Source of the DNA: Chamaesiphon sp. GL140_3_metabinner_50
GTDB lineage: Bacteria; Cyanobacteriota; Cyanobacteriia; Cyanobacteriales; Chamaesiphonaceae
Direction of reading: 5' to 3'
Length of the DNA: 45,182 bases
NCBI RefSeq assembly: GCF_025361915.1
Contig: NZ_JANYJC010000135.1
Coordinates: 1-45,182 of the forward strand
Shown: in pieces, positions 1-45,182 of the stretch
Layout of the letters: each line of letters opens with the position of its first letter
How positions within the stretch are numbered: position 1 is the stretch's first letter
The notes under the pieces: model-generated
What the model was told of the DNA's origin: nothing
Databases searched by the model: none
What the model saw: the letters and a program-made list of their open reading frames with translations, nothing else
Program-made: the position numbers and the translations under genes

Positions 1-586
1 CCTGAATCGGTTGATTCGCGACGGTTACGTCCACGCCCTATTAGGTGGTAATGCGATCGCCGTCCACGATATCGAGCAGTCTTTAATGGGCACCTCTTTG
101 GGCGTAGATATGCAGCGCGGTACCTCGGTACATGGCGGACACCGCCACCACCTGAAAGCAATTAATACAATTCGTCGCTGCGGGAGCATTGCCAACGCCG
201 TCGAACAAGGCATTTTGACAAGTGGCGTAATGTATGAGTGCGTCAAGCATCAGATTCCCTTTTCCCTCGCCGGATCGATTCGCGACGATGGCCCCTTGCC
301 CGATACTAAAATGGATCTGCTCGAAGCCCAGGCAGATTACGCGCGCTTAATTGAAGGTGCCGACCTAATTTTGATGTTATCGAGTATGCTCCATTCGATC
401 GGGGTCGGTAATATGACCCCCGCTGGTGTAAAAATGGTCTGTGTGGACATTAATCCTGCCGTAGTGACTAAACTCAGCGATCGCGGCTCGATCGAATCGA
501 TCGGCGTTGTCACCGATGTCGGATTATTCTTGAGCCTACTAATCCAACAACTCAACAAGCTGACAGGACAGTATGACAAGTTTTAG
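1..586 (+). CDS. agrE: Arginine dihydrolase/ornithine cyclodeaminase, C-terminal part (5' end outside window)
   Basis: The reading frame is open from the first bases of the window, so this is the last ~194 codons of a longer gene; the in-frame TTG at 11 is internal. The segment matches the C-terminal LOR/SDH-type domain of the cyanobacterial ArgZ/AgrE family (TIGR00300-like), with the conserved stretches HALLGGNAIAVHDIE and MLSSMLHSIGVGNMTP and a Rossmann-like end. In this family the N-terminal half (not visible) degrades arginine to ornithine and ammonia; the C-terminal half of Anabaena AgrE acts as ornithine cyclodeaminase, giving proline. It lies directly upstream of cphB and cphA, so it probably processes arginine released from cyanophycin. 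The last two codons (TTT TAG) are contributed by the heptamer array that starts at 582. Confidence 0.82.
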   Translation, partial: LNRLIRDGYVHALLGGNAIAVHDIEQSLMGTSLGVDMQRGTSVHGGHRHHLKAINTIRRCGSIANAVEQGILTSGVMYECVKHQIPFSLAGSIRDDGPLPDTKMDLLEAQADYARLIEGADLILMLSSMLHSIGVGNMTPAGVKMVCVDINPAVVTKLSDRGSIESIGVVTDVGLFLSLLIQQLNKLTGQYDKF

Positions 587-651
587 GTTTTAGGCTTTAG
601 GCTTTAGGCTTTAGGCTTTAGGCTTTAGGCTTTAGGCTTTAGGCTTTAGGA
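582..651 (+). repeat. Heptanucleotide tandem array (TTTAGGC)n
   Basis: Ten consecutive 7-bp units, mostly TTTAGGC; the first is TTTAGGT and the last TTTAGGA. The array starts inside the final codons of the upstream gene and supplies its TAG stop. This is the STRR type of short tandem repeat common in cyanobacteria. Confidence 0.95.
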
Positions 652-680
652 GGTAGAGGGTAAAGGGTAACGGAAAACTT

Positions 681-746
681 ACTCCTTACTCCTTACTTCT
701 TACTCCCACCTCCCACCTCCCCCCTCCCATCTCCCATCTCCCATCA
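681..746 (+). repeat. Heptanucleotide tandem array (ACTCCTT/CTCCCAT type)
   Basis: About nine 7-bp units that drift from ACTCCTT through CCTCCCA to TCTCCCA. The array ends just before the first possible cphB start. Its reverse complement resembles the AGTAAGG arrays near 7200 and 41000, so these belong to one repeat family. Confidence 0.9.
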
Positions 747-787
747 CAATTATGCTTGAAGTAAAGCCCATTCTAGTCCAACAATCT

Positions 788-1597
788 ATGGTCATTTCTA
801 CCCGCTATCCAGTCATGGTAATTGGGGGTGCAGAAGATAAGGTCAATGGCTGTGAGATCTTGAGAGCCTTCTTTGAAAGTGCTGGTGGACAGCAAGCTAG
901 CATTGGGATCGTACCGTGTGCGTCCCAAGAACCCAGCGTTGTTGGCGATCGTTACTACAAAATATTTCAGGGAATGGGCGCGCAACAAGTCCAAGTACTT
1001 GACATTCGACAGCCGAGAGAATGTGATGAAGAGAGATGGTTGGATATTTTGGAGCGATGTACGGGTATCTTTATTACAGGGGGAGATCAACAGCGATTGT
1101 GCGATCTCATTGGTGGGAGCAAGTTTATTGCATCCATCAAGCAGCGAATCGAACGGGGGGATCTCGTCATGGCGGGAACTAGTGCTGGCGCAGCCATCGT
1201 CGGTGAAAAGATGATTGCTGGCGGGAGCAGTGGTGAATCGCCAAATCAATTATTAGTCGATCTGACTGATGGTTTGGGAATTTTCCCCGATTTGTTAGTG
1301 GATCAACATTTCCACAACCGCAATCGGATGGCAAGATTAATGAGTGCGATCGCGGCCCATCCTGATAAATTAGGCATTGGCATCGATGAAGATACCTGTG
1401 CTGCTTTTGATGGTGAGGGCACCTTTGAAGTTATCGGCAAAGGTACCATTACCATTATCGATCCGCGAGAATTGACTCATACCAATTATCTGGATGTGGT
1501 GAAAACCTCGCCATTAAGTCTGCACAATCTGACAGTACATGTCTTGAGTAAAGGCAATCGGTATAACTATCAACATCGGACTGTCTTACCTTCTTAA
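788..1597 (+). CDS. cphB: Cyanophycinase
   Basis: Serine exopeptidase (S51-type) that cuts cyanophycin into beta-Asp-Arg dipeptides in the cytoplasm. Visible hallmarks are an N-terminal VIGGAEDKVNG segment, FITGGDQQRL, the nucleophile motif GTSAGAA, and DQHFHNRNRMARL. With the ATG at 788 the protein has 269 residues and the nucleophile is Ser132, matching the length and numbering of known cyanobacterial CphB. An ATG at 752 would add 12 unconserved residues encoded next to the repeat array, so 788 is preferred; neither start has a clear Shine-Dalgarno sequence. The gene sits 433 bp upstream of cphA on the same strand. Confidence 0.93.
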   Translation: MVISTRYPVMVIGGAEDKVNGCEILRAFFESAGGQQASIGIVPCASQEPSVVGDRYYKIFQGMGAQQVQVLDIRQPRECDEERWLDILERCTGIFITGGDQQRLCDLIGGSKFIASIKQRIERGDLVMAGTSAGAAIVGEKMIAGGSSGESPNQLLVDLTDGLGIFPDLLVDQHFHNRNRMARLMSAIAAHPDKLGIGIDEDTCAAFDGEGTFEVIGKGTITIIDPRELTHTNYLDVVKTSPLSLHNLTVHVLSKGNRYNYQHRTVLPS

Positions 1598-2030
1598 ATC
1601 GTAGTTAAGCCAAATTCGGTCGATCGGTAAGTACGATTGCTGCTGAAATTATTTCGCTCTTCAAGTTAAACCCGACTCGTACTTTAAGCCTTTTTGGCGA
1701 TTACCTTCGGTAGGTGATGCCAACGTTATAGTGTGCAGGGATACTTTTAAATAGCGATAATTAGCAAATGTTTGCGCTAGAATATTTCCAAGTATCAATA
1801 GTTAGCAAATTTGTGCGCTGTGATACTTTTAAATATCGATAGTTAGCAAATTTGTGTGCTGTGATACAGAAGTAGATACCCAACTTGAAATTAAGTTAAG
1901 AGTAAGATTTTTATATATGTTAAGTGAGATTTGAGTAGCCAAGATGCTTAACCTCAAACTTTAATAACTCTATCTAAAGAGTGATATATTACATTTAATT
2001 ACACAGTACTAAATAAAGCGCACTACATTT
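1598..2030 (+). promoter_or_regulatory. cphB-cphA intergenic region, probable cphA promoter region
   Basis: No coding sequence is evident. The stretch holds three 41-bp direct repeats (listed separately) followed by ~160 bp of AT-rich sequence up to the cphA ATG, which is a plausible place for the cphA promoter. I looked for the NtcA consensus GTA-N8-TAC by eye and did not find a convincing copy. No -10/-35 pair is assigned. Confidence 0.4.
1738..1867 (+). repeat. Three 41-bp tandem direct repeats upstream of cphA
   Basis: The core TTAGCAAAT occurs at 1761, 1802 and 1843, exactly 41 bp apart. Units run 1738-1778, 1779-1819 and 1820-1860; a fragment of a fourth (GTGATAC) follows at 1861. Each unit also carries a GATAC or GTATC-like segment and ends in GCGCT or GTGCT. 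Units 1 and 3 share ATACTTTTAAATA. The spacing is close to four helical turns, so the same face of DNA is presented repeatedly. Confidence 0.85.
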
Positions 2031-4775
2031 ATGAAAATTCTCCAAACCCAAACGCTTCGAGGCCCGAACTACTGGAGCATCCGCCGCTCAAAGCTGATTC
2101 TCGTGCGCCTGGATTTGGAGGATCTGGCCGATCGACCTTCTAATACCATTCCGGGGTTTTATGAAGGTTTAGTCGCAACTTTGCCCAGCCTAGAAGAGCA
2201 TCACTGCTCGCCGGGATGTCGCGGGGGTTTTTTGAGTCGGGTCAAAACATCGACAATGATGGGGCATATTCTAGAGCATGTGGCTCTGGAGCTGCAAACC
2301 CTAGCGGGGATGGAAGTTGGCTTTGGGCGCACCCGCGAGACAGCTACAGATGGCATCTATCAAGTCGCGATTGAGTACCAAATTGAAACCGCTGGACGTT
2401 ATGCCGTCAGAGCCGCACTCCGGCTGTGTGAGAGTATCGTCGATACTGGTAGCTACCCCACCGCCGAACTAGAGCGAGACTTGAACGATTTAATCGAGCT
2501 GCGGGATGAAGCCGCATTGGGAGCCAGCACCGAGGCACTAGTCCGCGAAGCTCACCGGATGGGCATCCCCTCGATGACGCTAGATACTTGCGATCTGATT
2601 CAATTTGGCTACGGTAAATATCAAAAACGCATTCAGGCGGCTCTAACTTCCCACAGCAACGTGCTGGGGGTAGAGTTAGCTTGCGATAAGGAACGTACCA
2701 AAAAAATTCTGGCGAGTATGGGCGTACCCGTGCCCGTGGGGATGACGATTGATTCCTTTGGCGAGTTGGCAGGCGCGGTCGAACGATTGGGCTACCCGAT
2801 CGTGATTAAGCCTTTAAATGGCAACCACGGGCGCGGTGTGAGTATCGATATCAAAACGTGGGAACAGGCAGAAGTCGCCTACGATCGCGCGCGGGATATC
2901 TCTAAAGGCACGATCGTCGAACACTTCTATCAAGGTCGGGATCACCGGATTTTGGTAGTAAATCACAAAGTCGTAGCAGTCGCCGAGCGCGTCCCCGCAC
3001 ACGTTGTCGGTAGCGGCTTGTGGACGATCGCCGCCCTAGTCGAGCAAGAGAATCAAAATCCGCAGCGCGGCAAGGGTCACGATAATATGCTCACCCAGAT
3101 TGAAATCGACGACTCGACCAAGGAACTACTCGATCGACAAGGCTATACCCTCGATACCATTTTACCAGAGGGCGAAATTTGTTACCTGCGGGCGACAGCA
3201 AATCTCAGCACGGGCGGGATCGCGATCGATCGTACCGATGAAATCCATCCCCATACCGTCTGGATCGCCGAGCGCGTCTCACACATTATCGGTTTAGATG
3301 TGATCGGGATCGATGTAATTACCACCGATATTACTAAAACCCTCGCCGAGGCAGATGGTACGATCGTCGAAGTCAATGCCGCACCGGGCTTGCGGATGCA
3401 CATCGCCCCCAGTCAAGGTGTCGGTCGGAATGTGGCTGCGCCGATCCTGCAAATGTTATTTCCCCCCGGAACGCCAACGCGAATTCCGGTCGTGGCAATT
3501 ACGGGTACTAATGGTAAAACTACAACCACCCGCGCGATCGCCCATATCTTCAGTCAAGTATATGATTCGGTTGGTTTTACCACTACCGACGGCATCTATA
3601 TCGGCGATCGTCTAGTCGAAAAAGGCGATACTACAGGCCCTCAAAGTGCCCAGATTATTCTCCAAGATCCGACAGTGGATATTGCCGTACTCGAAACCGC
3701 ACGCGGCGGCATTCTTCGCTCTGGGCTTGCTTTCCAATCCTGCGATGTTGGGGTGGTACTAAATGTCGCAGCCGATCATTTGGGCTTAGGCGATATCGAC
3801 AATATCGACCAAATGGCCAAAGTCAAAGCCGTCATCGCCGAAGCAGTTCACGCCGATGGTTATGCGGTACTGAATGCCGACGACGATCGCGTCGCGGCAA
3901 TGGCAAAGCATGTCGTCGGGAAGGTGGCTTATTTCTCGATGGACTCTGATAACCCCCTCGTTCGCGCCCACGTTCAGCGCGGGGGCATTGCTGCCGTGTT
4001 AGAAGAGGGCTACATTTCGATCTTGCAGCAAGATTGGGTACACCGGATCGAGAAAGTCGAGCGCGTACCGATTACCCTGGGCGGACGGGCACCATTTATG
4101 ATCGCCAATGCCCTCGCCGCGAGTCTAGCCACCTTCGTTCAGGGGATGAAAATCGAGCAAATTCGGGCGGGTTTACGCACCTTCCGGGCTTCAGCAGAGC
4201 AGACCCCCGGACGGATGAATTTATTCAACCTGGGCAATTATCACGCGCTAGTAGATTATGCCCACAATCCAGCGGGGTATGCAGCAGTTGGCAGTTTTGT
4301 CAAGAACTGGCCGGGTAAATCGATCGGAGTCATTGGCGGCCCAGGCGATCGCCGCGATGAAGATTTAATCGAATTGGGTCGGCTCTCTGCTACATTCTTC
4401 GATCGGATCGTCATTAAAGAAGATGAGGATCTGCGCGGTCGCGATCGGGGTGAAGTAGCCGCATTAATCGTCCAAGGGATCGCTCAAGCCAAAACCGAGA
4501 CTCCCGTCCCCCACACGATTCAGCTCAACGAAGGCGAAGCACTCGAATGGGCATTAGATCGGGCGGCTGATAATGCATTGGTGGCGATTTTTGCTGATAA
4601 TGTCACTCAATCGATCGCGCTGATTATGTCCCGCAATCCGATTGTTGATGATGTACCAGTAACATCGCCACCAGATCTCAAACTAGTCGGTTTGCCAATC
4701 GCTGCACCAATCGCGATCGGGAATAGCAACAACGGCGATAGTGCCCATGTATTGTCGGCAAAACCCAAGAGCTAG
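2031..4775 (+). CDS. cphA: Cyanophycin synthetase
   Basis: Makes cyanophycin (multi-L-arginyl-poly-L-aspartate) from Asp, Arg and ATP without ribosomes. Three parts are visible in 914 residues: an N-terminal domain with HHCSPGCRGGF (about residues 63-73); an ATP-grasp domain (about 200-470) with KPLNGNHGRGVS and EVNAAPGLRMH; and a Mur-ligase-like domain (about 485-880) with the P-loop GTNGKTTTT near residue 492, then LETARGGILR and DYAHNP. The first ATP-grasp site adds Asp and the Mur-type site adds Arg in known CphA. The length is slightly above the usual ~875-900 because of an extra Gly/Asn/Ser-containing tail. It follows cphB on the same strand, but the 433-bp gap and repeats suggest it also has its own promoter. 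Confidence 0.96.
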   Translation: MKILQTQTLRGPNYWSIRRSKLILVRLDLEDLADRPSNTIPGFYEGLVATLPSLEEHHCSPGCRGGFLSRVKTSTMMGHILEHVALELQTLAGMEVGFGRTRETATDGIYQVAIEYQIETAGRYAVRAALRLCESIVDTGSYPTAELERDLNDLIELRDEAALGASTEALVREAHRMGIPSMTLDTCDLIQFGYGKYQKRIQAALTSHSNVLGVELACDKERTKKILASMGVPVPVGMTIDSFGELAGAVERLGYPIVIKPLNGNHGRGVSIDIKTWEQAEVAYDRARDISKGTIVEHFYQGRDHRILVVNHKVVAVAERVPAHVVGSGLWTIAALVEQENQNPQRGKGHDNMLTQIEIDDSTKELLDRQGYTLDTILPEGEICYLRATANLSTGGIAIDRTDEIHPHTVWIAERVSHIIGLDVIGIDVITTDITKTLAEADGTIVEVNAAPGLRMHIAPSQGVGRNVAAPILQMLFPPGTPTRIPVVAITGTNGKTTTTRAIAHIFSQVYDSVGFTTTDGIYIGDRLVEKGDTTGPQSAQIILQDPTVDIAVLETARGGILRSGLAFQSCDVGVVLNVAADHLGLGDIDNIDQMAKVKAVIAEAVHADGYAVLNADDDRVAAMAKHVVGKVAYFSMDSDNPLVRAHVQRGGIAAVLEEGYISILQQDWVHRIEKVERVPITLGGRAPFMIANALAASLATFVQGMKIEQIRAGLRTFRASAEQTPGRMNLFNLGNYHALVDYAHNPAGYAAVGSFVKNWPGKSIGVIGGPGDRRDEDLIELGRLSATFFDRIVIKEDEDLRGRDRGEVAALIVQGIAQAKTETPVPHTIQLNEGEALEWALDRAADNALVAIFADNVTQSIALIMSRNPIVDDVPVTSPPDLKLVGLPIAAPIAIGNSNNGDSAHVLSAKPKS

Positions 4776-4813
4776 TCACAGTATCGATCGTCAATTAACA
4801 TTTCTAATCGGGT

Positions 4814-4887
4814 AGGGGCAATGTCTTGTCGGTTTTTTTATTCGGAGGGAACCTCCGAATAAAACCGCCGCTTGATGAATTGCCCCT
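4814..4887. repeat. Nested inverted repeat downstream of cphA
   Basis: Outer arms AGGGGCAAT (4814-4822) and ATTGCCCCT (4879-4887) enclose an inner hairpin. The inner arms are 4830-4848 and 4852-4867, with loop GAA; the left arm has three extra T. There is no T-run on the exit side, so it is not a classical intrinsic terminator. It could act as an RNA processing or termination structure after cphA, or be a small palindromic mobile repeat. Confidence 0.7.
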
Positions 4888-4980
4888 ATTTGTTGTGGTA
4901 AATAAAGCAAGTATACATATTACTTGACTTAATTGTATTTCTCGCCGTATTATCGATCGAGTTTTAACTAAGGATTTAGC

Positions 4981-6051
4981 ATGACCCAGCGAAATAATAC
5001 CATTGATATCACCAAAGGGCTGGGAATAGCTTTAGTTGTGCTCGGTCATAACTGGATTGCTCTACATGAAGATAAAGGTATCCTGTTTAGATTAATTTTC
5101 TCATTTCACATGCCTTTATTTTTCTTTGTTTCAGGAATATTCCTCAAAGAATCTGAGCCGATAAAGCCATTCATTTTTTCAAAGGTAGATTCTTTATTGA
5201 AGCCATATCTAGTTGTCTTAATATGCGTAGGTATTGGCGAAATGTTGTCTCATCACCCACTTTGGATAAAGCACATTTTTGGGATAGTCTATGGAACAGG
5301 TAGTACGATCGCGTGGGAAGCACTTTGGTTTTTACCACATCTATTTATTGCTCTATTATTTTCAAGATTATTTTTGAACATAACAGATAAATTCAAGTAT
5401 AAGTTGGTTTTAAGAATCTCGGCTAATACATTTTTTTTGATAATCGGTGCAACATTTATCGATGTTTTTTGGCGAATCGACGTATCAAATTTAAGTTATG
5501 CTAATACGATGTTTGGTCAAATGAAATATTTACCAGGACTCCCATTTAGCATTGACATTATCTGGATTAGCTCTGCTTTTATTATGTTTGGATTTTTGAT
5601 GAGACAAAATATTCAATCGTTGCGCTTTAATTATTTAGGTTTCTTTGGTGCAATACTCATATTTTCTCTATTGCACTATTGGTTCGATCGAACTCTCGAT
5701 CTAAATAAGAGAGTATATGGAGATGCGATTATCTCATCATTAAAAGCAATGCTAGGTATATACATTACTATCTCTTTTGCCACATTAATGGATAATTTTG
5801 TTGTCATCAAGAAAATCCTGGCATATTTAGGGTCGAGCAGCCTATTTATCTTGATATTTCATGGTATTCTACAGGAAAAATCGTTCGAGTTTCTTTCTCT
5901 TCTAAGCAAAGCGGACTACTTCAATTCGCTATTGGCATTTCTTGTGGGTATCATCGCACCAATTATACTTTTAGAAACCATCAAGCGGCAACCGCTGATG
6001 TCAGCAATGCTTCTACCCAGAAAATTAAAACCTTTATATAAAAATTGCTAG
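4981..6051 (+). CDS. Membrane acyltransferase, acyltransferase-3/fucose 4-O-acetylase-like family
   Basis: A 356-residue, very hydrophobic protein with about ten predicted membrane segments. The start DITKGLGIALVVLGHNW, with the His at residue 23, is the hallmark of the acyltransferase-3 superfamily, which O-acetylates sugars and other cell-surface compounds. RLIFSFHMPLFFFVSGIF, immediately after, is also typical. The ATG has a good ribosome-binding site (AAGGA, ~8 nt upstream). The gene is visibly more AT-rich than cphA before it and is isolated from polysaccharide genes, which hints at separate acquisition. The substrate cannot be told from the sequence. Confidence 0.85.
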   Translation: MTQRNNTIDITKGLGIALVVLGHNWIALHEDKGILFRLIFSFHMPLFFFVSGIFLKESEPIKPFIFSKVDSLLKPYLVVLICVGIGEMLSHHPLWIKHIFGIVYGTGSTIAWEALWFLPHLFIALLFSRLFLNITDKFKYKLVLRISANTFFLIIGATFIDVFWRIDVSNLSYANTMFGQMKYLPGLPFSIDIIWISSAFIMFGFLMRQNIQSLRFNYLGFFGAILIFSLLHYWFDRTLDLNKRVYGDAIISSLKAMLGIYITISFATLMDNFVVIKKILAYLGSSSLFILIFHGILQEKSFEFLSLLSKADYFNSLLAFLVGIIAPIILLETIKRQPLMSAMLLPRKLKPLYKNC

Positions 6052-6100
6052 GATCGAACAGCGACTATTCCCCATCTGTTGCTCTACACAAAACAGATCG

Positions 6101-7150
6101 TTAACCCTCGCAACCCGGACGAGCTAACAGCCCTGGATATGGGTTATCGGCAAATACCCGATCGGGATGAGTTAATAACTCGCGATCGCACACCCCAAAT
6201 AATTCCGCTTCAGTCTGCGCCTTCCGCATCTCTTTCAAAAATACACCCGCCGGATCTACCCCCTGTCCGATATAGTTGAGATACATCTTCAGACGGCTGA
6301 TGCGCGATCTTTCCTGGATTGCTTGTACCGTAGGCATCCGAAACAATCGATCGATATAATCGCGTACCTGAGCTAGCGTCACCACTTCAACTGGTTGTCG
6401 CGCCAACGCTTGACGAATTTGCTTAAAAATCCAAGGATTGCGAATCGCAGATCTGCCGATCGAAACTCCCGCCGCTTGGGTAAAGCCAAGAATTTCGAGT
6501 GCGGTAGGTGCCGAAGTCACGTTCCCATTTGCCAATACCGGACACCGCAATCGAGATACCGCATGGGCGATCGAGTCATAATGGACGGTACCGTGATACA
6601 TTTCCTTCACCGTCCGACCGTGTAAACTCAATAAATCGATCTGATGTCGATCGATCGATGCCAAGACGCGATCGAAATTGGCAGTATCTTCAAATCCAAT
6701 CCGCATCTTCACCGTAAACCGTCCAGCTATAGCCGAGCGTAACTCGCCTAGAATCCGATCGATTTTATCGGGATCGCGCAACAGTCCCCCACCGACATTC
6801 TTCCGATAAATTTTGGGTGCGGGACAACCCATATTTAAATCTATTCCCGCGATCGGATAATGACTGAGTAAGTGCGCCGTCCGCACCAGATCGGGGATGC
6901 TCTCACCCAGCATCTGAGCGAAAATCGGGCGACCTGTAGTATTTTCGACGATCGCTTTAACGATATGTTTTTCCGGGCGCGAAGTCTCATGCACCCGTAA
7001 ATATTCAGTAAAAAAGTAGTCCGGACAGCCATAACTAGCGATCGTCGTCATAAAGCAAACATCCGTCACATCCTGCATGGGTGCTAAGGCTGTCACCGTC
7101 GCTAAATTAGCAGTCGGAGCATCGAGAGTAGTCACATTGAGCAGCGTCAT
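6101..7150 (-). CDS. tRNA-dihydrouridine synthase family protein
   Basis: FMN enzyme that reduces uridine to dihydrouridine in tRNA. Family signatures run in order: ALAPMQDVTD at the N-terminus; GIDLNMGCPAPK, with the catalytic Cys in GCP; KMRIGF, the conserved Lys; LLSLHGRT, the conserved His; and ANGNV and GVSIGRSAIRNPWIF, the FMN phosphate loop. At 349 residues it has normal length. It reads opposite to its left neighbour and is not in an obvious operon. Which uridine position it modifies is not decidable here. Confidence 0.92.
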   Translation of the reverse strand: MTLLNVTTLDAPTANLATVTALAPMQDVTDVCFMTTIASYGCPDYFFTEYLRVHETSRPEKHIVKAIVENTTGRPIFAQMLGESIPDLVRTAHLLSHYPIAGIDLNMGCPAPKIYRKNVGGGLLRDPDKIDRILGELRSAIAGRFTVKMRIGFEDTANFDRVLASIDRHQIDLLSLHGRTVKEMYHGTVHYDSIAHAVSRLRCPVLANGNVTSAPTALEILGFTQAAGVSIGRSAIRNPWIFKQIRQALARQPVEVVTLAQVRDYIDRLFRMPTVQAIQERSRISRLKMYLNYIGQGVDPAGVFLKEMRKAQTEAELFGVCDRELLTHPDRVFADNPYPGLLARPGCEG

Positions 7151-7182
7151 GTAAATAGCATACCAACTCTGGTTACTATTTT

Positions 7183-7329
7183 GGAGAGGGGGAGAGGGGG
7201 AGTAAGGAGTAAGAAGTAAGGAGTATGGAAAATCCCCTCCTTGGAGGGGTGCCCGTAGGGCGGGGTGGGTAGATCTTCGCTAAAACCTAAAACCTAAAAC
7301 CTAAAACCTAAAACCTAAAACCTAAAACC
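7183..7329 (-). repeat. Two heptamer arrays between a minus-strand hypothetical gene and the dihydrouridine synthase gene
   Basis: From 7201 to 7228 there are AGTAAGG/AGTAAGA units, preceded by G-rich GGAGAGGG copies. From 7281 to 7329 there are seven perfect TAAAACC units, read on the minus strand as TTTAGG-type repeats. The second array begins 4 bp after the stop of the minus-strand gene at 7334. A GC-rich unrelated segment separates the two arrays. Confidence 0.9.
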
Positions 7330-7333
7330 TAAA

Positions 7334-7699
7334 TCACATCATGCCCCAGTATTCTGGTTTGACCGAATCTTCGATCGCTAGTAGCCACGCCGCCAGATCG
7401 AAACCTACTGCTACTCGCCAGACTTGCACCTGTGCGAACTGTCGATCTGTACCGCGACAGACGAGCCAGCGATAGCTCCAATAGCTCAATGCCACCCATC
7501 GGAGATAACGACGTTTCAACCAGCGCAAGGGATTGCGTCGAAAAGAATTGAATTGTCCGCGCATTGGTAAATTTTTAACAGATTTTAATATATCTAAACA
7601 ATTATGCCAAAGATTTTCCCACTTAGCTCGATCTCTAGTGAAGTTAACAACGACTCGCGATCGCCTGATGTAGTTTAAAATAGGATTAAATCGTCTCAA
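7334..7699 (-). CDS. Hypothetical basic protein
   Basis: An open frame of 121 residues, unusually rich in Arg and Trp (for example NPLRWLKRRYLRWVALSYWSYRW). I do not recognise a family. The in-frame ATG at 7564 would give a 76-residue protein beginning MRGQFNSFRRN, which may be the real product. No signal peptide is clear; the RWVALSYWSYRWLV segment is only weakly hydrophobic. It diverges from the TonB-like gene at 7734, with ~35 bp between if the long start is used. Its stop lies 4 bp from a heptamer array. Whether it is expressed is uncertain. Confidence 0.5.
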   Translation of the reverse strand: MRRFNPILNYIRRSRVVVNFTRDRAKWENLWHNCLDILKSVKNLPMRGQFNSFRRNPLRWLKRRYLRWVALSYWSYRWLVCRGTDRQFAQVQVWRVAVGFDLAAWLLAIEDSVKPEYWGMM

Positions 7700-7733
7700 T
7701 CCTAGTGTCTGACAGTTAGCGTTTACGGTAAAT

Positions 7734-8861
7734 ATGTATCAATCTTCCACCCGCAAAAACTTTTTAGACACTTTAGTCGATCCGACGACGATCGCAATTC
7801 TAGCTTCGATCGGTCTACATGCCAGCATTGGAGCTATATTACCCTTTTTCACCCAGCCAGACAAAGAAGCTCAAAAAGCTGGCCCCACTACAGTCAAGGT
7901 CGTTCAACTTACTCCCAGCGAGCTACAGCGCATCCCTCAAGCTCCGCAAGTCCCCAAGCCGCAAGTTTTACCCTCAGCTAGACCGATCGTCCCCAGTCGC
8001 CCAGCAGCGGCTCCTCCAAGCACCAAATTTTCTACCGCGCCTCAAACTATTCCCTTTTCGCCACAGCGTCCGTCTGACGGCACGATTTTTAAAGCACCCA
8101 CCCCCAAGCAGAAAAAAGTAGTCCCCCAAAAACAACCCATCGCCCCAGACTTCGACCCCGAAAACGTTTTTAAGCCTACTACCAAACCAACGCCAAAAGT
8201 ATCCCCACCTGTCAAACCCAAACCAATCGCCAAAAAACCTCAACCCGTCACTCCTACCCCACAGCCAAACACCGAGACAGACGACGATGGCGGCGACAAA
8301 CCGCTAACAACCGAACCATCGCCCAATCCTAATAATCAGGCACAACAACCAGCCGCAACGCCGAAACCCACACCCACATCTACGCCTACGCCTACCACTA
8401 CTCCAACACCGCAGCCATCGGGCACTCCCACGGGTAATAATGGTGGCAATGGCTTTTATGGTAAATATACCGATGCAGCTCTCCAGCAACTGAGCTTATT
8501 TATGAAAGAGTATGATGTTAAAGAACCTTATCCATCGAAGACCATCACGATTAAATATCCACAAGGAATGCTCTGTGGTAAAGAAAAACAAACTCCCTTT
8601 ATCGTGTTGATGGCTGTTCTCGGTTCAGTTCCTGAAAATCCAGATGAAGCTATTTTAGGATCTATTAGTGCAGACAGTCTCAAAATCAAAACATTTACAG
8701 ACCGAGACACGCTAGAGCAACGAAAGTTAGGAGAAATTGCCAGTAGAGCAGCAACAGAAGAATTAAGTGCAGCCGATAAAAATCGCCCACTAAAAGACAA
8801 AGGTAAGCGAGTTATTTATCAATATCGCGTCCAATTCGATCCGACGACTTGTAAAAAGTAA
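7734..8861 (+). CDS. TonB-like proline-rich envelope protein
   Basis: A 375-residue protein with the layout of TonB: a short cytoplasmic start; one membrane anchor at about residues 17-38 containing the conserved-type His (IGLHASIGAILPFF); a long Pro/Lys/Thr-rich spacer (about 65-240, including TPKPTPTSTPTPT); and a globular C-terminal domain (about 245-375) ending in FDPTTCKK, with two Cys that could pair. TonB passes energy from the inner membrane to outer-membrane transporters. No ExbB, ExbD or TonB-dependent receptor is in the window, and the C-domain match is by general layout, so this is a family-level guess. Confidence 0.6.
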   Translation: MYQSSTRKNFLDTLVDPTTIAILASIGLHASIGAILPFFTQPDKEAQKAGPTTVKVVQLTPSELQRIPQAPQVPKPQVLPSARPIVPSRPAAAPPSTKFSTAPQTIPFSPQRPSDGTIFKAPTPKQKKVVPQKQPIAPDFDPENVFKPTTKPTPKVSPPVKPKPIAKKPQPVTPTPQPNTETDDDGGDKPLTTEPSPNPNNQAQQPAATPKPTPTSTPTPTTTPTPQPSGTPTGNNGGNGFYGKYTDAALQQLSLFMKEYDVKEPYPSKTITIKYPQGMLCGKEKQTPFIVLMAVLGSVPENPDEAILGSISADSLKIKTFTDRDTLEQRKLGEIASRAATEELSAADKNRPLKDKGKRVIYQYRVQFDPTTCKK

Positions 8862-8881
8862 GCTAGATTTCGATCGAACAT

Positions 8882-9694
8882 TTAATCGATACTTAATAAT
8901 AAAGATCGAAATAACTCGTCATCAGGAGCGACCCGAATACACCGACACCAATGGACTAAATCGAGGTTAAATTTACGAGCGAGTTCTTGCAGCCGATCGA
9001 TCGATGCTTCAGTTGGTGATATATTAGCATCTTGACCGATCGCAATTACTTGAACTTTGCTATTGGGCACAATACCATAGATCCAAAAGTCGTCATTTAA
9101 TGCAAATGAATAACCATCAGCAATCGGTGACTGCGATCCGTCGTAAGTTATCCCGGCGGATTTAGTAGTAACCTTTAATATATTTGCCAGATGGGTTAAG
9201 GCAAGATTACTGACGATCGGAATTTCGGGTTTCGATCGGATATGAATGGCACTCCAGCAAACTCCAACGGCTGCGGTTTCATTAATTATGCTAATTTTAG
9301 AAATTTCTTTATCGACTTTATCAGCAAGTTGATGAGAAATAAATTCAAATTGCCGCCAGTCATCTTCAGCAAATGTTAATTCACTACCAGAAAGCGGGCG
9401 ATTATTTACTGCTGGAATTACGCTACAGATCGATGGTAAACTATACAGAATATCATTAGGATTAACCAGTTCGATCCGCCGAATCCACAAAATGAGGGTC
9501 TTAGATTTTGTATATTGAGCGCGAGTTTTTGGTCGAGCATTCAACACACTCCACTCTGCGCCGCTAAGTTCGATCTTGGTATCGCGCTCGAATGAATCTG
9601 GTAAATTATTAGCAGGAATATGGGTAAGACCGAGCGATTCACCTGTAAGGTCGTCTATAAATGTGACTTCGATATTTAAGCTGAATGATGCCAT
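8882..9694 (-). CDS. Hypothetical protein
   Basis: A 270-residue soluble-looking protein with no signal peptide or membrane segment. I do not recognise a domain. Visible features are an N-terminal segment rich in beta-type residues (SFSLNIEVTFIDDLTGESLG) and a C-terminal helix-rich part with DRLQELARKFNLD and CRCIRV. It converges with the TonB-like gene, leaving ~20 bp between their ends, and is read in the same direction as the TPR gene beyond it, 170 bp away. Confidence 0.6.
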   Translation of the reverse strand: MASFSLNIEVTFIDDLTGESLGLTHIPANNLPDSFERDTKIELSGAEWSVLNARPKTRAQYTKSKTLILWIRRIELVNPNDILYSLPSICSVIPAVNNRPLSGSELTFAEDDWRQFEFISHQLADKVDKEISKISIINETAAVGVCWSAIHIRSKPEIPIVSNLALTHLANILKVTTKSAGITYDGSQSPIADGYSFALNDDFWIYGIVPNSKVQVIAIGQDANISPTEASIDRLQELARKFNLDLVHWCRCIRVAPDDELFRSLLLSID

Positions 9695-9864
9695 AACTTT
9701 CTAAATACATCGAAATAAATACCAATTCTCGCTCGATCGCTCGGTTAGTTTCCAGATTGCCTATCGACCTTTCCACTATAGCAATTTAGATGTGAACTTG
9801 CTAGTCGATTCCTTGCTTTTTATCGCTATCACAATCGATTGACGATCGATGTATAACTAGTAAG

Positions 9865-10731
9865 TTATGGTCGGTCTTTACTAGATCGATCGCTAATATC
9901 GTATGCTGATGTCTGCTTTTTAATTGCCTTATTATAGTTATCTAAATCTCCTTGCTGATGAAATAAATTAGCGGCTCGATCGAAGTCAGAGATCGCACTT
10001 ACTCGATCTTTTAACACGATTTTGTTGAGAGCGCGATTGTAGTAAGCTCTAGCATAATTGGGATCGATCGCGATCGCTAAATCATAGTCTGAAATTGCAC
10101 CTAAATTATCGCCCGTTTCACATTTAATATTACCTCGATTATAAAGAGCTTTGATATATTCTGGGGCGATTGAAATCGCTCGATCGTAGTCAGCAATCGC
10201 CGCAACATTATCGCCTAAATCGTGTTGAATATTTCCTCTTTGATAGTATGCTTTGGCATAGTTTGAATCTACAGATATCGCCCGATCGAAGTCTACAATT
10301 GCCTCTTTTTTATCATTTAACTCTAGCTTGGCTAAACCCCGATTGTAGTAAGCCTTAGCATAATGGGCATCGTGTTTAATCGCCCAACTATAATCGGCAA
10401 TTGCTTGTGAAATATTACCAGCTTTGATTCGAGCACGACCGCGATTATAATAAGCCTTAGCATAGTTATTGTCGAGATTAATCGCCCGATTGTAATCGGC
10501 AATCGCTCCTGCCAAATCGCCGATTTGTCCTTTTGCTAAACCGCGATTATTATAAGCTTGAAAATAGTTGTTATTTAGCGATATCGCTCGATCGTATTCA
10601 GCAATCGCCCCAACTAGATCGCCTAATGCATGTTTGTTTATTCCTTGACGGTTGTATTTTGTAGATCGATCTAAATCGCTCTCTAACGGCTTACTATCTG
10701 CATCAGCAGTCGGAACATGATAGTCGGTCAT
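9865..10731 (-). CDS. Tetratricopeptide-repeat protein
   Basis: A 288-residue protein with about six to seven consecutive 34-residue TPR units, each ending in a version of GAIADYDRAISLN followed by NYAKAYYNRG. TPRs are helical protein-protein docking surfaces. No signal peptide is seen, so it is probably cytoplasmic, unlike the exported TPR protein at 29902. The 3' end encodes a charged tail (SDRSSKDRP). The partner is unknown. A short AT-rich region with a hint of a promoter precedes the ATG at 10731. Confidence 0.85.
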   Translation of the reverse strand: MTDYHVPTADADSKPLESDLDRSTKYNRQGINKHALGDLVGAIAEYDRAISLNNNYFQAYNNRGLAKGQIGDLAGAIADYNRAINLDNNYAKAYYNRGRARIKAGNISQAIADYSWAIKHDAHYAKAYYNRGLAKLELNDKKEAIVDFDRAISVDSNYAKAYYQRGNIQHDLGDNVAAIADYDRAISIAPEYIKALYNRGNIKCETGDNLGAISDYDLAIAIDPNYARAYYNRALNKIVLKDRVSAISDFDRAANLFHQQGDLDNYNKAIKKQTSAYDISDRSSKDRP

Positions 10732-10970
10732 AACGATCTATGTCTCCCCTGAAATTGACTTGTTGTTACGTACTCAATTATTATAAGCATAGGGGCAACC
10801 AAGAGCGATCGATAACAAATATTATCATTTGACTGGCGATCGAAAATTTTCATTATTTGTCAATTCGATCGATCCGAGTGGGTACTCTACGATTATGTAG
10901 TCACCGAATTGAGTTTTATCGGAATTTTCATCTTCATCATCGCATGAGGCGCGACACTTGGATCGATTGG

Positions 10971-11132
10971 CGAGCCAGTAGTAGAGCGGCTAGAGATCCG
11001 GGCGCGCCCGCGCAAATGCAAAGCCTAAGCGAGGCGGAAGGTGCCCTGACGGGGGCTTTAGGTAGATTATTTGCTGTCAGTGAATCTTATCCAGATCTCC
11101 AAGCCGATGGGACGATGATGCAGTTCATAGAG
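10971..11132 (+). pseudogene. lemA-family gene remnant
   Basis: One frame over this stretch encodes a run that matches the middle of LemA-family membrane proteins: GAPAQMQSLSEAEGALTGAL, then GRLFAVSESYPDLQADGTMM and QFIE. LemA proteins normally run ~185-200 residues with an N-terminal membrane helix and continue with a conserved region after this motif. Here neither the start helix nor the continuation is present: the frame before is nonsense-like and it diverges after QFIE. It is therefore read as a decayed fragment, not a gene. Confidence 0.72.
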
Positions 11133-11318
11133 CCTTTCCTGACAAAAGAAATCTTTAGCATCCTATTTTGCACCAATTCTGCGTTTCCCCCTATAAACTC
11201 TAGTATAAAAGTTTAGAGGACTACGATAGCGAGAATGTTTGTTTTTTTACTCTCTACTCCCCTTTTTAAACACCCTATAAAGAATAGGAAAATTTGATAA
11301 AATAACTATTGCCCTAGT

Positions 11319-12614
11319 TTATACTTCAAGTTTACTATTGGATGGCTGAGGGTGATTGTTATTTTGCAATCGTGCAGCCAATAATACTCCTAGTAGGATA
11401 ATTCCTCCAAAGAAATAATGAGAAATTAATACTTTAAAAAAGAGAAATTGAACAACTGCATCTTGAGATTCAAAAATCACAGGAAGTGATATTAGAAAGG
11501 CACTTAGCCAGATCGAGGTAGCCCACCTCCATCCTTGGGGAACAGCTAATTTATCAGCTATGTATAATGAATAAGGAAGCAGTAAGAGTAGATAATAGTG
11601 AGTCCAAGCAATTGGACTGATGACTAATGCTAAACATAGGACAATTGAGAATTCCAGGTTTTTTTCTTTGACATTATTAGGAGATTTTGAACGCCAAAAA
11701 ACGAATATAACCACACCTACTAGTAGAAAAAGTAGAAAGGCTCGTGCTACTTTGAAGTCCCAACTTATCTCCAACAATTGCCAACTATTCAGTTGAGCAT
11801 TAAGCAACAGGCGAGCTAGAAAGCTATTTACTGACTGAACGTTGAAAGCTCCTATTGGTTTGTCAGCAAAGGGAGCAATGCATTCTTGATACCAAGCTAA
11901 GTGTAGCTTAGTACCAAATAGTAGTAGAGATGCTCCAACAATGGCTATTAGTGCTGCACCATATCCTGCTACTACCCACCATTTTTTCCGTGCGAGATAG
12001 TAAAAGCCTAGAAGCCACAACGGAACTTTTATGAATGCTGTTATCGCCACTAATACTCCATTCCAAATCGCCATTTTCCTGCTATTAAAATAATAAGCTA
12101 CTACCAATAAAAGCAAGACAAAGTGAGTGCTGTTACCTATTTTAACACTGTAATAAAGAGGGCCGTTTATTATAAACAGCCCAGTTAAGACCACAGCTCT
12201 CCAATCAAATGTTTGAGTTATTTTAATAAGCAAATACCAAGTTATAAAAATAGCTAAAATCCCGATAATACGAAATAGTCGCGCAGCATCAGTCTCACTC
12301 AGTACATTTAGAGGTGTAAATACATAAGCTAGTAGCGGGATATTGACAAAACCAGAAACACACACGTCGGCACCTTCTCGGTGGTACATGCTAAATGGAT
12401 TTTGTAAAACTTGCTTACCAGCAGGATAATAAGCTTTTATAAAATCATCACCGTTGCCTACTGTCACCTTCCACATAAATCTTGTCATAATTATAAAAGG
12501 AGCTGTGGAGCATAGCCACAAAACCCATTCCCGTTTCAAGATTTTTTTTGCTAAAGCATTTATACTCAGAGTAGAAATAATTATAAAGGTAAAAAATATA
12601 TAGTTATTCACCAT
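11319..12614 (-). CDS. Membrane glycosyltransferase, GT87/DUF2029-like
   Basis: A 431-residue protein with about ten to eleven membrane helices. After the second helix comes NGDDFIKAYYPAG (Asp56 and Asp57), the acidic loop typical of GT-C enzymes of the GT87 (DUF2029) family, which use polyprenyl-phosphate sugars outside the membrane. Further family-like features are ARLFRIIG, the long hydrophobic core, and the SPIAWTHYYLLLLLPY segment near residue 340. The sequence is AT-rich compared with its neighbours. There is no glycan cluster nearby. Substrate unknown. Confidence 0.75.
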   Translation of the reverse strand: MVNNYIFFTFIIISTLSINALAKKILKREWVLWLCSTAPFIIMTRFMWKVTVGNGDDFIKAYYPAGKQVLQNPFSMYHREGADVCVSGFVNIPLLAYVFTPLNVLSETDAARLFRIIGILAIFITWYLLIKITQTFDWRAVVLTGLFIINGPLYYSVKIGNSTHFVLLLLVVAYYFNSRKMAIWNGVLVAITAFIKVPLWLLGFYYLARKKWWVVAGYGAALIAIVGASLLLFGTKLHLAWYQECIAPFADKPIGAFNVQSVNSFLARLLLNAQLNSWQLLEISWDFKVARAFLLFLLVGVVIFVFWRSKSPNNVKEKNLEFSIVLCLALVISPIAWTHYYLLLLLPYSLYIADKLAVPQGWRWATSIWLSAFLISLPVIFESQDAVVQFLFFKVLISHYFFGGIILLGVLLAARLQNNNHPQPSNSKLEV

Positions 12615-13301
12615 AATTTAACGTGAGTTTAGGATAAGGAAAGAAGAAAAAAAGTAGAATTTCACCAGAACGAGCAGTTGAGATAGACTCAACCAGAAAA
12701 CCAAGCATATTCCGCTTTTGCAAATGGAGGAAAGATACAACAATGGTAGCTGTTCACAGGGGTATGAAGTCAATGGGTTTGAGACTGCAATAGGCTGAGA
12801 AAATGGCTAATCAGTACTCGAACGTGTCAGAAAATAGCCGGAAACCCGCATTCTCTCATCACCCCCTGAACAGTTACCGATAAATTACCCACTCGTCAAC
12901 GCACAATTCGGTAAAATTCGATCCGATGATGTAATTCTCGATCGAGATTATCGATCGACCGATCGATCGTGGTAATTTGGGATCGGCTACTTACCCGAAT
13001 AAATCTCCCATCTGGGTGAAATCTATTTGATGAGATCGATCCGAGCTAATTTCACAAAGCACAATCTTTTCATGCCAACGCTTTTACCCAATCTCCAGAT
13101 CGATCGGAGAAATTGAGCATAAAGATCTGTCTTGTGATTGATTTGTTTGCTTGGCGATCGCCATTAAGCTAGGATAGATAATACTACAGACAACTTCCGA
13201 TCGTCATGAATGGTTACAGCACCACTGGAGTTGCAACCCTATTTGCATAGTGGAGGTTAACACATCGATCGGCGCGAATACTTACTATTTGTCATTAATA
13301 T
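12615..13301. other. 687-bp intergenic region before the peptide synthetase genes
   Basis: No gene longer than a few codons is supported. It holds scattered CGATCG repeats (12950-12970). A loose inverted pair is built on CTGTTCA-type sequence near 12750 and 12870. A possible 14-codon reading frame at 13206 has no good support. The promoter for the peptide synthetase locus should lie here or in the last 150 bp, but I cannot assign boxes with confidence. Confidence 0.4.
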
Positions 13302-16300
13302 ATGAGCCAGAATCTGCTCGGTAGTCTAACAGATGATGAAGAACTTAATGTTTCTGAAGCAGCAGAGGTGTTCGTTTTTCATACTTCCTTTGCCCAACAG
13401 CGATTGTGGTTTCTCGACAGGTTAGCACCAGGCAATCCCTTTTACAATGTCTCAACCGCACTGCGCCTCACAGGTGCGCTAAACTTTACCGCTTTAAAGC
13501 AGACATTTAACGAACTCGTCCGTCGCCACGAAACCTTACGCACTAGGTTTTTGGTGGTGAATGGGCAACCCCTACAGGCAATCTCGCCGAGCCTGAGCAT
13601 CCCGCTACCCCTTGTCGATTTACGCAATCTAGATAGCCCAGAGCAGGAAACACAACTGCGGCAAATCGCCACCGCAGCCGCTCAACAGCCATTCGACCTC
13701 GCCACTGGGCCGTTGCTGCGAGTAAAGCTGCTACAACTAGATGATGCCGAATATGTGCTACTGCTAAATCTACATCACATTGTCGCCGATGGTTGGTCGA
13801 TTGGGGTGCTAGTTCGAGAACTGGGGATATTATACAAAGCCTTTGCATCTGGTAAGGAGCCTACCCTACCGGAACTACCAATTCAATATGCGGATTTTGC
13901 CCAATGGCAACGGGAGTGGCTGCAAGGAGTAGGGACAGGCGATTCGCCATTACAAACCCAGTTGGCTTACTGGCAACAGCAGTTAGCTGGAATTTCGGTG
14001 CTAAATCTCCCCGCAGACCGTCCCAGACCTGCTGTGCCGAGCTATAAAGGTGCAAAACAGGTTTTAGAGTTATCGCCCTCTCTGAGTCAAGCATTAGAGG
14101 CACTGAGCTACCACGAAGGCGTGACTTTATTTATGACGATGCTGGCAGCGTTTGAGACATTGCTCTATCGCTATACGCAACAAGAAGATATTGCGATCGG
14201 TTCGCCCATTGCCAATCGCAACCGGAGTCAATTAGAAGGATTAGTTGGTTTTTTTGTCAATAGTTTGGTGCTACGGACAGATTGTTCGGGGCAACCGACG
14301 TTTCGAGAATTATTGCGTCGAGTGCGAGAGGTAACTTTAGGTGCCTATGCTCATCAGGATTTGCCATTTGAAAAGTTAGTAGAGGAGCTGCACCCAGAGC
14401 GAGATTTGAGCTATCATCCGTTGTTTCAGGTGGCATTTAGCTTTCAAAATACACCGATTTCAGCACTAGAGTTACCTGGAGTAACGCTGTCGCTATTGGA
14501 GTTCGATACCACCACTGCGAAGCTCGATTTAGAGTTCCATTTGTGGCAGGATGCGGGAAGTGTCAAAGGGCAAATGGTATATAGCACCGATATCTTTGAG
14601 AATGCTACTATTACGCGAATGCTCGGACATTTTCAAACTTTGCTAGCAAGTGTTGTTGCTAATCCAGAACAGCGCGTTTCTGATGTGGCGGTGCTGAGTG
14701 TGCGAGAACGACAACAGTTATTAATCGATTGGAACGACACGAACAAAGATTACCCTAAAGAGTGTTTTTATCAGTTATTTGAAGAACAGGTGCGAAAAAC
14801 TCCAGACGCGATCGCGTTAGTATTTAATGAGCAGCAATTAACCTATCAAGAACTAAATATCCGAGCGAATCAACTCGCCCATTATTTGCAAGAAATGGGG
14901 ACAATTCCCGAAGGAGTAGTCGGCATTTATATCGATCGATCTCCAGAAGCTATCGTCGCCATATTAGCTATTTTCAAAGCTGGTGGAGCATATCTCCCTT
15001 TGGATCCTAGTCTACCGCAAGAGCGTCTGAACTTTATGTTAGCAGATGCCCAAGTTTCATTATTAATAATCCGATCGAATTCAAGCGATATATTTAAAAA
15101 TTTCTTACAGCCAATTATTGACATCGATCGAGAGTGGAAAACCATTAAACAATACAGCCCAGAAAACCCCACCAGTTGCGTCACATTAGATAACCTAGCT
15201 TATATTATCTATACATCTGGCTCAACTGGACAACCAAAAGGTGTTGCGATCGAACAGCGAGGATTGTCCAACTTAGCACAAGCTCAGATTGAGATATTTA
15301 ATATTCAACCGAATTACCGGATTTTACAATTTGCATCGTTAAGTTTCGATGCTTCAATTTTTGAGATTGTGATGGCATTGCGATCGGGTGCAACTCTCTA
15401 TTTAGCTGACAAAGAATCCTTATTGCCCGGACAAACTTTGCTCGAATTGTTGCACGAAGAAGCGATTACTCACGTCACCTTACCACCCGCAGTATTAAAC
15501 GTTCTACCTTTAGCATCGCTACCAGCATTGCAAACTATTATTTGTGCGGGTGAATCCTGCCCCGAAGATATTATTAACAGGTGGTGGAAACCTCATCGGC
15601 GGTTTTTTAATGCTTATGGATTGACAGAAGCAACGGTGTGGTCTACCGTTGCCGAAATTAAGTCTCCGAGCGAACAAATATCGATCGGGCGACCGATCGT
15701 GAATACACAAATTTATATATTAGATAAACATTTAGAGCCAGTACCAATTGGAATTAATGGCGAACTATATATCGGTGGTGATGGATTGGGACGAGGATAT
15801 CTCAATCGTCCCGAATTAACTGCCAAACATTTTATTGCTCATCCTTTTGAAGATCGACAGGAATCGCGACTTTACAAAACAGGCGATTTAGCTCGATATC
15901 GATCGGATGGTAATATTGAATTTTTAGGTCGGAGCGACAATCGCGTCAAAATTCGTGGCTTTCGGATCGAATTATCAGAAATTAAAACTGCGATCGGTCG
16001 GCATCCAGATGTGCGAACAGTAGTGGTAATCGATCGAGAGAATAACTATGGAGATAAGTATTTAATTGCTTATATTGTCTCTCGTACAGATACGCCAAAT
16101 TTCACATCTTCATTATTACGCAAATTTTTAACAGAAAAATTACCAGAATACATGATGCCAAAAGCTTTGGTATTTCTAGATGCGCTCCCACTCACTGCTA
16201 GTGGCAAAGTCGATCGAGATGCGCTTATAAAACTCGATCCTGCGCCCAAGATCGATAAGGAATTTATTGCACCGCTTACTCCTACCGAGTCCACCCTGGC

Positions 16301-17393
16301 TGAAATTTGGGCTGAAGTCCTGAATATCGATCGAGTGGGTATTTACGACAACTTCTTCGATTTGGGTGGAGATTCGCTCTTAACTGTCCGGTTGTTACAA
16401 CAAATATCCGATCGACTTAATTATGAATTACCACTAGCTAGCTTATTTTTAAATCCGACACTTGAAAGTTTAGCAGCTTGGATATCTTCACCACCCGATA
16501 CGCTCCCGCGATCGCCTTTAGTTGCAATTCAACCTAATGGCTCAAACTCAGCTTTCTTTTGCATCCATCCCGTGTTTGGTGTTGTTTTTCCTTATTATGA
16601 ATTAGCCGCACAATTAGGGAAGAACCAGCCATTCTATGGACTTCAACCGATCGGACTCGATGGCAAAACTCCGCCCCTAAAGCGGATTGAAGATATGGCT
16701 GCTCATTATATCGAAGCATTGAGATCGGTACAGCCCCACGGCCCTTATTATTTGGGAGGTTGGTCGTTTGGCGGTTGGGTGGCATTTGAAATGGCTCAAC
16801 AACTCCATCAGGCAGGGGAAGAAGTAGCATTACTAGCGGTGCTGGATACTTTGGCACCAATACCAGGACATGTATCTTTAGGTCATGGTTTAAAGTTTAT
16901 GCTAACGACAGCGGCGCGATATATTTGGCCGTTCTTTCTCGATTATGTTTATCTAATTATCGCGATTGTCAAGCAGCAAATTATTAGTTTAATCGATCGA
17001 TTTCCTAATTTTAAAAAAATCGTGCGTTACTCTGGCTGGGAGTGGCTGATGCGATCTCGATCGCATCAGAATGATACCCTCAACCCGTCGAAAGAATCCC
17101 AGCTCAGAATTTTAAGCGAGTTAGCTATCGTGCCGATGCTGCGGGTGTTCTATGCCAATAGTCAAGCAGTGCTTGACTACGTGCCGCAAGCCTACTCCAG
17201 CCGTATCGATTTGTTTAGAACCACGGCTCAGACAAGTATTGGCGAGGACGAGCCGAGTTTGAGCTGGGATCGGCTAGCTGAAGGTGGAACGGAAATTCAT
17301 CATCTTCCTGGCAATCATCTGACGATGCTCAGGAAGCCGCATATCCAGGTGCTTGCGGCACAGCTAAAAGCTTGTATCGATCGAGCTACGTAA
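13302..17393 (+). CDS. Nonribosomal peptide synthetase, C-A-T-TE module
   Basis: A 1363-residue one-module synthetase with a terminal release domain. The condensation domain starts with SFAQQRLWFLDR (about residue 30) and has HHIVADGWS at about 158. The adenylation domain starts near 490, with YTSGSTGQPKG at about 637. The carrier domain has LGGDSL, with the phosphopantetheine Ser near 1024. The thioesterase has GWSFGG (Ser near 1155) and the catalytic-type His in GNHLTML. The A-domain pocket, aligned by eye to GrsA, reads DAFTIAAVWK. This resembles aromatic (Phe/Tyr-type) codes but is not an exact code I know. No epimerase or loading domain is present. Because it carries the only TE, its product should be released here although it is the first gene of the locus. 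Confidence 0.95.
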   Translation: MSQNLLGSLTDDEELNVSEAAEVFVFHTSFAQQRLWFLDRLAPGNPFYNVSTALRLTGALNFTALKQTFNELVRRHETLRTRFLVVNGQPLQAISPSLSIPLPLVDLRNLDSPEQETQLRQIATAAAQQPFDLATGPLLRVKLLQLDDAEYVLLLNLHHIVADGWSIGVLVRELGILYKAFASGKEPTLPELPIQYADFAQWQREWLQGVGTGDSPLQTQLAYWQQQLAGISVLNLPADRPRPAVPSYKGAKQVLELSPSLSQALEALSYHEGVTLFMTMLAAFETLLYRYTQQEDIAIGSPIANRNRSQLEGLVGFFVNSLVLRTDCSGQPTFRELLRRVREVTLGAYAHQDLPFEKLVEELHPERDLSYHPLFQVAFSFQNTPISALELPGVTLSLLEFDTTTAKLDLEFHLWQDAGSVKGQMVYSTDIFENATITRMLGHFQTLLASVVANPEQRVSDVAVLSVRERQQLLIDWNDTNKDYPKECFYQLFEEQVRKTPDAIALVFNEQQLTYQELNIRANQLAHYLQEMGTIPEGVVGIYIDRSPEAIVAILAIFKAGGAYLPLDPSLPQERLNFMLADAQVSLLIIRSNSSDIFKNFLQPIIDIDREWKTIKQYSPENPTSCVTLDNLAYIIYTSGSTGQPKGVAIEQRGLSNLAQAQIEIFNIQPNYRILQFASLSFDASIFEIVMALRSGATLYLADKESLLPGQTLLELLHEEAITHVTLPPAVLNVLPLASLPALQTIICAGESCPEDIINRWWKPHRRFFNAYGLTEATVWSTVAEIKSPSEQISIGRPIVNTQIYILDKHLEPVPIGINGELYIGGDGLGRGYLNRPELTAKHFIAHPFEDRQESRLYKTGDLARYRSDGNIEFLGRSDNRVKIRGFRIELSEIKTAIGRHPDVRTVVVIDRENNYGDKYLIAYIVSRTDTPNFTSSLLRKFLTEKLPEYMMPKALVFLDALPLTASGKVDRDALIKLDPAPKIDKEFIAPLTPTESTLAEIWAEVLNIDRVGIYDNFFDLGGDSLLTVRLLQQISDRLNYELPLASLFLNPTLESLAAWISSPPDTLPRSPLVAIQPNGSNSAFFCIHPVFGVVFPYYELAAQLGKNQPFYGLQPIGLDGKTPPLKRIEDMAAHYIEALRSVQPHGPYYLGGWSFGGWVAFEMAQQLHQAGEEVALLAVLDTLAPIPGHVSLGHGLKFMLTTAARYIWPFFLDYVYLIIAIVKQQIISLIDRFPNFKKIVRYSGWEWLMRSRSHQNDTLNPSKESQLRILSELAIVPMLRVFYANSQAVLDYVPQAYSSRIDLFRTTAQTSIGEDEPSLSWDRLAEGGTEIHHLPGNHLTMLRKPHIQVLAAQLKACIDRAT

Positions 17394-17405
17394 ATGGGCT
17401 GAGGA

Positions 17406-17560
17406 TATTGGCTCCGTTCTCACACCGCCCTGAACTATAAGTTCGGGCTAACAACGAAAGTCCACTGAAGTGGACTGGCAGAAATCTTTCAGTCCACTTC
17501 AGTGGACTTTCGCCATTAGCCCCAAATTCATTTGAGGGCGGTGCAGAAGCGGAGCCAATA
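17406..17560. mobile_element. MITE-like nested palindrome between two peptide synthetase genes
   Basis: A 155-bp element with imperfect terminal inverted repeats (17408-17431 against 17535-17558, 19 of 24 bases ungapped). Inside are GGGCTAA/TTAGCCC (17445-17451 and 17516-17522) and perfect 23-bp inner arms (17455-17477 and 17490-17512) around a 12-nt loop. The element is flanked by TA, as for IS630/mariner-derived MITEs. It begins 13 bp after the stop of the first synthetase gene and carries no reading frame. Confidence 0.8.
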
Positions 17561-17618
17561 CGGTTCGATTAGTCAGCGATTTCAATCGCACGCAACTCTT
17601 AATCCAACAAGAAGCGAT

Positions 17619-20600
17619 ATGTTTTCCTCAGAAGTCTTCGTCTTTCCCACATCATTTGCCCAACAGCGGCTATGGTTCCTCGATCGATCGATTCCTGGCA
17701 ATACTATCTACAATGTACCCACAGCAATTCACCTTACAGGTGCGCTAAATTTAACCGCACTAGAACAGACTTTTAATGAAATCGTCCGTCGTCATGAAAC
17801 CTTACGCACTACTTTTATAGTGGAGGATGGACAACCCCTACAGGCGATCGCACCCAGCGCAACTATCCCTTTGCATGTATTAGATCTCCAGCAATTAGGC
17901 GCGGAAGAGCGAGATGTGAGAACAAAGAGAATTATTAACAACGAGCTACAACATGTCTTCAATCTAGCCTCTGGAACATTATTGCGAGTTACCATCCTCG
18001 CCCTGTCCGAAACAGAACATATTTTGTTAATCAATATGCACCACATTATCTGTGATGATTGGTCGCTGGGGATACTGATTCGGGAATTGGGCACGCTGTA
18101 TACGGCTTTTACCCAAGATCGGTCTTCCCCCCTGTTGGAACTGCCTCTCCAGTACGCCGATTTTGCTCAGTGGCAGCGTGAGTGGCTGCAAGGAGAAGTA
18201 CTCAATACCCAGTTAGCTTACTGGCGGGAGCAATTAAACGGTATTTCGACGCTGCATTTGCCTACCGACAAACCCAGATTGCCGCTCCAAAACTACCGAG
18301 GGGCAACCCAATTTTTAGAGTTACCAAAACTGCTAACCGATCGCTTAAAACAGTTGTCGCAGCAAGCAGGAGTTACCCTATTTATGACGCTGCTGGCTGC
18401 ATTTAAAACGTTAATTTACCGTTATACACACCAATCGGATATCGCGATCGGTTCGCCAATTGCCAATCGTAATCGTAGCGAAATAGAAGGAATAATTGGC
18501 TTTTTTGTCAACACTTTAGTCCTGCGTAGCGATCTAGCTGGAAATCCTACTTTTCGTGAATTATTAGACAGAGTACGAGAGGTAACAGTCGGCGCATATA
18601 CTCATCAAGATTTACCGTTTGAGAAATTAGTTGAAGAATTACATCCAGAGCGAAGCTTGAGCCATCATCCGCTATTTCAAGTGGTATTTGGTTTCCAGAA
18701 TGCACCTATGTCCCCACTAGAATTGCCTGGATTAGTACCAAGCTTAATTAATATTGACTATAAAACAACTCGCTTCGATCTGGAACTGCATCTCTGGAAG
18801 TGTGGCGAAGATTTTCGTAGCTCAGATGGCGGTAACTGGCAAGATACTGAAGGTCTGCGAGGGATAGTCGTATACAACACAGATTTATTCGAGCCAGCCA
18901 CGATCGATCGAATGCTAAACCATTTCAAAAATTTATTATTAGGCATTGTCGCAAATCCCGATCGACAAATTGCTAACTTACCATTATTAAGTGAAGTAGA
19001 GCTAAGTCGGGTAATGGTGGAATGGAATCATACCCAAGTAGATAAATCTCAATATAAGTGTATCCATCAAATCTTTGAAGCAAGAGTAAGACAATATCCC
19101 GATGCGATCGCGCTGAATTTTGCGAGCGATCGCATCACTTATCAAGAATTAAATAGTCGTAGTAATCAACTCGCCCGACATTTACAAAAATTAGGAGTAG
19201 GTGCGGAAGTTTTAGTCGGTATTTGTATTCCTCAATCGATCGACACGATCGTGGGATTATTAGCTATTCTCAAAGCGGGCGGAGCTTACGTGCCATTAGA
19301 CCCCAGCTATCCTCAAGAGCGTCTCAATTTTATGCTTGAAGATGCGCGAGTTGCCGTATTACTGACACAATCGAACTCAATCGATCGGTTTCAAGATTTT
19401 GCAAATCCGATTGTTTCGATCGATAATGATTGGGAAATTATCGATCGAGAACAAGCCGATAATCTCCACTGCGATCCAAATAGCGATAATTTAGCCTATG
19501 TTATTTATACATCTGGCTCGACAGGTCAGCCTAAGGGAGTAGCCGTAACTCACAAAGCAATAAATCGGCTGGTATGCAATCCAAATTATATCAAATTGGA
19601 GCCATGCGATAAAGTCGCCCAAGCTGCAAACATCTCCTTCGATGCAGCGACATTCGAGATATGGGGCGCGTTACTAAATGGTGCCGAACTAGTGGCGATC
19701 GATCGAGAGGTAACGCTTTCGCCTAGAGAATTGGCACTACAAATCCGCGATCGACAGATCGATGTTCTATTTTTAACTACCGCCTTATTTCAACAGATTG
19801 CTAGAGATGTGCCTCAAGCTTTTGCGACAGTCAAGTATTTACTATTTGGTGGCGAGACTGTCGATGTACGCTGGGTTAATAAGATTATCGAACATGGTGC
19901 GTCACAGCATTTAATTCATGTATATGGGCCGACTGAAAATACAACATTTTCTACTTATTACGATCTAAATCTGTCACGATCGATCGCATCTTTACCGATC
20001 GGTCGTCCGATTACCAACACCCAAATTTATATATTAGATCCTCATCTACACCCGCTACCGATTGGCGTTACTGGCGAAATCTATCTTGGTGGAGACGGAC
20101 TGGCACGAGAATACCTCAATCGCCTTGAGTTAACTGCTCAATATTTTATCACCGATCCTTTCAATTGCGATGCAAATACACGTCTTTATAAAACGGGAGA
20201 TTTCGCTCGTTATTTACCAGATGGTAATATCGAATTTTTAGGTCGCACTGATAATTTAGTAAAAATTCGTGGTTTTCGGATTGAGTTATCAGAAATTGAA
20301 GCGGTATTAAATAGACATCCAGCAGTCAGTGAAAATATTGTCATTGTTGCAGAGAATGTGCCCGACGATAAACACTTAGTCGCTTATATCGTACTCGATC
20401 GACAACAAATGCCAACGCCAGAAATACACAGCTTTCGGCAATTTCTCAAATCGAAGTTACCAGCATATATGGTGCCAACAGTTTATATGTTTCCAGAATC
20501 TTTACCACTCACACCGAATGGAAAAGTCGATCGAGCGGTATTACCAACTCCCGATTTAATGAATTATCACGATCGAGATTATGTGGCACCGCGATCGCAA

Positions 20601-20876
20601 ATTGAAGAGTTACTTACCGAGATTTGGGCGAAAGTATTGGGCAAAGAGCGAATAGGTATCCACGACAATTTTTTTGAATCTGGCGGTCATTCGCTGCTAG
20701 CGACTCAATTAATGTCCCGAATTCGCGACACTTTCCAAATAGATTTACCCGTTCGCAATTTGTTTGAATCACCCACGATCGCCCAACTTGCCAGACATAT
20801 CGATACAATGTGTTGGGCAGCAAGTGTGGATGAAACTGAAACTATAGGACTCGATCGAGAAGAAGTAGAATTTTAA
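17619..20876 (+). CDS. Nonribosomal peptide synthetase, C-A-T module
   Basis: The ATG at 17619 gives 1085 residues beginning MFSSEVFVFPTSFAQQRLWF, parallel to the start of the upstream synthetase. A TTG at 17532 would add residues encoded by the MITE-like element and is rejected. The condensation domain has HHIICDDWS (about residue 141), with Asp in place of the usual final Gly of HHxxxDG. Adenylation domain: YTSGSTGQPKG near 631. Carrier: SGGHSL, Ser near 1024. The A-domain pocket read against GrsA is DAFFLGVTFK, which fits Ile (or Val). There is no release, epimerase or methylation domain. Product transfer must go to another protein. Confidence 0.93.
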   Translation: MFSSEVFVFPTSFAQQRLWFLDRSIPGNTIYNVPTAIHLTGALNLTALEQTFNEIVRRHETLRTTFIVEDGQPLQAIAPSATIPLHVLDLQQLGAEERDVRTKRIINNELQHVFNLASGTLLRVTILALSETEHILLINMHHIICDDWSLGILIRELGTLYTAFTQDRSSPLLELPLQYADFAQWQREWLQGEVLNTQLAYWREQLNGISTLHLPTDKPRLPLQNYRGATQFLELPKLLTDRLKQLSQQAGVTLFMTLLAAFKTLIYRYTHQSDIAIGSPIANRNRSEIEGIIGFFVNTLVLRSDLAGNPTFRELLDRVREVTVGAYTHQDLPFEKLVEELHPERSLSHHPLFQVVFGFQNAPMSPLELPGLVPSLINIDYKTTRFDLELHLWKCGEDFRSSDGGNWQDTEGLRGIVVYNTDLFEPATIDRMLNHFKNLLLGIVANPDRQIANLPLLSEVELSRVMVEWNHTQVDKSQYKCIHQIFEARVRQYPDAIALNFASDRITYQELNSRSNQLARHLQKLGVGAEVLVGICIPQSIDTIVGLLAILKAGGAYVPLDPSYPQERLNFMLEDARVAVLLTQSNSIDRFQDFANPIVSIDNDWEIIDREQADNLHCDPNSDNLAYVIYTSGSTGQPKGVAVTHKAINRLVCNPNYIKLEPCDKVAQAANISFDAATFEIWGALLNGAELVAIDREVTLSPRELALQIRDRQIDVLFLTTALFQQIARDVPQAFATVKYLLFGGETVDVRWVNKIIEHGASQHLIHVYGPTENTTFSTYYDLNLSRSIASLPIGRPITNTQIYILDPHLHPLPIGVTGEIYLGGDGLAREYLNRLELTAQYFITDPFNCDANTRLYKTGDFARYLPDGNIEFLGRTDNLVKIRGFRIELSEIEAVLNRHPAVSENIVIVAENVPDDKHLVAYIVLDRQQMPTPEIHSFRQFLKSKLPAYMVPTVYMFPESLPLTPNGKVDRAVLPTPDLMNYHDRDYVAPRSQIEELLTEIWAKVLGKERIGIHDNFFESGGHSLLATQLMSRIRDTFQIDLPVRNLFESPTIAQLARHIDTMCWAASVDETETIGLDREEVEF

Positions 20877-20914
20877 TCGATTACTAATTATTGCAGTTGT
20901 TATAATCGATCGTA

Positions 20915-21202
20915 TTAGCCATTCGATCTCAATTGCTGAAGTTGCTCTAACGTCAGTCCAGTTGCTTCGGCGATTGTTTCTAGGGGAATATTCTTACGCA
21001 GCAAGTTGAGTGCGATCGACTGTTTTTGACGCTCCTCACCTTTGGCTTCACCCTGAAGCTCGCCTTCAAGTTTAGCCTTATTAATTTTAGCTTCGTACAA
21101 AGCATCGATTTGTGCCATCGTGTTCATAAAATCTTGCTCCTCTAGAGTTAAAAGTTGTGTAGGGATATCTTTGATGTAAACACAATATTTAATACATGCC
21201 AA
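20915..21202 (-). pseudogene. C-terminal remnant of an Rpn-type (PD-(D/E)XK) nuclease/transposase gene
   Basis: Ninety-five residues ending with the typical tail of cyanobacterial Rpn/PDDEXK family proteins: charged KLEGELQGEAKGEERQKQ, then ALNLLRKNIPLETIAEATGL and TLEQLQQL. Full members run about 250-300 residues with the nuclease domain in front. Here the N-terminal part is missing and the preceding bases toward NRPS gene 3 give no continuation, so this is a truncated leftover. It lies opposite in strand between two synthetase genes, a sign of past insertion or rearrangement. Confidence 0.72.
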
Positions 21203-21378
21203 AATTATGACCGCCTGAGTGTTATCAAACCTTCAGCCCAAGGAATGATTTTTGCACTCTTATAAATATGTTACACTTTCAATCTAGTTGCTAAATTTAG
21301 GTAGGATTCACCCGATCGGGCAATCTTGCGAAATCATACCCATCGATAGATTAATAACTGTTGCGAAGGAGTGTAGTG

Positions 21379-24300
21379 ATGCAGACGATCGAATTCTTAG
21401 CTTATCTTCGTAGTTTAGATATTCAAGTTTTTATCGAAGGTGAAAAGTTTCGCTGTAACGCTCCTGAAGGGATTCTGACAGCAGAACTCAGAGCAGAAAT
21501 CCAAGCGCGTAAATCAGAAATTATTGGATGTTTAGCAGCAACTAATCATCCTCATCATCACAACTTTAAACCGTTGGTACCGATTTCGCGATCGAGAAAT
21601 ATGCCGCTATCTTTTGCACAACAACGGTTATGGTTTCTCGATCGATTAATGCCGAATCATCCTTTTTATAATATTCCCCTCGCCCTAAATTTGACAGGCT
21701 CGATCGATCTTCGCGCGCTAGAGCAAACTTTCAACGAAATAGTGCGCCGACATGAGGCTTTACGCACCAAGATTGTCATGGAGTCAGGGCAACCAGTTCA
21801 GCTAATCCATCCGACTCTAACCATCCCCTTGCCTGTCATCGATTTACAGCAATTACCACCAGCCGAACGCGAAAGCCGAGCCAAACAGCTCACTCTTGAA
21901 GCAACTCAACATCCATTCAATCTATCAGCCGAGCCGTTGCTCCGAGTCAAACTGCTGCGATTGGAACAGACGCAATCCATCCTACTGCTGACATTGCACC
22001 ACATTGTTGCCGATGGGTGGTCGATAGGGGTGCTGATGAACGAAATCGCCTCACTTTACCCAGCATTTGCCAACAATCACCCTTCACCATTGCCGGAATT
22101 GCCAATCCAATATGCTGACTTTGCAGACTGGCAACGCCGATCGTTGCAAGGTGATGTTTTAGCAACACAACTCGGCTACTGGCAACAACAATTAGACGGG
22201 ATTTCGATCCTAAATTTGCCCACTGACAGACCGCGATTAGCTGCTCAAACCTATCAAGGTGCAAGACAACCGTTGCAATTATCCAAAAGTTTGAGCTTGG
22301 CACTTTTAGCCCTGGGACAGCAAGAAGGGGTAACTTTATTTATTACTCTGTTAGCAGCATTTCAAGTTTTACTTTACCGATATACACAGCAATCAGATAT
22401 CGCGATCGGTTCGCCAATTGCTAATCGCAACCGGAGTGAAATTGAAGGGTTAATTGGCTTTTTTGTCAATAGCTTAGTGTTACGTACCGACCTGTCTGGA
22501 AACCCAACTTTTCGAGCAGTATTAAGTCGAGTTAAAGATGTAGCTTTAGGAGCCTATGCCCATCAAGATTTACCTTTTGAAAAACTAGTCGAGGAACTAC
22601 ATCCAGAGCGTAATTTGAATCAAAATCCGCTATTTCAAGTGATGTTTGCGCTGCAAAATGCACCGATGATGGCGTTAGAGTTACCCGATCTAACTTTAAA
22701 TCCGCTACCATTTGAAACGGAAACAACCCGCTTCGATTTGGAGTTGCACTTATGGGAACCAAATACTCGAAATGGATTGTGGGCAGATAGTTCGGAAGGA
22801 ATTAGTGGTTTTGTAATTTACAGTACCGATTTATTTGATGATGCCACGATCGCCAGGATGCTAGGACACTTTCAAATATTACTAGAAGGGATAGTTACTA
22901 ATCCAGAACAACAAATCGCCCACTTACCACTTTTGAGCAAATCTGAACTCGATTGTTTATTAGTTAAATGGAATGAAACGCGCTTAGATTATCCTCAAGA
23001 TAAGTTAGTACATCAGTTATTTGAAAACATCGCCAAGCAGTATCCAGATGCGATTGCACTGGTATCTGAAGACGATCGACTCACTTATCAAGAGTTAAAT
23101 ATTCGCAGCAACAAACTCGCACACTTTCTCACCAAATCTGGAGTAAGAGCCGAAGTTTTAGTTGGACTTTGTGTAGAGCGTTCTTTCGATCTAGTTATCG
23201 GCATGTTGGCCATTCTCAAAGCAGGTGGAGCTTATGTCCCGATCGATCCAACCTATCCATCCGAACGTTTGAACCTGATGATTCGAGATGCGAATATCTC
23301 AGTGCTATTAACTCATGAATGCTGGCTCAAACGACTGGACAATCGCGATCTACGAGTCATCTGTGTAGATAAAGATCGGGCAAGTATCGATCGAGAACCT
23401 GAAGCTAATCTCGATTGTCAAGTTGGATTGAATAATCTTGCTTATGCGATCTATACTTCTGGCTCGACTGGCACTCCTAAAGGCGTAGAAATCGAACATC
23501 GAGGATTATTAAATCTCGTATTTTGGCATCAACACGCGTTTGCAGTTTCATCGAGCGATAAAGCAACGCAGATTACTGGGATTAGCTTTGATGCTTGCGG
23601 TTGGGAAATTTGGCCGTATCTTATTGCGGGAGCGAGTATTTATTTTGTAAATGATGAAGTTCGGCAAATGCCAGAGCGGTTGAAAGATTGGCTGATTGCA
23701 AAGGCGATAACTATTTGCTTTTTGCCAACTCCTTTAGCTGAGAAAATTCTGTTATTAGATTTCCCTGAAAATACCGCTTTACGAATATTGCTTACAGGTG
23801 GAGACAAACTAAATAACTATCCTCAAGCCGATCTTCCCTTCCAATTATTTAATAATTATGGGCCGACTGAGAACACAGTCGTGACAACTTCGGGGCGAAT
23901 TACTGTTGAAGATCGAGATAATTTAGCACCTGCAATCGGTCGAGCGATTGCCAATACACAGGTTTATATTCTAGACAAATATTTACAACCCGTACCTGTC
24001 GGTATTTCAGGAGAAATATATATCAGTGGTGATGGATTGGCGCGAGGTTATTTAAACCGTCCTGAATTAACTGCCGAATGCTTTATCGAGCATACTTTTA
24101 ATAATAACTTAACAGCGCGACTTTATAAAACTGGCGATCTCGCTCGTTATCGAGAAGATGGTAATATTGAATTTTTAGGTCGCACTGACGATCGCGTAAA
24201 AATTCGAGGCTATCGGATCGAGTTGGGTGAAATTGAAGCAGTACTAAATCATCATCCCGCAGTACAGCAAGCTGTCGTGCTAATGCGTGAAGAGCTAGGA

Positions 24301-26103
24301 GAAAAAACTCTGTTAGCTTATGTATCTCCTCGAATAACTTTCAGTACAGAATTAGAAAATAGTCAATCGATTCAGTTGCAAGATGAACAAGTTTTACAAT
24401 GGCAGATGCTCTATAATGAAACTTACGATCGACCTGTTAATTTCGATCCTAAATTGAATATTGTCGGTTGGAATAGTAGCTATACCGATCGACCTCTACC
24501 AGCAAAGCAAGTGTATGAGTGGGTCGATAATCAAGTCGAGCAGATTTTGGCTTTGCAACCCGAACGAGTGTTAGAAATAGGGTGCGGAACGGGTTTAATA
24601 TTATTTAGAATTGCTCCTCACTGCGATCGATATTGGGGTACTGATTTTTCGCCAGTTTCGATTAACTATATTCAGCAGCAGTTAGCACACCAAGAACTGC
24701 CGCAGGTAGAACTATCCGCTCGAATGGCTACCGATTTCGATCGCGTAGCCCCAGCAACTTTTGATACAGTAATTCTCAACTCGGTCGTCCAATATTTTCC
24801 AACGATCGATTATCTAATTGATGTCATTGCAGGAGCGATCGAGGTAACTACTCCCGGCGGTCAAATTTTCATCGGCGATGTGCGGAACTTGCCCCTCTTA
24901 CAAGCTTTTCATACATCAGTGCAACTCGATCGAGCCGAGCCATCCCTTACTTGTTTAGAGTTACAGCAACGGGTACAGATGGAAATATTTCAAGAAACAG
25001 AATTAGTCATCGATCCAGCTTTTTTTACGGCTTTACAGCAACGCTTACCACAAATCGATCTCGTCCAAATTCAACTAATGCGGGGTAAATATCATAATGA
25101 GTTAACTGCATTTCGTTATAATGTTACCCTTCATATTAGCGACGAAACTATTAGCCGCGAACCTATTAGCGATCGAGAAAATTATCCAGCAATAAACTGG
25201 TCGAAAGCTAATCTTAGCATCTCAGCAATACGTCAGTTATTAATTGACGATCGACCGGAAAGATTAAACATTCTCAATGTACCGAATGCGCGGGTAATGT
25301 CAGCAGTTAAAACAGTCGCATGGCTAGTAGACGGAGCGGGTTATAAAACCGTCGGTCAAATTCGGAAAGCCTTGCAAGAAATCGAAAACTTGGGAATAGA
25401 TCCAGCAGATTGGTATGCGATCGATCTACCTTATCGTGTCGATATTACCTGGTCGAATTCTAGTAACGAAGGAGATTATGATGTGATGTTTATCCGCCAA
25501 GATCTAGTCACCCAAAAAAATACTTTCTCCCAGCGCACGACTGACGATCGCCCTTGGCAATCTTACGCCAATAACCCTCTCCAAGCCAAAGCCACACAGA
25601 AGTTAGTGCCGCAATTGCAAAGTTATCTCGCTCAAAAACTGCCTGAATACATGCTGCCATCAGCTTTTGTAATATTGGAGTCTCTACCGCTCACAGCCAA
25701 TGGTAAGATCGATCGTCGCGCCCTCAAAGCATTGCACGATCCGATCGAGATGCGATCGGATCGTTACATCGCACCTCGGACTTCGATCGAACGCGCACTT
25801 GCGAACATTTTTAGCGAAGTTTTGGGACTCAAACGCGTTGGAATTTACGATAATTTCTTTGAATTAGGCGGTCATTCATTACTTGCTACTCAGCTTGTCT
25901 CTAGAGTCCGCGATGCTTTGCAGGTAGAGTTGCCTTTGCGAAGCGTATTTGAAGCATCCACGATCGATCGACTAGCTACAGTGGTGGAAAGCTTGAAGCA
26001 CAAACCTCATAGTCAAGCTCCAGCATTAGTACCACTATCGCGAGAAAGTCGGCGGATGAAGTTATCTGCCTCGAACGAAGAAAGTAAGGGCTTATCTCTT
26101 TAA
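21379..26103 (+). CDS. Nonribosomal peptide synthetase, TubC docking-C-A-(N-methyltransferase)-T
   Basis: The ATG at 21379 has a Shine-Dalgarno sequence AAGGAG (21366-21371, 7 nt spacing) and is preferred to the TTG at 21361. The protein has 1574 residues. Residues 1-52 (from MQTIEFLAYLRSLDIQVF) resemble the TubC N-terminal docking domain. The condensation domain follows, with HHIVADGWS near 206, then an adenylation domain with YTSGSTGTPKG near 692. An N-methyltransferase is inserted before the last A motifs (about 985-1400; SAM motif VLEIGCGTG near 1064). A10 is LPLTANGKIDRR, and the carrier is GGHSL with Ser near 1499. The A pocket reads DAWFLGNVVK, a classic Leu code, so N-methyl-leucine is predicted. 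No thioesterase. Confidence 0.94.
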   Translation: MQTIEFLAYLRSLDIQVFIEGEKFRCNAPEGILTAELRAEIQARKSEIIGCLAATNHPHHHNFKPLVPISRSRNMPLSFAQQRLWFLDRLMPNHPFYNIPLALNLTGSIDLRALEQTFNEIVRRHEALRTKIVMESGQPVQLIHPTLTIPLPVIDLQQLPPAERESRAKQLTLEATQHPFNLSAEPLLRVKLLRLEQTQSILLLTLHHIVADGWSIGVLMNEIASLYPAFANNHPSPLPELPIQYADFADWQRRSLQGDVLATQLGYWQQQLDGISILNLPTDRPRLAAQTYQGARQPLQLSKSLSLALLALGQQEGVTLFITLLAAFQVLLYRYTQQSDIAIGSPIANRNRSEIEGLIGFFVNSLVLRTDLSGNPTFRAVLSRVKDVALGAYAHQDLPFEKLVEELHPERNLNQNPLFQVMFALQNAPMMALELPDLTLNPLPFETETTRFDLELHLWEPNTRNGLWADSSEGISGFVIYSTDLFDDATIARMLGHFQILLEGIVTNPEQQIAHLPLLSKSELDCLLVKWNETRLDYPQDKLVHQLFENIAKQYPDAIALVSEDDRLTYQELNIRSNKLAHFLTKSGVRAEVLVGLCVERSFDLVIGMLAILKAGGAYVPIDPTYPSERLNLMIRDANISVLLTHECWLKRLDNRDLRVICVDKDRASIDREPEANLDCQVGLNNLAYAIYTSGSTGTPKGVEIEHRGLLNLVFWHQHAFAVSSSDKATQITGISFDACGWEIWPYLIAGASIYFVNDEVRQMPERLKDWLIAKAITICFLPTPLAEKILLLDFPENTALRILLTGGDKLNNYPQADLPFQLFNNYGPTENTVVTTSGRITVEDRDNLAPAIGRAIANTQVYILDKYLQPVPVGISGEIYISGDGLARGYLNRPELTAECFIEHTFNNNLTARLYKTGDLARYREDGNIEFLGRTDDRVKIRGYRIELGEIEAVLNHHPAVQQAVVLMREELGEKTLLAYVSPRITFSTELENSQSIQLQDEQVLQWQMLYNETYDRPVNFDPKLNIVGWNSSYTDRPLPAKQVYEWVDNQVEQILALQPERVLEIGCGTGLILFRIAPHCDRYWGTDFSPVSINYIQQQLAHQELPQVELSARMATDFDRVAPATFDTVILNSVVQYFPTIDYLIDVIAGAIEVTTPGGQIFIGDVRNLPLLQAFHTSVQLDRAEPSLTCLELQQRVQMEIFQETELVIDPAFFTALQQRLPQIDLVQIQLMRGKYHNELTAFRYNVTLHISDETISREPISDRENYPAINWSKANLSISAIRQLLIDDRPERLNILNVPNARVMSAVKTVAWLVDGAGYKTVGQIRKALQEIENLGIDPADWYAIDLPYRVDITWSNSSNEGDYDVMFIRQDLVTQKNTFSQRTTDDRPWQSYANNPLQAKATQKLVPQLQSYLAQKLPEYMLPSAFVILESLPLTANGKIDRRALKALHDPIEMRSDRYIAPRTSIERALANIFSEVLGLKRVGIYDNFFELGGHSLLATQLVSRVRDALQVELPLRSVFEASTIDRLATVVESLKHKPHSQAPALVPLSRESRRMKLSASNEESKGLSL

Positions 26104-26346
26104 TTGGCACTGGCGACTACATTCGATCGTCCCCCAATTCAATCCACGCCTCATTTACTTTCACCAATTGTATGTTCTTAGTTCGGGCTTGTATCGACGA
26201 TAATTACGGTAAAGATTTGGTAGCTAGCTCTAAGTAAATGTTGGCTGGAAAAAGATCTGAACAAAATGTGGCCGAATGCGAACTCTGCTAAATCGGCTGG
26301 GTACTCTAGTAAACAGAGTAGTACCCCATTTTTCCAAATCTGCACT

Positions 26347-26916
26347 ATGTCAGGAACCATCATTGATGCGCTCGATCGGTTGATGCCGTTGATTATCCAT
26401 TCGACTTGTCTCAATTCCAAACTCTGGAACTCGCCTCACGAAGAATTACCGTTGCGGGACTATGCACTCAGTTGGGTAATTGTCGATCGCGATGCCAAAG
26501 GTTTAGTTGCTTACCAGAATGTCACATCTGAAATGGTCGAAGTTTGGGAAGATGAAGGGATCGATTGGCGACAACGGGCGGTAATCAACCTCAAAGTCGC
26601 ATCTCAAGAATTGTGGACGCACCAGAAATTACGTGCCGATGGTAGTGTTGTCTGGGCGATTATGATGCATAATGATGGGTTTGGCTCATCGAGAATTTTA
26701 CTCTCGCCTTATTTAGATAAATACTTTCCTGAAGGCTATTACGTCGCCATTCCCGATCGCAGTATTGGGATTGTGATCCCCCGCGATCTATCGATCGGCG
26801 AAATGCAAGAAACTCAAGATTTGCTCGAATCCTGGTACGATACGGCATCCGCACCAATGAGTCCGCATCTATTCGCCCCTGACGATTTAATTCCCGAACA
26901 TTATCTGTGGAATTAA
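26347..26916 (+). CDS. Conserved-looking hypothetical protein, weakly DUF1444-like
   Basis: With the ATG at 26347 (MSGTIIDALDRLMP) the protein has 189 residues; the open frame extends back to 26266, but that part is low complexity. Features: AVINLKVASQELWTHQ, a stretch DKYFPEGYYVAIPDRSIG, and IVIPRDL. The AVINL and VAIPDRS...VIPR pattern recalls the DUF1444/YtpQ family, a guess only. It follows the synthetase locus by ~240 bp on the same strand and ends tail-to-tail with the next minus-strand gene: the stop codons overlap on the palindrome TTAA at 26913-26916. Confidence 0.6.
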   Translation: MSGTIIDALDRLMPLIIHSTCLNSKLWNSPHEELPLRDYALSWVIVDRDAKGLVAYQNVTSEMVEVWEDEGIDWRQRAVINLKVASQELWTHQKLRADGSVVWAIMMHNDGFGSSRILLSPYLDKYFPEGYYVAIPDRSIGIVIPRDLSIGEMQETQDLLESWYDTASAPMSPHLFAPDDLIPEHYLWN

Positions 26917-27209
26917 TCGAACTGCGATTGAATTAGCACGACCAGATCGGCAACTGTAATACAGGTACTGTCGGTAAAATCTGCCATGAAATGCATCTCG
27001 AAAGTTTCGGATAAGTCGATGTAAATATTGGCGGCTTCGAGATAATATAATAAACTTTTAGCACCAGATTGCTGCTGTCGTCGCTCGGCTAATCGATCGA
27101 TAAAATTATGAAATTTAAAGTCTAGATCGATCGCCTCTGGATCGATTTCTAAATTTCTGGCGAGGATCGTTCTGACAGTTTCAAATATATCGAGGGTGCC
27201 ACGTTGCAT
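26913..27209 (-). CDS. Acyl-carrier-protein-like small protein without a clear carrier serine
   Basis: Ninety-eight residues with an ACP-like outline: an opening helix (DIFETVRTILARNL), the phrase EIDPEAIDLDFKF that precedes helix II in carrier proteins, and a C-terminal ITVADLVVLIQ that matches the last ACP helix. The usual DSL motif is not visible. Between the two matches there is an insertion-like stretch (RLAERRQQQSGAKSLLYYLE), and the aligned position shows ANI. It may be a non-carrier relative or a helper protein. It starts 162 bp from tilS, read divergently. Confidence 0.55.
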   Translation of the reverse strand: MQRGTLDIFETVRTILARNLEIDPEAIDLDFKFHNFIDRLAERRQQQSGAKSLLYYLEAANIYIDLSETFEMHFMADFTDSTCITVADLVVLIQSQFD

Positions 27210-27370
27210 TAGCTAATTTAGATTGGGTTAACTTGACTCGCACCCATGCGAATAATTTTTCAGGCTTACTACAGTTATAAAAGATGACTGTCACCATTGA
27301 CATTGGTATAATATCTCAACCTGTTATACTTACTACTAAGTTTACAGCGTAGCAATTAGCTATTCTACTG

Positions 27371-28336
27371 ATGCCTTGGACACCTTTACATAGTCAGCTT
27401 CACCAGTGCGCGATCGATCGTCAGTTATTGCCGATTGGTGCCAAAATCTTAATCGCAGTGTCTGGCGGGCAAGATTCGTTATGTCTGGGACAATTACTGC
27501 GCGATTTACAATCGCGCTGGCAATGGCAATTAGCAGTAGCTCATTGCGATCATGGCTGGAAACAAGATATCGGTATTGCCGATCGAGTGGCGCAAGTTGC
27601 CGCACAATGGCAGTTACCCTTTCATTGTGAAACCACTGCAAATTTACCCGAAACCGAAGCAGCGGCTAGGGAGTGGCGATACCAATCGCTAACTAGAATC
27701 GCCCAAACTACCGAGAGTACTCATTTAGTCACCGCTCATACCCAAACCGACAGAGCCGAAACCTTACTCTACAATTTGGTGCGCGGTGCTGGTGCCGATG
27801 GCTTGTGTGCCATGTCTTGGCACCGCCAATTGACTCCAGAAATTAGTTTAGTCCGTCCCTTACTCGAAGTAAACCGCACCCAAACAGGTGACTTTTGTCA
27901 AGAGTACGAATTACCCGTGTGGTCAGATGCATACAATCAGGATCTCAAATACGCACGCAATCGCTTGCGGCTGGAGATTATGCCGCAACTAGCCGCCGAT
28001 TTTAATCCTCAAGTCGAGAGTCACTTAGCGCGTACCGCCGAACTCTTGCGCGCCGATGTCGAATATTTAGAATCGTTAGCACGCGACTGGTATCAACAAG
28101 CAGTAGACGATCGCAATGTTAGGATCGATCGCACCATCCTGCAATCGCTCGCGCTCTCGCTTCAGCGACGAATCATTCGCCAATTTCTCACCCAAGCTTT
28201 AGCTAAAATGCCCACATTCAGCCAGATCGAAGAAACAATCGGTCTAATTTCGGCACCCAATCGCACTCGGACTTCTACATTCAGTCATGGATTAGCAGCC
28301 GAAGTTCATGGCAAGTGGATTTTAATCCGAGCTTAA
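27371..28336 (+). CDS. tilS: tRNA(Ile)-lysidine synthase
   Basis: Adds lysine to C34 of the CAU-anticodon tRNA-Ile so that it reads AUA; essential in bacteria. The PP-loop ATP-binding motif SGGQDS is at residues 31-36. It is followed by HCDHGW (HCDHG-type), then TAHTQTDRAETLLYNLVRGAG, characteristic of TilS, and WSDAYNQDLKYARNRLR, the substrate-recognition segment. At 321 residues it fits the shorter cyanobacterial form lacking a long C-terminal domain. The ATG follows an AT-rich region shared with the divergent ACP-like gene. Confidence 0.94.
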   Translation: MPWTPLHSQLHQCAIDRQLLPIGAKILIAVSGGQDSLCLGQLLRDLQSRWQWQLAVAHCDHGWKQDIGIADRVAQVAAQWQLPFHCETTANLPETEAAAREWRYQSLTRIAQTTESTHLVTAHTQTDRAETLLYNLVRGAGADGLCAMSWHRQLTPEISLVRPLLEVNRTQTGDFCQEYELPVWSDAYNQDLKYARNRLRLEIMPQLAADFNPQVESHLARTAELLRADVEYLESLARDWYQQAVDDRNVRIDRTILQSLALSLQRRIIRQFLTQALAKMPTFSQIEETIGLISAPNRTRTSTFSHGLAAEVHGKWILIRA

Positions 28337-28537
28337 TTGTAATTTGCTGACAAAGATCTTGCCACGCCCGATCGACTATTCAATCGGCGAACTTAGCATT
28401 AGTTTATGGCAAACTCATGCTGCTTTTTGAACAGCTTTAACGATCGGAGCCGCGATGAAATTCAGATTGAATTTCAGTTTAGGTTACAATACTAATGCCG
28501 ATCGATTCTCCAATGGAGAGGCTCCGCCAACGATTAT

Positions 28538-29225
28538 ATGTCGCAGTTTCCCCACGACCAATTTGCCAAAGATTTACTCGAAAGTTTACTTTCACCATTC
28601 GGGACAGTTGAAACCGATTCTCCGTAAGAGACGCTACGCGAACGTAAAATTAGCGGGGAAGTTCGAGAAATCGATGTTTGTTTCTTCCCGCATTCTCAAG
28701 TTGCAAATCTCCCCAGCTTAGGTAAACTTGAGCAAATTAGCAGCAACAGGCGTAGCTTTCGATCCGTTTAGGAATCCTGTTAGCGCAGATGAGATTCGCA
28801 GTTGTAAGGGCAAATTATTCGATCTCCATGCAGAACTCAACCGCCAATCCAAACGCCAACAACAGCGCAAACAAGATGACTCCTCATTACCCATGCTGTG
28901 GATTCTCACACCCACATTAGCAGCCGCTACTTTAGAGAGCTTTGGTGCTAGACAGATGTAGAAGCCTGGGGTGAGGGTGTTTATTTCTTCCCACCAGGGC
29001 AAAAAACCGGGATTGTGGTAATCCACCAATTACCACAGACACCCGATACCCTCTGGTTGAGAATCCTCGGCAAACACAAGGTACAACAACGAGCAATCGA
29101 CGAGATTAATCGACTCGATCCCAATAGCAAAAGTGAGTGAATTGAGTCTCGATCGATTAGAATCTCTCGGTGAAGATCTATTAGATTTTCAGGGGGTTGG
29201 AGATCTAGAAAATTGGTTGGGATAA
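28538..29225 (+). pseudogene. Broken DUF4351/Rpn-associated family gene
   Basis: Pieces of one protein are spread over successive frames. MSQFPHDQFAKDLLESLLSP starts at 28538 and stops at 28627. Then come EVREIDVCFFPHSQ, then ATGVAFDPFRNPVSADEIRS, then WILTP...LESFGA. Further on are GVYFFPPGQKTGIVVIHQLP and LWLRILGKHKVQQRAI, ending at 29140. A final piece, LSLDRLESLGEDLLDF, ends at 29225. This order matches a common cyanobacterial nuclease-like family whose tail is DUF4351. At least four frame breaks are needed. The first break coincides with a palindromic-repeat-like insert (AGAGACGCTACGCGAACG, ~28628-28646). Confidence 0.78.
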
Positions 29226-29292
29226 TCGACAAAGCCAACGATTTGGAGATCGAATATGAGATAATCTGAGTCCAGCACAAGATCGTCGCATA

Positions 29293-29616
29293 ATATTTCC
29301 GCAATAGATAATCGAAGAACTTCTCAGCGTTGCTCACGTTCAAGCCGTCGCTGCTAGAGCTGGAATGAGTATTTCCAACTTCGATAAGGATTTTGGCATT
29401 GATGGCACCTTTCGTCAAATTACAGCTATTGGTAATCGGAGATTTACTAGTGGGTATGCGCTAGATTTTCAGCTTAAAGCCTCAATTAATTACTTGATTG
29501 AATCAGAATATATCGTTTACGATCTAGAAGCGAAAACTTATAATGATTTAGTCGATCGCGTCTGCGCCTTAGCCAAAAAGTATAAAAACAGACATCGCAT
29601 CGGCAATTGTAATTAA
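29293..29616 (+). pseudogene. DUF4365-domain gene remnant
   Basis: The frame of the ATG at 29365 reads back through EELLSVAHVQAVAARAG to a TAG at 29305 and then to ATA at 29293, where family members usually start with ATG. So the start codon and codon 5 are both damaged. The readable part has the DUF4365 pattern (DFGIDGTFRQI, RRFTSGYALDFQLKASINY, YIVYDLEAKTYNDLV). After that the usual continuation is replaced by an unrelated short tail and a stop. DUF4365 proteins are nuclease-fold-like and often lie in defence or mobile contexts. Confidence 0.75.
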
Positions 29617-29901
29617 TTAGCTTACAAGCAGGTAGAACCTCAAAACCATTGATATCATGAAGTTGTAGAAGATAGGTTTATAAATGCTAGTTAAGAAATT
29701 AGCCGCAATAATCTCGAAAACTCAACAGATTTGTTAAGATCTGACAGATAACATCAATAATTATTTCGCGGTGAGATCCCTAAGCAAAGATAGTGCAGTG
29801 GGTAGCTTAGGGAATAAACAATGGCGATCGGATGTTAGTCAATACCGATCCAGCACTACTTACGGCGATCGACGTAACGTTAATTTAAGCTGATTTTAAT
29901 C

Positions 29902-31377
29902 ATGAAAATTCAACATTCTCGACAAGTCACTTCTAGATGGTGGATCCACCAGATCCCGATTCCACTCACTACCTTGGCGTTATTGGTAGCATCGACATTA
30001 TTGCCATCAGTACAGGTTGTCGCTAGCGTAAAACCACCAACCGCAGCCACCGAGCGACAAAACGTCAAAAAAGCTCCCAATTCTCAAGCACCCACCACTG
30101 CTAGAGAATATTACGATCGAGCGATGCGTCGCTATCAAAGTCAAGATCGCAGTGGTGCAATTGCCGATTTCGATCGCGCGATTCAGTTGCAGCCTAATTT
30201 TGTCGATGCGTATAATAATCGGGGCATTATTAAAGGCTTGAATGGCGATAATCCCGGCGCAATTGCCGATTATACTAAAGCGATTAACATCAATCCCAGA
30301 TTTTTTGAATCTTATGCCAATCGCGGGTTTGCGCGGTTGGGTACTGGAGATAAATCGGGCGCACTTGCCGATCTCCAAGCAGCTAGCGAGATTAAACCCC
30401 AAGATCCGCAGTTATTAATCGGGAAAGGCATCTTGTTGGCGCAAAATGGCGATAAGCAAGGTGCGATTGCTAGCTATAACCAGGCGATGCAACTCAAGTC
30501 CAACAATGTCGATGCTTATTACAATCGCGGCTTGGCAAAACTCGATCTGGGCGATAAGCAAGGGGCGATCGACGATTATAATACCGCAATTAAGCTACGC
30601 CCTAACTATGCAAATGCTTACTTCGGGCGAGCCAAAGCTAAAAATGCGCTCGGCGATTACCAAGGTGCGATTGCCGATTACGATCGGGTAATTCAACTCA
30701 AACCCAGTCAATCGAGTGCTTATCTTAACCGGGCGATCGCGAAAAATAACCTGGGTAATACCGCAGGTGCGCTCGGCGATTACGATCGACTCGTCAGTCT
30801 CCAGCCAAATGATGCGATCGGCTATTTCAATCGCGCGAACGGACACTCTCAAAGTGGCGACAGAACTAAAGCGATCGCCGATTATACTACAGCGATTAAA
30901 CTCGATCCACAGCTATCTCAAGCGTACAACAATCGCGGGATTATTTATTTTACCGCTGGCAATACTCAGGCGGCGATCGTCGATTATAGCGCAGCCATTC
31001 GACTCAAGCCCAATGATGCTACCGCTTATCTCAATCGGGGGATTGCGTTTTACGTCACTGGCGAATATCCCAAAGCACTGCTAGACTACGATCGCGGCAT
31101 CGCTCTAGCACCGAATAATGCTGAAATGTACTTCAATCGCGGGATTAGCCAAGCACGACTAAAAAATTATCAGCAAGCATTGACTGACTACAACGCCGCA
31201 ATTCGCTTGCAACCAAACTACGCCCTCGCATACAGCAATCGCGGGTTGCTTTACGCCCAACTCAAGTCCAATCCGGCTGCGACTGCGGATTTAAACACAG
31301 CCGCCAAGTTATTCCAACAGCAAAATAACCCGGCTGGCTATGATTCTGTGATGCGTAAATTGGAGGCAATTAAGTAG
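29902..31377 (+). CDS. Exported tetratricopeptide-repeat protein
   Basis: A 491-residue protein with a basic start and a hydrophobic segment (IPLTTLALLVASTLLPSVQVVAS, about residues 20-43) that looks like a signal peptide or anchor. A short Ala/Thr/Pro linker follows, then about twelve continuous TPR units of 34 residues (from about residue 68 to 485), with repeated GAIADYDRAIQLKP-type helices. A periplasmic or thylakoid-lumen docking scaffold is likely. Its repeat consensus is close to that of the cytoplasmic TPR gene at 9865, so the two may be distant duplicates. No partner genes are evident; it stands alone between gene ruins and the convergent aroE. Confidence 0.88.
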   Translation: MKIQHSRQVTSRWWIHQIPIPLTTLALLVASTLLPSVQVVASVKPPTAATERQNVKKAPNSQAPTTAREYYDRAMRRYQSQDRSGAIADFDRAIQLQPNFVDAYNNRGIIKGLNGDNPGAIADYTKAININPRFFESYANRGFARLGTGDKSGALADLQAASEIKPQDPQLLIGKGILLAQNGDKQGAIASYNQAMQLKSNNVDAYYNRGLAKLDLGDKQGAIDDYNTAIKLRPNYANAYFGRAKAKNALGDYQGAIADYDRVIQLKPSQSSAYLNRAIAKNNLGNTAGALGDYDRLVSLQPNDAIGYFNRANGHSQSGDRTKAIADYTTAIKLDPQLSQAYNNRGIIYFTAGNTQAAIVDYSAAIRLKPNDATAYLNRGIAFYVTGEYPKALLDYDRGIALAPNNAEMYFNRGISQARLKNYQQALTDYNAAIRLQPNYALAYSNRGLLYAQLKSNPAATADLNTAAKLFQQQNNPAGYDSVMRKLEAIK

Positions 31378-31392
31378 TTGACACTTGATATT

Positions 31393-31468
31393 CGCTCGGT
31401 GCGATCGGTGGTTGTGCCTACGGCAGGCTACGCCAACGGCTCCGCTCAACCACCAATCGGACAGAGCG
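31393..31468. repeat. Inverted-repeat element after the TPR gene
   Basis: Arms of 22 bp (31393-31414 and 31447-31468) pair with three mismatches. They enclose the segment TGCCTACGGCAGGCTACGCC, a palindromic repeat type seen widely in cyanobacterial genomes. It lies 16 bp after the TPR stop codon and could also work as a termination structure. Confidence 0.65.
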
Positions 31469-31653
31469 AAGCATCTGCGGGCATAAAGGGCACTGAAAAG
31501 AGCCTAAGTGTTGAGATCGAGTGAGACTACAGGGGTGGTTAAAATCGTACTATTAGCTCTATCTTATCGATCTCTTCTTCAGTCATGTGTGATTTGAATC
31601 TCTAAATTTGACGATTTCGATCGCAATTTGGGGTAGCTGCTACCTATCAAATT

Positions 31654-31699
31654 GCCTACGCGGACTAGTTTATTAGTCCGCGTAGGCGGACTAATAAAC
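31654..31699. repeat. Two overlapping, mutually exclusive hairpins between convergent genes
   Basis: GCCTACGCGGACTA (31654-31667) pairs perfectly with 31674-31687. Alternatively AGTTTATTAGTCCGC (about 31667-31681) pairs with 31685-31699. The central copy is shared, so only one hairpin can form at a time. A further small hairpin, AGCGGTT/AACCGCT, is at about 31707-31723. The block sits in the 373-bp gap between the TPR gene and aroE, where both transcripts should end. Confidence 0.65.
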
Positions 31700-31750
31700 T
31701 ACGAGCAGCGGTTAGAAACCGCTGGGGTTTTAGGTGGCAACTTGGGTTGA

Positions 31751-32653
31751 TTAGTGCCTAGTGGCTAAATGTGCGAGTAGAGCCTGATGCATAATTGCCA
31801 CGGGAGCTGGTTGTTGCAACCATAATTCAAACGCGATCGCTCCCTGATGGACGAGCATTTCCGTACCATCGATCGCGGTAAGTCCTCGCGCTGCGGCTAA
31901 TTGTAAAAACTTAGTTGGGCGGGGTGTGTAAATCAGATCGTAAGCAATTGCATTAGTTCCCACTTTATCGAAAATTTCGGGAGCGATCGGACTGACATCG
32001 AGCTGGGGGTGCATCCCGATCGGCGTACAATTGATAATTAATAAATCCTCGCGATCGATAAAAGTCGGTAATTCATCCCAGAGATGAGTGCTAACAATCA
32101 CAGATGTGGGCGTATCGCAATTAGTAACTCGCAATTGAATATCCTGCCAACTCGATCGAAACTCCGTTAATTTCGCCAGATCCCTGCCAAATACCTGAAT
32201 TTTGCCACATCCCAATTGGTGACACCCCGCAACTATCGCCCGCGCCGCACCACCATTTCCCAACACGATCGCCGTCGTTTGACTCCAATCGCGGTTCATT
32301 TCCATCAGGGGACTCACAAATCCTGCCACGTCGGTGTTGGTACCTTGCCAGCCTGCGGGGGTATGCCAGATGGCATTTACGGCACCTACAGCCCGCGCCA
32401 GGGGGGTAATGTGGGCAAGCAGGGGGATAATTGCCTGCTTGTGGGGAATCGTCACGCTACAGCCGACTACGCCAATGCTGGCAAAGCCATCAATAGCGGT
32501 TGCCAAATGTGCTGGCTTGACGAGAAATGGTACATAACAGTAGTCTAAATCCAAACGATCGATCGCCGCGTTATGAATGACTGGCGAAAGTGAATGCGCG
32601 ATCGGATTGCCGATGACACCTAATAATTTTGTGGTACCAGTAATTTGGGGCAT
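31751..32653 (-). CDS. aroE: Shikimate dehydrogenase
   Basis: NADPH-dependent reduction of 3-dehydroshikimate to shikimate, the fourth step of the aromatic pathway. Motifs: GNPIAHSLSPVIHNAA (substrate Ser pair), VTIPHKQ (catalytic Lys), GTNTDVAGF (substrate Asn/Asp), and GNGGAARAI (nucleotide-binding loop). NCTPIGM and the terminal VHQGAIAFELW are also typical. At 300 residues it is of normal length. It lies 21 bp downstream of the M20 peptidase gene on the same strand, so the two are probably co-transcribed. Confidence 0.95.
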   Translation of the reverse strand: MPQITGTTKLLGVIGNPIAHSLSPVIHNAAIDRLDLDYCYVPFLVKPAHLATAIDGFASIGVVGCSVTIPHKQAIIPLLAHITPLARAVGAVNAIWHTPAGWQGTNTDVAGFVSPLMEMNRDWSQTTAIVLGNGGAARAIVAGCHQLGCGKIQVFGRDLAKLTEFRSSWQDIQLRVTNCDTPTSVIVSTHLWDELPTFIDREDLLIINCTPIGMHPQLDVSPIAPEIFDKVGTNAIAYDLIYTPRPTKFLQLAAARGLTAIDGTEMLVHQGAIAFELWLQQPAPVAIMHQALLAHLATRH

Positions 32654-32674
32654 GAGCGTGGGGAATAAAAGTTA

Positions 32675-33895
32675 TTAATTACAGTATTTCTCGACACAAC
32701 GCACGAACATTTCTACACCTGTAGATAGAGCTGTTTCATCGAAATCAAAACGGGGATGATGATGGGGATAAGCCAACGATCGATCGGGATTTGCCGCACC
32801 TAGAAAGAAATAACAACCGGGAACTTTTTGGAGGAAAAAAGCCATATCTTCTCCACCCATCGTTTGACATTCCGGGACGACACCCAACGGCGTTTCGACT
32901 AAATCTGTGGCGATCGATCGGACTAAATCGGTAATTTTCGGGTCGTTAATTACAGGTGGATAAAACTTGATATAATCTAGTTGGTAAGTTGCTCCATGAC
33001 TGGCACAAATTCCGGCGACGATCGCTTCAATGCGTTGATGGAAAAAGTCAGCCAGATCGGGACTAAAATAGCGAACCGTCCCTGATAAACTAGCCGTGTC
33101 AGCAATTACATTGCGAGCCTTACCTGCGGTGAATTTACCCACCGTTACCACCGCCGAATCGATCGGATTGACATTGCGCGAAACGATCGTTTGCAACGCA
33201 CTGACAATTTGACTGGCGACGACGATCGAATCTACAGTTTGGTGCGGCATCGCCCCATGCCCGCCCTTCCCCTGAATCGTCAGATCGAATTGCTCTACTG
33301 CCGCCATTAATGCCCCACTCCGCACCCCAATCGTGCCTAATGGTAAGTTATTCCACAAATGCAGCCCGATGATGGCATTAACATCGGGATTAGTAAGGAC
33401 TCCCGCCTCGATCGTCGGTTTGGCTCCTCCTGGCCCCTCCTCGGCGGGCTGGAAGATGATTTTGACCATCCCCGCAAAGTCGTTTTGATGTCTGGATAAA
33501 TAGTAGGCAGTCATCAACGCGATCGCGGTATGTCCGTCGTGTCCGCAAGCGTGCATCACGCCGTCGTGCTGCGACTTATACGGCACATCATTAGCCTCCT
33601 GAATCGGTAAGGCATCCATGTCCGCCCGAATTGCCAGCGTCTTGAGTCGAAAGCTCGTTTTGCGCCCCTGAATCATCGCCACGATTCCGGTTTGGGCGAT
33701 GCCAGTTTGATGGGGAATTTGCCATTCTGTCAGTTTACTAGCGATCGCCGCAGCAGTCAGTCGTTCTTTAAATCCGAGTTCGGGCTGCTGGTGAATCTGC
33801 CGCCGGAAGGCGACTAGCTGGGGCTGCAAGGCTTGAATTTCCGGTCGAATCTTGTCGGGATCGATCGGCTGAACGGGCGCGTTGGTGGCAAACAT
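32675..33895 (-). CDS. M20 family metal-dependent amidohydrolase
   Basis: A 406-residue member of the M20D group (hippurate/IAA-amino-acid hydrolase-like) that cleaves N-acyl amino acids. Metal ligands are visible in MHACGHDGHTA, in PAEEGPGGA (the general-base Glu pair), in GLHLW, and in the C-terminal SLAYPHHHPRFDFDE. The dimerisation region begins IGVRSGALMAAVEQFDLTIQ. The substrate is not known. It leads an apparent two-gene unit with aroE; the pairing has no obvious metabolic reason. Confidence 0.9.
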   Translation of the reverse strand: MFATNAPVQPIDPDKIRPEIQALQPQLVAFRRQIHQQPELGFKERLTAAAIASKLTEWQIPHQTGIAQTGIVAMIQGRKTSFRLKTLAIRADMDALPIQEANDVPYKSQHDGVMHACGHDGHTAIALMTAYYLSRHQNDFAGMVKIIFQPAEEGPGGAKPTIEAGVLTNPDVNAIIGLHLWNNLPLGTIGVRSGALMAAVEQFDLTIQGKGGHGAMPHQTVDSIVVASQIVSALQTIVSRNVNPIDSAVVTVGKFTAGKARNVIADTASLSGTVRYFSPDLADFFHQRIEAIVAGICASHGATYQLDYIKFYPPVINDPKITDLVRSIATDLVETPLGVVPECQTMGGEDMAFFLQKVPGCYFFLGAANPDRSLAYPHHHPRFDFDETALSTGVEMFVRCVEKYCN

Positions 33896-34216
33896 GTGGT
33901 TGTGGGGAGTGAAATTGCCCTGAGGATTTAAGATTTATTTTAACCCTGCATTTGGTTAGATAACCGTCAGCCATCATCTAAAAGTGATGTATGCTGCTGG
34001 GTTGCTCTAAAAAGAGCGGCGGGGGACTTGGATATATTATCGAATTATATCCGCACAGTTAACTGCTCTGCGATCGGTGCTATCTTAAAATCGGCACGAT
34101 CTTTCTTTCAGCGATGCTGATTTTCGATCCCAACTTCCGTCTCTCTTGAAAAGGTGCTATGGTAGCGGCGTTTTTATGTTTAGGGTTCCACCAAAACGTC
34201 GCGCCCCAAGAACGCA

Positions 34217-34288
34217 CTCCCATCTCCCATCTCCAAACTCCCATCTCCAAACTCCCATCTCCAAACTCCCATCTCCGAACTCCCATCT
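34217..34288 (+). repeat. Heptamer array CTCCCAT/CTCCAAA
   Basis: About ten 7-bp units, alternating CTCCCAT and CTCCAAA, so that a 14-bp higher-order period appears. It belongs to the same CTCCCAT family as the array before cphB. Confidence 0.9.
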
Positions 34289-34425
34289 TTATTACTCAAA
34301 TCGGACAAATTTTAGATATAATGGATGAAAGTAGGTCGTCTGTAATCAAAATGTATTGCTAGCTGTCGGACACAACAGAGTTTATCGCCTTTACTGGCTC
34401 AACTAACCAAAATATTCAAGACCTC

Positions 34426-34461
34426 ATGCACTTATATAGTTGGCATCGATTTAGAATCTAG
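34426..34461 (+). other. Possible aromatic-rich leader peptide before DAHP synthase
   Basis: The frame ATG...TAG encodes MHLYSWHRFRI, eleven residues with one each of Tyr, Trp and Phe, ~100 bp after a TATAAT and 233 bp before the DAHP synthase start. No good Shine-Dalgarno sequence precedes it and no clear anti-terminator pair was found, so it may be chance. Confidence 0.2.
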
Positions 34462-34694
34462 CAGTAATAATGCCCGATGGAGGGCAATAGATCGGTCGAT
34501 GCTTACTCACTTTCTACTATTTAGATTACTAAAATTCGATCGGGCAAACTCCTCGCGACATCGTGAATCGAGCTTGTCAGGCTCTTAGTAATAAAAGAGG
34601 GTAAGCGGCGACCTTTAAGCAGCCCGTTCGATTGTGCGACGTAGGTAATCGCTTCATTAAACATGCACTCAAACTATCTTTACACCTCCAACTC

Positions 34695-35789
34695 ATGCAA
34701 AATCCCACATCCGACCGAGATATCCAAACCCTCGAAAATAGCATGGATGCCAACGTTCTCGGCGATACGAATATCAACTACTCAAAAATCTTGATTACCC
34801 CCAAAGAACTCAAGGAAAAACTACCCCTATCGCTCGAATTAGAACAACGCATTGTTAACTACCGCAAACAGATTCAAAAAATCTTAGATTTCCAGGACAA
34901 CCGCAAATTCATCGTCGTCGGCCCATGTTCGATTCACGATGTCGCCGCCGCCGAAGAATACGCTTACAAATTAAAAGCTTTAGCCGATCGAGTTCGTGAT
35001 AAATTTCTACTGATCATGCGCGTTTATTTCGAGAAACCCCGCACCACCGTCGGCTGGAAAGGATTGATCAACGACCCAGATATGAACGAGTCTTTCGATG
35101 TCGAAAAAGGCTTATATACTGGCAGGAACTTATTAATTAAACTAGCCGAAATCGGCTTGCCTACTGCGACAGAAGCTCTCGATCCGATCGTGCCCCAATA
35201 CCTAGACGAATTAATTGCTTGGGCGGCAATTGGCGCGCGCACCACCGAATCTCAAACTCACCGCGAAATGGCGAGTGGACTATCGATGCCCGTCGGTTTT
35301 AAGAATGGTACCGATGGCAGCGTTAAGGTAGCCTTAAACGCGCTCCAGTCTGCCATGCAACCACACAATTTCCTGGGCATCGACAAGCACGGGCGAGTCA
35401 GCGTTTTTCAAACCAGCGGTAATGCTTACGGACACATTATCTTACGCGGTGGCGAAGGTAAACCCAACTACGATCCCGTCAGCGTTCACGCCGCCGAAAC
35501 CGAACTCAAAAAAGCCAATTTACCCCCCCGGATTGTCATCGATTGCAGTCACGGTAATTCTAATAAAGATTATCGCCTCCAACCGATTGTCTTTGAAAGC
35601 ACGATCCAACAAATCATCAATGGTAATATCTCAATGGTGGGGATGATGCTAGAATCCAATCTCAATGAGGGCGGACAATCGATTCCTGAAGATCTATCAC
35701 AGCTTAAATACGGTATTTCGGTTACTGATAAATGTATCAATTGGGCAGATACCGAGCGGATTATTCTCGCTGCTTACGATCGATTGTAG
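34695..35789 (+). CDS. aroG: 3-deoxy-7-phosphoheptulonate synthase, class I (AroF/G/H type)
   Basis: Condenses phosphoenolpyruvate and erythrose-4-phosphate to DAHP, the entry step of the shikimate pathway. Motifs: VVGPCSIHD (metal-binding Cys), MRVYFEKPRTTVGWKGLI, GARTTESQTHREMASGLSMP followed by VGFKNGTDG, and IDCSHGNSNKD. The ATG at 34695 gives 364 residues, normal for the family; a TTG at 34632 adds unconserved residues. The N-terminal ~40 residues, where the feedback effector binds in class I enzymes, are present, but the effector (Tyr, Phe or Trp) cannot be read off. It diverges from M20-aroE, so two shikimate enzymes flank one control region. Confidence 0.94.
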   Translation: MQNPTSDRDIQTLENSMDANVLGDTNINYSKILITPKELKEKLPLSLELEQRIVNYRKQIQKILDFQDNRKFIVVGPCSIHDVAAAEEYAYKLKALADRVRDKFLLIMRVYFEKPRTTVGWKGLINDPDMNESFDVEKGLYTGRNLLIKLAEIGLPTATEALDPIVPQYLDELIAWAAIGARTTESQTHREMASGLSMPVGFKNGTDGSVKVALNALQSAMQPHNFLGIDKHGRVSVFQTSGNAYGHIILRGGEGKPNYDPVSVHAAETELKKANLPPRIVIDCSHGNSNKDYRLQPIVFESTIQQIINGNISMVGMMLESNLNEGGQSIPEDLSQLKYGISVTDKCINWADTERIILAAYDRL

Positions 35790-35831
35790 ACTTTAGGGAC
35801 TTGCGTGGACATAACATCCCAGATATTTGTC

Positions 35832-35864
35832 GGTTTAGGTTGTGCCGTAGGCACAACCTAAACC
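35832..35864 (+). terminator. Hairpin after DAHP synthase
   Basis: A perfect 15-bp inverted repeat (35832-35846 and 35850-35864) with loop GTA, 42 bp after the DAHP synthase stop. The T-run after it is weak, so it is either a stem that aids termination or a small palindromic repeat. Confidence 0.5.
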
Positions 35865-36072
35865 CACTGGTAGTTTATTAAATTGCAAGCCCCTTAGTCT
35901 ACAGGAGTACGAGTAAGTCGTCCTCTCAGGGTGCCCGTTGCTCGTCCTAACGAGTAGATGGGGCACCATAATTTGTAGTAGTGGATACAAAAATGCAGAC
36001 GATCGTTAAGTTAGAATCACCTGCATAATTCGTAATCTTCCATTAGTTCGTGTTGTGTATGCGGATGAAGAC

Positions 36073-36105
36073 AGATTCCCGACTTCTTAGAGAAGTCGGG
36101 AATCT
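36073..36105. repeat. Perfect palindromic repeat
   Basis: Arms AGATTCCCGACTTCT (36073-36087) and AGAAGTCGGGAATCT (36091-36105) with loop TAG. It lies between the convergent DAHP synthase and DUF2949 genes. The rest of the 35790-36178 gap shows only the hairpin at 35832 and no gene. Confidence 0.75.
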
Positions 36106-36178
36106 AGGGTATTGGGTACTAGCGATGGGATAAAACCTAACATCCATCTCACTAAAAACCCATAACTAGCAACTTGGA

Positions 36179-36373
36179 TTAGGTCGCATCGATCCAGTCA
36201 TAGATTCGATCGAGTTGTTCGATCGTCACCAATCCGTATTGCCATAACAACATCGGTACTGGGCCTGGGTTTCGCTCTATTTGCTTGAGAACGATCGCCA
36301 TCGAGGAAGCCGAAATAGCGAGATCGTCTTGTAAAAATCGAATTAATTTTGTTAAAGGAGTAGATGAGATCAT
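36179..36373 (-). CDS. DUF2949 family small protein
   Basis: Sixty-four residues, all of it the cyanobacteria-specific DUF2949 pattern: LIRFLQDDLAISASSMAIVL, then ERNPGPVPMLLWQYGLVT, then IEQLDRIYDWID. Soluble, no membrane segment. Function unknown. It starts with ATG at 36373 and stands alone. Confidence 0.85.
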   Translation of the reverse strand: MISSTPLTKLIRFLQDDLAISASSMAIVLKQIERNPGPVPMLLWQYGLVTIEQLDRIYDWIDAT

Positions 36374-36729
36374 TGCCGTACCTCCGGCTAAATTTGAAAA
36401 AAGTATGTTAAAAAAAATCAGAAAATAAATGCCTAGCCAATTTGCCAGCGGGGCTAATTGGTGGTAGTGAAGGTTAATTTAGATCTTCACCAATTGCGGT
36501 CTAAATTACAGAAAGATTCAAATTGAGATTAAATGGATCGTGCCGTCGATCGCTGCAAATTCTAACAAAATCTGGGCTAGAAGTAGCAATGATGAAAGCG
36601 GTAGTCGGTTGGTTAATCCGATCGGGTGGTAATTTGCTTAAAAATTGCTAATTGTTTTGCTAGCATGGGTGGAGCCGTACTAATTACCAACCGATTAAAT
36701 TGTCAACTGGCAATAACAAATATTTAATC
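36374..36729. other. Intergenic region upstream of DUF2949 gene
   Basis: No gene is seen. It should include the DUF2949 promoter near its left end. Loose inverted pairs are present: CCAATT/AATTGG at about 36437-36462, and CGGTTGGT/ACCAACCG-type arms near 36607 and 36685 with a ~65-bp spacer. A structured RNA is possible but no known family was recognised. Confidence 0.35.
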
Positions 36730-36759
36730 TTGTTAACGTCCGATCGGAATCCGTATAAT
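36730..36759 (+). promoter_or_regulatory. Sigma70-like promoter candidate
   Basis: TTGTTA (36730-36735), 18-bp spacer, and a perfect TATAAT (36754-36759). No coding sequence follows on this strand; the next gene is on the opposite strand. Confidence 0.45.
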
Positions 36760-36765
36760 CTCTAG

Positions 36766-36817
36766 AGTTTTTTTGAACTACGAATCGGAGTGTCAGTAAA
36801 TTTGCTGATTTTTTTAT
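36766..36817 (+). ncRNA. Candidate very short RNA ending in a hairpin plus T-run
   Basis: Downstream of the promoter-like pair, the near-palindrome TCAGTAAATTTGCTGA (36793-36808, one G-U pair) is followed by seven T. A transcript of ~50 nt would start near 36766 and end near 36817. If termination leaks, the RNA would run antisense into the DUF192 gene. This rests on signal spacing only. Confidence 0.3.
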
Positions 36818-36868
36818 TATTAAGAATGGATCGTAACACGAGTCTTGACGTTTATTGCTAGTCAATAG

Positions 36869-37429
36869 CTATTTCAGCATTTTGGCTGAGTAGTTGTCAA
36901 TTTTCACGCGATCGCCAACTTTAAGCCGCAGCTCGGCAGCTCTGCCACCACGTAATTCAATTACGCTATCGATCGGGATTTTTGGCTCTGGGCCGTAGCC
37001 GGGGCAATCGCTAACCTTACACGGCGGGATATTTACCCCAATATGCTTGACTACGCCATTAGACACAAAGATCATATCCAGCGGAATTAATGTATTCTTC
37101 ATCCAAAAGCTCACCGCACGCGGTGGCGAAAAGACAAATAACATCCCCCGATTGGCAGCTAGCTCGATGCGATACATTAGCCCCATAGATTGCTCTTCAG
37201 GCGTGCGTGCAACCTCTAGCAGGATATTTTGCCCGTTAATCGTCATTTGGGCACTTAGAGGCAGTTTTTGACCCGGTGTAGGCGGATTACTCGTCGGCTT
37301 GGGAGTAGATACTGATGGTGTTGAGGAATTTTTGGGCGGGAGTGGCGGTGCAGAGCGCACGGGGATCGAACAGCCAAATAACAACATCCCGACTATCCCA
37401 CAAGCTATAAATTTGAGTTGTTGAATCAC
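36869..37429 (-). CDS. DUF192 family lipoprotein
   Basis: The GTG at 37429 gives a 186-residue protein with a lipoprotein-type signal (QQLKFIACGIVGMLLFGC; lipobox LFGC). A Pro/Ser/Thr linker and a DUF192 domain follow, containing EVARTPEEQSMGLMYR, GMLFVFSPPRAVSFWMKNT and LIPLDMIFV. The domain is a small beta fold of unknown biochemical role. A GTG at 37480 extends the frame by 17 residues and cannot be excluded. It is likely anchored at the outer face of the plasma or thylakoid membrane. It lies downstream of the response-regulator gene on the same strand, with a ~200-bp gap. Confidence 0.85.
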   Translation of the reverse strand: MIQQLKFIACGIVGMLLFGCSIPVRSAPPLPPKNSSTPSVSTPKPTSNPPTPGQKLPLSAQMTINGQNILLEVARTPEEQSMGLMYRIELAANRGMLFVFSPPRAVSFWMKNTLIPLDMIFVSNGVVKHIGVNIPPCKVSDCPGYGPEPKIPIDSVIELRGGRAAELRLKVGDRVKIDNYSAKMLK

Positions 37430-37632
37430 GATACTGTTAGGGGGTAGGGGATAGCGAAAAGTGCGCCGCAAGTAGAGCACCTTTTCAAGATAGGGAATAG
37501 CTTCATAGACAATTTTCTCCAGAGGGATAGGCGATGCCTAAGACATCACAGATCGCGATTGTCTATTGCTTGAGTATTTGCCTTAGCTAGATTAGTTTAT
37601 TTGTTCTACCATGTCAACATAAGTCTGACAAA

Positions 37633-38310
37633 TTAGTCTCGCAGTACGTAGCCAACACCGCGCACGGTTTGAATCAGCCGCTTACCGCCGTCTTTTTCTA
37701 ATTTGAGCCGGAGATAGCGCACGTAAACTTCGATGACATTAGATTCGCCCAAAAAGTCATATCCCCAAACATTTTCTAAGATTTGTTCTCTAGTCAGTTC
37801 GGTTTCGGGATGGGACATTAGATACCGCAGGAGTTCAAACTCTTTGACGGTGAGTTCGATGGTACGATCGTGTCGCGATACCCGATGCGTGACAAAATCT
37901 AACACCAGATCGCTAAACCGCAGTTGTTCGCCGACGCTGACATTAGAGTGCAGATACAACCCGATCTCGTGTAAAAATTTGGGGGCGTGATAGGGTTTGA
38001 GTACGTAGTCATCGGCTCCAGATTCTAAGCAAACGATTCGATCGGCGATCGCATCGTTGGACATGAGCATGAGAATGGGCACCATCAAACCCAATTCTCG
38101 CAGTTGGGGAATGAGTGTGAGTGCCGATTCTCCAGGTAGAGATCGATCGATCGCAATCAAGGCTGGATGCAGTTTTTTAGCCTGCTCTAAGCCCATTCTA
38201 GCAGTTTCGGCGATCGCGACTTGATAGCCTGCTTTAGTCAGATCGAGGCTAATTTTCTCAGCCAAGATTAGATCGTTTTCGATTAAGACAATTGGGGTAT
38301 TTTCTGCCAT
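37633..38310 (-). CDS. nblR: OmpR/PhoB-type response regulator, NblR-like
   Basis: 225 residues: an N-terminal receiver with phospho-acceptor Asp55 (LIAIDRSLPGES), Lys105 (YVLKPY) and acidic residues at 11 and 13 (the usual middle acid is Asn12); then a winged-helix DNA-binding domain (about 130-225) with LTVKEFELLRYLM, ENVWGYDFLGESNVIEVYVR and TVRGVGYVLRD. The GESNVIEVYVRYLRLKLE helix and overall length resemble cyanobacterial NblR, a regulator of phycobilisome breakdown under stress, rather than RpaA or RpaB. That assignment is from memory of the family and needs a tree. No histidine kinase gene is adjacent. Confidence 0.72.
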   Translation of the reverse strand: MAENTPIVLIENDLILAEKISLDLTKAGYQVAIAETARMGLEQAKKLHPALIAIDRSLPGESALTLIPQLRELGLMVPILMLMSNDAIADRIVCLESGADDYVLKPYHAPKFLHEIGLYLHSNVSVGEQLRFSDLVLDFVTHRVSRHDRTIELTVKEFELLRYLMSHPETELTREQILENVWGYDFLGESNVIEVYVRYLRLKLEKDGGKRLIQTVRGVGYVLRD

Positions 38311-38447
38311 ACATTAGGGGATAGTGAATAGGGAATAGATCTGTTTCTGGATGATTCGACATTTTGACACAATCGCCACAACAATCGGTGTCGAGCTTCG
38401 GTCGAGGAAATCTGTGGATTGTCGCTTAGAGCTAAGGTTCGGAGTCA

Positions 38448-38475
38448 ATCCACTATCCACTATCCACTATCCACT
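38448..38475 (+). repeat. Heptamer array (ATCCACT)n
   Basis: Four perfect 7-bp units ending 5 bp before the nadK stop codon (minus strand). The same heptamer recurs at 41043-41056. Confidence 0.85.
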
Positions 38476-38480
38476 AATTA

Positions 38481-39398
38481 CTAAGGCAACTCCACCGATG
38501 TCGGCTTGGCAATATGCGGCAACCCCCAACCGAGTTTTTCGCGCAAGATTTTGAAGTATTCGGGGGGTTGGAGTCGGATAAATTTGGCTGGATAAGGAGA
38601 GCGGGCGACCCTAATGCTAAATTCGGGGAGGATATAACAGCCACCATTGCCATCTACGACCATTACGAGCCGATTGGGGTTGGCAGAATCGATCTTAACG
38701 GGTTCGGAGTCGGAAAACACTAGCGCGCGCGAGGCGAGGGAATGGGGGCAGATGGGGACTAGTTGGAGGGCATCGACACCGGGGGCGACGACGGGGCCGC
38801 CAGCACTGAGGGAATAGGCAGTAGAACCCGTGGGGGTGGAGAGGATGATACCATCGGCGGCGATGTCTACCGGAGCGTGTCTGCCGACGGTCACTTCAAA
38901 GTGACACATGCTGGTCAGGGGTTCGCGATGGATCACCATTTCATTCAGGCATAAGGCTTCCCATAATAACCGATCGCCTTCCCAGACTTGAACCGTCAGC
39001 ATCGCCCGATTTTCGACTTGGTAATCGCCGGAGATCGCCAGTTCGATCGCCTCTGGGAGTTGATTGATGTATGTTTCGGTCAAAAAGCCCATGTGTCCGG
39101 TATTAACCGTCAGCAAGGGGATGCCACTTGGTGCAACTTGACGAAAAGCAGCCAAAACTGTGCCATCGCCACCCAAGACGATCGCGAAACTCATCTGTGA
39201 ATCAAAGCCGGGGGGACACAGAGAATCGATCGGCGTATACGAAATCGGTCGATCGGATTGACAATACCCAAGGATCCCACCTTTGGCGGCGGCGGTACAA
39301 ACTTCCCAGCCTAGTGCTGTTAACTTATCGTCGATTTCTTGGGCAATCCGACAAGCAACAGGTTTACCCTCGTTATAAATTATGCCTACTTTTGGCAC
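38481..39398 (-). CDS. nadK: NAD kinase
   Basis: Phosphorylates NAD to NADP. Motifs: GGDGT (residues 76-80 from the chosen start), [23 protein letters not shown], and the long loop [15 protein letters not shown]. The GTG at 39398 has a Shine-Dalgarno AGGA ~8 nt upstream and starts [12 protein letters not shown], giving 305 residues, the usual cyanobacterial size. The open frame extends upstream to 39512, but those 38 residues come from a palindromic repeat (about 39458-39485) and are not likely to be translated. Cyanobacteria usually have two NAD kinases; this looks like the type with the IYNEGKPVA start. Confidence 0.94.
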
Positions 39399-39660
39399 GG
39401 ATGTAGTCCTACTTAAAATTCGATCGGGATACACACTGCTATCTTGTGGAGGTCGATCGGGCAAAGCCCACGCTTCGCGAACGGGTTGGCGATGCCAGCG
39501 ATTTTCTCCCACATCGATCCTGTATTATGCCATCGCGATGTTGGCAATCTACCAGGAAGATGGCAAGCGGTTCGGTTTTTTCTAATTATTGCATATTCGG
39601 CACACAGAATCTTACGAGGATGGGATGGTGTCGTCAACTACGATTCATCTCGATCTCGAT

Positions 39661-40647
39661 TTAGTTCATCACTTTTTTCTTTTTCTGTTTGGCGGCTTGG
39701 ACTTCTTTTTGCTTGTTTTTCTCGTAATCTAGTTCTTTGAGTTTACGCAGAATTCGGCTGAAGTACTCTTGTAAATAAGCTTCTAGCGTGCCGATTTCTT
39801 TGGCTTCGATTCCAAAAATTTTATATACTTCGTCCATCTCGGCAACTAGGGGTTTCCCAGTGGCCAATACTTCGGTAAAAGCTAGTCTATCTGCGGAGTT
39901 CCAGCTCCACTCAAAGAAGCGTAACGTTTGTCTCATGACCCGAATTAGAGCCAGCGGCACGTTGGTAATTTTGGCTTCTTTACCAGACTGACGTTCGCAG
40001 AAACTAATAATTTCTTTGCCGCTCCAGGCGCGATTGCCGACGATGGGGAAACTGCGCTTGCTAGTTTCGGGTACCGATAAAGCTTTGATGGCAAACTTGG
40101 CAACATCTTGAGTATCCATGTACGCGATCGGCGAAGATTCGCCAGTCATCCACACGGGTTGCCCTTCCAGGGTGGGAATTGCAAATTGTCCGATCAGTCC
40201 CTGCATGAATCCCGCCGGACGCAAGATCGTATAGTTCAAACCCGATTCTTTTAAAAATAGCTCCGTACATCGCTTGATTTCCATCAAGGGTACGTTAGGA
40301 TAATTCTCGGCACCCAGAATCGAGAAGAAAATAAACCGTTCTACTTTAGCTTCCGCCGCCGCTTGAATCAGCGCAACTTGCCCATCCCAATCGACTTTTT
40401 TAATGCTTAATGAATCTGTCGCTCTGGCAGTGGCGGCATCAATCACAGCGGTGACACCTTTTAGTGCAGGTGCCAAGCTACTAGGATTACAGATATTCCC
40501 AACGACTAATTCTGCCCCCCACTCTTTGAGAAAAGCAGCTTTGCGCGTACTTCTGACCAGACAGCGAACTTGGTAGCCTTCATCCAAGGCGCGGCGTGCG
40601 ATCTGTCTGCCCAAGGTACCCGTGGCACCAACAATCAATAATGTCAT
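39661..40647 (-). CDS. ycf39: Ycf39, atypical short-chain dehydrogenase for photosystem II assembly
   Basis: A 328-residue NAD(P)-binding protein starting MTLLIVGATGTLGRQIARRA (Rossmann loop GATGTLG) with the family phrases VRCLVRSTRKAAFLKEWGAE, FIFFSILGAENYPNVPLM and TILRPAGFMQGLIGQFAIP. It lacks the classical catalytic YxxxK and ends in a Lys-rich tail (KQKKKKVMN). Ycf39 works with high-light-inducible proteins in delivering pigment to newly made D1 during photosystem II assembly. It is read in the same direction as petM, 141 bp away, an arrangement that fits a photosynthesis gene pair. Confidence 0.92.
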   Translation of the reverse strand: MTLLIVGATGTLGRQIARRALDEGYQVRCLVRSTRKAAFLKEWGAELVVGNICNPSSLAPALKGVTAVIDAATARATDSLSIKKVDWDGQVALIQAAAEAKVERFIFFSILGAENYPNVPLMEIKRCTELFLKESGLNYTILRPAGFMQGLIGQFAIPTLEGQPVWMTGESSPIAYMDTQDVAKFAIKALSVPETSKRSFPIVGNRAWSGKEIISFCERQSGKEAKITNVPLALIRVMRQTLRFFEWSWNSADRLAFTEVLATGKPLVAEMDEVYKIFGIEAKEIGTLEAYLQEYFSRILRKLKELDYEKNKQKEVQAAKQKKKKVMN

Positions 40648-40788
40648 TTATAAAGAATAATTAAAAATTATTAAAGCTATTTTGTTAAATATTAGCAGAA
40701 AAGTCTCATGTTTGTTAACAAAAATTCATACAACGAGTTTGGGGCGAGGATCGAATGTGTACCCCATACCCCACGGCTCATCCACAGA

Positions 40789-40896
40789 TTATTCTTCTTC
40801 TGGGCCTTGAATCTTGAGCAAGAGAAAGCCCAGGCTCAAACCTACTAAAATCAGGCTCGACGACAAGATTGCAGCATTGAAAATTTCACCAGCCAT
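40789..40896 (-). CDS. petM: Cytochrome b6f complex subunit PetM
   Basis: A 35-codon gene reading MAGEIFNAAILSSSLILVGL and ending LLLKIQGPEEE. One membrane helix spans about residues 9-27, and the LKIQG plus acidic end is typical of PetM (subunit VII). It is a small structural subunit of the b6f complex in the thylakoid membrane. The ATG at 40896 has a strong Shine-Dalgarno AAGGAG ~10 nt upstream. It is short enough to be missed by length-filtered gene calls. Confidence 0.93.
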   Translation of the reverse strand: MAGEIFNAAILSSSLILVGLSLGFLLLKIQGPEEE

Positions 40897-40989
40897 GACT
40901 GAAGTACTCCTTGCGAATTATTAAACGACAGATTTATAGTTCCCCCAAGCGATGGGGATCGTATCATGTATCGTAGCAGGATCTTGGGG

Positions 40990-41077
40990 GTAAGGAGTAA
41001 GGAGTAAGAAGTAAGAAGTAAGAAGTAAGAAGTAAAATTCCCTATCCACTATCCACTAAAAACTATTCACTAAAAAC
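40990..41077 (+). repeat. Heptamer arrays GTAAGGA/GTAAGAA and TATCCAC/TAAAAAC
   Basis: Seven units of GTAAGRA type (40990-41038), then five units of TATCCAC/TAAAAAC type (41043-41077), both with a 7-bp period. They fill most of the gap between petM and pdxA. Confidence 0.9.
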
Positions 41078-41103
41078 TACATTCTGATGCAAGATGTGAA
41101 ATT

Positions 41104-42147
41104 ATGAGTAAGCCGAGACTAGTTATGACATTAGGCGATCCGGCGGGAATTGGGACGGAGGTGATTCTCAAGGCTTTAGCTGCGCGATCTGGGGCTGAGT
41201 GCGATCTGACGGTGCTGGGCGATTTGGACTTATTAATCGATCGTTATCAGCAATTGTGCGAGCAGATGCCAGCAAATATGTTAGCTAATCCCGCTGACTT
41301 AAATATTATCGATCTCCCACTACCTCCAGCGATTCGAGATGGGGTGAAATTGGGACAGGGTAATGCGGCGAGTGGTGCGGCGAGTTTTGCTTATTTAGAT
41401 GCGGCGATCGATCGGACGTTGGCGGGTGAATTTGAGGCGATCGTGACGGCTCCGATCGCCAAATCGGCGTGGTTGGCGGCTGGACATCATTTTCCAGGTC
41501 AAACCGAATTACTCGCGCTCCGCGCGAATCTAGACCGCTTTGGGATGATGTTTGTGGGTGTCTCTCCCCATACTGGCTGGACGTTGAGAGCATTGTTAGC
41601 GACGACACATATTCCGGTGGCGCAGGTGTCTGCGGCTTTGACACCAGCATTGCTGAGTCTCAAGTTGGGGTTATTGGTAGAGTGTTTACAGGCGGATTTT
41701 GGGCTAGAATCTGGGACGATCGCGATCGCGGGCTTAAATCCGCACAGTGGCGAGGGGGGACAGTTGGGGCGGGAAGAGGTGGAATGGATGGATCGATGGT
41801 TGGAGGAACAGCGACAGGTGTATCCACAGTACAAATTGCTGGGCTTGTTACCGCCAGATACCATGTGGGTGAAACCGGGACAAGCTTGGTTTGGGACTCA
41901 TTCTCAGCCGCAAGCTGCGGATGCTTATCTGGCTCTCTATCACGATCAAGGCTTGATTCCGGTGAAGTTAATGGCATTCGATCGGGCGATTAATACCACG
42001 ATCGGGTTACCATTTGTGAGAACTTCGCCAGATCATGGGACGGCTTTTGATATTGCCGGGTTGGGAATTGCGGATGCGCGGAGCATGGGGGCGGCGATCG
42101 ATCTGGCAGTACAATTAGTCGAGCGACGATCTGCACGATCTAGCTAG
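41104..42147 (+). CDS. pdxA: 4-hydroxythreonine-4-phosphate dehydrogenase
   Basis: NAD-dependent step of DXP-dependent vitamin B6 synthesis. Motifs: [16 protein letters not shown] at the start; TAPIAKSAW and [10 protein letters not shown] (metal-binding His); [26 protein letters not shown]; and [13 protein letters not shown]. At 347 residues it is of normal length. The ATG at 41104 follows the heptamer arrays; no strong Shine-Dalgarno is visible. It converges with the Hsp70-family gene, leaving ~30 bp between them. Confidence 0.95.
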
Positions 42148-42177
42148 ATTTTTATTACTAATTTGGCTCTCGATCGT

Positions 42178-43755
42178 TTAACTTAATTTAGCAATCGAAC
42201 CCTCCTTCACCAAAACTCTATTCGTCAATAAATCCGTCACCGTTACCACTAATATTCGATGTTCCGTTACTGCAAATTCTACAGCAATCCGATCGATTCC
42301 TAATTCCCCTGGTGGCTCTAATCTCGCCAAACAAACAGAATTGCGTTCGCGTTCTAACGATCGATATTGAGATTGTTTATTCACCGGACTACTATTCATC
42401 CTCCCCTGCAGGTCATAAGTGACTTCGGCGGTGCTAATTTCGGCAATTTCACCAATATCTAAGCGCAGTTCGGTTTGCCCCTCGATGGCGACTTGGAGAG
42501 TCAGCGGTTCCTCGCGTTCACAGGGGTATTTAATGCCAGCTTCAAACAGGGGAAAATAATTATATGTCCGAGTGTAGGGTTCCCACAGCCGGATGCAATA
42601 TCCATGTCGGAGATAATCTTCTAATCCCGCAATTTGGGTGAGAGCCAAGGCTCCATGAGCGACGGCTTCAAAGGGTTTGTGGATCTGCACCCGTTGTCTG
42701 CCAAAATAAGAGGTAAATAGTTGTTGAATCGCCTGAATCTGACAGCTCCCACCGACTAGTAAAATCTGTTCGATATCGGATTTTTGCACGCCTTTTCGCA
42801 AACCGAGAGTGAGAATTTCATCGATCGCATCCCGAAACTGTTCGAGTAATTGTCGCTGTTCTAACAACTCCTCTAACTGCGATCGATCTAAACTCAGATC
42901 GTAGGACATAAATGTATTCTCATCTAACCAACTTTCTCGCGCGTCGGTATCGTTAGTCAACCGAATTTTTAATCGTTCGGCAATTGCGAGTAAATTCTGC
43001 CAGCCGACTTCGCCGATGGTTTCTCTATCGCTATTTAATTTTACTAAATAATCTTCAATAATCCACCGATCGATATCTTCCCCACCCACATATACATCTG
43101 TCTTGGCTAATACCTCCGCCTGCAATTTGACATCATCCGCAACCAACGGCGAAGTTCTCACTAAACTTAAATCCAGCGTCCCCCCACCAAAATCAGCCAC
43201 TAACACGATCGAACCCGGACGTTGTACCGCATAACCCAAAGCCGCAGCAGTGGATTCATCGACAAATTTAACCGTCGGTAATTTTAACTCGATGGCGACA
43301 TCTTTAAACCAATCTAAATACCGCTCGAACGTACCGACGGGAACTGTAAAAATAACTAAAGATGGTTCGATATTTGCTGCTAAAACTTCCTGCCAAATCT
43401 GAGTCAGAAATTCGATCGCCACAGCATGAGAATCATATATATTATCCTCGATCGTCCGTGGTGGGATCTGAAAATCTGCTGCCAAATCGCGTTTGAACGC
43501 CCGAAAAAACCGCTGTGGTTGCGATAGTCCCAATCGCTGCGACCGCACCTTCTCCCCAATGATAATTTCTCGCCCATTACCCACATATACCAAGCTCGGA
43601 ATAACCGCGATCTCTGCACTTTTGCCGATCGGATCGCCCAAACTAAATACCCGCGACAAACTAGGAAACCGCAATGTTTTCGGCGTTTGGGTATCAGGTT
43701 CTATCATACTGACTACAGTGTTGCTGGTGCCAAAATCGATCGCGATTGCCGTCAT
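42178..43755 (-). CDS. Hsp70-family ATPase (DnaK-like, shortened)
   Basis: 525 residues with an actin/Hsp70 nucleotide-binding domain (about 1-375): AIDFGTSNTVVSM (phosphate 1), FVDESTAAALGYA, LVADFGGGTLDLSLV (phosphate 2) and ILLVGGSCQIQAIQ (adenosine). A reduced C-terminal beta domain follows, without the long helical lid of DnaK (~640 residues). DnaK proper is expected elsewhere in the genome. It is the last gene of an operon: its start overlaps the end of the GrpE-like gene by 4 bp. The tight coupling suggests the two proteins work together in a side-branch chaperone system. Client unknown. Confidence 0.92.
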   Translation of the reverse strand: MTAIAIDFGTSNTVVSMIEPDTQTPKTLRFPSLSRVFSLGDPIGKSAEIAVIPSLVYVGNGREIIIGEKVRSQRLGLSQPQRFFRAFKRDLAADFQIPPRTIEDNIYDSHAVAIEFLTQIWQEVLAANIEPSLVIFTVPVGTFERYLDWFKDVAIELKLPTVKFVDESTAAALGYAVQRPGSIVLVADFGGGTLDLSLVRTSPLVADDVKLQAEVLAKTDVYVGGEDIDRWIIEDYLVKLNSDRETIGEVGWQNLLAIAERLKIRLTNDTDARESWLDENTFMSYDLSLDRSQLEELLEQRQLLEQFRDAIDEILTLGLRKGVQKSDIEQILLVGGSCQIQAIQQLFTSYFGRQRVQIHKPFEAVAHGALALTQIAGLEDYLRHGYCIRLWEPYTRTYNYFPLFEAGIKYPCEREEPLTLQVAIEGQTELRLDIGEIAEISTAEVTYDLQGRMNSSPVNKQSQYRSLERERNSVCLARLEPPGELGIDRIAVEFAVTEHRILVVTVTDLLTNRVLVKEGSIAKLS

Positions 43756-44405
43756 GATTTTGCTCTCGTTGGTAATGTCCGGCTAACCTTGGCAGGAATT
43801 AAGATCCGATCGCCCTTACAATAGCCGACAAACCGCACGTAAACCGATTCACCTGTTTGGATATCCCCAATATCGCTTTGATGAATCTGGGGGTCGTATG
43901 GCACCATTTCCCACGGTTTGCCGATCGATTGACACTCCCAAAATTTAATGAGGTTTTCAAGAGATGTTAATAAAGCGACGATATTTCGAGCGGGTAAATC
44001 TGGTTGACTTTCTACCATCTTTCGCACGCTGGGGTATTGAGTTAATAGAGTTTGAATCTGCTCGAATCCACCATCGATCGCATCTGCTTGTACTTGCGCT
44101 GCTTGTGTCTTCAATTCTTCTCGCAATCGCTGACATTGTTGTGTCAGCGCGATGATTTCTGCTGCTAACTTTGCGCTTGTAACTTCACTAGCTTGAAGTC
44201 GAGATGTTACCTCAGTTAGTTTAGATTGTAAGGCTGATTCAGTTGCTTGCGATCGCTCTTTTAAAGCAGTAATTTCCTGATTAAAGCGCGATTCTAATGC
44301 TACTCGACTAGCTTTCGCAATTTTAAGCGATCTCCAGTAAAAGAATCCTAATGTCGCGATACTCGTGAAAGTCCCCACCAACCCACTGATTAATTCTGGC
44401 TCCAT
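43752..44405 (-). CDS. Membrane-anchored coiled-coil protein, GrpE-like exchange factor
   Basis: 217 residues: an N-terminal membrane helix (LISGLVGTFTSIATLGFFYW, about 5-24); a long coiled coil (about 28-120) rich in Glu, Gln, Ala and Lys; and a C-terminal beta-type module (about 165-212) with PWEMVPYDPQIHQ, GESVYVRFVGYCKGD and RILIPAKVS. The plan of a coiled-coil dimer plus small beta domain is that of GrpE, and similar cyanobacterial proteins are found beside Hsp70 genes. Its 4-bp overlap with the Hsp70 gene supports this. The membrane anchor is unusual for GrpE. Exchange activity is inferred, not shown. Confidence 0.7.
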   Translation of the reverse strand: MEPELISGLVGTFTSIATLGFFYWRSLKIAKASRVALESRFNQEITALKERSQATESALQSKLTEVTSRLQASEVTSAKLAAEIIALTQQCQRLREELKTQAAQVQADAIDGGFEQIQTLLTQYPSVRKMVESQPDLPARNIVALLTSLENLIKFWECQSIGKPWEMVPYDPQIHQSDIGDIQTGESVYVRFVGYCKGDRILIPAKVSRTLPTRAKS

Positions 44406-44410
44406 CTCGA

Positions 44411-44629
44411 CTATCCTCGATTTTCGTTAGATTGAGACTGTTCGTCAACGAGGAAATTATCCGCACCATCGTGATATTCGGGTAATAGTTCCCGCGATTC
44501 GACTTTTCCCAAGGATGCTTCGATATCCTGGGTGGCGAGGGTGCAGGTTTCGCCGTTGCCATTGATGACGGTTTCGGTGACTTTGCCGTCTTTACCAATG
44601 CGGTACTCTATTTTTTGATATTCAGCCAT
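44411..44629 (-). CDS. DUF2997 family small protein
   Basis: 72 residues with the DUF2997 pattern near the N-terminus: KIEYRIGKDGKVTETVINGN, then GETCTLATQDIEASLG. A more acidic, less conserved tail follows. It ends 5 bp before the GrpE-like gene, so it leads the three-gene operon. DUF2997 proteins have no known activity. Its position suggests a role in the same chaperone system. Confidence 0.8.
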   Translation of the reverse strand: MAEYQKIEYRIGKDGKVTETVINGNGETCTLATQDIEASLGKVESRELLPEYHDGADNFLVDEQSQSNENRG

Positions 44630-44723
44630 CTTATTTTGGATTTTGGATTATTTCAATTATGCCCAGAATCGACCGATAAGAGGATAAAATTAGAACATAT
44701 TGTTAGTAAATCGACAAATCGTT

Positions 44724-45007
44724 ATGACCTCAAATCATCTCGAATCCATCGAGCCAGAGCGGATCGAATACCTACTACATCAACAACACCTATATCAAGC
44801 AGCCAAACCAGAATTGCTGTCTCAGTATCAAGGACAATATATCGCTTTTGAGAATGGAGTAGTATTAGATAGCGATCGATCCGATCGGGAATTGATGCAA
44901 CATTGTATGCTAAGTACGGACATCGAGATATTTTAGTTGAATATGTCTGCGATCCCGAACCGCAATTATCTGTCTCGGCTGTTGGTCATTTATTCCCAAC
45001 TAGATAA
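44724..45007 (+). pseudogene. Small DUF5678-like gene with an internal frameshift
   Basis: The ATG at 44724 opens MTSNHLESIEPERIEYLLHQ and continues AAKPELLSQYQGQYIAFENG, then VVLDSDRSDRELMQH, and stops at 44936. From 44909 the -1 frame reads AKYGHRDILVEYVCDPEPQL and SVSAVGHLFPTR to a stop at 45007, which reads like the natural continuation of this small-protein type. One extra base near 44902-44910 would explain it. No slippery heptamer is seen, so mutation or a sequence error is more likely than programmed frameshifting. Confidence 0.65.
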
Positions 45008-45032
45008 TGTTTCAATTTAATAGCGGTCGCTG

Positions 45033-45182
45033 CTATTTAGAAAATGCTTGAACGCGATCGATACAGCCCATTTCCACTGCTTTAGCTAAAAGACTTATTT
45101 CACCCAGTCGTTTAAAATAAAGAGCTGCATAATTTCGTTGAATTTGCGTCCCATTAAATAAGTAATATTCGATTCTCTTTTT
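45033..45182 (-). CDS. 3' end of an unrecognised minus-strand gene
   Basis: The frame is open from the right edge of the window to TAG (45033-45035) and encodes ~49 residues, including KKRIEYYLFNGTQIQRNYAA, LYFKRLGEISLLAKAVEMGC and IDRVQAFSK. The start lies outside. The residues look like a helical, coding-type end, but I cannot name the family. Confidence 0.5.
   Translation of the reverse strand, partial: KKRIEYYLFNGTQIQRNYAALYFKRLGEISLLAKAVEMGCIDRVQAFSK

Follow-up and report, generated by a model that had tools for sequence, protein, structure and literature searches.

In a 45,182-nucleotide contig of Chamaesiphon sp. GL140_3_metabinner_50 (the window), the 433-bp intergenic stretch between the cyanophycinase gene cphB and the cyanophycin synthetase gene cphA carries a 41-bp tandem array (1731–1867, plus strand), which on sequence grounds is probably (at a rough probability of 58%) an NtcA-type operator cluster, formed by tandem duplication of an NtcA box with a 27-bp spacer, whose proximal box would activate cphA. 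The NtcA consensus is GTAN8TAC, and cyanophycin is a main nitrogen reserve in many cyanobacteria. If this reading is true, a promoter without the strict NtcA consensus is explained without a new regulator. Moreover, if the upstream boxes in the 41-bp register strengthen or sharpen the induction of cphA, the array would be a natural test of cooperative clustered weak activator sites in bacteria.

Both cphB (752–1597; TIGR02069, 301.6 bits, cut-off 126.6) and cphA (2031–4775; TIGR02068, 1204.8 bits, cut-off 850) lie on the plus strand, and the position of the array in the promoter region between them agrees with the link to nitrogen that had been proposed from the sequence alone. TRF reported the array with a period of 41, 3.3 copies, 76% matches, no indels and a score of 162, and the direct repeat search found a 48-nt repeat in three copies (1731, 1772 and 1813) with spacings of exactly 41 and 41. 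Over all shifts, the best self-match of the 433-bp stretch was 65 of 82 positions at a shift of 41, and 500 dinucleotide shuffles of the same stretch gave a mean of 38.0 and a maximum of 44. Thus the exact 41-bp direct repeat described by the sequence-only reading is confirmed; the array ends at 1867 as it had placed it but starts at 1731 rather than 1738. Comparison of the edges shows that the array consists of three units, each made up of a 14-bp box and then a 27-bp spacer, with one more box at the end. The partial fourth unit noticed earlier is therefore present, but it is limited to the opening 14 bp of a unit (1854–1867), that is, the box alone, and the similarity breaks off at both ends of this element. 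The array is bounded by NtcA-like boxes at both ends. The full units are 28–35/41 identical. The core TTAGCAAAT lies within the three spacers on the plus strand (1761–1769, 1802–1810 and 1843–1851), at the 41-bp steps given before. Among the three full units, 20 of 27 spacer columns are invariant compared to 7 of 14 box columns (Fisher p 0.17); with conservation in the spacer equal to or above that in the box, there is no sign of selection on the box.

The strict form GTAN8TAC does not occur in the cphB-cphA intergenic region of the window. ChIP-seq in Anabaena, with 508 sites, found GTN10AC to be highly conserved and A3 and T12 to be just somewhat prevalent, according to the passages of PMC3898017 on this motif, and three of the four array boxes agree with this relaxed consensus as GTGN8TAC. 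Therefore, the earlier statement that no NtcA consensus is present holds for the strict form only. Motif matches on the plus strand identified box 0 (GTGTGCAGGGATAC, 1731–1744), box 2 (GTGCGCTGTGATAC, 1813–1826) and box 3 (GTGTGCTGTGATAC, 1854–1867), each GTGN8TAC, and the register of the array places between them a decayed box 1 (TTGCGCTAGAATAT, TTG...TAT, 1772–1785) that does not match GTRN8TAC; all four stand exactly at the 41-bp pitch. The left half-site of the three intact boxes is GTG in every case and never GTA. At least three GTRN8TAC matches appeared in 12 of 5000 shuffles of the 433-bp region, and three in a register of 41±1 bp appeared in none of 5000, while GTRN8TAC by itself is at the chance level across the window (19 seen, 22.3 expected). 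Because 41 bp corresponds to 3.9 helical turns of 10.5 bp, with an offset of about 34 degrees per site, the boxes lie close to one DNA face, as had been suggested for the repeat.

In canonical class II NtcA promoters, the −10 element TAN3T lies about 22–23 nt past the NtcA box, and the centre of the box is near −41.5 from the start site. A possible −10 element of this form, TAAGTT, is found at 1892–1897 (plus strand), 24 nt past box 3, compared to 22 nt at the organism's own urtA and one amt gene. No TAN3T was found 18–29 nt downstream of boxes 0, 1 and 2, so that the upstream boxes look accessory rather than like separate promoters, and a tandem promoter in every unit was rejected on the same result.

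We compared this region with the cphA promoters of close relatives; those with a name put the window within or close to the genus Chamaesiphon. In 9 of 11 close relatives, the 230 nt before cphA contain a perfect GTAN8TAC (shuffles: mean 0.27, maximum 2). With L056, which was outside the shuffle test, the count is 9 of 12, so the box is conserved at the orthologous place; none of 26 more distant loci has it. For these counts, L052, L053, L054 and L057 were treated as duplicates of L024, L028, L023 and L026, L064 was unused, and the upstream sequence of L036 and L058 was just 49 and 64 nt. The conserved box is missing from L023, L031 (GTAN8CAC) and L056. L023 is the closest relative by CphA (84%) and has no NtcA box at the conserved place; its GTAN8TAC at −390 lies off that place and was uncounted. 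Eight of the nine box-bearing relatives were aligned, leaving out L030, which belongs to another genus. Box 3 and the sequence downstream of it align to the relatives' cphA promoters without gaps, with GTGTGCTGTGATAC-AGAAGTAGATACCCAACTTGAAATTAAG of the window opposite GTATCCAGCAATAC-GGAATTAGAGCCTCAACTTGAAATTAAG of L026, and TGT...ATACnGAA and GAAATT are invariant in 9/9 aligned rows (the window and eight relatives). By position, box 3 is at −177 and a conserved TTGAAATT (1885–1892, plus strand) at −146, so that TTGAAATT starts 31 nt past the first base of box 3, and seven of the eight aligned relatives share this distance. Because it aligns with the relatives' GTAN8TAC, box 3 is most likely an altered descendant of the conserved NtcA box, and this positional correspondence argues against the earlier proposal of a regulator other than NtcA. 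The array thus most likely lies directly upstream of the conserved NtcA box place, with box 3 included in it.

NtcA and its usual sites are present in this organism. The genome encodes a normal NtcA (366 bits, cut-off 245), in which the stretch STRVTVTRLLGDLR, which we take to hold the recognition helix, is identical to that of the solved NtcA (PDB 8h3v), and perfect GTAN8TAC boxes are found upstream of two amt genes and urtA. Its own ntcA promoter contains a GTA box (GTATTCTGTGATAC) and then a GTG box (GTGATGTGTAATAC) 40 bp on. Across the family, all nine genomes in which ntcA was found, out of 11 searched, have two GTRN8TAC boxes in the ntcA promoter (loci L066 1201–1254 and L078–L085), spaced by 40 bp in six, 41 bp in two and 48 bp in one (L082), and the second box is GTG in two of the nine, the genome of the window among them. 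These results show that the GTG form and the 40–41-bp pitch both occur where NtcA sites are expected. In the genome of the window, an exact 41-bp box pair is found at one place, at cphA (0 with the reversed pattern as a control). Over 11 genomes, pairs at 40 bp are found at 18 places (six at ntcA, one at cphA; reversed-pattern control, 7) and pairs at 41 bp at 17 places (two at ntcA, one at cphA; control, 7), and the search at 40 or 41 bp is not specific in general, since unrelated places also matched. At cphA of L026, whose contig is common to Chamaesiphon polymorphus CCALA 037, GTRN8TAC boxes lie at −263, −221 and −181. They stand in unrelated sequence with no sequence repeat, and their register was found in 0 of 5000 dinucleotide shuffles, although the abundance of GATCGATC in this region may make such motifs more likely.

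We propose that a tandem duplication of an NtcA box and its 27-bp spacer before cphA may have generated the array. Under nitrogen limitation, NtcA, loaded with 2-oxoglutarate and helped by PipX as in published NtcA biology, would activate cphA by binding the box at 1854–1867 beside TAAGTT. At 1813 and 1731, the upstream boxes would be bound by additional NtcA dimers, aligned almost on one side of the helix, which could add occupancy or contacts with RNA polymerase, and the decayed box 1 could perhaps also bind NtcA. We infer NtcA binding, activation and cooperativity, as well as the −10 element and the start site. Against an NtcA cluster stand the GTG half-sites, the decayed box 1, the conservation of the spacer, the absence of the box from L023, the 24-nt spacing to the −10 element, the chance level of GTRN8TAC and the unrelated box pairs. 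A broader proposal, which we consider distinctly unlikely, is that a single strong GTAN8TAC gave way to a homotypic, lineage-specific cluster of weak (GTG) NtcA sites, that phased cooperative binding sharpens the response of cphA to 2-oxoglutarate relative to other NtcA targets, and that the pitch of about 41 bp arose separately at L026 cphA and at ntcA.

It is also conceivable, if somewhat unlikely, that replication slippage simply copied the box and spacer, with just the proximal box, or none, being functional and the upstream copies drifting. The limited identity of the full units (28–35/41), the decay of box 1 and a box conservation that does not exceed that of the spacer are all consistent with such neutral duplication, as are the abundance of other tandem repeats in the window and the uniqueness of the array to its own genome among those searched. 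However, boxes 0, 2 and 3 retain all six defining positions with their differences falling in N8, which is weak evidence since the differences are few, and the 40–41-bp pitch recurs at ntcA promoters and, in unrelated sequence, at L026 cphA. The conservation of the spacer could instead reflect another regulator bound cooperatively to the core TTAGCAAAT, which is invariant in all three copies within a spacer slightly more conserved than the box, and the genome also contains three other CRP-family matches that score below the NtcA cut-off. We consider this very unlikely, since the last element of the array is a box without a spacer and the spacer is absent from the family genomes and from the rest of its own genome. 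A SyCRP1/CRP site was also rejected: the consensus of the second CRP half-site is TCACA, and for TGTGA at 1819 and 1860 the second half matches it at 2/5 and 0/5 positions.

A function of the array as an RNA or DNA hairpin (serving as an attenuator or a processing site between cphB and cphA) is extremely unlikely. The plus strand of the whole array folds at −37.4 kcal/mol (z −3.5) and none of 200 shuffles was as stable, while the minus strand folds more weakly (z −1.5). However, the single units are unexceptional (z 0.58, −1.59 and −1.16, with 137, 17 and 27 of 200 shuffles folding as well), the stem of unit 2 is lost in unit 0, and the long stem is the pairing of two near-palindromic copies of AGCAAATTTGTG. 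The fold is therefore what two such copies give and is no evidence of a kept structure, and a conserved hairpin was rejected on the behaviour of the single units and the lost stem. An Rfam RNA was rejected since the array has no Rfam match, and an intrinsic terminator since no terminator-like site was found. Searches for further copies dismissed a dispersed repeat or mobile element in the same way. In the organism's own 3.86-Mb genome there is no second copy of the array (the next-best match of the 137 bp has an E of 0.04 over 26–29 bp), and a 30-base unit pattern with at most 3 mismatches matched two units of the array itself and nothing else. The array is absent from the 10 other family genomes, so that it is found in 1 of 11, and it has no match in plasmids. 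The many copies in unrelated gaps that mark a short tandemly repeated repetitive sequence were thus not seen, and a plain dispersed repeat, which the sequence-only reading had named as the outcome that would count against it, is not borne out.

The NtcA operator cluster favoured here can be compared with several known systems. Class II/III CRP-type promoters have tandem activator sites, with the proximal one near −41.5 and the upstream ones in phase, as with E. coli CRP; the proximal and upstream in-phase sites of the array would be alike in this respect, with spacing and synergy taken from E. coli CRP. The autoregulatory ntcA promoter likewise has GTRN8TAC boxes at a distance of about 40 bp, of which one is GTG in this genome, but it differs in having two boxes only and no sequence repeat, and its second box may belong to another promoter or coincide in part with the first start. 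For Anabaena, two NtcA sites in the ntcA promoter are mentioned in passages of PMC3898017. In the same passages, cphBA1 of Anabaena sp. PCC 7120 is a known NtcA target and cphB1 is named non-canonical. The cphBA1 promoter and the present one are alike in their cyanophycin genes and in NtcA control, which is predicted here, whereas the boxes here form a 41-bp tandem repeat directly before cphA and those passages of PMC3898017 describe no repeat. No report of a tandem NtcA-box array before cphA was found in the literature searched, in which subscription papers were mostly outside reach. NtcA control of cyanophycin genes is already known in Anabaena, as far as these passages go, and the box-delimited tandem array before cphA appears new within the literature searched.

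Other features were observed in the course of the analysis. A GTAN8TAC pair at 40 or 41 bp is also common to three genomes (L095, L099 and L110); in two of them, L095 and L110, its position is the beginning of what is presumably a phosphoglucosamine mutase-like gene. Within the window, TRF found 7-bp tandem repeats of TTTAGGC (9.9 copies), CTAAAAC (7.7 copies), the CTCCCAT type and GTAAGAA (6.6 copies) at 582–650, 7280–7333, 34217–34288 and 40990–41035, respectively, which we take to be of the cyanobacterial STRR kind. The gene order is the C-terminal part of argZ/ornithine cyclodeaminase (11–586), cphB (752–1597) and cphA (2031–4775), which places an arginine catabolism gene next to the genes of cyanophycin turnover.

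Follow-up and report, generated by a model that had tools for sequence, protein, structure and literature searches.

Which of three adjacent peptide synthetase genes begins the chain, when the only thioesterase (TE) lies in the first of them and the only N-terminal docking domain in the third? This question was raised by a Chamaesiphon draft assembly (3.86 Mb, 394 contigs), from which we analysed one entire contig, C301, a stretch of 45,182 nucleotides referred to here as the window. Non-collinear NRPSs are already known, and the chemistry of the three genes is that of an ordinary NRPS. The trio is an orphan with a widespread family of relatives, a synthetase found in cyanobacteria from soil and lichens and in plasmid-bearing ones that is uncharacterised in the literature searched, and with only three modules its product should be easily predicted and tested. 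New here are an acidic condensation (C) domain motif in gene 2 (g2), the common ancestry of the three C domains, and the nesting of the window copy within a Nostoc clade; the orphan product and the g2 motif are most worth pursuing.

Organization of the locus

As listed in Table 1, the trio consists of three single-module genes on one strand with zero internal stops. Pfam searches and the intact reading frames thus bore out what a first-pass annotation of the window had described, including the sole TE in gene 1 (g1) and the sole TubC-type docking domain in gene 3 (g3), whose TubC_N match (PF18563) scored 60 bits against a cut-off of 26. The catalytic residues are all present, namely the TE triad, the carrier motif GG[HD]SL and the HH pair in all three C domains, and the C, A and carrier domains stand in cis with intact core motifs, as in modular type I NRPSs. 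Gene 3 has an N-methylating interrupted A domain, in which the methyltransferase (MT) sits between A8 and A9, conserves the SAM motif VLEIGCGTG and aligns with the interrupted A domain of TioS (5wmm).

The list of open reading frames opens g2 at TTG 17532, which falls within the palindrome between g1 and g2, and g3 at TTG 21361. We moved these starts to ATG 17619 and ATG 21379 because the orthologs start there; judged from the sequence these are more likely the true starts, and that of g3 is preceded by AAGGAG.

Among the window ORFs scanned there was no epimerase, loading module or transporter, as the annotation had stated. Its further claim that the window holds no regulator did not stand, since an OmpR-type response regulator is encoded at 37633-38310, with no sign of belonging to the trio. 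Because the window is one contig of the 394, absence from it does not mean absence from the genome. The number of promoter-like sites matched chance expectation (32 against 32.0). Elsewhere in the window (752-4775), a peptidase S51 (cyanophycinase-like) gene is followed by a cyanophycin synthetase gene.

Table 1. Features of the synthetase trio (positions in the window)
Feature	Position	Strand	Make-up or predicted role	Evidence
Gene 1 (g1)	13302..17393	+	C-A-T-TE; predicted final module (code DAFTIAAVWK) plus release	Pfam; orthologs conserve code and TE triad; position behind g3 in 2-3-1 loci
g1 condensation domain	13383..14723	+	Motif HHIVADGWS	
g1 thioesterase, approximate bounds	16557..17387	+	Ser in GWSFGG, Asp in LDT, His in GNH	
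Large imperfect palindrome, g1-g2 intergenic	17406..17560	.		RNA fold
Gene 2 (g2)	17619..20876	+	C-A-T; predicted first module (Ile/Val)	Pfam, orthologs, code
g2 condensation domain	17643..19001	+	Non-canonical HHIICDDWS, Gly replaced by Asp	
g2 SLiM-type docking tail DREEVEF	20853..20873	+	C-terminal	Class as in PMC9113145
Frame-broken stretch, g2-g3 intergenic	20878..21170	-	Resembles C-terminal end of Rpn-type nuclease/transposase gene	By eye
Gene 3 (g3)	21379..26103	+	TubC_N(betaHD)-C-A-MT-T; predicted second module (N-Me-Leu)	Pfam, orthologs
g3 TubC-type beta-hairpin docking domain	21391..21534	+		Pfam; PDB AerJ 8aqq, TubC 2jug
g3 N-methyltransferase embedded in A domain, approximate bounds	24478..25300	+		Pfam; matches 5wmm

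Orthologous trios and the order of assembly

Relatives were collected by a plasmid protein search with g3, then by a genome-contig scan with g3, and then by a separate search of 60 relatives. The first search returned full-length g3 relatives on Nostoc plasmids at 65-75% identity, and three of those annotated have g1 and g2 beside g3; a plasmid-mining paper (PMC8600333) does not mention these plasmids. Of the 76 loci from the contig scan, about 45 were orthologous, and in all some 50 genomes and plasmids of cyanobacteria have orthologous trios. The order 1-2-3 is shared by the window and 21 other loci of Nostoc type. The order 2-3-1 on one strand occurs in nine genome-contig loci from Laspinema, Microcoleus, Scytonema and Tolypothrix (L054, L057, L058, L062, L065, L067, L071, L073 and L076), and in six more sets among the 60 relatives (L130, L131+L132, L133+L134, L135, L136 and L051+L140). 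L135 is a compact operon of this order, and a g2/g3 overlap of 4 bp occurs both in Laspinema and in L135. One further locus (L137:2582-11256), a two-gene, two-module relative that apparently makes a dipeptide, encodes g2 and a single TubC-C-A-MT-T-TE protein, in which the TE follows straight after the g3 carrier; this places the TE end downstream of g3.

In every ortholog for which the C-terminus of g2 was available, it reads (R)-E-E/D-x-E-F/L, and the TubC-type domain is kept on g3 throughout, with the exception of the chimera L011 on plasmid C052. An N-terminal docking domain on g2 is absent from all orthologs. A receiver domain on g3 and a short charged tail on g2 are, by sequence, the two halves of a betaHD/SLiM pair, and such C-terminal tails bind betaHD domains (PMC9113145, PMC6195595). 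The nearest solved relatives of the g3 docking domain, AerJ (8aqq) and TubC (2jug), belong to other pathways, those of aeruginosin and tubulysin. This pair is conserved in collinear and permuted loci alike, which indicates that docking tails, not gene order, define the assembly line.

The working order g2, g3, g1-TE is thus supported by the 2-3-1 relatives (about 15 loci), by the pairing of the g2 tail with the g3 domain and by the TE fused onto g3 in L137. Assembly against gene order with gene 1 last had been proposed in the first-pass annotation, and these findings uphold it; of the two starting genes that it allowed, gene 2 is retained and gene 3 is given up, with the docking tail on g2 and the receiver on g3.

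No recognised docking pair was found at the g3/g1 junction. The mean net charge is +3.3 for the g3 tail and -4.3 for the g1 head, but the g2 head is acidic too and charge does not discriminate, so docking by charge was dropped at this junction. In the nearest complete genome of the genus (G001; a 6,284,095-bp chromosome and three contigs), all three genes are intact at 78-84% identity. There g3 is on the opposite strand, at a distance of about 27 kb from the g1-g2 pair, and the subunits therefore need not be co-transcribed. Directly upstream of g1 in that genome (L119:7625-9246) stand an Inhibitor_I10 precursor and an MvdD-type pre-ATP-grasp gene (marinostatin/microviridin-like). A second NRPS, which has a DREEIEI tail and a TubC-type receiver of its own, is encoded on contig C193 of the host (L121:1937-6563), and crosstalk of this pair with the trio is possible by sequence.

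Pocket codes and the predicted peptide

Motif-anchored derivation gave DAFTIAAVWK for g1, DAFFLGVTFK for g2 and DAWFLGNVVK for g3, identical in all three genes to the codes first read by eye. Of the orthologs whose code is complete, 28/32 for g1, 40/42 for g2 and 43/48 for g3 share every one of the ten positions; invariant columns make up about a quarter or fewer of the A domains (113/436, 113/444 and 173/855, respectively). In the extra orthologs from the 60 relatives, the g1 and g2 codes are kept but for single conservative changes. Related sequences are not independent, and with that reservation the conservation of the codes is strong evidence for a maintained product. The middle code of L135 and L137 is DAFIIGAIWK or DAFLIGAIWK (the latter in L137) and not the Leu code, so the family is not uniform.

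The g1 code DAFTIAAVWK had no mention in the literature searched; its likeness to Phe codes, such as DAWTIAAICK of GrsA, leads us to guess an aromatic residue. The other two codes have published uses, which back the earlier assignment of Ile/Val to g2 and Leu to g3. In cyanopeptolin enzymes DAFFLGVTFK stands for Ile, with some cases of Val, and in suomilide-type ones it stands for Ile (PMC2533009, PMC13122637), and DAWFLGNVVK stands for Leu (PMC7524897) and is among the commonest codes in PMC12283262. By this analogy the g2 and g3 assignments are supported, and the Leu code together with the MT that aligns with TioS predicts N-Me-Leu for g3.

Taken together, we consider it probable that the trio forms one NRPS working in the order g2, g3, g1, docked between g2 and g3, with the sequence Ile/Val-N-Me-Leu-X and release by the TE. 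Gene 2 would activate Ile (or Val) and start synthesis without a donor; its acidic C-terminal tail would dock on the TubC-type domain of g3, which would activate and N-methylate Leu before condensation. Gene 1 would add the third residue, possibly aromatic, from the DAFTIAAVWK pocket, and its TE would release the chain. The simplest product would be a tripeptide, Ile/Val-N-Me-Leu-X, linear or cyclised by the TE, and a small N-methylated peptide is a reasonable prediction from the genes. A product or description of the trio was not found in the literature searched, largely that outside subscription journals. Several observations count against this model: the C domain of g2 is of elongation type although no donor for it is known, the g3/g1 junction has no recognised docking pair, the pair on contig C193 might engage in crosstalk, and a strong palindrome separates g1 from g2 in the window.

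The condensation domain of gene 2

In the main set, the g2 motif is HHxxxDD in 41/41 readable orthologs, although neighbouring positions vary (CDD, SDD). In contrast, the C domains of g1 and g3 read HHxxxDG, with Gly in 73/73 readable sequences, and other C domains from the same loci have Gly in 120/136, Asp in 0/136 and Glu in 2/136. Six distant g2 orthologs keep DD (ADD or CDD) and three have HHIIFDEWS. The idea that the acidic motif is exclusive to first modules was rejected, since both DE exceptions among the 136 are internal modules, from Chloroflexota.

In a FastTree phylogeny of 151 C domains, those of g1, g2 and g3 formed one clade (support 1.0), separate from all others, with g2 and g1 as sisters, which points to a shared origin and, by sequence, makes the g2 domain a descendant of one of the system's own elongation domains. 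The closest PDB matches of the g2 domain were Txo2/Txo1, and the Rzm starter-type C domains scored far lower. We therefore rejected g2 as a starter C domain on tree and PDB ranking, a subtype call that uses few references. The trio probably grew by module duplication, or its C domains were homogenised by recombination. An actual example of the latter process is L011 on the Nostoc C052 plasmid (L011:14926-19551), where the N-terminus of g1 is joined to the body of g3 and the rest of g1 and g2 are missing; its sequence is that of a natural recombination between C domains.

In fuscachelin C3, whose motif is HHxxxDE, the acid helps a small acceptor and is not essential (Izore et al., PMC8097023). 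As there, an acidic residue replaces the motif Gly in g2, and in distant orthologs it is exactly DE; the two differ in the acceptor, which is Gly for C3 and is predicted to be Ile for g2, and no donor is known for g2. One doubtful suggestion is that the g2 C domain was kept with its acidic residue (DD/DE) for a donor-free start, for example by holding the Ile-carrier or by blocking a false donor. If true, the acidic motif would allow converted starter modules to be recognised. Either way, its conservation in a predicted first module poses a biochemical question of how such lines start.

Alternatively, g2 might not come first, and its C domain might join Ile to an acyl group or amino acid supplied by an enzyme whose gene lies elsewhere; the peptide would then be N-capped or longer. 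A complete g2 C domain that keeps its HH pair in the orthologs, its elongation type in the tree and further NRPS contigs in the host genome all favour such a donor. However, at about 45 loci, flanked 2-3-1 clusters included, no FAAL, ACP, PKS or other loader recurs beside the trio, g2 lacks an N-terminal docking domain in every ortholog, and its C domain matches Txo2/Txo1 rather than the Rzm starter type. Epimerase and dedicated transporter genes likewise do not recur there. A Planktothrix plasmid NRPS/PKS locus (NZ_LR882964; L013) has consecutive subunits resembling the end of g2, g3 and g1, in this order, at 42-49% identity; unlike the trio, it opens with a fatty acyl-AMP ligase, an ACP and a PKS. 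The trio also differs from lipopeptide NRPSs in that its g2 C domain clusters with those of g1 and g3 and no loader is nearby, although subtype references are few. We regard a donor from elsewhere as rather unlikely, and retain g2 as the probable first module.

Comparison with iterative synthetases

The trio resembles the RXP synthetases of Xenorhabdus/Photorhabdus in its stand-alone single-module subunits, its MT within the A domain and its betaHD/SLiM docking (PMC6195595, PMC9872161). RXP enzymes make short apolar N-methylated peptides, a likeness that for the trio is predicted from the genes. Such docked subunits iterate in RXP enzymes, and receiving a chain would give the elongation-type C domain of the first module a use; the trio might thus be iterative, its TE joining two tripeptides in the style of gramicidin S or its modules making RXP-like repeats, with a cyclic hexapeptide or a library as product. 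The docking domain is on g3 only, though, which makes the line directional, whereas in RXP synthetases it is N-terminal on all subunits. An RXP line, moreover, closes with a terminal C domain that captures an amine, and the trio with the PF00975 TE of g1. The TE class has no predictive value for cyclisation; among PDB structures, the g1 TE region matched AB3403 (4zxh) best, which has the same C-A-T-TE order but another pathway and substrate. Iteration is accordingly unlikely, and a single pass through g2, g3 and g1 is preferred.

Origin and state of the window copy

In the g3 tree, the window and G001 fall within the Nostoc clade, and a clade of Nostocales only was rejected (p 8.9e-12). The trio was found at high identity in only 2/11 genomes of the family searched, whereas the adjoining tilS is roughly as far from Nostoc as it is from Laspinema, Scytonema and Kastovskya (52-57%). 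These sequences are best read as the result of horizontal transfer, perhaps on a plasmid, out of a Nostoc-like source; this would explain why the window has the Nostoc gene order. Several relatives have the ORF at 26266 next to tilS, and in G001 the trio does not adjoin these two. The relatives compared gave no clean empty insertion site, because they do not share the upstream genes.

Where the g1-g2 gap of Nostoc is 9 bp, the window has the palindrome. The region 17394-17618 folds at -115.7 kcal/mol (z -13.7), and the 21-nt core has one further copy in the genome (contig C187); its sequence may be the remnant of a small mobile element. Together with the broken gene remnant between g2 and g3, it could mark a transferred copy that no longer works as a unit in this strain. 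In the first set, moreover, a membrane-anchored alpha/beta hydrolase gene stands divergent before g3 in 22 loci, and no ortholog of it was found in the host genome; frameshifted or fused copies also occur in some relatives (L009, L060, L011). Three intact ORFs with every catalytic motif and conserved codes argue against decay, as does the intact trio of G001 with its distant g3, and we find a defunct copy quite improbable. In two of the relatives named, g2 and g3 are split by frameshifts (L009:10327-19753 on a Nostoc UHCC 0926 plasmid and L060 in a Rhizonema MAG), which reflect either decay or sequencing error.

The order 1-2-3 in the window is explained as a permutation of the collinear 2-3-1 arrangement, that of an ancestor or relative. 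The tree needs at fewest two separate permutations, and a single one was not rejected (p 0.46). Collinear assembly from g1 through g2 to g3 is extremely improbable: the genes stand in that order on one strand, but the TE in g1, the pairing of the g2 tail with g3, the 2-3-1 order in many relatives and the TE-g3 fusion of L137 all contradict it.

A GT87-family gene adjoins the trio in the window (11319-12614), has no counterpart in the ten other family genomes searched and may have been acquired in one segment with it. In 12 loci (11 of Nostocaceae type and Mojavia; for example L034:6688-8220), a sucrose-synthase-like glycosyltransferase is encoded close to g3, in most cases in the stretch that separates g2 from g3.
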